From: Alphaproteobacteria bacterium
GTDB lineage: Bacteria > Pseudomonadota > Alphaproteobacteria > Micavibrionales > Micavibrionaceae
Direction: 5' to 3'
Assembly (NCBI GenBank): GCA_016125135.1
Contig: WGMJ01000010.1
Location: 1 to 35,884 of the forward strand
Length of the DNA stretch: 35,884 bases
The position numbers were made by a program, and so were the translations under genes. The notes under the pieces are model-generated. The model was not told where the DNA came from, did no database searches, and was given only the letters and a program-made list of their open reading frames with translations. How positions within the stretch are numbered: position 1 is the stretch's first letter; each line of letters starts with the position of its first letter. Below are positions 1 to 35,884 of the stretch, piece by piece.

Positions 1-129
1 CTGTGCCTTACCTGATTTTGCCAGCGTAATTGTAATCGCTGCTGTCAGCGTTGTCTTACCATGGTCAACGTGACCAATCGTTCCAATGTTACAATGCGGC
101 TTGTTCCGCTCGAATTTTTCCTTACTCAT
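1..129 (-). CDS. tuf: Elongation factor Tu, N-terminal 43 residues (cut by window edge)
   Basis: The first 43 codons of EF-Tu, the GTPase that delivers aminoacyl-tRNA to the ribosome. The N-terminus [16 protein letters not shown] is followed by the P-loop GHVDHGKT at about residues 19-26 and the start of the first helix, all diagnostic of the family. The rest of the gene lies left of the window. The start at 129 gives the normal EF-Tu N-terminus. A sigma70-like promoter lies upstream at 177-205, so the gene can be transcribed on its own even though the kinase gene at 233-835 reads in the same direction. Confidence 0.97.
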
Positions 130-176
130 TTTTCTACATCCATCTGTTGGAAGTTAACGGGGTTAAACTGCAAGAA

Positions 177-205
177 TATGTAGAAAAAACAGGCGCTTCT
201 GTCAA
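177..205 (-). promoter_or_regulatory. Predicted sigma70-type promoter of tuf
   Basis: Read on the minus strand there is TTGACA (205-200), 17 bases, then TACATA (182-177). Transcription would start near 170, about 40 bases before the tuf start codon at 129. The -35 is perfect consensus and the spacing is optimal. It lies in the 103-base gap between tuf and the upstream kinase gene. This is a prediction from sequence only. Confidence 0.7.
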
Positions 206-232
206 CCGGTTTAATGGCGGGGTAGGAGTGCT

Positions 233-835
233 TTAGGCGACTTTTCCGGCTGTTTTGCCCGTATTGGCGGGGGCTGGAACAGAGACGGCACCGGAGGCTG
301 GCTTTTCAGCCTTTTTCTCGGCTTTCGGGTCAGGCACCAGTACGATATCGGACCCTACGTAAAAGAGCTGGTCAAAACCCTCATCCAAGGTCGGCTCTTC
401 CATAGCTTCGGCAAAAGCGTTGAACAGATGCTCGGGGATGATTTTTGACGGGTTCGCCTGCTCGCGCCAGAACAAACGTTTGCGGATTGTATCGGGGTCG
501 AAATCGAAATAGTAGCCGATCTTGCGGTAGGTTGACGGGATTTGCGAAAGAATGTCGCGGCGCTTGGCAGCCAGCAGGTTTGTCTGGTCCCAGATGAACG
601 AGCTATTATCATGCACAAGGTAGCGGAACATTGTGTGGCAGTAGCTTTCCGAGTCACGGAAATATTGTTCGAAGGCCTGATTGTAGGTGATGTTTTTATG
701 GCTGGCCTGCATACCGATAAAAATATCGGTGCTGATGCGCACAAGGTCGGGCCGTGATTTTTGCAAGCTATGGCAATGGGTGCTTTTCCCCGAGCCGGGC
801 AGGCCTATAAGAATGATCGCATCAAGCTGTTTCAA
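233..835 (-). CDS. P-loop ATPase, polynucleotide-kinase-like (AAA_33 / zeta-toxin-like fold)
   Basis: A 200-residue protein that probably transfers phosphate from ATP to an unidentified substrate. The Walker A motif GLPGSGKST sits at residues 11-19. It is followed by RISTD near residues 33-37 and an FIWDQTN segment leading into an Arg/Lys-rich helix, a layout shared by predicted kinases of the PNK/zeta-toxin group. The last 30 or so residues are rich in Ala, Pro and Lys and look disordered. No antitoxin-like partner lies beside it, so a toxin role is not supported. It reads in the same direction as tuf. The fold is fairly sure; the substrate is unknown. Confidence 0.65.
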   Translation of the reverse strand: MKQLDAIILIGLPGSGKSTHCHSLQKSRPDLVRISTDIFIGMQASHKNITYNQAFEQYFRDSESYCHTMFRYLVHDNSSFIWDQTNLLAAKRRDILSQIPSTYRKIGYYFDFDPDTIRKRLFWREQANPSKIIPEHLFNAFAEAMEEPTLDEGFDQLFYVGSDIVLVPDPKAEKKAEKPASGAVSVPAPANTGKTAGKVA

Positions 836-850
836 AAGTATTCCCCATTC

Positions 851-942
851 GGCTCTACGCTGCGTTACCCGTCGGTCTCGGCGTACTCATGTACTTTATT
901 GTACATTCCGTGCGCCTCGCCTCGGCTGCCTAGCGTAGAACC
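851..942. repeat. Long imperfect inverted repeat in a gene-free stretch
   Basis: The 281 bases between the kinase gene and tRNA-Gly(CCC) hold no convincing gene. They contain a large dyad. The outer arms 851-861 and 932-942 pair with one mismatch, including an 8-bp run at 854-861/932-939. The apex is a perfect 6-bp hairpin, ATGTAC (889-894) with GTACAT (901-906) around a 6-base loop. Between them lie GC-rich arms that pair imperfectly and need G-U pairs if folded as RNA. It could be a structured leader of the kinase gene, a terminator for the tRNA transcript or a dispersed palindromic repeat. Confidence 0.55.
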
Positions 943-1061
943 AAAGCGGGAACACTTTGATCAGGATAAAGTGATTTGGCCCGCCCGCGCTAGACGCATA
1001 TCAGGGTTGCGCACAGAAAGAGAATTTACAGAAATTTTTAAAACGGGCCGGATCGAAAATA

Positions 1062-1078
1062 TGGAGCGGGCGATGGGA
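1062..1078 (-). repeat. Copy of a tRNA-Gly 3' end (possible att-like or duplication remnant)
   Basis: The 17 bases here are identical to 3139-3155, the last 17 bases (with CCA) of tRNA-Gly(UCC), and differ at one position from the 3' end of tRNA-Gly(CCC) at 1117. The rest of a tRNA is absent. A tRNA 3'-end copy downstream of the intact gene and in the same orientation is the footprint left by site-specific integration into tRNA genes. Decay of a third tandem tRNA-Gly gene is an equally simple explanation. Confidence 0.6.
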
Positions 1079-1116
1079 CGCTGCCGAAGGCGGCATTACT
1101 AAATATCCAAAGAAGC

Positions 1117-1190
1117 TGGAGCGGGCGAAGGGAATCGAACCCTCATCATTGGCTTGGGAAGCCAACGCTTTACCACTAAGCTACGCCCGC
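1117..1190 (-). tRNA. tRNA-Gly (anticodon CCC)
   Basis: A full cloverleaf is readable on the minus strand: acceptor stem GCGGGCG/CGCCCGC, D arm, anticodon stem TTGGC/GCCAA with loop TTCCCAA (anticodon CCC), T arm containing GGTTCGATTCC, discriminator T and an encoded CCA (1120-1117). It reads GGG codons. It lies just downstream of the DUF262 gene and shares its acceptor stem with tRNA-Gly(UCC) at 3139-3212. Confidence 0.95.
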
Positions 1191-1262
1191 GAATAAAGTC
1201 CTTTGATTAATAACGTGTTAGCATGGTTTTGAATAAGGATAAATCTCAGGCTACTCCTTTAA

Positions 1263-3050
1263 TTATGCTGCATTCTGATTAAGGGATAATGACGCCCCTT
1301 CAGAAAGGTAATCTTTCAAGGCATGATATAAAAGAGCTTCTCTCTTTTCCATGAAGGTCAAAAAATCGCCATATTGAAGGGATGCATCAATGGGAATGTG
1401 ATTTGTCTGACGGAAAAGCGCATTTGCAGTATCCGTTTTATATTGACCAGTAATCCAGACATCGACATCGACGTCTTTTTTACTCTGATTTTCTTGCCCT
1501 TCCAGCATTTGTAAATTACCTAACCTATCACGAGATTCAGTTATCAAACTGGCATCATCATCGGATATTCCTGCCTTTTTAAGGGATTTTAAAGTAAGTT
1601 TTGATCTTGGGTATATGTGATCCATATGAAAATGGTTGGCACGGTAGTTAAGTTGTGGATACAGGATGCTTAGAACAAGGAAAGTTTGTTTATCTCCATA
1701 TTCAAGGTTAAGAAGCTCTTTGATTTCTTCATCACCGAACTCGATAGGGCGCTTCAACCGGAATAAGCGCTCTGCAATTCCTTTTGCCGGAAACCCTTTG
1801 GAAAGATCAGATTCTTTTATGATGCCACGGCAGGCAGACTGTGTTGTATCTGACATACTACCAAAAACCCCCCTTAACAGAACGCGGGCAAGCCATTTCT
1901 TGATAGTATTTCTGTCGTCTTTGTAGGAATTTTGAGTACAGTAATTATTGGGAGCATCAATTTTCATCAGATAATAGGCAATAGGAATAATAGAGTTTAC
2001 AGAGGTAAGTCTTTTGCCATTAAATCCGAAGTCGCTTACCAATTCCACGGCCAGCTTGATTGCGCGTGTAATCGGGTCCCAGAGCTTTTCAATCAAGCCC
2101 ATATTTTCAGCATTAAAATTATCGACCTTGAATTTTATATCGCCAATATCGGATAAAACCAGAGCGGATTTCAGAACAAAGTCCTTGTCAAAATCGAAGC
2201 CATCACCAATTGAATTTAATTCTTCAACAAATTCTATAATAGTTTCTCTGGCATCTATTTCCTTCCACATAGCGGTAGCAATTGAAAGAAGAAGATCGGA
2301 ATAGCTTAACTTTGTACCGCCACTATTTGTACGAATAAAGATATTGAGTACGCGATCAAGGTTTTGGTCTTTCTCTTGAAAATAGCTAATAATTTTATCG
2401 TCATTTATTATGTAGCCAAGTTTATTAAGGGTATTCATCGTAAAGTCATTTTTTGCAGCGTTAAGCTGTGGGTCGAGTAGGATATATTTAAAGGCTTCAG
2501 CAGCCGTTTTCACTTGATTAAAGAAGTTAGGTAAAGGAACCCAGAATTCTTCCTCAGTTTGTATAATTTCTTCCTTGCGGAGGAATTTAAAGTTAAATTT
2601 TCTATCTATGTCTTCATCTTCTATTTCTTTTAAAACCTCAAGACACAAAGTTCTTTCTGGGTATGATTTATCATTCGTGATCCATTTGCCAGGAAGTTTA
2701 TCGGCATAAGTGCCCTGTAGTCCTATTAGTAGTGCGGTTAGCCTTTGTTGCCCATCTAGAATGGAGACAATGTCCCGTTCCCCTGTTAGGGTCGCGGGTT
2801 CGTTGTGCCGCTGCTTCTTTTCATGATAAGACTGTAAAAATTTGTAGAAGCGAAATTTTTTACTGGTAGCAGCTTGTACCTGCCAAAATAAAAACGAACC
2901 GATGGGGTAACCCCTCATTAGAGAATCAAAAAGAAGTTCAATTTGTTCTTTTTTCCACACGAACTCCCGTTGTATGGAGGGAAGGTAATATTTGTTATCA
3001 ATAATCTCGTTAAGAACTTCTCTGATGCTATATGGGGTTTGAAATGACAT
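1263..3050 (-). CDS. DUF262 protein with C-terminal HNH-type nuclease motif (GmrSD-like, probable defence protein)
   Basis: A 595-residue protein. The N-terminal DUF262 (ParB/Srx-like) domain shows the hallmark SILDGQQRLTAL, with D99-G-Q-Q-R103, and a conserved FIRTNSGGTKLSYSDLL at about 238-254. The C-terminal part has an HNH-like pattern: H473, H475, D477-H478 in MDHIYPRSKL, then GNLQMLEGQEN around 511-521. DUF262 plus a C-terminal HNH (DUF1524-like) is the layout of GmrSD-type modification-dependent restriction enzymes, which cut modified phage DNA using NTP. The specificity here is not known. The gene is visibly AT-rich (about 33% GC in the 60 bases from 2401) and sits alone between two tRNA-Gly genes, which suggests acquisition. 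No strong ribosome binding site precedes the ATG. Confidence 0.75.
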   Translation of the reverse strand: MSFQTPYSIREVLNEIIDNKYYLPSIQREFVWKKEQIELLFDSLMRGYPIGSFLFWQVQAATSKKFRFYKFLQSYHEKKQRHNEPATLTGERDIVSILDGQQRLTALLIGLQGTYADKLPGKWITNDKSYPERTLCLEVLKEIEDEDIDRKFNFKFLRKEEIIQTEEEFWVPLPNFFNQVKTAAEAFKYILLDPQLNAAKNDFTMNTLNKLGYIINDDKIISYFQEKDQNLDRVLNIFIRTNSGGTKLSYSDLLLSIATAMWKEIDARETIIEFVEELNSIGDGFDFDKDFVLKSALVLSDIGDIKFKVDNFNAENMGLIEKLWDPITRAIKLAVELVSDFGFNGKRLTSVNSIIPIAYYLMKIDAPNNYCTQNSYKDDRNTIKKWLARVLLRGVFGSMSDTTQSACRGIIKESDLSKGFPAKGIAERLFRLKRPIEFGDEEIKELLNLEYGDKQTFLVLSILYPQLNYRANHFHMDHIYPRSKLTLKSLKKAGISDDDASLITESRDRLGNLQMLEGQENQSKKDVDVDVWITGQYKTDTANALFRQTNHIPIDASLQYGDFLTFMEKREALLYHALKDYLSEGASLSLNQNAA

Positions 3051-3138
3051 TTTTATAACTTTCTGTTGAATATGGAACGGGTTATTTTGTATGCGCCCCT
3101 ATGGAGTCACGCCAATTATGCTTACCAACGAAAATTGA

Positions 3139-3212
3139 TGGAGCGGGCGATGGGAATCGAACCCACGTAGCTAGCTTGGAAGGCTAGAGCTTTACCATTA
3201 AGCTACGCCCGC
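3139..3212 (-). tRNA. tRNA-Gly (anticodon UCC)
   Basis: A complete cloverleaf on the minus strand: acceptor GCGGGCG/CGCCCGC, anticodon stem CTAGC/GCTAG with loop CTTCCAA (anticodon TCC), T arm with GGTTCGATTCC, discriminator T and encoded CCA (3142-3139). It reads GGA and GGG. Its 3' end recurs at 1062-1078. It lies 35 bases downstream of the SAM-hydrolase-like gene. Confidence 0.95.
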
Positions 3213-3247
3213 TTACGCTGCCACATTAGGGTTAATCCCCGAAACGG

Positions 3248-4063
3248 TCAAGCTGCGCGCCATTTGGCTTCAAGGCCGCCCGGTGGTTTGCCAAAGGTTT
3301 TGGCGGCATTGCCACCGCGCTGGATAATTTCGGTGAATTTCACCTGCTTGCCATTCGGGAGTGTCCAGCCCGAGCTGCCAGGCGCCATACAGAACTGGCC
3401 ATCCGCCACGCCGAAAATACCGTCAGCCACGCGGGCCACTTGTGTACGGCCATTCAGGTCAATCACAACATCCTGTTCTTTCAGGCTGGTGATTTCGGAC
3501 GGGTCGATAGAGCATTTCATGTTGCCGTAGCCGTCTGTGTAGCAAACACGGTGTGAAGGTATGTCGGGGATATCATTGCGCAGGTCCCCACCCAGCTGTG
3601 AATAATCACCTTTTACAATTTTGCCGAATGCTGGCGGGAACACATCACGTGAACGGAACTGCGAACCTTCCTTGCTGCAATTTATTTCACGGAGCTCTAC
3701 GGCTGCATCTTTAACAAATGAAAGCGAGTAACCGCTATTCACGGCACAGATTTCAACATCGTTTGCGAGTTTCGCGTAGGCAAAACCTTCGCCGGAGTTA
3801 TTTGTGCGGATGCTCAGATCATCCTTGCGGGGCGCGGTGTTCACGAAAAATTTATGACGTTTGCCAAGGCGGCTATTGATGGCAGTTTGCGCCAGCATAA
3901 AACCGGTTGCCACTGTATCGAAAGCGGGAACGGCAAAGGTACGGATTTGCGCAGGAACGCCTTGTAACTCGGCTTGCAACATTTGTGTCACTTCGGCAAA
4001 AGCAAGATCATGCAGCGCGCCGTAATCGGCAATCACGTAAACGAGGAACGGTTCTGTTGTCAT
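3248..4063 (-). CDS. SAM hydrolase / SAM hydroxide adenosyltransferase-like protein (DUF62 family, tentative)
   Basis: A 271-residue protein that resembles the DUF62 / chlorinase-fluorinase superfamily, whose members split S-adenosylmethionine to adenosine and methionine using water. The N-terminus VYVIADYG (D13) matches the family's opening strand and Asp. FVNTAPRKDD (about 73-82) and AVNSGYSLSFV (about 107-117) fit the nucleotide-binding and conserved Asn-Ser segments. The C-terminal half would be the family's beta-barrel domain. The sequence has diverged, so the assignment rests on overall pattern and activity is not assured. It has no signal peptide. A 10-base tandem repeat lies in its short upstream gap. 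Confidence 0.5.
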   Translation of the reverse strand: MTTEPFLVYVIADYGALHDLAFAEVTQMLQAELQGVPAQIRTFAVPAFDTVATGFMLAQTAINSRLGKRHKFFVNTAPRKDDLSIRTNNSGEGFAYAKLANDVEICAVNSGYSLSFVKDAAVELREINCSKEGSQFRSRDVFPPAFGKIVKGDYSQLGGDLRNDIPDIPSHRVCYTDGYGNMKCSIDPSEITSLKEQDVVIDLNGRTQVARVADGIFGVADGQFCMAPGSSGWTLPNGKQVKFTEIIQRGGNAAKTFGKPPGGLEAKWRAA

Positions 4064-4076
4064 TTTTCTACACCCT

Positions 4077-4096
4077 TTAAGACTTTTTAAGACTTT
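4077..4096. repeat. Two-copy tandem 10-base repeat upstream of the SAM-hydrolase-like gene
   Basis: The sequence ttaagacttt occurs twice in tandem at 4077-4086 and 4087-4096, 14 bases upstream of the start codon at 4063, inside the 78-base gap to the deacetylase gene. It could be a small slippage duplication or a repeated regulatory half-site. Two copies alone do not allow a choice. Confidence 0.5.
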
Positions 4097-4141
4097 GATT
4101 TCTTGGCTGATTACTAGCAGGGCGGGCGGGGAGAATTCAAG

Positions 4142-4969
4142 CTAAATCGAAATGAATTCAACGCCTTTTGATTTCATGTGCAAAACCAGCGCCTTAAAGG
4201 TATCGAACAGCTTGTTATGGTCGTGCATCAGTACGATATTTTTGCTGTCGTCACGGTGCAGCCACGGGTCGCTGTCTATTTTACCCTTGAGCGCGTCAAG
4301 GCTCTGGTAGGTCCAGTCTTTGCTGTGGGGTTTGAAGTCGGGGTTTAACATCCAGTCGGCTGTCGAGAAGGTATAGAGGTTATCAACCGCTTCGGCCATT
4401 TCCGTGTCTGTATACCACGGGAAAGTCACACCTTTGAAAATATCGGCGGTGAAGCCTTCACGCTTCAAATATGCCTGCAGCTTGTTTTTCTTCTCAAGCA
4501 GTGCTTCGGTTTGCGGCTGTATATCCACACAAAGGCCGCTCCAGAATAATTCTTTCAAAACGGGCTCATCGGCGGCGGAAAGTTTCGAGAAGTCGAGGAC
4601 ATTGGCAGCCGCGCCACGGTCGATATGCGGGAAGCGGAAAAGTTTATGGGGTCTTGTTTTTCCTGCGCGCTTATAAAGTTTTTCAATCTGTGCTTCGGTT
4701 TTTTCTATTTCTTCGATTTCCTGTTCGAGCGTCAGGTCATTCGCGCGTTGATGCGTATAGGTATGATTGCCGATAATAAAGCCGCGCTCGATGGCGCGTA
4801 CAATCGGGTCGGGCATGACTTCCATACCCTCGCATTGCAGGCCCAGCTCTTCATATGCGCCGCCAATGCAATAAAGAACCGCAGGGATTTCCTGTTCGAC
4901 CAGAAAGTCCACCAGCTTGTCGGTGTCGCGCGTGGGGGAGTCATCAATGGTCAGGTAGGCTTGGGGCAT
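4142..4969 (-). CDS. Polysaccharide deacetylase (carbohydrate esterase family 4, NodB domain)
   Basis: A 275-residue metal-dependent deacetylase that removes N- or O-acetyl groups from a polysaccharide. The CE4 motifs are present in order: TIDDSPT at 7-13 (catalytic and metal-binding D9, D10), H69-T-Y-T-H73 (metal-binding H-x3-H), RFPHIDRG at 112-119 (R-x-P) and VLMHDH at 246-251 with the catalytic His H249. No signal peptide or membrane segment is visible, so either it acts in the cytoplasm or export is not encoded in this reading frame. It starts 18 bases after the cation exporter gene in the same direction, probably as one transcript. The substrate is not evident. Confidence 0.88.
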   Translation of the reverse strand: MPQAYLTIDDSPTRDTDKLVDFLVEQEIPAVLYCIGGAYEELGLQCEGMEVMPDPIVRAIERGFIIGNHTYTHQRANDLTLEQEIEEIEKTEAQIEKLYKRAGKTRPHKLFRFPHIDRGAAANVLDFSKLSAADEPVLKELFWSGLCVDIQPQTEALLEKKNKLQAYLKREGFTADIFKGVTFPWYTDTEMAEAVDNLYTFSTADWMLNPDFKPHSKDWTYQSLDALKGKIDSDPWLHRDDSKNIVLMHDHNKLFDTFKALVLHMKSKGVEFISI

Positions 4970-4987
4970 TTTTTTACTTCTATCCGG

Positions 4988-5878
4988 TTAGTGTCTCGCA
5001 TCATATGTATCGCCGTAGGGGTCGATATGGATGATGATATCGGCCTCGGGATATTTTTCAAGAATGGCTTTTTCGGCAACCCGCGCCATTTCATGAGCTG
5101 TCCACAGTAAAATAGACGGGTCCATTTCAACATCAAAGGAAATCATGTGCCGTGTGCCGGAAAGTGTAACGCGTAAATCATGCATGCCGAGGATTCCTTC
5201 TTGCCGCGCGACAATCTCGGTAATGTCTTTTAAGATAGCTTCATCAACCTGTTTGTCCATCAGCATATCAAATGCTTCATGCCCCATTTTAAAGGCTGTT
5301 TTTACAAAAAGAGCGGCAATGCCAAGCGCCAGCAACACATCAATGATTGGTGGTGCACCATATTGGCTGAGGAGTAGCGAGATAATCACAACGCCGTTGA
5401 GGAAAATATCGGTGCTGTAATGCGCGTGGTCGGCCTTAAGCGCCAGCGAGTTTGTTTTTTTCAAAAAATATTTTTGGGCAACCACCATGACGATTGTCAG
5501 GATCATTGCAAAAATAAGCAGGCCAATACTTGAAATCTGGTTTTCAATCGGCGTTTTATCAACAAGCCGCTGGATACTATCCAGCGCGATAAAGAAAGCA
5601 GCACTGAACATAAGACCCGCCTGCAATAAAGCGGCAACGCCTTCTATCTTGCCGTGGCCGAACCGGTGATCATCATCCGCCGGTTTTTGCGACCATGAAA
5701 CAACCATCAGCGTGACAAGTGAAATTGTGCAATCGAGAACTGAGTCAGTAAAACTTGCCAATACACTGGCAGAACCCGAATTGAAAAACGCCAGCGCCTT
5801 CACGACCAGCATAAGGCTGACCATGGTCACCGTAAAAATCGCCGAGAGGCGAGCATAGTTGGCGAGAAAGGGCTTCAT
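4988..5878 (-). CDS. Cation diffusion facilitator family exporter, FieF-like (Zn2+/Fe2+)
   Basis: A 296-residue inner-membrane metal/proton antiporter. The metal sites match E. coli FieF almost residue for residue: D45 and D49 in TMS2, H153 and D157 in TMS5 for the transport site, D68 and H75 in the DHRFGHGK loop, and H233, H262, H284 and D286 in the cytoplasmic C-terminal domain (each one position off FieF numbering). About six hydrophobic segments lie between residues 10 and 195. The DxxxD / HxxxD site predicts Zn2+, with Fe2+ and Cd2+ as possible substrates. The gene diverges from the solute-binding protein gene with only 37 bases between start codons, so their promoters must overlap. Confidence 0.92.
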   Translation of the reverse strand: MKPFLANYARLSAIFTVTMVSLMLVVKALAFFNSGSASVLASFTDSVLDCTISLVTLMVVSWSQKPADDDHRFGHGKIEGVAALLQAGLMFSAAFFIALDSIQRLVDKTPIENQISSIGLLIFAMILTIVMVVAQKYFLKKTNSLALKADHAHYSTDIFLNGVVIISLLLSQYGAPPIIDVLLALGIAALFVKTAFKMGHEAFDMLMDKQVDEAILKDITEIVARQEGILGMHDLRVTLSGTRHMISFDVEMDPSILLWTAHEMARVAEKAILEKYPEADIIIHIDPYGDTYDARH

Positions 5879-5915
5879 GCTGGACAGCGTAGCACGCGGG
5901 GGCTATTCTCGCTAT

Positions 5916-6761
5916 ATGCGTTCCTTTTACATTATTCTCCTTGCGGCTGTGGTTTCGCTTGCAGTGAGTTTGGCCTTGCCGCTTTTTAAAGCGGACTCAC
6001 CAGCGCAGCATGATGGCGGGACAGCCTATGACCGTGTCATGAAAACGGGCGTTCTTCGCTGCGGTTATTTTGTGCTGGATGGCTACTTACATAAAGATAT
6101 GGAGAGCGGGGCATTGGGTGGGCCTGCCTACGAGATTATAGAGGCGCTGGCAAAAATTATAAGCGTGAAGGTTGAGTGGGTGCAAGAGGCTGCTTTTGCT
6201 TCCATTGGTGAGGACCTGAAGCAGGGGCGCTACGATATGATGTGCGCACCGCTTTTACCCAATGGCCCGCGTAGCCGCGTTATGGCGATGTCGCGCCCTG
6301 TATGGTGGCAGCCTTTAACGATATGGCTGAATAAAGATGATGCGCGGTTGAGTGACACGCCTGAATGGTTGAATGCACCGGAAACAAAATTCAGTGTTAT
6401 TGATGGCACAGGCTTCCCGACTGTTGTTTCCAGCTTTTACCCGCAGGCTGGTATGGTTGCGCTACCAGAGATGACGGCCATAAGCGAAATGTTTCTGGAG
6501 TTAACAGGGCGCAAAGTTGATGCGCTTTTAATGATGCATTATCCGGCTGTGAAATATGCCGCGCGGAATGATGGGGCGATTGTGCAATATACAAACCGGA
6601 TTGTAAGTTACCTGCCATACCGCTTTGCATGGGCCAAGGGCGACCAGAAAATGGCCGAGATGGTTGATATCGCACTGGAAGAACTTGTTTATACGGGCGT
6701 TATTAATAACATTCTCGATAAATACGACCCTGAAGGTATTTTTTATAAACGGCCCGAGTAG
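5916..6761 (+). CDS. Periplasmic solute-binding protein, family 3 type
   Basis: A 281-residue exported protein with a typical signal sequence (about 20 hydrophobic residues after MRSFY). It continues as a bilobal solute-binding domain: TGVLRCGYF near the start, then ALAKIISVKVEWV, LKQGRYDMMCAPL and, in the second lobe, a segment ending in LEELVYTGVINNILDKY. These are features of the SBP_bac_3 superfamily, which binds amino acids or related small molecules. The ATG at 5916 is preferred over an upstream in-frame ATG at 5859, because it puts the signal peptide at the N-terminus and avoids overlap with the divergent exporter gene. No permease or ATPase gene is adjacent, so it may be an orphan binding protein or sensor. 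Confidence 0.8.
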   Translation: MRSFYIILLAAVVSLAVSLALPLFKADSPAQHDGGTAYDRVMKTGVLRCGYFVLDGYLHKDMESGALGGPAYEIIEALAKIISVKVEWVQEAAFASIGEDLKQGRYDMMCAPLLPNGPRSRVMAMSRPVWWQPLTIWLNKDDARLSDTPEWLNAPETKFSVIDGTGFPTVVSSFYPQAGMVALPEMTAISEMFLELTGRKVDALLMMHYPAVKYAARNDGAIVQYTNRIVSYLPYRFAWAKGDQKMAEMVDIALEELVYTGVINNILDKYDPEGIFYKRPE

Positions 6762-6768
6762 AATTTTG

Positions 6769-6798
6769 TTGACATAATCATTAAGAATTCGCTATAAG
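6769..6798 (+). promoter_or_regulatory. Predicted sigma70-type promoter for the 95-residue membrane protein
   Basis: TTGACA (6769-6774), 18 bases, then TATAAG (6793-6798). The start codon is 20 bases downstream at 6818, with an AGAGGG ribosome binding site at 6807-6812. It begins 8 bases after the solute-binding protein stop codon, so the small gene is probably transcribed separately. Confidence 0.65.
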
Positions 6799-6817
6799 CA
6801 TGGTTTAGAGGGCAACT

Positions 6818-7105
6818 ATGACCACAGACATAGGACTTAAAGGGAATTTGATTATATTGGCGCTGGCAGCAACAGCGTTCGTTGGGCTTAAAAGTTGCCA
6901 GCAAGAAGAATTTACAGCGCAAGACGGCGCAGAGTATCTCGTAGAGCAGGGCCGTACAAACATACAAGGCGGCGAGGTAGATGTATGGAATTGGTGTATT
7001 AAAGGCGAGATCGGCAGGCGCTACACAGTAGATGCTGACCAATCCGGCGAGCGTGAAGAAGTTGTTGTGTGTAATGGTTGGGGCACCCACATCGCCCCGT
7101 TCTAA
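6818..7105 (+). CDS. Small membrane-anchored or exported protein of unknown function
   Basis: A 95-residue protein. Residues 9-25 form one hydrophobic segment ending in LKSC. The remaining 70 residues are polar and would lie outside the membrane, with two further Cys (in WCIKGE and VCNGWG) that could form a disulfide in the periplasm. The LKSC sequence is not a good lipobox because Lys occupies position -2. It has its own promoter and a clear ribosome binding site. Its stop is 4 bases from the convergent tag gene, leaving no room for a terminator between them. I do not recognise a family. Confidence 0.7.
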   Translation: MTTDIGLKGNLIILALAATAFVGLKSCQQEEFTAQDGAEYLVEQGRTNIQGGEVDVWNWCIKGEIGRRYTVDADQSGEREEVVVCNGWGTHIAPF

Positions 7106-7109
7106 AAAT

Positions 7110-7685
7110 CTATCGTAATTCTTTATGGCGGAAACAACTTGTCACATGGTCATTCACCATGCCTATGGATTGCATGTGCGCATACATTATTGTCGGGCCG
7201 ACAAAGCTCATGCCGCGCTTTTTCAAATCTTTTGAAAGCGCTTTTGCTTCCTTGGTCTCGATGGGAATCTCCTTGCCGGTTTTCCACTTATTCTGGATTG
7301 TCTTGTGGCTCACAAAGCCCCAAATGTAATTATCGAACGAGCCGAACTCTTTTTGAATCTCTAAAAACACACGGGCGTTTTTGCGGGCTGAATAGATTTT
7401 CAGGCGGTTGCGAATAATGCCTTCGTTCTTCATCAGCTTGTTCAGCTCGGCATCGGTCATTTTCGCGACCTTTTTCGGGTCGAAGTTCTTGAACGCTTTT
7501 TTATAGGCCGCGCGGCGTTGTAAAATGGTAATCCAGCTTAAGCCCGCTTGCGCGCCTTCCAGCACAAGCATTTCAAAATGCAAACGCTCGTCATGCACGG
7601 GCACACCCCATTGCTCGTCGTGGTATTTCTCGTAGAAGGGTTTGCCAGTGCCAACCCATGTGCAGCGTGTTTTTTGTTTGGTCAT
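7110..7685 (-). CDS. tag: DNA-3-methyladenine glycosylase I
   Basis: A 191-residue base-excision repair glycosylase that removes 3-methyladenine from alkylated DNA. The zinc-binding set of E. coli Tag is conserved: C8 (RCTWVG), H22 (KYHDEQWG), H180 and C184 near the C-terminus. The base-recognition Glu lies in LEGAQAGLSW (E43), followed by the helix-hairpin-helix region (KNEGIIRNRLKI). The length is normal for the family. Its start overlaps the stop of the upstream methyltransferase gene by 4 bases, so the two are probably co-transcribed and translationally coupled. Confidence 0.95.
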   Translation of the reverse strand: MTKQKTRCTWVGTGKPFYEKYHDEQWGVPVHDERLHFEMLVLEGAQAGLSWITILQRRAAYKKAFKNFDPKKVAKMTDAELNKLMKNEGIIRNRLKIYSARKNARVFLEIQKEFGSFDNYIWGFVSHKTIQNKWKTGKEIPIETKEAKALSKDLKKRGMSFVGPTIMYAHMQSIGMVNDHVTSCFRHKELR

Positions 7686-8437
7686 GATCGCCTCGGAATA
7701 ACAAGAAAGCTTTTTGATTTTCTATTATAAGACTTTATCTCTTCGATTTGCAGGTTTTTATTTTGATCCGCGAATTCATTGAAGGCTTTGTACTCGCCCA
7801 TATTTTTAATATCAAGATCGTTGAGTTTCCAGTCATCAAAGCAAAGAATAGCAGGGCTTTTTATAAGAGGAGAGAGAAAATCAAGCACTGATTTGGACGA
7901 GCTATAAGTATCACAGTCAATAAAGGCAATGCCGATATTATCAATTTTATGCGCCTGTGCGGTCTCCGCATTGAGGGTTTTATTATACCAGCCCTTCACC
8001 CACGTCATATCGTTAGGTGGTACATTGCGGCGTGATAAACATTCTTGCATTCTTTCGAAAGAGCAGGCGTAAAAGCTTTTTTTCCAGACACCGGCATCCT
8101 CGTTTTCGGCATGTTCCGGTAATCCCTCAAACGCGTCAAAGCCGAAAAGGCGCATTTGTGAGGCCGCCTTATATTCTGCACGCGCAATATGCATGGAGCC
8201 AATTGAGCTGCCATTAAAAACGCCGAACTCCAGATAGTCTCCGATCTCCGGCCCTTTCAGTTTTTGTAACATCGTTATACAGCCGGAGAAAAAGCTGATC
8301 AGTCTTTCAGGTGGCACAAGGTGGATGGTGCAGATATCATCGACAGCGCCGGCAGTCCATGGGGAGCGGGGAACAGGAAAGAATTTCCGGTAAAGTTTTT
8401 TGGCACAAATTTGTAGCGGGGAATATCTGTAGGTCAT
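7682..8437 (-). CDS. TylF/MycF-type class I SAM-dependent methyltransferase
   Basis: A protein of about 251 residues with the TylF (macrocin O-methyltransferase) signature set. It has the SAM-binding YLEFGVFNGSSIGS, then LFGFDAFEGLPE, WVKGWYNKTL, the strand and metal-binding Asp in IAFIDCDTYSSSKSVLDFL, and ILCFDDW. Members O-methylate sugars or small molecules, often with Mg2+; the acceptor here is unknown. The open frame extends up to 8596, but that would add about 53 residues of non-conserved sequence and run into the ABC-3C ATPase gene. I therefore place the start at the ATG at 8437, although its ribosome binding site is weak. It is coupled by a 4-base overlap to tag. Confidence 0.75.
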   Translation of the reverse strand: MTYRYSPLQICAKKLYRKFFPVPRSPWTAGAVDDICTIHLVPPERLISFFSGCITMLQKLKGPEIGDYLEFGVFNGSSIGSMHIARAEYKAASQMRLFGFDAFEGLPEHAENEDAGVWKKSFYACSFERMQECLSRRNVPPNDMTWVKGWYNKTLNAETAQAHKIDNIGIAFIDCDTYSSSKSVLDFLSPLIKSPAILCFDDWKLNDLDIKNMGEYKAFNEFADQNKNLQIEEIKSYNRKSKSFLVIPRRS

Positions 8438-8561
8438 GAATAAATGGTGGTGTATTCGAATCCCGTTCACGAACTTTTCAAATACTTCCCAACACACAGT
8501 AATCATACAACATTTTTGAAATTCAAAACAATGGCTAAAAATAACAAAAATGTTCGCAGGC

Positions 8562-10577
8562 TTATTCTTGCTCTTGAAGAATAAATTTCTCTCCAAAATC
8601 TATGATGTTCATTCCTAAGTCCGTCGCTTTTTGTTTAACGGTATGATTTTTGTCAGTGGCAGCAATGATAACCTGACCGCCTTTTTGGCACACCTCAGAA
8701 ATTAGAGGATATAACTCTAGGTGGTCCGATATATCCATATTTTGCTGCGCAGGCTCATCAAATACAGAAATATTAGGATGATTGCTTTTTTCAGAGTTAT
8801 TTCGTGAGGCGTGCAAAGCTAGTGTGTAAGCAGTAATAATTCTTATCCAATCACTTGCAGAACTACCAAAATCAGCTCGCATATTCTTCTTTCTAGCTAA
8901 AGAATCAACTCTTACTCGAGGCATAAAAGTTGCCTCATCTATAAAAATAGATTCTATCTCGAATGAGTTATAACCGAGTTTTCCAAGGTAGGATTTGAAT
9001 GTATTTCCGAATCTTCGAAGTAAACTTTGATCTTCTTTTGATAAATCAGATCTTAGCCCCTGTAGCCTTTTATTTTTCACATGATAACGATCAAAAATCT
9101 CTTTTAATTTTTCAAACATACCTAAGCTATATGAGTTAAGCTCTTCTAGCGCGTCAACTTCCTGCTCTAATTTTGCCACCTCTCGAGCTTGAACCATCAT
9201 TTCAGCAGGAATTGATCCAGAGAGGCTTCTCTGGATATCAGATATTTGTGACATCAAAGATTTTATTGTCTCTTCTATACGTCGGTTTTCAATCAACGCA
9301 TTAGATTTTCTTTCCTCTTCAACAGACAAGACATCTTCGAGTAGTTTTCTTTGCTCATTAATATATTTTATATTGTCGTCAATAGACATGGTTGGAAAAG
9401 ATCGAACTTGAGAAAGCAAAGACTCATCAATCGCTTGCTCGCACACGGGGCAATGCTCTTTTACAGACCAGCTATCATGAGCAAATAATTGCTTTATTTT
9501 TTGCTCTTCTTTATTTTTTTGGAGATCTGCTTCAAGCACTACCATCCTTTGCTGATAACGCTTAATAGCACCATCTAAAGAAGAAATAACACTGTCTAAT
9601 TCATTTTTTTGATGGACATTAGCCCTGATAAGCTCAGAAGTTTCAAATAACTTTTTTTCAAGCTCCGGGTTAGCGTCAGGAACAATCGATATTCCTTCAA
9701 CAGAAGAAAGCTTTGATTGTTTTTCTGATAAAAGATTTTTCAGAGGCACGTTATCTCTTCCCTCAAAGCTCTGGTATACTGCAGGATTCCAAACTTCTGA
9801 GTTAACATCTTGAGGTATACCTCTCAAAGAAAAGTGACGGCTATTAACATACTGCTTTAGAGTTTCGTAATAGCTTTCATAAATCGCCTTTAATCTATCG
9901 ACCTCTAGCTTTAGTGTATTTCTCTGAAGATTGTTTTTAATGTAATCCATGCCCAGTATCTCAGCCACAGTAGACTTCTTAGGGTCACGAACTCTGTAGT
10001 ATGGTGAGTTAGACATTATGTCAGCCCAGCCACGCTTTTGTTCGATAAATATCGCAGAGAAAATATACTCCAAATAAAGCCTCATTTCGGCATCGTCTTG
10101 AGAAACAACTTTTATCTCTGGAAAGCCTATAAATTCACTAAGTGCTCTATGGAATCCTCTTGTATCATTGTAAGAACCACTGCCAAGATAATATTCCTCA
10201 CATAAGTCATCATTCCATTCAGATAGTGGGGATCTTACAACCGCAACTCCTTTAGAAAGATCTGGTCTTATTTCACGTTTAATGGAGAAAAAATCACCTT
10301 TTTCGTTCTCAATTTGCAAATACACATATGCAGAAGCTATTGGCTGATCAGCTCCTTGAATTTTGATTGTATCGTTAACTAATGCAGATACATTGCCTTT
10401 AACCAGCTCATCAAACCCCAGCGCTATTGCCAAAGAATTTATAACAGAGCTTTTTCCCTGTGTATTAGAGTTTGTCAAAATGATGTTACAACCATCCTGA
10501 AAGGCTATATTTGCCACAGCATGCTTGCCATTCAGCAAGTGTGCATCCAACCGTACAATATTAAATTTCATATACAT
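8562..10577 (-). CDS. SMC/Rad50-like ABC ATPase of a predicted ABC-three-component (ABC-3C) defence system
   Basis: A 671-residue ATPase with the layout of Rad50/SMC proteins. Walker A is SNTQGKSS with K42. A long central region (about 215-520) of heptad-rich coiled coil is interrupted by a zinc-hook CPVC (C376, C379). A degenerate signature helix starts at GSSASDWIR (571-579), and Walker B is ISVFDEPAQQNMD with D607-E608. It probably dimerises on DNA or nucleoprotein and uses ATP to license its partners. It is the last gene of a three-gene operon, 4 bases after the middle component. The region is AT-rich (33% GC in the 60 bases from 8581), unlike the hsd genes. A second ATG two codons in (10571) is an alternative start. 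The ATPase is certain; ABC-3C membership comes from the neighbours. Confidence 0.8.
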   Translation of the reverse strand: MYMKFNIVRLDAHLLNGKHAVANIAFQDGCNIILTNSNTQGKSSVINSLAIALGFDELVKGNVSALVNDTIKIQGADQPIASAYVYLQIENEKGDFFSIKREIRPDLSKGVAVVRSPLSEWNDDLCEEYYLGSGSYNDTRGFHRALSEFIGFPEIKVVSQDDAEMRLYLEYIFSAIFIEQKRGWADIMSNSPYYRVRDPKKSTVAEILGMDYIKNNLQRNTLKLEVDRLKAIYESYYETLKQYVNSRHFSLRGIPQDVNSEVWNPAVYQSFEGRDNVPLKNLLSEKQSKLSSVEGISIVPDANPELEKKLFETSELIRANVHQKNELDSVISSLDGAIKRYQQRMVVLEADLQKNKEEQKIKQLFAHDSWSVKEHCPVCEQAIDESLLSQVRSFPTMSIDDNIKYINEQRKLLEDVLSVEEERKSNALIENRRIEETIKSLMSQISDIQRSLSGSIPAEMMVQAREVAKLEQEVDALEELNSYSLGMFEKLKEIFDRYHVKNKRLQGLRSDLSKEDQSLLRRFGNTFKSYLGKLGYNSFEIESIFIDEATFMPRVRVDSLARKKNMRADFGSSASDWIRIITAYTLALHASRNNSEKSNHPNISVFDEPAQQNMDISDHLELYPLISEVCQKGGQVIIAATDKNHTVKQKATDLGMNIIDFGEKFILQEQE

Positions 10578-10581
10578 ACTT

Positions 10582-11034
10582 TTAGTCTTCCGTTTTTAGC
10601 AGTGTGTTCACTTCTTTATCTGAGATTTTTCCGATGGACTTGCACAAATCAAATATATCTAGAGCAAGATCTTCATTTTTTAATGAATCAACAAAGTCTT
10701 TTCCCCTATCCGAAAGCTCGATCTTGAAGGAATTTTGTACTTTTTTCTGATTAACCAGACCAGCGCCCAGAGCATAGTTTACACAGCGGTTAAGGTAGGG
10801 ATCGGCTGATGGGCATAAAATCTTCAAGGTGAATTTATGCTTTTTGAAACCTGTATAAAGATTATAAAACTTAGAATCGATCATAAGGGCATTTAGAAAA
10901 TGCAACTGCTTAAATGAAGCAGAGCCCCCTCGGCAGCACACAGACAATGAAACACACAACATAGATAAACGACGATATAACCTTAGGTCAGACGGAACAT
11001 CAATCGGGCGTTGCTTGAATTCTAATTCAATCAT
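10582..11034 (-). CDS. Predicted middle component of the ABC-3C system
   Basis: A 150-residue protein, mostly helical. The segment around residues 85-110 (NRCVNYALGAGLVNQ, then IELSDRGKDFVDSL) reads like a winged-helix module. The size, position and winged-helix look fit the small middle components that link effector and ATPase in ABC-3C systems. I cannot assign a numbered subtype. Its start overlaps the effector stop by 8 bases and its stop is 4 bases before the ATPase start, so the three proteins are made together. Function is inferred from context; alone it would be a hypothetical protein. Confidence 0.6.
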   Translation of the reverse strand: MIELEFKQRPIDVPSDLRLYRRLSMLCVSLSVCCRGGSASFKQLHFLNALMIDSKFYNLYTGFKKHKFTLKILCPSADPYLNRCVNYALGAGLVNQKKVQNSFKIELSDRGKDFVDSLKNEDLALDIFDLCKSIGKISDKEVNTLLKTED

Positions 11035-11944
11035 TTTTTTGCCCTTTTTGTTTAAAATTTAAAGGGCATCTCACAAACCAGTCCGCAATAATATACTTTC
11101 TCACATTCGCCAAGGTTTTTGTTCCGAGGCGTGTTCCAATTTTATTAATGAGGCGCGTTTCTAAAGTATGTTTTGTATTCGAGAATGAATCATAAGAGCC
11201 TTCCATGATGCTTCCTTGCTTGGCATCAGCCTCGACGTCAGATCGCACCTCTTCTATAGAGCTGTAAAATTCAGGTTGCTGTTTTTGCGTTTCGTCCAAC
11301 CAGATAGCATTCTCAAAATAGTTCTTGATTTCATCTAAGGCTAAATTCTCTGCCTCCTCATCATTATCTGTAATTTTGCGAAACTTATTGAACACTTTTA
11401 TAAAATGTTCGTTTTCTCGTATGTTATTCATAGATGACGTTTGAGGATTGGGAATCTCAACTTCTATTCGATCGTCTTTTTTCTTATGATATTCGAGGCT
11501 TTCTGTTTCAAAATATGATGGTGTTTGAATGATGACCTGAAAATCGTCGTCAATAAATTCCAATTGCCACGATTTAACTTCATCCTCCTTATTTTTTGCA
11601 TACTGATGAATGCTGTTATGAGGGATATCTTTGTTGATGAGTAATACCCAGCGCTTGATTTTGTTTTTACCCACGAGCTCTAAAATTTCGCTCTGGTTTT
11701 TCTTGAGCTTTGTTAGATCGGTATGAATTTTGTTTTTAACGCCTTGTGCAGGGTCTTTATTTTCTGGCTCTTGACCGTACGCCTGATACGCTACCCCCTC
11801 AGACAAGCTTAAGCCATCAAGGCCAAGATCTCCGCCCTTATCGCCTATAGGCTGATAATTTGCGCCATGCTTAAGAGATAGAAGCGCGTGGCATCTATTT
11901 TCCCAATCATCTCCATAAAGATCTCTGTACCAAAACGAGTCCAA
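11027..11944 (-). CDS. Predicted ABC-3C effector with restriction-endonuclease-like N-terminal domain
   Basis: A 305-residue protein. The N-terminal 60 residues resemble a PD-(D/E)xK nuclease core: an early helix with E15 (DDWENRCHALL), the strand pair GDKGGDLGLDGL with D39 and D43, then YQAYGQ at 53-58. The usual Lys after the Gln is replaced (Q-A-Y), a variant that should be checked for activity. The C-terminal half is helical and probably docks to the partners. The start is a TTG at 11944: no in-frame ATG precedes the nuclease motif, an in-frame TAG lies four codons upstream, and AGAGGTG is spaced correctly. It is the first gene of the operon and diverges from the hsd operon. Confidence 0.6.
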   Translation of the reverse strand: MDSFWYRDLYGDDWENRCHALLSLKHGANYQPIGDKGGDLGLDGLSLSEGVAYQAYGQEPENKDPAQGVKNKIHTDLTKLKKNQSEILELVGKNKIKRWVLLINKDIPHNSIHQYAKNKEDEVKSWQLEFIDDDFQVIIQTPSYFETESLEYHKKKDDRIEVEIPNPQTSSMNNIRENEHFIKVFNKFRKITDNDEEAENLALDEIKNYFENAIWLDETQKQQPEFYSSIEEVRSDVEADAKQGSIMEGSYDSFSNTKHTLETRLINKIGTRLGTKTLANVRKYIIADWFVRCPLNFKQKGQKND

Positions 11945-11969
11945 GTAGCACCTCTACGCCATAATAGCC

Positions 11970-11998
11970 TTGTACATTTCCTAAAATTCCTCTATTTT
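11970..11998 (+). promoter_or_regulatory. Predicted promoter of the HTH-hsd operon
   Basis: TTGTAC (11970-11975), 17 bases, then TATTTT (11993-11998), 39 bases upstream of the ATG of the HTH gene. It lies in the divergent region between the effector start (11944) and the HTH start (12037). A TTGACA at 12016-12021 is also present, but its -10 would fall inside the gene. Sequence prediction only. Confidence 0.45.
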
Positions 11999-12008
11999 CT
12001 AAAAATAG
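11992..12008. promoter_or_regulatory. Perfect 7-bp inverted repeat over the -10 region (candidate operator)
   Basis: CTATTTT (11992-11998) and AAAATAG (12002-12008) form a perfect dyad with a 3-base centre. It covers the predicted -10 of the hsd promoter and lies midway between the two divergent operons. The small HTH protein encoded next is an obvious candidate ligand. The arms are AT-only apart from the end bases, so chance occurrence in AT-rich DNA is possible. Confidence 0.45.
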
Positions 12009-12036
12009 CCCAAAATTGACAAAGGTGCAATCAAGA

Positions 12037-12228
12037 ATGGATAACGACGATATATTAACAATCAAAGAATTGTCGCTGTATTTGAAGCTTGCCGAGAAAA
12101 CAGCTTACAGACTTGCCTCTGATGGCAAAATTCCTGGCTTTAAAGTCGGGGGCGCTTGGCGTTTTCGAAAGTCTGAAATTGATCGCTGGATCGTCAAGCA
12201 AGAGCAGAAAAAAGAAGGGGAAGAATAA
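12037..12228 (+). CDS. Small helix-turn-helix DNA-binding protein (HTH_17 / excisionase-like family)
   Basis: A 63-residue protein made almost wholly of one MerR/excisionase-type winged helix: [19 protein letters not shown] (helix-turn-helix, about 8-25), [15 protein letters not shown] (wing) and KSEIDRWI. A Lys/Glu-rich tail follows. Such proteins often precede hsdM in type I loci and are thought to regulate them. The ATG at 12037 is preferred over an in-frame TTG at 12016. The stop is one base before the hsdM start, so translation is coupled. It probably binds the dyad at 11992-12008. Confidence 0.85.
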
Positions 12229-12229
12229 C

Positions 12230-13777
12230 ATGACAGGCAAACAACAACGCGATGCGCTTCAGCGCCAAATCTGGAAAATTGCCAATGACGTTCGTGGCGC
12301 GGTTGATGGTTGGGATTTTAAACAATATGTTCTTGGCACATTGTTTTACCGCTTTATCAGCGAAAACTTTGCCAGCTATATCGAAGCCGATGACGACAGC
12401 ATCAACTATGCCCAGCTTGCCGATAGCGTCATCACACCAGCGATTAAAGACGACGCCATCAAAACCAAGGGTTATTTTATCTACCCAAGCCAGTTATTCG
12501 TTAATGTTGCAAAAACTGCCAATACCAATGAAAGTCTGAACACTGACCTTGCCAAAATCTTCGCCGAGATCGAAAGCTCAGCTAACGGCTACCCATCTGA
12601 AAGCGATATCAAGGGATTGTTCGCGGATTTTGATACAACCAGCAACCGGCTCGGTAATACAGTTACTGCTAAAAACAAGCGTCTTGCAGATGTTCTTAAA
12701 GGTGTGGCGGGCTTAGAATTTGGTGATTTCCACGGTAGCCAGATTGATCTTTTCGGTGATGCGTATGAATTCCTTATCTCCAACTATGCCGCCAATGCGG
12801 GTAAATCGGGCGGGGAATATTTCACACCGACGCATGTGTCTAAACTGATCGCTCAGCTGGCCATGCACAAGCAAACCAGCGTCAATAAAATCTATGATCC
12901 TGCCTGCGGTTCTGGGTCATTGCTGTTGCAGGCTAAAAAGCATTTTGATGCCCATATCGTGGAAGAAGGTTTTTTTGGTCAGGAACTAAATCATACCACC
13001 TACAACCTCGCGCGCATGAATATGTTCTTACACAATATCAACTATGATAAGTTTCAGATCGAACTAGGCGATACGCTTATTCATCCGCATTTTGGCGATG
13101 ATAAACCATTCGATGCGATTGTTTCCAACCCGCCTTATTCGGTGAAATGGATCGGCTCGGACGATCCAACGCTTATCAATGACGACCGCTTTGCCCCTGC
13201 GGGCGTGCTTGCGCCAAAATCAAAGGCCGACTTTGCCTTTGTACTGCATGCCTTAAGCTACCTGTCTAGCAAAGGCCGAGCGGCAATTGTTTGTTTCCCC
13301 GGTATTTTCTACCGTGGTGGGGCGGAGCAGAAAATCCGCCAATATCTGGTTGATAATAACTATGTTGAAACGGTGATTTCTCTTGCGCCGAATCTGTTTT
13401 ACGGCACAACCATCGCCGTGACGATTTTGGTTCTGGCAAAAAACAAATTAAACACAGATATCCAGTTTATTGACGCCAGCGGTGATGAATTCTTCAAAAA
13501 AGAAACCAACAATAACGTCATGTATGATGACCATATCCAGCGCATCATGGATATGTTCGACAGTAAGGAAAAGGTCGAACACATCGCCGAAACCGTTCCG
13601 TATGAGCGGATTGTTGCCAATGATTACAACCTATCCGTAAGCAGCTATGTTGAGGCAAAGGACAACCGCGAGGTAACGAATATCACCGAACTGAATGCCG
13701 ACATTGAAACGACGGTCGGCAAGATTAACCAATTGCGAAACGATATTGATTCCATTATTGCGGAGATTAACGCATGA
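12230..13777 (+). CDS. hsdM: Type I restriction-modification system DNA methyltransferase subunit (type IC-like)
   Basis: A 515-residue N6-adenine methyltransferase that acts with HsdS to modify host DNA and with HsdR to restrict foreign DNA. It has an N-terminal helical HsdM_N domain (about 1-165), the [13 protein letters not shown] segment (196-208), SAM-binding DPACGSGS (223-230) and the catalytic NPPY (300-303). The open frame extends to 12089 inside the HTH gene. The ATG at 12230 is chosen because it starts at the conserved N-terminus and has a purine-rich AAGAAGGGGAAG ribosome binding site. It overlaps hsdS by 4 bases (ATGA). Its base composition (about 52% GC from 13201) is richer than that of the ABC-3C operon next door. 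Confidence 0.96.
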
Positions 13778-14991
13778 GCGAAGCAAATTTTTTAGAAAAA
13801 CTTTTGGATGGCGCAGAGGTTGAATGGTTGCCGTTGGGTGATGTAACCCAGTATGAGCAACCCACTAAATATCTAGTAAAAACGAAAAATTATGATGATG
13901 CGTTTGAAACTCCCGTTTTAACGGCAGGCAAAACTTTTATTCTTGGTTATACAGACGAAACTGACGGAATAAATAAGGCTTCAGGAAATCCTGTAATAAT
14001 TTTTGACGACTTTACTACGGCCAACAAATGGGTTGATTTTGATTTCAAAGCAAAGTCATCAGCAATGAAGATTATTACATCAAGCGATGATAATAAATTC
14101 ATCTTAAAATACGTTTATTATTGGATGAACACATTGCCAAGTGAACTTACGGATGGAGATCATAAACGTCATTGGATTAGCAATTTTTGCAACAAAAAAA
14201 TCCCAATTCCATGCCCAGATGATCCGAAGAAGTCGTTGACGATACAGGCGGAGATTGTGCGGATTTTGGACGCATTTACCGAGCTTACAGCCGAGCTTAC
14301 AGCCGAGCTTACAGCCGAGCTTACAGCCCGCAAAAAACAATACAACCATTATCGTGACCAACTCCTCACTTTTTCGGATGATACCAACGTTGAATGGAAG
14401 CCGTTAGATAAAGTAGCACAATATTCAAAAACGCGTATTAGCTTTGAAGCTCTTGATGAAACAAATTATGTTGGCGTTGATAATCTTCTGCAAAATAGAG
14501 CTGGTAAAGTTGATTCCAATTATGCCCCCACCTCAGGAAATCTGACCCAATACAAAGTTGGTGATATTTTGCTTGGGAATATACGGCCTTACCTAAAGAA
14601 AATATGGCATGCAGATCGTATAGGTGGAACGAATGGTGATGTTCTGGTCATACACCCCACGGATAAAAATATTAATCCACGATATATATATCAGGTTTTG
14701 GCTGATGACAAATTCTTCGAATACAACATGCAGCATGCCAAGGGAGCAAAAATGCCTCGGGGAAATAAACTTAAAATCATGGAATATAATATTCCAATCC
14801 CATACGCCAACGATCCTCAAAAGTCATTGGCGGAACAAGCCCGCATCGTTGATATTCTCGACAAGTTTGATGCGCTAACCAATTCCATTAGCGAAGGTCT
14901 GCCGCGTGAGATTGAGTTGCGCCAAAAGCAATACGAATATTACCGTGACCTTCTCCTAAACTTCCCCAAACCGATGGAGGAAGCAGCGTAG
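13774..14991 (+). CDS. hsdS: Type I restriction-modification specificity subunit with TAEL spacer repeats
   Basis: A 405-residue protein that selects the bipartite DNA target. It has two target-recognition domains (about 15-150 and 200-345), each followed by a conserved helical spacer. The first spacer reads DAFTEL, then three TAEL units, then [15 protein letters not shown]; the second is DKFDALTN...[13 protein letters not shown]. This half-repeat symmetry is typical of HsdS. The TAEL units are as in EcoR124I and EcoR124/3, where repeat number sets the length of the non-specific gap in the recognition sequence. The target itself cannot be read from sequence. It is coupled to hsdM by a 4-base overlap and to the next gene with no gap. 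Confidence 0.95.
14281..14328 (+). repeat. Four exact 12-base tandem repeats in hsdS (TAEL repeats)
   Basis: gagcttacagcc occurs four times without a mismatch at 14281-14292, 14293-14304, 14305-14316 and 14317-14328. It encodes E170 to A185, giving three full TAEL units after an initial TEL. The copies are identical even at third codon positions, so recent or continuing slippage or recombination is likely. Each 12-base step adds or removes four residues without breaking the frame. Confidence 0.97.
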
Positions 14992-16569
14992 ATGAGCGGT
15001 CAATTGTACAACCTGATCATGGCAAGCGTGCCTGGCTTTTACTCAGGCGATCAAGGGGAATTCACGATTCCGAAAGACAGGTTTTTAGAATACACGGAAG
15101 ATGCTATCAAAGGACAATTTCAATCCTTAGATCAGAATGCAATCAATAAACTCAAGAGCCTGCCAACCATTTTTGCAGTAGAGGATGAAGTCGCCGATGC
15201 AAGAATTGGGAAAATTACCGATATCAAGGTTAATTCAAATAATCTACGTGCCAAATATAGATTTGACAAAGACCACTACCCTTTAACCAGAGGCATCCTA
15301 AAGGAGCATCAACAAAAATTAGGTATCGATGATTTTGAGTTTCACAGGGGGCATTGGGCCGTTAAGGAATGTGATATTTCTGATTTTTATGAAGAGTATT
15401 TAAAATCGCTCACAGGGATTGCCCATAAATTAAAGAATACTGATAAAAAGGTGCAGTTGATTTATGCCTTTAACGGCACGGGTAAAACGCGGCTTTCTCG
15501 TTTACTAAAAGACTTGATTGCACCGAAAAGCGATGATGACGGTCTTGATCCTTCGGAGTTCTCTCAACAAAAGATCTTATATTATAATGCGTTCACCGAG
15601 GATTTATTCTATTGGGATAATGATTTGGACTTTGATTTAGAGCCTAAATTAAAAATTCAGAAAAACAAATTCATTGACTGGATTCTTAAAATACAGGGCG
15701 ATCAAGGGATAATCGAAAATTTCCAGCGCTATACGGATGAAAAACTAACGCCGCAGTTTATCGGCGTTGACGTGGTTCAAGATGGGAAAAAGACGGGTGA
15801 GAAAACTTACCCAGAGGTGACTTTCTCTTACAAGCGCGGGGACGATACCAATTCAGGCAATATCAAAATATCCAAAGGTGAGGAAAGCAATTTCATCTGG
15901 AGCATATTTTATACGTTACTAGATCAGATTATTACCATTCTTAATGAACCCGAGGAAGAACGCACTGGACAGTTTGACGGGTTGGAATATGTGTTTGTTG
16001 ATGACCCTGTCAGCTCGCTTGATGAAAATCACTTAATTGAATTGGCGGTCAATTTGGCGGAGCTTATAAAATCCGCCCCAGCGCATTTAAAATTCATCAT
16101 CACAACGCATAATCCGCTTTTTTATAATGTGCTGTATAACGAGGTAAATAGTAAAAAATGCTATTTGCTGGAGAAGTTTGAAGATGGGACTTTTGCCCTG
16201 CTTGAAAAGGATGGCGATTCCAACAAAAGTTTTTCATACCATTTGTATTTAAAACAAATCATAGAAAATGCGATTGCCGATAATCAGATAGAAAAGTTTC
16301 ATTTTACATTATTGCGAAACCTGTATGAGAAAACGGCCAGTTTTCTAGGATACGCAAAATGGCAAGATTTATTAGAAACCGCGCTAGGCGACAAAGATGC
16401 GTATTTGAAGCGTATCATAACCTTTAGCAGCCATCGCACCCTATCTAGCGAAGAAGTGCGCGATCCAACGGGGCCAGAGAAGCAAACAGTAAAGCTGTTG
16501 CTTGACAATTTAATTGATAATTACGGCTATTGGCCGAAAAAGGAAGACGCAAATGGTAGAACTAACTAA
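14992..16569 (+). CDS. prrC: PrrC-family anticodon nuclease with an extra N-terminal domain
   Basis: A 525-residue protein in the hsdS-hsdR gap, the place of prrC in E. coli prr. Residues about 153-525 match PrrC from memory. They include [17 protein letters not shown] (Walker A, K165), [19 protein letters not shown] (194-212), [11 protein letters not shown] (294-304), [12 protein letters not shown] (Walker B, D337-D338) and TTHNP (H373). The catalytic triad R320/E324/H356 corresponds to R442, E446 (LRNLYEK) and H481 (FSSHRTLS). PrrC is held latent by the restriction complex; when a phage inhibits that complex it cleaves the tRNA-Lys anticodon loop and aborts infection. Residues 1-130 are an added domain absent from the 396-residue E. 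coli protein. The ATG directly follows the hsdS stop; an ATG at 15019 is an alternative. Confidence 0.9.
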
Positions 16570-19500
16570 ACCCATCGCAGAATCAAACCGCTTTATTGTT
16601 CTTGATAAATATATCAAGGAATGGGAGGTCGCTGACAGTTATCAATCCGAAGGTGATTTGGAGCGTGAGCTTGTTGCAGATCTGGTCAAACAGGGCTATG
16701 AATTTCTGCCCGATCTCACAACGCCAGATGCCATGCTGGCTAATGTACGTATGCAATTACAAGCCCTCAATAATGTGCAGTTCACTGATGCCGAATGGGC
16801 GCGATTTGTTGAAACATTTCTTGATAAGCCGAGCGACGGCATTGTCGATAAAACCCGCAAAATCCATGATGATTATATCCATGATTTTGTGTTCGATGAC
16901 GGACGCATTCAAAACATTTATTTAGTCGATAAATCGAATGTTTCCCGCAACAAAGTGCAGGTTATCAAGCAGTTTGAGCAAACTGGAAGCCATGCCAACC
17001 GCTATGATGTGACGATTTTGGTGAACGGTTTGCCGTTGGTACAAATTGAGCTGAAAAAGCGAGGTGTTGCCATTCGGGAAGCCTTTAACCAAATCCATCG
17101 CTATAGCAAGGAAAGCTTCAACAGCGATCACTCGCTTTATAAATATTTGCAGCTATTTGTGATCTCAAATGGAACAGATACGCGCTATTTCGCTAACACA
17201 ACCCAGCGCAACAAAAACAGCTTCGACTTTACGATGAATTGGGCAAAGGCGGATAACAGCCTGATTAAAGATTTGAAGGATTTTACCGCGACCTTCTTCC
17301 AAAAAAATACCCTGCTTAATGTGCTTTTGCATTATTCGGTTTTTGATATCAGTAACACCTTGCTTGTTATGCGCCCTTATCAGATTGCGGCGACCGAGCG
17401 TATTCTTTGGAAAGTTAAAAGCTCCAATCAAGCTAAAAACTGGAGCAATGCAGACAGCGGGGGCTATATCTGGCACACCACAGGATCAGGCAAAACACTG
17501 ACCAGCTTTAAGGCAGCGCGTTTGGCGACGGAGCTAGATTTTATAGATAAAGTGTTCTTTGTAGTCGACAGAAAAGACCTTGACTATCAAACTATGAAGG
17601 AATACCAGCGCTTCTCTCCCGATAGCGTGAATGGTTCTGATAGCACTGCTGGGCTTAAACGTAACATTGATAAAGACGATAACAAGATTATTGTTACGAC
17701 GATCCAAAAGCTCAACAACCTAATGAAGAGTGAGAATGATCTGGCGATATACAATAAGCAGATCGTCTTTATTTTTGATGAATGTCACCGTAGCCAATTC
17801 GGCGAAGCGCAGAAAAACCTTAAGAAGAAATTCAAACGCTTCTATCAATTTGGATTTACCGGAACGCCAATTTTTCCGCAAAATGCTCTGGGCGCAGATA
17901 CGACAGCCAGCGTGTTTGGTCGTGAGCTTCATTCCTATGTGATTACCGATGCTATTCGCGATGAAAAAGTCCTAAAATTCAAAGTAGACTACAATGATGT
18001 GCGCCCGAAATTTAAAGACATTGAAACCGAGCAGGATGAGAAAAAACTGAATGCGGCAGAAAATAAAAAGGCGTTGCTGCACCCCGAGCGTATCCGTGAA
18101 ATCTCACAATACATTCTAAATAACTTCCGCCAAAAAACCCACCGCTTGCAAGGTAACAACAAAGGCTTCAATGCCATGTTTGCAGTGAATAGCGTTGATG
18201 CAGCAAAAATCTATTATGAAACGCTCAATAGCCTGCAGGCAAATAGTGATAAACCGATTAAGATTGCGACTATCTTCTCCTTCAATGCCAATGAAGAACA
18301 GGATGCCGTGGGTGATATTCCTGATGAGAGTTTTGACGTATCTGCTATGAACAGCAGTGCCAAAGAGTTCTTAAGTGCGGCTATCAGTGATTATAATGCT
18401 TTCTTTAAAACCAATTTCAGCGTTGATAGTAAAGGATTCCAGAACTATTACCGCGACTTGGCTAAACGGGTAAAATCTCAGGAAATTGATTTGCTGATCG
18501 TTGTTGGCATGTTCCTGACTGGCTTTGATGCACCGACACTAAATACATTATTCGTTGATAAAAACCTTCGTTATCACGGGTTGATGCAGGCATATTCACG
18601 TACGAACCGTATTTACGATGCGACAAAAACCTTTGGTAATATCGTGACTTTCCGTGATTTGGAACAGGCAACGATCGATGCCATTACCCTATTTGGCGAC
18701 AAAAACACAAAGAATGTGGTTTTAGAAAAAAGCTATAAAGAATATATGGAAGGTTTTAGTGACGCTTCATCGGGTGAGGCTCGACGTGGGTTCATTGATG
18801 TGGTTACTGAACTGGAACAACGTTTCCCGAACCCGGAAGAGATTGTAAAAGAGGCTGATAAAAAAGCCTTTGCTAAACTATTCGGTGAGTATCTTCGTGT
18901 TGAAAATATCCTTCAAAATTATGATGAGTTTGCGAGCTTAAAAGCACTTCAAACTTTAGATATGAATAATACCGAATCTGTCGAAGAATTTAAACAGAAG
19001 CATTATTTGAGCGATGAGGATTTGGCTACGCTGCAATCTATTAAGATGCCTGCTGAACGCAAGATCCAAGATTATAGATCTACATATAATGATATCCGTG
19101 ATTGGTTGCGTAGAGAAAACGCGGCGAATGAGAAAGAGAAATCAAATCTGGACTGGGATGATGTCGTATTTGAAGTTGACCTTCTTAAATCTCAAGAGAT
19201 CAACTTGGATTATATTTTGGAACAAATTTTTGAGAAAAACAAAAAAGTAAAAGACAAAGCGACGCTGGTTGAAAATGTGCAGCGTATGATACGTTCTAGC
19301 TTAGGCAATCGGGCAAAAGAAAGCCTATTGGTAGATTTTATCAATCAAACCGATCTCGATAAAATCGGCGACAAAGCCAGTGTTATTGAAACTTTCTTTG
19401 CCTTTGCCCAAGCTGAACAACAACGTGAAGCGGAAGAGCTGATAAACTCTGAAAGCCTCAACGTCGAAGCCGCAAAGCGTTATATAGCAACATCAATTAA

Positions 19501-19654
19501 ACGTGAGTTTGCCAGTGATAACGGGACAGAGCTCAATGCAATCTTACCTAAAATGAGCCCGCTCAACCCTGAATACCTCACAAAAAAACAAAGTGTTTTC
19601 CAAAAGATATCCGCATTTGTCGAAAAGTTTAAAGGTGTTGGCGGGGATATTTAG
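16553..19654 (+). CDS. hsdR: Type I restriction endonuclease subunit (type IC-like)
   Basis: A 1033-residue motor and nuclease subunit, close to EcoR124I HsdR in length (about 1038). The PD-(D/E)xK nuclease has D152 (YDVTILV) and E166/K168 (QIELKKR), each one position from the EcoR124I residues. The SF2 translocase has Walker A TTGSGKT (309-315) and DECH (409-412) in [12 protein letters not shown], and later [18 protein letters not shown] and QAYSRTNRI. The C-terminal helical region contacts HsdM/HsdS. The start at 16553 fits the family N-terminus and overlaps the end of prrC by 17 bases. The open frame extends slightly further upstream. Its stop shares the four bases TTAG with the convergent endolysin stop. 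Confidence 0.96.
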
Positions 19655-20088
19655 ATAAGTGAGTATATTTTTGCCTCAGCTTCTCTACGCCGAACAAGCC
19701 CTTTTAGCTTACGACCACCTGCCCAGACCCAGCGCATAAATTGCTCTGGCACTTCGGCGTGCTCCTCGCGATTGATTTTACGGCGCAGTGTAGAGCGTTG
19801 AAGCGCCCCACCGCCAAGATTGTAGGTGAATGATACCAGCGCATCAAACTGTCCGTCTGTCAGTGGTACATTAATCAGGCGCAAAACAGCACGCTCGGCG
19901 ATTACGGCATCTTGGCGCAATAATTCCTCTGCCTGCGCTTCATTAATGCCTACCGAAAAGTCCTCATGCGGTTTGACAACATGGCCGTAGCCGATGGTCG
20001 GATAACCAGCTGGGCATATATAGACTTTTGCAGAAAACCCTTCGAACCGCTTAATTAAATCGATACCGTTTTGCGTAAAGTGGCGCAT
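19651..20088 (-). CDS. Phage endolysin, GH24 lysozyme (muramidase)
   Basis: A 145-residue T4-type lysozyme that hydrolyses the MurNAc-GlcNAc bond of peptidoglycan. The catalytic Glu is E16 (IKRFEGF) and the T26 equivalent is T31 in YPTIGYGH. The T4 D20 position is Cys here (C25 in YICPAGYP), as in other GH24 endolysins with an E-C-T triad. [19 protein letters not shown] is the conserved second-lobe segment. There is no signal peptide or SAR anchor, so access to the wall should need the holin upstream. A strong ribosome binding site (AAAGGAGAA) precedes the ATG. It is the last prophage gene before the hsd locus. Confidence 0.93.
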
Positions 20089-20103
20089 TATTTTCTCCTT
20101 TCA

Positions 20104-20131
20104 TTGTAAATTTTCAAGGTTTTGATAGAAT
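20104..20131 (+). promoter_or_regulatory. Predicted promoter of the DUF4268 gene
   Basis: TTGTAA (20104-20109), 16 bases, then TAGAAT (20126-20131), ahead of an AGGAAAG ribosome binding site and the ATG at 20157. It lies in the 68-base divergent gap between endolysin and DUF4268. An independent promoter is what an autonomously expressed prophage cargo gene would need. Sequence prediction only. Confidence 0.4.
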
Positions 20132-20156
20132 TGCTGAAACAGGAAAGATTCAGCTT

Positions 20157-21101
20157 ATGGTAAAAACATTGGGACGCTTAGAGCGCGTTGAGCTTCGGCA
20201 TATTTGGGAAACAGAAGATCGTGACTTCACGCCTTGGCTTGCCCGTGAAGAGCACCTTCAAATTCTAGGTGATACAATCGGCCTGGAACTTGAACTGGAA
20301 GCGCAAGAAAAGGATGTGGGGCCATTTCGGGCTGATATCCTTTGTAAAAATACCCTCGATGACACTTGGGTTCTAATTGAAAACCAAATTGAAAGAACTG
20401 ATCATAAGCACCTCGGACAGCTAATGACCTATGCGGCTGGCCTTGATGCTGTCACCATTATTTGGGTTGCCTCAAAATTCACGGAAGAACACAGATCTGC
20501 ACTAGACTGGTTGAATAAAATCACAGATACAGATTTTCGCTTTTTTGGCCTAGAGGTTGAATTATGGCGTATTAATGATTCAATCCCTGCGCCCAAATTT
20601 AACGTCATTTCACAGCCGAATGATTGGAGCTCAACTGTTTCTCGTGCCGCCCGAAAAATTGAAGAAGAAGGACTAAGCGCATCACAGGAACTTCAATTAA
20701 AATATTGGACGCACCTATCTGAATATCTAGAAGCCAACTCTGACACAAAACTTCGCTCCCCTGGTGCTAAAGGTTGGTCAGATTTCTCCCTTGGAAAGAC
20801 GAATGCTATATTGCGTATCTCAATCAGTACTCAAACTGGAAAATTGGCTGCGGGCGTATATCTCTACAAAAATATGAAGGAGAAATACGACTATTTATAT
20901 GAGCAGAAAGATGCCATTGAGGCTTCATTCGAGGAGGCTTTGGAGTGGGAAAACAATCCCGACAAACAAACGGCTGTAATTAAAATCGAAAAATCTGCTG
21001 ATATTAGCAATGAGAGTGATTGGCTTGATCAACATGAATGGTTTAAGCAAAAGTTGGAATCTTTCAGACGAGTATTTCGCCCCCTCGTGCGAGAATTCTA
21101 G
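20157..21101 (+). CDS. DUF4268 protein with PD-(D/E)xK-like core, probable prophage cargo (moron)
   Basis: A 314-residue protein. The N-terminal half has a nuclease-like pattern: D60 in FRADILC, then WVLIENQIERTDHKHLGQL with E75-N-Q77 in place of E-x-K, then AVTIIWVASKF. The C-terminal half (about 180-314) matches the DUF4268 domain as I know it. Such proteins are common in defence-rich and mobile regions, but the function is not established. It is the only plus-strand gene inside the minus-strand prophage module, has its own promoter, and its stop overlaps that of the next gene by four bases (CTAG). These are the marks of an inserted cargo gene. A nucleic-acid or defence role is an inference. 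Confidence 0.7.
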   Translation: MVKTLGRLERVELRHIWETEDRDFTPWLAREEHLQILGDTIGLELELEAQEKDVGPFRADILCKNTLDDTWVLIENQIERTDHKHLGQLMTYAAGLDAVTIIWVASKFTEEHRSALDWLNKITDTDFRFFGLEVELWRINDSIPAPKFNVISQPNDWSSTVSRAARKIEEEGLSASQELQLKYWTHLSEYLEANSDTKLRSPGAKGWSDFSLGKTNAILRISISTQTGKLAAGVYLYKNMKEKYDYLYEQKDAIEASFEEALEWENNPDKQTAVIKIEKSADISNESDWLDQHEWFKQKLESFRRVFRPLVREF

Positions 21102-21394
21102 TCTTTTTCCAGCGTAGCAATAACTTTGAGTTTCTTACTGCCGTATTCAAATGCGCCATGCCATTGCTCTTGCCCGAGGACATCCTTGCGCTCCAGCGTC
21201 AAATTAAAGCGGTCAATGCCACGCTGTTTTGATGTCGCGTAATCTTCCAGCGCATACCAAGATTTTCGTGCAAGCGTGGTGGCCATTTTCTTCACCGTAT
21301 ATTCAAAGGCATCGAGCAGAGCCTCTAGCTCCGCATCGGTGCATTTATCGTTTTGGATGTCTTCGATCATCGCCTTGTAAAATAGTTTGCTCAT
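21098..21394 (-). CDS. Hypothetical prophage protein
   Basis: A 98-residue soluble, mainly helical protein with many charged residues and no membrane segment. It has a strong ribosome binding site (AAGGAGATAACACT before the ATG), so it is probably expressed. It lies between the holin and endolysin genes on the late strand, which suggests a minor role in lysis or late infection. Its sequence (ARKSWYALEDYATSKQRG, then a beta-rich end) matches nothing I recognise. Its stop overlaps the convergent DUF4268 stop. Confidence 0.65.
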   Translation of the reverse strand: MSKLFYKAMIEDIQNDKCTDAELEALLDAFEYTVKKMATTLARKSWYALEDYATSKQRGIDRFNLTLERKDVLGQEQWHGAFEYGSKKLKVIATLEKD

Positions 21395-21481
21395 AGTGTT
21401 ATCTCCTTGTTTTTAATTGCCTTTTACAATCACAGTAACGCTTCATTCCAAGCGCTTATCAAGTGAATAAGATGCTATTTT

Positions 21482-21940
21482 TCAAGGATTTGAGCGGAAT
21501 TTTGCCAAGGCACGCTGACCAAACCAGAAGGACATGACAGCCGCAAATAACGCCTGTGTTTCGCCGTCCCAAACGGCAATCAGCCCGTCCGTGATCCCAA
21601 CACCCTGATCCAATAACTTGAACAAAGCGGCGGTTTTTACCGTCGCAAACAGGATAAAAAACGCATAGGTGATAATCGGACGCACCGATGCTCGCAGGGC
21701 CTCCACCCATTTCACGCCGCTAGGCTGGCTGGCATGACTGTATAGGGCGTTGCTTTCGGCAATATCGGCCTGCACCTGTATTTCTTCAAGGCGCTGCGTA
21801 TGGCCTTGACGTTGCGCCTCCATTTGCCGATCCAGTATGGCCAGCTCGTGTTTACGGTCTGAATGGTCGCGCCAGAGTTTCAAAAAATCCGGAAACGCAG
21901 ATGATAAAAAGCCCAGCAGGCTTCCAAGTAATGTCAGCAT
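21482..21940 (-). CDS. Holin of the 3-TM gene-transfer-agent type (GTA_holin_3TM-like)
   Basis: A 152-residue protein. It starts with a hydrophobic, amphipathic N-terminal segment, then a charged coiled region (about 25-65), then SGVKWVEALRASVRPIITY leading into two membrane helices (about 92-112 and 122-142). The W-V-E-A-L-R-A-S-V-R-P-I motif is typical of the 3TM holin family found in alphaproteobacterial prophages and GTAs. It would form the membrane lesion that releases the endolysin. An AAAGGAAAA ribosome binding site precedes the ATG. The gene order holin, hypothetical, endolysin supports the call. Confidence 0.8.
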   Translation of the reverse strand: MLTLLGSLLGFLSSAFPDFLKLWRDHSDRKHELAILDRQMEAQRQGHTQRLEEIQVQADIAESNALYSHASQPSGVKWVEALRASVRPIITYAFFILFATVKTAALFKLLDQGVGITDGLIAVWDGETQALFAAVMSFWFGQRALAKFRSNP

Positions 21941-21971
21941 GATATTTTCCTTTCATGGTTTTTGGGTTGGG

Positions 21972-22235
21972 TTAATTGATTGGGGTACGCATCGCCTTCA
22001 GATCATCGCGAATATCGGTGATCTGGGTTTTGATGACAGCGATGTCCTGGCGCATTTCACCGACGACTTTGCGACCGGTGATGTCGTTATTGACTTGATT
22101 TTCAAGATTATTAAGACGCTCATTCACTGTGGCGATATGCGATGATATCCACGCCACAATTTTTACCAGCGCAATGAGAAGGCCGACGCTGTTGGCAAGT
22201 ACGCCAAACAGCAGGCCCCATTCAGCAAGGGACAT
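21972..22235 (-). CDS. Small single-TM coiled-coil prophage protein
   Basis: An 87-residue protein with one N-terminal membrane helix (about 5-31) and a heptad-type coiled coil (about 35-85, VNERLNNLENQV and onward). This architecture resembles DUF2730-like phage proteins and spanin-like or holin-accessory proteins. It lies next to the holin and has a good ribosome binding site (AGGAG). A role in lysis, perhaps modulating the holin, is plausible but not shown. Confidence 0.65.
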   Translation of the reverse strand: MSLAEWGLLFGVLANSVGLLIALVKIVAWISSHIATVNERLNNLENQVNNDITGRKVVGEMRQDIAVIKTQITDIRDDLKAMRTPIN

Positions 22236-22264
22236 GTTTTTACTCCTATAGTTTTTGATTAAAG

Positions 22265-24520
22265 TTATTGATCCGCCGTATGCACCAGCGGGTTTTCGAC
22301 GACACTGGCAATCTCAACGAGATCACCACGCGGTTTGACGGCGGTCACACGAGCCAAAACACCCCATTGCTCGCCAATGCCAAAGGCAAAATGCGTGCGC
22401 TCTTGCTCACTGCCTGTGTAGGGTGTGAAGTCCAATTCTTCGGCCAGCATAACCTGCCGTTCGTTTGCACCTGTGGTGACGAACCACGGCCCACTGACTG
22501 ATCCGTCTTGTTTACGTAGGACGATGTAATGGCTATCACCTTCAGTAAAACTCACACTTTCCGATAAATTCAAAGCAGGATGATCATAGGCGACCACATC
22601 TCCCGCTTCACCCCAGCGCGGCATATCATGAGAGATGGCAATTAAATCCCCATAGGTCGGAATTAATCCCTCCAATTCCGTTTTGAAACTGATCATACGC
22701 CTGCGATAGCGATTGGCAGCTGCCATATATAAACCTTCACGGATCGCATGGGCTTTATCTGTACTGCCGAATAACGATACGGTTGCAGGTTGCTCTACAC
22801 TGCTATCGGGCAAGCTCACCGTCACCTCATCGGGTTTCCATGTTTTTTCGTTGAAGAATTCAACCGTGACACTATCCGCCGTATCCTCCCCAGGCATCAC
22901 ATAATCGATTTTGAAACTGCTCTTGACGATATTGCGGGGAGAGAATAATGCCACAGGGAGAGTTTTTGGCTCATCCCGCACAAAGCGCACCAGCCCACCT
23001 TGCAAGAATGCAACGGCACGACCACAGCGTGCCACTTGGGATAAAGCATCCCACACGGTGAGCTTGCGATCAAACACGCCATTGAATGTATCACCGCGTG
23101 CTGTCCAGATCGCATCTAGGGCGACCAGCGCCTGCAAATCAATACGGCTGTCTTCCAGTTTTGCGCCATAGGTGCTTTTGAGAATATCAGCGCACGCCCA
23201 TGCAATCGAGCGTGTGGCTTGCGGTTCAGACCAACCTGTCACAGCATCCCAAATCGGCAGTTTACGGGTGACGATTGTATTGACCATCCGTGATGAGCGT
23301 TGCGATAGATTATCCGTTGCCCGCATTTTCATGGCCAGAAGTGTGACGTTACCAAAATCATCATCGTGGACCAGATGGGCTTTAAGCGCATTCCAGTTTA
23401 GATCACTGCCAGCGCGGGCTGACATATCCTTGGCATTGGTGCGTATGGCGCGCACCTCATAGCGTCCTGCAGGCACGGGATATTTATAGGTTTTCCGAAT
23501 AGCCGTATTGGTATTGTCCGTAATGCTTTCCGATCCGAGATTAAACCAACTCCCCAGCGCCACGCCGTCATCATCAATCAAACGCACTTCCACATCCCAT
23601 GAGGCGGTGCGACTGTTCAAACCGCCACTATCATTGGCGTAATACAAACCTTTTGGCAGGATCATATCCAATGCCAATAATGTCGTTTGGGTTTCGGATG
23701 GATTGGCAACAAACGGGCCGATCCAATCCCCTCCGTCACCAGTGCTTAATAACTCCTGTCCTGCGATTTCAGGGGCGGTTACGACATCCGTATCAAACAG
23801 CGTGACTGTTTGGTTGGGCGGGATGATTTCATATTCAATCTCAGTGAAAGAGCTGATGGGCGTATCTTCAATGCGGATGACTTCGATATCATAGTCACCC
23901 TGACCGATGACATGAAGCTGGAATAAAAACTGGTCATTATTCGTGAATTCCGCATAAGGCGTTGCCCCGAAATCGGGATAAACAACATGACGCCCATACA
24001 CCACAGGAATCGGTTCACCAAGGCGGGCTTGATTGCCTTGTGCCTGCAGGGAATATGTCGGGCTGGGGCTAGTCGCATTATAATTGCTGATCGCAGAGCT
24101 TGGCATCGGCGGCGGAATAAGGGCATTGACCAGCGCCGATCCTGCCAATGCAATCCCCGCCGTTAATAATGATGTTCCGATGGCACTGGTGACACCCAAC
24201 GTTCCTGCCAGTGCTGCCCCTGCATAAGGTGCTGCGACCATAACGGCAATGGTTAACACAGTACGCAGGATTTTACCGCCGCCACCACCGCCCTGGGGCA
24301 AAGCGATAAAGCTCACCACCGTATCTTTGGTAATGACCACCAGCGCCCAATCTTTCCGCAAAACAGGCTCACCATCAACAAGGCACAAGGTCGGCTTTGA
24401 GAATTCCTCAATACCGCGCGCGTCCAACCAGCCGCGCACGGTCTGCCCGATACGCGGTTCAAACAGATCAACATTTTGATGCAGATGAAACGGATTATGA
24501 TGAATGGCAATTTGCGCCAT
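22265..24520 (-). CDS. Phage tail tip / central fibre protein (host specificity protein J-like)
   Basis: A 751-residue protein at the end of the tail module. The N-terminal 100 residues include WALVVITKDTVVSFIALPQGGGGGGK, then a hydrophobic Ala/Gly-rich stretch (about 90-135). The rest is a series of beta-rich domains (VVYGRHVVYPDFG, VEVRLIDDDG, RYEVRAIRTNA, WACADILKSTYGAK). This matches the lambda gpJ / attachment-protein pattern that closes the tail tip and contacts the receptor. The start at 24520 is preferred over 24562 because it lies 2 bases after the NlpC/P60 stop and has a strong GGGGAA ribosome binding site. Confidence 0.8.
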   Translation of the reverse strand: MAQIAIHHNPFHLHQNVDLFEPRIGQTVRGWLDARGIEEFSKPTLCLVDGEPVLRKDWALVVITKDTVVSFIALPQGGGGGGKILRTVLTIAVMVAAPYAGAALAGTLGVTSAIGTSLLTAGIALAGSALVNALIPPPMPSSAISNYNATSPSPTYSLQAQGNQARLGEPIPVVYGRHVVYPDFGATPYAEFTNNDQFLFQLHVIGQGDYDIEVIRIEDTPISSFTEIEYEIIPPNQTVTLFDTDVVTAPEIAGQELLSTGDGGDWIGPFVANPSETQTTLLALDMILPKGLYYANDSGGLNSRTASWDVEVRLIDDDGVALGSWFNLGSESITDNTNTAIRKTYKYPVPAGRYEVRAIRTNAKDMSARAGSDLNWNALKAHLVHDDDFGNVTLLAMKMRATDNLSQRSSRMVNTIVTRKLPIWDAVTGWSEPQATRSIAWACADILKSTYGAKLEDSRIDLQALVALDAIWTARGDTFNGVFDRKLTVWDALSQVARCGRAVAFLQGGLVRFVRDEPKTLPVALFSPRNIVKSSFKIDYVMPGEDTADSVTVEFFNEKTWKPDEVTVSLPDSSVEQPATVSLFGSTDKAHAIREGLYMAAANRYRRRMISFKTELEGLIPTYGDLIAISHDMPRWGEAGDVVAYDHPALNLSESVSFTEGDSHYIVLRKQDGSVSGPWFVTTGANERQVMLAEELDFTPYTGSEQERTHFAFGIGEQWGVLARVTAVKPRGDLVEIASVVENPLVHTADQ

Positions 24521-24522
24521 GT

Positions 24523-24927
24523 TTATTCCCCAATGTAGCGATAATAATTTTCGATTTTCCAACCCGTAAGAGACAGGCTATGCAGGTTTTGAAACACAAC
24601 GCCTGCGCCTTGCATGCAATGGAGCATGCCACCACCGTCAATATCGAGCCAGATGCCGACATGAATCGGATGGCGTGATTGGCGCATCAGGGAGATGTCA
24701 CCTTCCATCGGCTTATGCACCACATCCCAATTTGCCCGTTCGGGATGGGCATCAATGGTTTTAATCAGCTGACGCAGATTATTTTCCTGCACGGGGATAA
24801 TGGTTAAATCCCGCCCATAAAGGCGTTTGTGGATCGCCACCACCAAGCCCCAACAATCATAAGCCTCAGGGCCATCCGATGCGACGACCCATGGCTTGCC
24901 GATATAGTCTGTTGCCCAATGTGTCAT
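24523..24927 (-). CDS. Phage tail-associated NlpC/P60 peptidase
   Basis: A 134-residue cysteine peptidase of the NlpC/P60 superfamily, expected to cut peptide bridges in peptidoglycan at the tail tip during DNA entry or to help tip assembly, like lambda gpK. Catalytic C25 lies in YDCWGLV and H89 in HPIHVGIWL. H103 (GMLHCMQG) is a candidate third residue. The length is typical of compact phage versions. It overlaps the DUF1833 stop by 4 bases (ATGA) and sits directly before the J-like gene, the usual order in lambdoid and GTA tail modules. Confidence 0.9.
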   Translation of the reverse strand: MTHWATDYIGKPWVVASDGPEAYDCWGLVVAIHKRLYGRDLTIIPVQENNLRQLIKTIDAHPERANWDVVHKPMEGDISLMRQSRHPIHVGIWLDIDGGGMLHCMQGAGVVFQNLHSLSLTGWKIENYYRYIGE

Positions 24928-25466
24928 CGCGTCAGTCCTGCAAAACGTAAAGCGTTATATGTTTCAGACGGAAAGGCTTTATTCCCGACATCAAGCATGC
25001 GGGCTTTGCCTGTGACACGAGAGGCATCAGCACTGACTTCCGTTAATACCAACGTAAATGTTGGGTCCATTTGCGGCCCTTCTAAATCATCCGATAAATA
25101 CGGACGATAGGTGATTTCGATTTTATCTTGGCTCTCTGCTGCCCGATCCAAATGCGTCACAATCTCACGGCTGACATTATCCAGCGTGATGGAAATTTCA
25201 GGCACGGGCGCAGTATCAACAGGTGGCAATTCCAGATCAAAGCCCATGGCGATAAACTCCACCATCTCTCCGGCATTTAATGGGGCCGTTGCCTCCATGC
25301 GGGCGGTGAGGTTTTGATTATCCCGCACCACACGAATAGCCATCGGCTGGTCGTCATCATCGATAAAGGACGGATGACGAAGCTCCAGCGTGTGTAAAAT
25401 CACAACATCACTGGGCGCAGAGGCATAAGCCTCGCGCAGGGCTTCTGATAAGGCATTATTCGGCAT
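24924..25466 (-). CDS. DUF1833 family phage tail protein
   Basis: A 180-residue beta-rich protein matching DUF1833 as I know it: LEAYASAP-like start (REAYASAPSDVVILHTLELRHPS), RVVRDNQNLTARMEA, FIAMGFDLELP and ISITLDNVSREI. The family lies between the tape measure gene and NlpC/P60 in many siphovirus tails and probably belongs to the distal tail or hub, analogous to lambda gpL. The ATG at 25466 is chosen because GGGAGG lies 9 bases upstream. The first ATG in the frame, 25475, abuts that motif directly. The gene overlaps the preceding one by 11 bases. Confidence 0.75.
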   Translation of the reverse strand: MPNNALSEALREAYASAPSDVVILHTLELRHPSFIDDDDQPMAIRVVRDNQNLTARMEATAPLNAGEMVEFIAMGFDLELPPVDTAPVPEISITLDNVSREIVTHLDRAAESQDKIEITYRPYLSDDLEGPQMDPTFTLVLTEVSADASRVTGKARMLDVGNKAFPSETYNALRFAGLTR

Positions 25467-25914
25467 GAACGTCATCCTCCCATGCTTTATCAGTCAGATA
25501 ATCAACAGCCACACCGTTTAGGAATGAGGCTTCGATGGTGTCAGAGCGCTCACGCAGCACTTGCACTTGCGCCAGTAAATCTTGCGCTTTAGTGAGCGCT
25601 TCCTGTTCCCCATCCGTCAGATCTGTGCGATCTCCCAACAGATAGAGATCAACACATGCATTTTGCTGTTTCCATAGAGGGGCGACTTGTAAAATGCGCC
25701 GTCCGGCCTCTTCCTTGATCTGGCGGATCACATGGCTATAAGTGATAACAGCTTCCAGCTCTTCATCACTGACGGACTTGCCACCTGAAGGCGGTTTAAC
25801 ATCTGCAGCAAAGGCATAATAATGTCGCCCGTTCAGATCAGCCAAATGGATAGGTGCGATTTCACTTTCAGTGAACACCGGCGCACGGGTCTGCAAGTAA
25901 GATTTTAGATTCAT
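25456..25914 (-). CDS. Hypothetical phage tail-region protein
   Basis: A 152-residue protein with a mixed N-terminal part (HLADLNGRHYYAFAADVKP) and a long helical C-terminal part (about 50-130) rich in Glu, Leu and Ala, probably a coiled coil. The ribosome binding site (AGGAGG, 6 bases from the ATG) is strong. It follows the RCC1-like fibre gene and precedes DUF1833. A fibre chaperone or fibre-attached subunit would fit that place, but I do not recognise the family. Confidence 0.65.
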   Translation of the reverse strand: MNLKSYLQTRAPVFTESEIAPIHLADLNGRHYYAFAADVKPPSGGKSVSDEELEAVITYSHVIRQIKEEAGRRILQVAPLWKQQNACVDLYLLGDRTDLTDGEQEALTKAQDLLAQVQVLRERSDTIEASFLNGVAVDYLTDKAWEDDVHAE

Positions 25915-25923
25915 AAAAGCCTC

Positions 25924-27588
25924 CTAGAAAATCACATTGGTTAAAGTTGCAACGTCATGCAGATTGCCGACTTGTGTGCCTGTTTCGCCGTAGGAGTTAT
26001 TGTCACCACAGGCATCCACGCGCCCGTCGTCATACAAAACGCCAAGCCCCCACGAGGCTGTGCCTTGGCCATAACAATTCCAGTCTTCAATCACGCCAGA
26101 CTGACCAAGAACCCGTTGGAATGTATTGTTGGTGGCGGCAAAGCTGTTAATCCCCAGATTGGCATTGCCGGAATACCCAGCGCCCCAGAGATCATTGCCT
26201 GCTTGCAAAATACATCCCTCATAGCTACACCCACCGCCAAAGGAGGCTTTGGTTACATGGCCTTGGAAACTTCCTGCTGGTTTTTGCGGAGAGGACTGGT
26301 TGGTAGAATTGCCTGTTCCCAACTGGCCGTAACCGTTATACCCCCAGAGATAAACTTCACCCTGATCGGTAATGCCACCACCGCTTGCATAGCGCCCATC
26401 ACCCACAAAAATATCCGTGAAGGTAACAGCGGGCAGAGCAATTTGTGTGAAGCTTGTTCGTTGCGTGGTATCGCCCAAGCCCAGCTCGCCATTGCCGTTA
26501 AAGCCAGTGCTCCATAGTGTACCGTCACTTAACAAAACAAGGCCAGAGCCTGTCGGGCCAGTGCCAGCGGTATTATACCCACAAGAGGGTAAGGCTTTGA
26601 TCACATTATTAAAGGCAGGATGCAAAATGGGCGTTTCCCGATTGGTCGTGTCCCCGAGGCCGAGCTGTCCATAGCCATTATAGCCCCAGACCCAGAGTGA
26701 GCCGTCATCTTGAACAGCATATGCCGTATGCGGCAAGCCCGTGGTAGCGACATCAACAATATTGGTCAATGCCCCGCAGCGAATGGGTGTATATTGATTG
26801 GCGGATGTTCCGTTGCCCAGATTGCCGTTGCTGTTAATCCCGCAGGCATAAACACGTCCATCGGTGGTTAAGAAATAAGCGCAGGCATGATCATAATAAT
26901 TCGGGCGACCGGGAATGACTTTTGAAATTTGGATATTGTTTTGAACAAAATACTCAATCCGTTTGGCTACTGCTAAATTAATAGTATTGCCATGGCCTAA
27001 TTGCCCGTAATTATTGAACCCCCATGACCAGACTTCACCATCAGCGGTTAAGGCATAATGCTGCATCCCACCTGAGAACACATCGATAAAACGCACATCC
27101 GGATTATCGGTTGCCACGCGATTGGGCAGGTAAATGTGTGAGCCGTTAGGATCGCCATTGGAATAATTGCCGCCATAACCACAGGCTTTGATTGTGCCAT
27201 CAGCCATCAGATATACACGCGTGTACCAACCGCCCAAACCATTCACCTTGGCCAGCTTCCATACACGGCGAGATGGATCAAGCGATTGATCGCGCCATGC
27301 AGGTTGATTGCCCACCATCTGCAACACTTGAGCATGACCGCCACGCGCAAGACGAGCAGGAATAACGCCGTTATGGATGAGCAGATCACCTTCTTGGGAA
27401 AGCTGATCTGTACCTGCTGCCATCAAATCCCAATCATCGCCTTGAACGGGTGTAACGGCAGAAACCGTACGCTTGGCGATATAGCTTGAGCCTTGATAGG
27501 AAACGGCATCATGGCGCACGTAATTGTCAGCGCTGTTATAAGCTCCACGCCAGTTAATGCGGATATTGCCCAAATCAATCTGTGTCAT
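25924..27588 (-). CDS. Phage tail fibre / receptor-binding protein with RCC1-like beta-propeller repeats
   Basis: A 554-residue protein. The N-terminal 50 residues resemble a CBM5/12-type carbohydrate-binding module (WRGAYNSADNYVRHDAVSYQ, then a WDLMA end). After a linker, residues about 100-550 hold seven or eight RCC1-like repeats. Each has a strand ending in DG.V/L.W followed by a turn such as WGFNNYGQLGHGN, CGINSNGNLGNGT, WGYNGYGQLGLGD, TGFNGNGELGLGD or WGYNGYGQLGTGN. Seven such repeats close a propeller. RCC1 repeats are best known from eukaryotic proteins and bacterial effectors; here the place in a tail module implies a receptor-binding domain. A purine-rich ribosome binding site precedes the ATG at 27588. 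Confidence 0.8.
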   Translation of the reverse strand: MTQIDLGNIRINWRGAYNSADNYVRHDAVSYQGSSYIAKRTVSAVTPVQGDDWDLMAAGTDQLSQEGDLLIHNGVIPARLARGGHAQVLQMVGNQPAWRDQSLDPSRRVWKLAKVNGLGGWYTRVYLMADGTIKACGYGGNYSNGDPNGSHIYLPNRVATDNPDVRFIDVFSGGMQHYALTADGEVWSWGFNNYGQLGHGNTINLAVAKRIEYFVQNNIQISKVIPGRPNYYDHACAYFLTTDGRVYACGINSNGNLGNGTSANQYTPIRCGALTNIVDVATTGLPHTAYAVQDDGSLWVWGYNGYGQLGLGDTTNRETPILHPAFNNVIKALPSCGYNTAGTGPTGSGLVLLSDGTLWSTGFNGNGELGLGDTTQRTSFTQIALPAVTFTDIFVGDGRYASGGGITDQGEVYLWGYNGYGQLGTGNSTNQSSPQKPAGSFQGHVTKASFGGGCSYEGCILQAGNDLWGAGYSGNANLGINSFAATNNTFQRVLGQSGVIEDWNCYGQGTASWGLGVLYDDGRVDACGDNNSYGETGTQVGNLHDVATLTNVIF

Positions 27589-27603
27589 GTTTTCACTTCC
27601 TTC

Positions 27604-28134
27604 TTAAATATTGATGATGAGGTGGCCGTCCTCGTTAATGTTAAAATCCACCCCCGGCAGAGTGATGAACCATGTGTCAAAATCATTGGCGTTGTATGTG
27701 CCTTGCCCTGTGATCGCCGTGAGTTTTGAACCATCGGCTCGCAGACCGTAAAACACGCCCACGGATTCAATCACCTCAAACCCGTCTTCGGCCTGTTTGA
27801 CCGCCAGCAATTTGCCTGCCTGACCACTGATATTAGTCGGCAGATTTAGTGCATTGGCTGTTTGCAAGGCCGACTGCGCCAAGGATTGCGTTTCATCCCG
27901 ATAGGTTTCCGTTTGTGATACGGCTTCATTTAATTGCTCTGCCGATGCGCCAAGATCGGTTAATCCCGCCTGAATGGTATCTTCCATATCCTTAATGGCT
28001 TTGGCGGCGCTTTTGACATTTCCGCCGTCGGTTGGAACAGTGGTTTGATCGTCGCCGTGGACGATATTGTGCAGGATCTGGCTGTCCGTTTGGACACGCG
28101 CCACCGCATCCTGCAGTTCGGTCTGCAAGGTCAT
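27604..28134 (-). CDS. Probable phage tail fibre or fibre-adaptor protein
   Basis: A 176-residue protein. Residues about 1-100 are helical and heptad-like (LQTELQDAVARVQTDS, then a long Gln/Ala/Glu-rich stretch), compatible with a trimeric coiled coil. The C-terminal 70 residues are beta-rich and Gly/Asn/Asp-rich (VGVFYGLRADGSKLTAITG, VDFNINEDGHLIINI), like fibre ends that attach to a following protein. It lies directly upstream of the RCC1-like gene and could anchor that protein to the tail. It has an AAAGGAAG ribosome binding site. Confidence 0.6.
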   Translation of the reverse strand: MTLQTELQDAVARVQTDSQILHNIVHGDDQTTVPTDGGNVKSAAKAIKDMEDTIQAGLTDLGASAEQLNEAVSQTETYRDETQSLAQSALQTANALNLPTNISGQAGKLLAVKQAEDGFEVIESVGVFYGLRADGSKLTAITGQGTYNANDFDTWFITLPGVDFNINEDGHLIINI

Positions 28135-28158
28135 GATGTCTTCCTTTTGTTTGAGTGG

Positions 28159-28641
28159 TTAATAAAGGCGGAGTGGCAAAGTCTGATGCACAAGAATATG
28201 CAGGCCATCACCCACGGTGATAATGCCTTGAGCATCTTCGCTCAGCAGTAAGTTCAGCAACCCTTCATCCAGAACAGGCCGTTCACGGATTTCCAGCTCG
28301 GAGGTAATTTCCCAAAGCGTTCCACCTGCCAAAAGCCGTGATGAAAACTGCCGTGTGAAGCGTGCTTCTTGTTCCAAAAGACCAAGCCCGCCCAGGAGTG
28401 TGATCACAAACCAGCTCGCCCCCTCACGGGCATGCCAGCGATACCAGCCTTCAAAAATGGCATATTGATCCCGCCGCATGATCCAGCGCACAGACACCTT
28501 GGTCGGCACATCGGTAAAACGGCGGCGTTGGCGGGCAAGGCCAGCCTCCATCTCGGTACGCAAAATCGCTTCCCCAGGCTGAACGCCGTATCCTTGCACT
28601 GTCGGCAACGGCAATGTTGATGGCCATGTGATATCACTCAT
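28159..28641 (-). CDS. Conserved phage tail-region protein, possibly distal tail
   Basis: A 160-residue protein opening with WPSTLPLPTVQGYG and containing TEMEAGLARQRRRFTDVPTKVSVRW, FEGWYRWHAREGASWFVITL and a beta-rich C-terminus. From memory this pattern is common in uncharacterised proteins next to the tape measure gene in proteobacterial prophages; I do not have a family name for it. Position suggests a distal tail or baseplate subunit. Its ATG is immediately before the tape measure stop, with no gap, so translation is likely coupled. Confidence 0.65.
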   Translation of the reverse strand: MSDITWPSTLPLPTVQGYGVQPGEAILRTEMEAGLARQRRRFTDVPTKVSVRWIMRRDQYAIFEGWYRWHAREGASWFVITLLGGLGLLEQEARFTRQFSSRLLAGGTLWEITSELEIRERPVLDEGLLNLLLSEDAQGIITVGDGLHILVHQTLPLRLY

Positions 28642-31600
28642 TTAACGATAACTCCCAGCAGCAGGATTAAGGCCGTAGCGACGCTCCAGCGTTGGCGCTA
28701 AGCCTTCGCCGCGTCCAATATTACGCGATAGATTGCCTTCCACTTCTTCAATGATGATTTTTAAGTCCATATTGCCTGCGCTGTCACGACTGACATCGGC
28801 TTTGGCCTGAGCATTGCGGGCGTTATTTTCAACACGCACTGATACATTCACATTCGGCTTGGATTGCAACGCTCCGCCCAGCAATTTCATTTGACCTGGC
28901 GTAAAGACGGCTTCGCCTTGTTTGGCGATAATCGGCACTTCATTCCCGACAATCCCTCCTGTGTGAAACCGTGGCGCATTTGTAAACACAGATGGACTCA
29001 CCGAACGCATGCGTAAAGTGTCGCTGCCGATCACCCCGCCAGTATGAGCGGTTGCCGTAGAAGCCGTGCCGGCACCTGCCGGAGCACCGAAGATTGAGCC
29101 TGCAATATCACCAAGAAAACCACCCAGCGCACCCGCCAGTGGCTTTGTGATGCTGGATTGGATTTGCATCCGCACCATATCGGCGATGATAGAATCGGCC
29201 AGGGATTTAAAATCCAGTTTGCCAGTCGTAACAAAACTAACCAGCGCATCTTCCATGCTTTTAAACATGGAGGTGACACCACGCTCAGCTTTGCTCGCCA
29301 TATCGTCGGCTTCATCAATAACGCTTTGCAAGCCGCGTTTAATGCCATCTTCCCAGCGTTTAGAATTTTGCAAATCCTCATCACGGGCTTTGGCGATCAT
29401 GTCATTGTAAACCGCATCAACCTGTGCAGCAAAATCGGCATAACCCGCCTTGGTGGCATCAAGCCCTGTTAAAGCCTCATTACGCCATTCACCAGCGCGT
29501 TTTATTGCTGCCGATAAAGACGTATCCAGCGCATCATATTTTTGACGTACATCTTCAACCAGCCGTTCACGTTCTTGCAATAACTTGTTATTCTCACGGA
29601 CAGTGTCTTGGTAGTTTTTATCCGCTTCCTGCAATTGATAAATATCACCCACCAGTGATTTGATCTGGTCGGCGTATTCTTTTTGCTCATCGCTTTGTGC
29701 GCCGGTGACATCCAAGCCCAAGCGACGCAAAGCCTGATCCTGCTCATTGGCAATCATGGCACGGCGCATTGCCGTTTCGCCTTGATTGCGTGCAGCATTT
29801 AAGCGTTGAAGAGCTTGTTCTTCTGCATGCAATTCCGTGATGCGATCTGTAATGCGCTTTTTATCAGCGTCCGATAATTCAGGGATCACTTCCGCAGGGG
29901 CAGACGGCGTTGGTGCATCAGGTGCAGCAATCTTGGTTTTTGGATTACGCAATTCATCCAACGCGGCGGCGGCTTTTTTAGCGGCACGTTCTGCTGCAAG
30001 GAGTGCAAACACCTGCTGTTGGACTTCCTCGGCTTGTTCACCAAAATCAGGATATTTGATTGCCAGTTTGAATAAGGCTTCCGAATACTCCGTCGCAGAG
30101 AGCTTGCCCTGATTAAAGGCTTGGCGAATTTGATATAGCTCGTGCTGAAGTGGTTTTCCAAAACGGCTAAATTGATCCCAAAACCCACCAATGCCACCGA
30201 ATTTTAATTCTTTTTGCAGATCGATGATGTTTTCTTTTGCCGTTTCCAGTTGCTTGGTGAAACGGTAAACACTCTCACTTTCGCTCAATGCCTCGCTTAA
30301 ATCTGATGCCGCTTCGGCAGTTTTCCCGAGTTCTTCTTTGATCTCCTTGAGTTCGGTTGCATGATCACGAGCGGCTTTTGCCGCGGCATCGTGACCGGAC
30401 GCCAGTTTCAAAACGGCAATACCAGCCAAGACAGCAAGCCCCACAGGGCCACCCACCAACATCAAGGCCGAGCGGAATCCCACCATCGCCAATGTTGCCA
30501 ATTTGGTTGCCGCTTCCACCGCCACAAGACGGATAGCAAAGGCGGTCGAAATGCTGTTGGCCATGTGCAGGCCAACAATCAATCCTGCATTGCCAGCAAC
30601 CGACGCATTCAAAAGAGTTACCGCACCCGCGACTGTGCGGGCAATCACCAGTCCGCCAATGGCCGTGACAGCCATATCGGCATTCTCTATCAGAAACGCA
30701 AGGCCTTCCGCTGCTGTGGCAATGGCAGAGCCAAGTGTTTGCCCCAATTCTCGTGCGGCATCCACGACCGCAGGATCTTCGAGCGTTGCAGTCAGGGTGC
30801 GGTAACCTTGTGTCACACCATCCAAAAAGCCGGATGCGGCGATGGTGCGTTCAATCTCTATAATCGAGTTATTAAAGCGGTTCATTTCCGCGCGCGCCGT
30901 CATTGATGCCGCAGGCACACCATCGGAAAATGTCTTGCGAATTTCCGCAGAAAATTTTGGCAAGAAGTCTTCGGCAATAACCTGACCTTGTTCCAGCATT
31001 TTATCCAGCTCTGCCGTGGTAATGCCCATACCGCGTGCAGCAAGTTGGAATGCACCGTAAAGACGCTCCCCCAATTGCCCGCGCAGTTCTTCGGCCTGAA
31101 CCTTGCCCTTGGACATGATTTGCCCGATGGCTCTGAGCGCACCATTTGTTTGATCAACGGAAAGCTGAAGCACAGTGGACGCTTCTGCAATGGCGGTAAA
31201 GATCTGGCGTGTGCCATCGCCCGCCAATTCCGTACCTTTGGCGGCGGCGGCAATCTGCATATAGGATTGTGCGGTTTCCAGTAAATTAAGCCCAAGTCGC
31301 TCGGCTTGTTCTTCAAGGAATTTCATTTCCTCCCGCGCACCAGCGCTTGAGCCTGTGATGGTTTCAAGCGCCGTTCCTAAGCCCTGAAACGCCATACCGG
31401 TTTCATTGACAGAGCGCACAGAAGAAATAATACCGTAAATCCCAGCATACGCCGCCACAAGCCCTGCCGCTTGACGAAACACATTGTTCAAGGCACGCGC
31501 AGTCGTATCAACAGCCTTTAAGCCTACACTTGCAGGCCTGGTCGAACGCTCAATGCGCTCAAAAGCCTGCTCACCCGTGCGCCCGATGCGAGAAAAGGTA

Positions 31601-31662
31601 TCCTCAACCTTTTTCCCGTCTACCACGGCAAGGCGGATCGACATGTTTTTTTGTGAACGCAT
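28642..31662 (-). CDS. Phage tail tape measure protein
   Basis: A 1006-residue protein that sets tail length and passes into the host envelope during injection. The tape-measure domain is in the N-terminal quarter (GMAFQGLGTALETITG, FLEEQAERLGLNLLETAQSY, GKVQAEELRGQLGERLYGA, about 88-225). Hydrophobic segments follow at about 300-420. A long coiled-coil region with Glu/Lys/Gln-rich heptads spans about 430-760, with a lambda-H-like C-terminal part (SMEDALVSFVTTGKLDFKSLADSII). At about 0.15 nm per residue this predicts a tail near 150 nm. It starts 11 bases after the stop of the hidden -1 frame of the chaperone gene. An ATG at 31644 is an alternative start. Confidence 0.93.
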   Translation of the reverse strand: MRSQKNMSIRLAVVDGKKVEDTFSRIGRTGEQAFERIERSTRPASVGLKAVDTTARALNNVFRQAAGLVAAYAGIYGIISSVRSVNETGMAFQGLGTALETITGSSAGAREEMKFLEEQAERLGLNLLETAQSYMQIAAAAKGTELAGDGTRQIFTAIAEASTVLQLSVDQTNGALRAIGQIMSKGKVQAEELRGQLGERLYGAFQLAARGMGITTAELDKMLEQGQVIAEDFLPKFSAEIRKTFSDGVPAASMTARAEMNRFNNSIIEIERTIAASGFLDGVTQGYRTLTATLEDPAVVDAARELGQTLGSAIATAAEGLAFLIENADMAVTAIGGLVIARTVAGAVTLLNASVAGNAGLIVGLHMANSISTAFAIRLVAVEAATKLATLAMVGFRSALMLVGGPVGLAVLAGIAVLKLASGHDAAAKAARDHATELKEIKEELGKTAEAASDLSEALSESESVYRFTKQLETAKENIIDLQKELKFGGIGGFWDQFSRFGKPLQHELYQIRQAFNQGKLSATEYSEALFKLAIKYPDFGEQAEEVQQQVFALLAAERAAKKAAAALDELRNPKTKIAAPDAPTPSAPAEVIPELSDADKKRITDRITELHAEEQALQRLNAARNQGETAMRRAMIANEQDQALRRLGLDVTGAQSDEQKEYADQIKSLVGDIYQLQEADKNYQDTVRENNKLLQERERLVEDVRQKYDALDTSLSAAIKRAGEWRNEALTGLDATKAGYADFAAQVDAVYNDMIAKARDEDLQNSKRWEDGIKRGLQSVIDEADDMASKAERGVTSMFKSMEDALVSFVTTGKLDFKSLADSIIADMVRMQIQSSITKPLAGALGGFLGDIAGSIFGAPAGAGTASTATAHTGGVIGSDTLRMRSVSPSVFTNAPRFHTGGIVGNEVPIIAKQGEAVFTPGQMKLLGGALQSKPNVNVSVRVENNARNAQAKADVSRDSAGNMDLKIIIEEVEGNLSRNIGRGEGLAPTLERRYGLNPAAGSYR

Positions 31663-31673
31663 GGCTGGTATGT

Positions 31674-32383
31674 TTAATCCTTATGTGCCATCAAGGCTTT
31701 GGTGATGCCGGTTGATAATGCAGGCAACAGCTCTCCCATCACGGCCATGTCATAGCCGAGCGCCGATGCCAGGCTTAAGGCTTCGGATAAAGGAAAGCTG
31801 TTTCTGATTTGCGGGGATATGCGAACGGCAATATCCCATGCCTGAAAACCTTCTAGGCTTTCTGGGGTGTTGATTTCGAACGGACAGTCTTCGCACGTTT
31901 GGGGACAGTTTCCGCAATATCCTGCGCCGTCTCCGAAGTGCCATTCGGCGCGACGCTCAAGTCTTTTTTTTCAGCTTCGATCAGCTCCCGCACGCCTGTA
32001 TATTGCTGAGAGAAACTGGCAGCGATTGACCAAAACCCTGTCATCAGCTCATCTATTTTTTCAGGGGTAACGGGGGCTTTTGCGTCGCCTGTCGATTCCA
32101 AAATACCGTCCCAATCAATAATGGCTGCACGGGCAAGACCGCGTGTCAGATATTCTTCGGCCAGCGCTTCACGAATTTCCACGTTTTCAACATCGGGCAG
32201 ATCGTCAACCGATGCGCCGATCTCTTTGCGCTTTCGGTATTCTGCGCCAAGCTCCGTCAAACGCTTGTTCATAAATGCGCGCGCGGCATAAAAAATCGGG
32301 CTGGTGCATGGGCGCACTTTCACCTTCACGCCTAAGCCCAGCTCAAGCCAGTAGGCTTCTGTTTGAATATTGAGTTTTAACAT
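31674..32383 (-). CDS. Tail assembly chaperone, long form made by -1 ribosomal frameshift (gpGT-like)
   Basis: Predicted fusion of 236 residues: codons 1-140 of the chaperone gene, then a -1 slip at 31964-31970, then 96 codons in the -1 frame to a TAA at 31674-31676. The extra frame has no ATG, GTG or TTG between the upstream TGA and about its 73rd codon, so it cannot be a separate full-length gene. It reads as ordinary protein: [49 protein letters not shown]. The four Cys form C-x2-C-x3-C-x2-C, a possible zinc site. In lambda and many siphoviruses the G and GT forms load onto the tape measure protein before tail tube polymerisation; the position next to the tape measure gene matches. Confidence 0.85.
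31853..32383 (-). CDS. Tail assembly chaperone, short form (gpG-like)
   Basis: The 176-residue product of normal decoding. It is a small, mainly helical protein ([50 protein letters not shown]) with a Lys/Ser-rich C-terminus after residue 140. It lies between tail tube and tape measure, as gpG does in lambda. Most copies are expected to be this form, with a minority shifting frame at K139-K140. The start overlaps the tail tube stop by one base (TAATG). The region 31853-31963 is coding in both frames. Confidence 0.8.
31963..31970 (-). promoter_or_regulatory. Programmed -1 frameshift slippery site (A AAA AAA G)
   Basis: On the minus strand the bases 31970-31964 read A AAA AAA, followed by G at 31963, inside a run of eight A. 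In the zero frame the two codons are AAA-AAA (K139, K140). Slipping back one base gives AAA-AAA again, so both tRNA-Lys re-pair perfectly: the ideal X XXY YYZ heptamer. I did not identify a clear downstream pseudoknot by eye. Confidence 0.85.
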
Positions 32384-33324
32384 TAATAAGTCTCCACATC
32401 GTTGATAAGAGTGATTGTGACCATGTTGCCCAGCACGGCATCTTTTGCGCCTTGATAATCGTAAGACGCTTCAATGCCATTCGGTCCTGAAATTGAGCGC
32501 TTCGGTTTTGGCAAATAAACCTCGTGACATTCAATGACCAGCTGGCGGTTGGCATCAATGATGTAAGATAATTCCAGATCAATCGGTGTACCCGCGCGCG
32601 CCGCATCCATCAATGTGGTGTCGGCATAGCGCACGGTGATATTCCCGCTTAAAGAGGCAACGCCTGGATCAACACCATCGATCTTGCCGTCATCGCGAAT
32701 TGTTTCGATACGCTCCAGATTGTTGCTATAGGTGAGCGCCGCAGACGTCACATTCCCCAGCGCCTGACCACCTTGTTTGACCGAGCCTTGGAATTGCGAA
32801 AACCGTGTGTAATCCGCTTGGCTCGGGTTGGCATCACGCGTTACGGTCTGCGGTGTTTCGCCCTGACCGATTAACCCGACAGTGATTTGTGCTTCACCGG
32901 ATCGGGCAAAGTTAAAGGCCATGCTGTTGGCACGCACGCCCGTGAAGAGCGGGAAATCGGGAATTTCAGGCAAACCAACCTCCACCGCAATACTGGGTAG
33001 TGTGATTGCCCCTGATTTAAATTCATGGGTATAAGGATCATCCCCTGTGGTGGTTGGTGCGCCAAACATAGCTTTGAGCCATAAGCCGATATTGCGAAGA
33101 TCAACCGGCACAACAACATCGCCATCCACATTGATCACATCCTGAAACGGCGCAGTCGGATCACGACCAAGCCCGAGAACATTAGATTCAATCAGCCCTT
33201 GTGCAGAGTCCAAATCAGACGACACAAAAGGGATGACATGAAAAGCCCCCGCATTTGGGGGCGTACCATAGGTGGTTTCAAAACCAAGTAACATGCGGGC
33301 ATTCCACCCGTAAGCGCGTGACAT
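32383..33324 (-). CDS. Phage tail tube (major tail) protein
   Basis: A 313-residue protein. The N-terminus ([20 protein letters not shown]) is typical of the Phage_tube_2-type family, and the rest is beta-rich ([59 protein letters not shown]). It polymerises around the tape measure protein to form the non-contractile tube. It has a strong AAAGGAGAA ribosome binding site and lies between the tail terminator and chaperone genes, the standard siphovirus order. Confidence 0.85.
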
Positions 33325-33338
33325 TATATGTTTCTCCT

Positions 33339-33773
33339 TTATTGAAGTGGGTTAAGCGTTGTGTATTCAAGTGTGATAGGCACAACTGCCGCCTTAATGG
33401 CGGGCGCACCTTCCACGGTTTCGGTTAAAAATTCAGGTGAGCCAACGGACATGTAATCCACCGCACCTGAGAGCGTGGTGTCGATGCTGAGAACATCCCC
33501 CAGCGCCATCAGCAATGCATCCAATGCCGCGTCACGTTCATCAGGTTTTGGCTTTTGCACCAATACCTCCAGTTCCGCGACATGGGCATAATGATATCGT
33601 GTCGGGGAGAGCGTGATTTCTAACTCTCCTGCATCGCCGTCACGCAAAATGAGCAATCCCGATGCAGGGATTTTGGTGGGCAACGGCTCATTCCTTAAAA
33701 CGGCAACCCCGCTTATTCCATTTTGCAGGTATAAAAAAAGACCCGCTAAGGCCTGTTCTCGTTTTGATGTCAT
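33339..33773 (-). CDS. Probable tail terminator / minor tail protein (gpU-like)
   Basis: A 144-residue alpha/beta protein. An N-terminal helix (REQALAGLFLYLQNG) and strands with RDGDAGELEITLSP, YHYAHVAELEVLVQKP and ERDAALDALLMALGDVL fit the gpU-like tail terminator fold, which caps the tail tube when it reaches full length. Position directly before the tail tube gene supports this. Sequence identity alone would not settle it. Confidence 0.6.
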   Translation of the reverse strand: MTSKREQALAGLFLYLQNGISGVAVLRNEPLPTKIPASGLLILRDGDAGELEITLSPTRYHYAHVAELEVLVQKPKPDERDAALDALLMALGDVLSIDTTLSGAVDYMSVGSPEFLTETVEGAPAIKAAVVPITLEYTTLNPLQ

Positions 33774-33784
33774 GTTTGTTTATC

Positions 33785-34447
33785 CTATTCATCTGGCCAG
33801 TTTTTCAAAATCAGCCGTGGCAGTTTGTCGTACCAGCGTTTGGCTTCTTCATCGAAACGGATCAGCTTTGGCAATTTAACCTGTGGCACAAGCCAGAACA
33901 TGACGGCGGTTGATAGGTTACGGCCTGTTTTCAGGTTTCTCTGGCTGGCTTTACGAAAGCCACGCATATCTCCTGTTTTACGGCTGTAAGATGCCTGCAC
34001 ATTTTCGACCACCAGCAAGGACGGACCATTTCGCCGATACACAAAGCGGAGTTTGCCATAGCGATGTTCAGGGAAGTTGGAGGGATTAATCCTCTTACCG
34101 CCCATACCACGCTTTGGCGCATTTGGCGTTGGAATAGCCAACCACCAGCCATCTTTGGATTTTATCACCGTGCCTTCATCAAAACCCGCCATGATCTTGC
34201 TGGCTTTGGTATAAACCAGACCCGCCGCACGAATGGAATTCTGCCCGCGCGGGTAAATATCACCGCGCCACGTATTGGCCATGCGTTGCCCTAGACCTGA
34301 CGAATGTACCTGACGACGCATTGACATTTTCAGACCCGTTGTGGCTTCACGAATGCCGAGCGTCACGGCACGTTCTGCCGTTTGATACTCCTCCTTCATA
34401 TATTGTTTAAGGTCACCCTCAATCGCCGCTTTCAACCGCATAGGCAT
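33785..34447 (-). CDS. DUF6441-type phage protein (head-tail region, possible HK97 gp10-like role)
   Basis: A 220-residue basic protein with ERAVTLGIREATTGLKMSMRRQV near the N-terminus, MANTWRGDIYP, IAAGLVYTKASKI-like strands (SIRAAGLVYTKASKIMAGFD) and a C-terminal VPQVKLPKLIRFDE. This resembles the DUF6441 family found between head-completion and tail-terminator genes. That slot is filled by gp10-like or gpZ-like tail completion proteins in other phages. The start overlaps the preceding gene by 29 bases. A second ATG at 34441 is possible. Confidence 0.65.
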   Translation of the reverse strand: MPMRLKAAIEGDLKQYMKEEYQTAERAVTLGIREATTGLKMSMRRQVHSSGLGQRMANTWRGDIYPRGQNSIRAAGLVYTKASKIMAGFDEGTVIKSKDGWWLAIPTPNAPKRGMGGKRINPSNFPEHRYGKLRFVYRRNGPSLLVVENVQASYSRKTGDMRGFRKASQRNLKTGRNLSTAVMFWLVPQVKLPKLIRFDEEAKRWYDKLPRLILKNWPDE

Positions 34448-34745
34448 CCACCTTTACAATAAGATTATGCTGATCTTTCACGGGTTCGCCTTGTATGCTG
34501 TAACGTTTATCATCCAAAACGATGGCCCCCAGCGTCTTGCCTACAGGGATATCAGCAAGGCGCACTTCAAACATATCGGTTTCTGAATGCACCCGCGCAT
34601 CAAAAACATCCGTGATTTTATCAGGCAGGCGATGGATCACCAGTACCTCGGCTTCCGTTTCATCCGCAAAGATAAGACGTGCTGTTTTCCCAAAACGATT
34701 AAACAGCACGTCCACCGATTTTATAGCACTATTCCTGAACGTCAT
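34419..34745 (-). CDS. Probable head-tail joining protein
   Basis: A 108-residue beta-rich protein (VDVLFNRFGKTARLIFADE, VLVIHRLPDKITDVFDARV, MFEVRLADIPVG, GAIVLDDKRYSIQGEP). Size, fold and place between capsid-side and tail-side genes fit head-tail stopper or attachment proteins such as lambda gpFII. The ATG at 34745 is chosen over one at 34760, which would add only five residues and deepen the overlap with the preceding gene; the choice is not certain. Confidence 0.55.
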   Translation of the reverse strand: MTFRNSAIKSVDVLFNRFGKTARLIFADETEAEVLVIHRLPDKITDVFDARVHSETDMFEVRLADIPVGKTLGAIVLDDKRYSIQGEPVKDQHNLIVKVDAYAVESGD

Positions 34746-35103
34746 CGCCCGATGCCTCATCAGCCGCTAACTCTTTTTGATAAAGTTCCCATGCTTTATC
34801 CCGTGTTTCGGCAGAGATGTTTTGACCAAGAACAGCCTCTATCGCTTCCACCTTTGGTTTGCCGTTTTTGGCAAAGTCGGTTTCGGGATTGAGGATTTCA
34901 ATCGCCTCGATCACATCATCAATGGCGGGTTCGGGTTGCTGGGTCTGGGCAGGCTTTTGTTCTGCCACTGTCGATGCATCCGCAGATTTGGCAAAGCCGC
35001 GTTCAATCAGTGATTTTGCCTCCTCATCAGAAATATCAACGGATTTTCCCGGCAGAATGGTTTTTCCATCCAAGTGAAGGGTGATAATAGTTGTTATCTT
35101 CAT
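34729..35103 (-). CDS. Prophage head protein with FluMu-type N-terminal domain
   Basis: A 124-residue protein. Residues 1-40 (TLHLDGKTILPGKSVDISDEEAKSLIERGFA) resemble the short beta-hairpin-plus-helix domain seen in DUF7210-like and Mu-like FluMu N-terminal proteins. An acidic, Gln/Pro-rich linker follows. The C-terminal part (about 70-115) is a helical segment with FAKNGKPKVEAIEAVLG, a HeH/LEM-like pattern. It lies directly after the major capsid gene, where head-completion or decoration proteins are found. A good AGAGAGGA ribosome binding site precedes the ATG. Confidence 0.6.
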   Translation of the reverse strand: MKITTIITLHLDGKTILPGKSVDISDEEAKSLIERGFAKSADASTVAEQKPAQTQQPEPAIDDVIEAIEILNPETDFAKNGKPKVEAIEAVLGQNISAETRDKAWELYQKELAADEASGDDVQE

Positions 35104-35117
35104 AATTCAATCCTCTC

Positions 35118-35884
35118 TTAGCGCACAGTTGCACAAAATGATGCGTTGGGACGATACGGCACAAGAAGCGGTGCAGATTGCAACAGCAACCAGCGCACAG
35201 CCGGATCTTCCTCAAGCCATGATTTAGAGAAGAAACGCTGAGCCCGATAAGCCGCTTTTTCATCTTGGATAACGCCATAACAGCGCGTGCCTTCAAGCTG
35301 GGACGTACTGCCGATTAAAACAGTGTAATCAGGGAGCAGTTTTTGCACCTGATCACTTTCATCGACATAACGGTCATTATAAACCCAGAAATCCAGATCA
35401 CCGATTGAGCCAACATAGCGGGCAAGCTCATTACCCTGACCAAAGGCAATCGGCCCCAGATTAATGCCGGCATTATCACGCAAGCGACGAATATCAAGCA
35501 GTTTTTCAACGGAGGCATCGGCCTTAAACACACGCCAAGCCAGCGCGTCCATGACAACCGTGCGGGCAACTGCGCCTGATTTCTCCTGCACTTTGGCAAC
35601 CCAGTCTTCAAGATTGTTGAGCGCATTCACACCTGTTTCACCCCAGCGGGATGAGCCAGCCAGCGCCACGGTTAATTCAGGATCACGCTGAAAATCAACC
35701 ACGACTGTTGGGTAATCTTCACCAGAGACGGTAATTTTACCTGTTCGCAAAGCTTCTGCCGCCATCACTTCCTCACGGCGGGTGAGGTTTTCAAGCTGTT
35801 TGGTCAGTGTGCGGTTGAGATTGGCTTCAAGGCGTTGTTGCGGTGACAATGTCCCGCCGATTTTTTCACCGATGGAGCGTTTAA
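35118..35884 (-). CDS. Phage major capsid protein E family (N-terminus beyond the window)
   Basis: At least 255 residues of a capsid E-type major head protein, the lambda gpE fold that builds the icosahedral shell. Diagnostic segments are REEVMAAEALRTGKITVSG, YPTVVVDFQRDPEL, WGETGVNALNNLEDWV, YVGSIGDLDFWVYNDRYVD and LIGSTSQLEGTRCYGVIQD. The frame stays open to the window edge (KRSIGEKIGGTLSPQQRLEA), and a capsid E protein normally has 80 or more residues before this point, so the true start is to the right. An apparent TTG start at 35849 is not real. The stop is 14 bases before the next gene. Confidence 0.9.
   Translation of the reverse strand, partial: KRSIGEKIGGTLSPQQRLEANLNRTLTKQLENLTRREEVMAAEALRTGKITVSGEDYPTVVVDFQRDPELTVALAGSSRWGETGVNALNNLEDWVAKVQEKSGAVARTVVMDALAWRVFKADASVEKLLDIRRLRDNAGINLGPIAFGQGNELARYVGSIGDLDFWVYNDRYVDESDQVQKLLPDYTVLIGSTSQLEGTRCYGVIQDEKAAYRAQRFFSKSWLEEDPAVRWLLLQSAPLLVPYRPNASFCATVR

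Follow-up and report, generated by a model that had tools for sequence, protein, structure and literature searches.

A predicted PrrC-type anticodon nuclease in an hsd operon carries an extra N-terminal module that is portable among defence proteins

Introduction

The closest described system is E. coli PrrC with EcoprrI. In the available part of its account, E. coli PrrC has 396 residues, lies in the gene order hsdM-hsdS-prrC-hsdR and carries the triad Arg320, Glu324 and His356 (Uzan and Miller, PMC3014915). As far as the available text of the classic work goes, control of PrrC lies with the restriction complex together with a phage peptide (PMC3014915, PMC3874165), and PrrC dimers and tetramers have been reported (PMC3014915). 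The available part of a HEPN survey associates PrrC with an ABC ATPase and with R-M operons and mentions no further N-terminal domain; it also covers RloC, in which, as in the protein considered here, an ABC ATPase is joined to an anticodon nuclease (PMC3710099).

We analysed a DNA stretch of 35,884 nucleotides (the window), in which a predicted prrC gene stands inside an hsd operon. The window shares with E. coli PrrC/EcoprrI the gene order, a core of ABC ATPase plus nuclease, the R-E-H triad and an EcoR124-type HsdR, whereas its PrrC protein has 139 extra N-terminal residues that are absent from the ordinary PrrCs examined.

Results

The PrrC core and its operon

The features discussed are collected in Table 1. 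Residues 134-521 of the fusion protein match the PADLOC PrrC model (465 bits), and a Pfam AAA_13 match in the same ORF reaches 56 bits against a cut-off of 36. Motifs of an ABC-type NTPase were located at residues ~159-162 (Walker A), ~293 (signature) and ~331 (Walker B), and the predicted full-length model has a Rad50/SMC head fold (Foldseek match to Rad50, E 3e-7); since the mean pLDDT of this model is only 76, nothing was drawn from it on the mutual placement of the domains. In an alignment of PrrC sequences the columns of R442, E446 and H481, which correspond to Arg320, Glu324 and His356 of E. coli PrrC, are occupied by R, E and H in all but one of 26 rows, the exception (L148) having a gap there and a reading frame broken before that point. 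The distance from R to E is 4 and from R to H 39, the latter ranging from 36 to 44 in the other aligned rows, with 36 for the PrrC of an E. coli plasmid. The segment [15 protein letters not shown], a candidate for the 15-residue PrrC box, occurs as such or in near variants in other PrrCs too. The ORF is thereby predicted to encode a PrrC-type anticodon nuclease, one that probably kills infected cells by tRNA cutting. The preliminary description of this DNA had proposed the PrrC identity, this triad and the order of the hsd genes around it, and the model match, the alignment columns and the N6_Mtase, Methylase_S, HSDR_N and EcoR124_C matches of the neighbouring genes all agree with it.

In RloC proteins Walker A and the signature are separated by a long coiled-coil, zinc-hook insert. 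The window protein, in contrast, has only ~130 residues in this interval (131), which leaves no room for an insert of that type, and RloC was ruled out as its identity on this ground.

Table 1 Positions of the features discussed, in the window and in other records
Record	Feature	Position	Strand	Basis
Window	GmrSD type IV restriction protein	1263-3050	-	Pfam GmrSD_N E 1e-32
Window	Lamassu-like cluster	8562-11944	-	LmuB 269 bits, LmuC 66 bits
Window	Gene next after LmuB/LmuC	11027-11944	-	no significant Pfam, NCBIfam or PADLOC match
Window	Small helix-turn-helix gene (HTH_17), directly upstream of hsdM	12016-12228	+	Pfam HTH_17 E 2e-16
Window	hsdM, type I methyltransferase subunit	12230-13777	+	N6_Mtase E 3e-116, HsdM_N, NCBIfam hsdM 646 bits
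Window	hsdS, specificity subunit	13774-14991	+	Pfam Methylase_S
Window	prrC fusion ORF	14992-16569	+	ATG start, 525 aa; first base directly after hsdS end
Window	Extra N-terminal module of the PrrC protein (residues 1-139)	14992-15408	+	homologue-based profile; heads 122 ORFs; AF2 model
Window	Predicted PrrC core: Rad50/SMC-like ABC ATPase head plus anticodon nuclease	15409-16569	+	PADLOC PrrC, Foldseek Rad50, triad columns
Window	hsdR, restriction subunit with EcoR124_C domain	16553-19654	+	HSDR_N; EcoR124_C E 7e-69
Window	Phage lysozyme	19651-20088		
Window	DUF4268 protein	20157-21101	+	whole-length match to PADLOC candidate PDC-S11, 388 bits
Window	Tape-measure protein	28642-31662	-	
L052	hsdS	6771-8000		
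L053	hsdS	6789-8000		
L010 (Sphingorhabdus plasmid)	Module-deoxyribosyltransferase-like gene and type II set	3065-7624		
L012 (Lactococcus plasmid)	Module alone, 188 aa	4794-5360		
L054 (Corallococcus)	Module heading a 733-residue protein	8001-10199		AAA_5 ATPase

The operon has the order hsdM-hsdS-prrC-hsdR and is type IC-like, with EcoR124_C in HsdR, and the 5' end of hsdR overlaps the 3' end of prrC. The start of hsdM was placed at the ATG of MTGKQQ by comparison with L053 (the listed TTG ORF begins at 12089), and that of hsdR, by our own choice, at the ATG of MVELTK (the listed TTG ORF begins at 16514). The hsdS of the window is only 48-52% identical to those of L052 and L053, while the hsdM and hsdR of these operons are at least 90% identical to the window's, as expected if target recognition domains have been exchanged. 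Elsewhere in the window, the GmrSD protein, the Lamassu-like genes and the PDC-S11 match form a defence cluster together with hsd-prrC, in which the gene next after LmuB/LmuC may take the place of LmuA; the right part of the window, with its lysozyme and tape-measure protein, looks like a prophage.

The extra N-terminal domain

The distance to Walker A is 159 residues in the window and in two sister fusions, against 24-48 in 13 module-free PrrCs, namely those that were taken with their start codon. An ordinary PrrC opens, for example, with [31 protein letters not shown] (L172), and the matching [29 protein letters not shown] here comes after the extra domain, so that the join lies at the position of the old start codon. 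Among 28 PrrC loci the profile of the module was present in three, the window and the two sister fusions, and absent from the other 25 tested (a duplicate pair, a fragment and a broken copy among them); ordinary PrrCs occupy the same operon type without it. A coherent N-terminal domain that is no ordinary feature of the family, as put forward in the preliminary description, is indeed present, but its length is ~139 rather than about 130 residues, and it is joined where an ordinary PrrC starts. The domain does not appear to be an ORF artefact, because the same fusion is found in two further genomes (98% and 71%) and homologues of residues 1-137 head many other proteins. The core is that of a PrrC and the architecture differs from the usual one.

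Within the order, seven of 142 genomes match the fusion protein, at full length only the genome itself, G521 (98%) and G486 (71%); the named records of the sister fusions, a Micavibrio MAG (L052) and an uncultured alphaproteobacterial MAG (L053), are probably the G521 and G486 genomes. None of the 201 plasmid records matching the whole fusion protein covered 80% of its length, and the 398 sampled genomes of the phylum held 16 places above 400 bits for PrrC, the window's included. The module-PrrC fusion is rare (three genomes, one order) and might be of little consequence.

A mosaic junction

Comparison of the window with L053 gave identities of 92% for the module (DNA 89%), 91% for hsdM (DNA 82%) and 90% for hsdR (DNA 82%), against 62% for the PrrC core (DNA 65%). 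Within the first 175 columns, third positions in conserved codons agree at 125 of 161, and beyond these columns at 99 of 204 (Fisher p 1e-8, the cut at 175 columns having been set after the profile was seen), with the junction of divergence near Walker A. After residue 166 the window's core is 70% identical to a Salinivibrio and 69% to an Azotobacter PrrC, both module-free, against 60% to that of L053. One clade for the three fusion cores was neither shown nor rejected by the tree (p-AU 0.38), and the argument for a core swap therefore rests on the contrast in divergence and not on the tree. In the simplest reading, one lineage would have exchanged its PrrC core behind a constant module; the alternative is a transfer of the module.

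The module in front of other effectors

The module was found in FRG-type proteins by a phage search with the whole fusion protein, and in TIR, FRG and nucleotide-binding-type proteins by a plasmid search with the module alone; scanning genome contigs yielded 121 confirmed relatives, and the best 80 of these were used. After removal of seven duplicate loci (L017, L037, L038, L042, L044, L048 and L049) from 129, 122 ORFs carry the module, near-identical viral copies remaining among them, so that the counts per effector class are not independent. The C-terminal parts are FRG (33), TIR_2 type (30), deoxyribosyltransferase-like (23), PF10137 or CAP12-type TIR (16), SEFIR (6), PrrC (3, on the best 80 of the 121 genome relatives, a distant fusion being possible among the other 41), an unnamed long type (2) and AAA_5, Abi_C and another TIR (1 each), while six ORFs are short or consist of the module alone. 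Classes were obtained by clustering and named from 12 representatives, all compared with Pfam and 11 with PADLOC as well, and the ten clusters are not ten unrelated folds, as TIR_2, SEFIR, PF10137 and the other TIR form one superfamily. In the unnamed class L014 matches below the cut-off and L127 has no match, and the Pfam match of the deoxyribosyltransferase-like class likewise falls short of the cut-off. Strong matches to PADLOC defence or candidate-defence models were seen for the FRG, SEFIR, PF10137 and PrrC representatives, and no PADLOC match for the TIR_2 representative P0004, L104, L014 and L012.

The module stands at or near the N-terminus of its proteins: the stretch of open frame separating it from the stop before it has at most 20 residues in 90 of the 122 ORFs, 21-50 in 20, 51-100 in 12 and more than 100 in none, with the frames of two (L026, L111) extending past the start of the locus, where their N-terminal extent is not bounded. 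Its hosts include Pseudomonadota, Myxococcota, Bacteroidota, Planctomycetota, Chloroflexota, Actinomycetota and others. In a tree of 86 modules (the non-redundant rows, used for the conservation counts as well, from 108 full-enough ones) the distribution of the ten clusters takes 12 changes to explain, where 9 is the minimum and shuffling gives a mean of 51, so the module mostly keeps its class, with a limited number of partner changes. The modules of the PrrC fusions, three in number, group together (support 89), and resolution is lacking at many nodes of the tree.

An independent library family made up of module plus FRG, PHROG 4962, matches residues 7-136 (E 4e-9). Its phage and prophage proteins of the Peduovirus P22H1 type have the same N-terminal module as the window protein but an FRG domain as effector in place of PrrC, and the single-gene TIR, SEFIR and CAP12-type TIR proteins of plasmids likewise share the module but carry TIR/SEFIR-type effectors, with no hsd operon in three annotated neighbourhoods. 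Near-identical copies of the module-FRG gene of P22H1 are present in 59 of 5,426 E. coli genomes, and the plasmid module-SEFIR gene has plasmid matches in 46 of the 5,426, 23 of them over at least 80% of its length. From these architectures the module is portable, defence-associated and common to many effector types, in line with the portable module of defence proteins envisaged in the preliminary description.

Three further loci show other arrangements. On the Sphingorhabdus plasmid a type II restriction set (dcm, vsr, endonuclease) is followed immediately by a module-deoxyribosyltransferase-like gene, after which comes a gene that has AbiJ_NTD5. On the Lactococcus plasmid the lone module adjoins a 291-aa gene that matches nothing in Pfam, and the two may be a split version; in Corallococcus the AAA_5 protein headed by the module looks McrB-like.

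The same description had suggested that the domain might tether the nuclease to the HsdMSR complex; a module that does so, or that helps to keep PrrC silent, would agree with the order of the hsd genes around the fusion, which the window shares with L052 and L053, and with the DNA of module, hsdM and hsdR staying close between the window and L053 while only the core diverges. Ordinary PrrCs in the same operon type, however, do without the module, and among the best 80 of the 121 relatives only three genome loci had hsd homologues nearby (flanks of up to 8 kb, less at contig ends, and relatives of this hsd set only), leaving 77 without; homologues of hsdM, hsdS and hsdR lie near the PrrC fusions of L052 and L053, and the third locus has one distant hsdM-like gene. 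In other contexts the module is independent of hsd genes, and a tether specific to HsdMSR is unlikely.

Conservation and predicted fold of the module

R30, E64 and W122 are identical in all 86 non-redundant rows, across all ten clusters, and G73, H121, A123 and K125 are conserved in 84. Conservation is strong and independent of the partner, with part of it a search effect: H-W-A-V-K belonged to the locus-finding peptide patterns, and P58, F61 and E64 to one of them, while R30 and G73 lie outside every pattern. In a pattern-free alignment of nine rows (eight homologues from tblastn or whole-genome protein searches) R30, E64, G73, R119, W122 and K125 are invariant. Residue 120 is G in the three PrrC fusions and T or N in 83 of the 86 rows.

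The recurrence of the module with many effectors fits oligomerisation or help in folding just as well as sensing. TIR and SEFIR domains generally work through assembly, which counts towards an oligomerisation or scaffold domain that joins effector subunits and has no sensing of its own. The dimers and tetramers reported for PrrC in the available account (PMC3014915) point the same way, but charged and aromatic residues that are invariant in all ten clusters resemble a binding site more than an interface; this is not decisive, and we consider a scaffold improbable.

Residues 1-151 have no Pfam or NCBIfam match, a weak PADLOC match to Cmr3 (E 0.0065) was taken for chance, Pfam on all 72 aligned modules gave stray matches only (at most two members each, best E 0.03), none of them to EVE, YTH or ASCH families, and a PDB sequence search gave nothing up to E 10. 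AlphaFold, from 72 sequences, predicted a compact and confident fold for residues 1-139 (mean pLDDT 92, pTM 0.88). Foldseek, including a viral structure library, gave no match to it under E 0.001; its top ten, none significant, include Lon-N, cereblon, YTH and RsmE, which we take to be PUA-like. The 50 rows of VIA-align are YTH and ASCH entries, the VcaM4I endonuclease, DrmAB and the structural-genomics proteins 1zce and 2gbs, presumably EVE domains, with 1zce the best (Z 6.9, rmsd 3.5 over 117 residues, below the tool's caution line of 8). HHalign of the module with 19 EVE domains, EVE being the one reader family compared in this way, scored 13.7, against up to 17.5 in shuffled controls. In overall charge the modules are acidic (mean net charge -6.4, median pI 4.95, 85 of 86 not positive), as opposed to the 19 EVE domains (mean +2.9, median pI 8.85). 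Because of the low Z, the EVE profile doing no better than shuffled controls and the acidic module against basic EVE, we treat the PUA-like resemblance as a weak lead and not as evidence for nucleic-acid reading. A PUA-like reader (EVE/YTH/ASCH type) of modified phage DNA or cut tRNA, which those structural names and the fusion to an AAA_5 ATPase in L054 would favour, EVE and YTH being specificity domains of McrB GTPases in the available part of one account (PMC7641849), is on the same grounds, and with no Foldseek E under 0.001, quite unlikely.

Discussion

The reading that we prefer, and hold to be somewhat probable, is a portable regulatory module that was added to PrrC at its start codon and gates the effector on a ligand of infection. 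The preliminary description had already raised the sensing of a trigger as a possibility, and we infer it here as the preferred role. The module would bind a ligand that appears in phage infection, a protein, peptide or small molecule rather than a nucleic acid, at a putative site including the conserved R30, E33, E64, R119, H121, W122 and K125, and would pass the signal to whichever effector follows. In the window's operon this effector would be an ABC-gated tRNA nuclease, with cleavage proposed from the sequence, and a trigger acting directly on PrrC would complement or replace the failure of the HsdMSR complex as its signal.

A bolder version of this gating module, which we regard as possible though rather doubtful, is a common infection sensor for all ten effector clusters, in which the same kind of trigger would serve TIR, SEFIR, FRG, Abi and PrrC proteins across many phyla, and PrrC, once a guard of the restriction complex, would have become a directly triggered effector.

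PrrC in an hsd operon is known; what is new is the portable N-terminal module fused to a PrrC core, and neither the module nor this fusion was found described in the literature searched, which covered few subscription papers. The occurrence of the module at the head of many kinds of antiviral protein suggests a shared switch that is passed among defence systems. If one module does switch many effectors, the discovery of a single trigger would account for a whole group of single-gene systems, including genes of ordinary laboratory species such as E. coli (module-FRG and module-SEFIR), and PrrC, the classic case of control by a restriction complex, would have a second way of being switched on.
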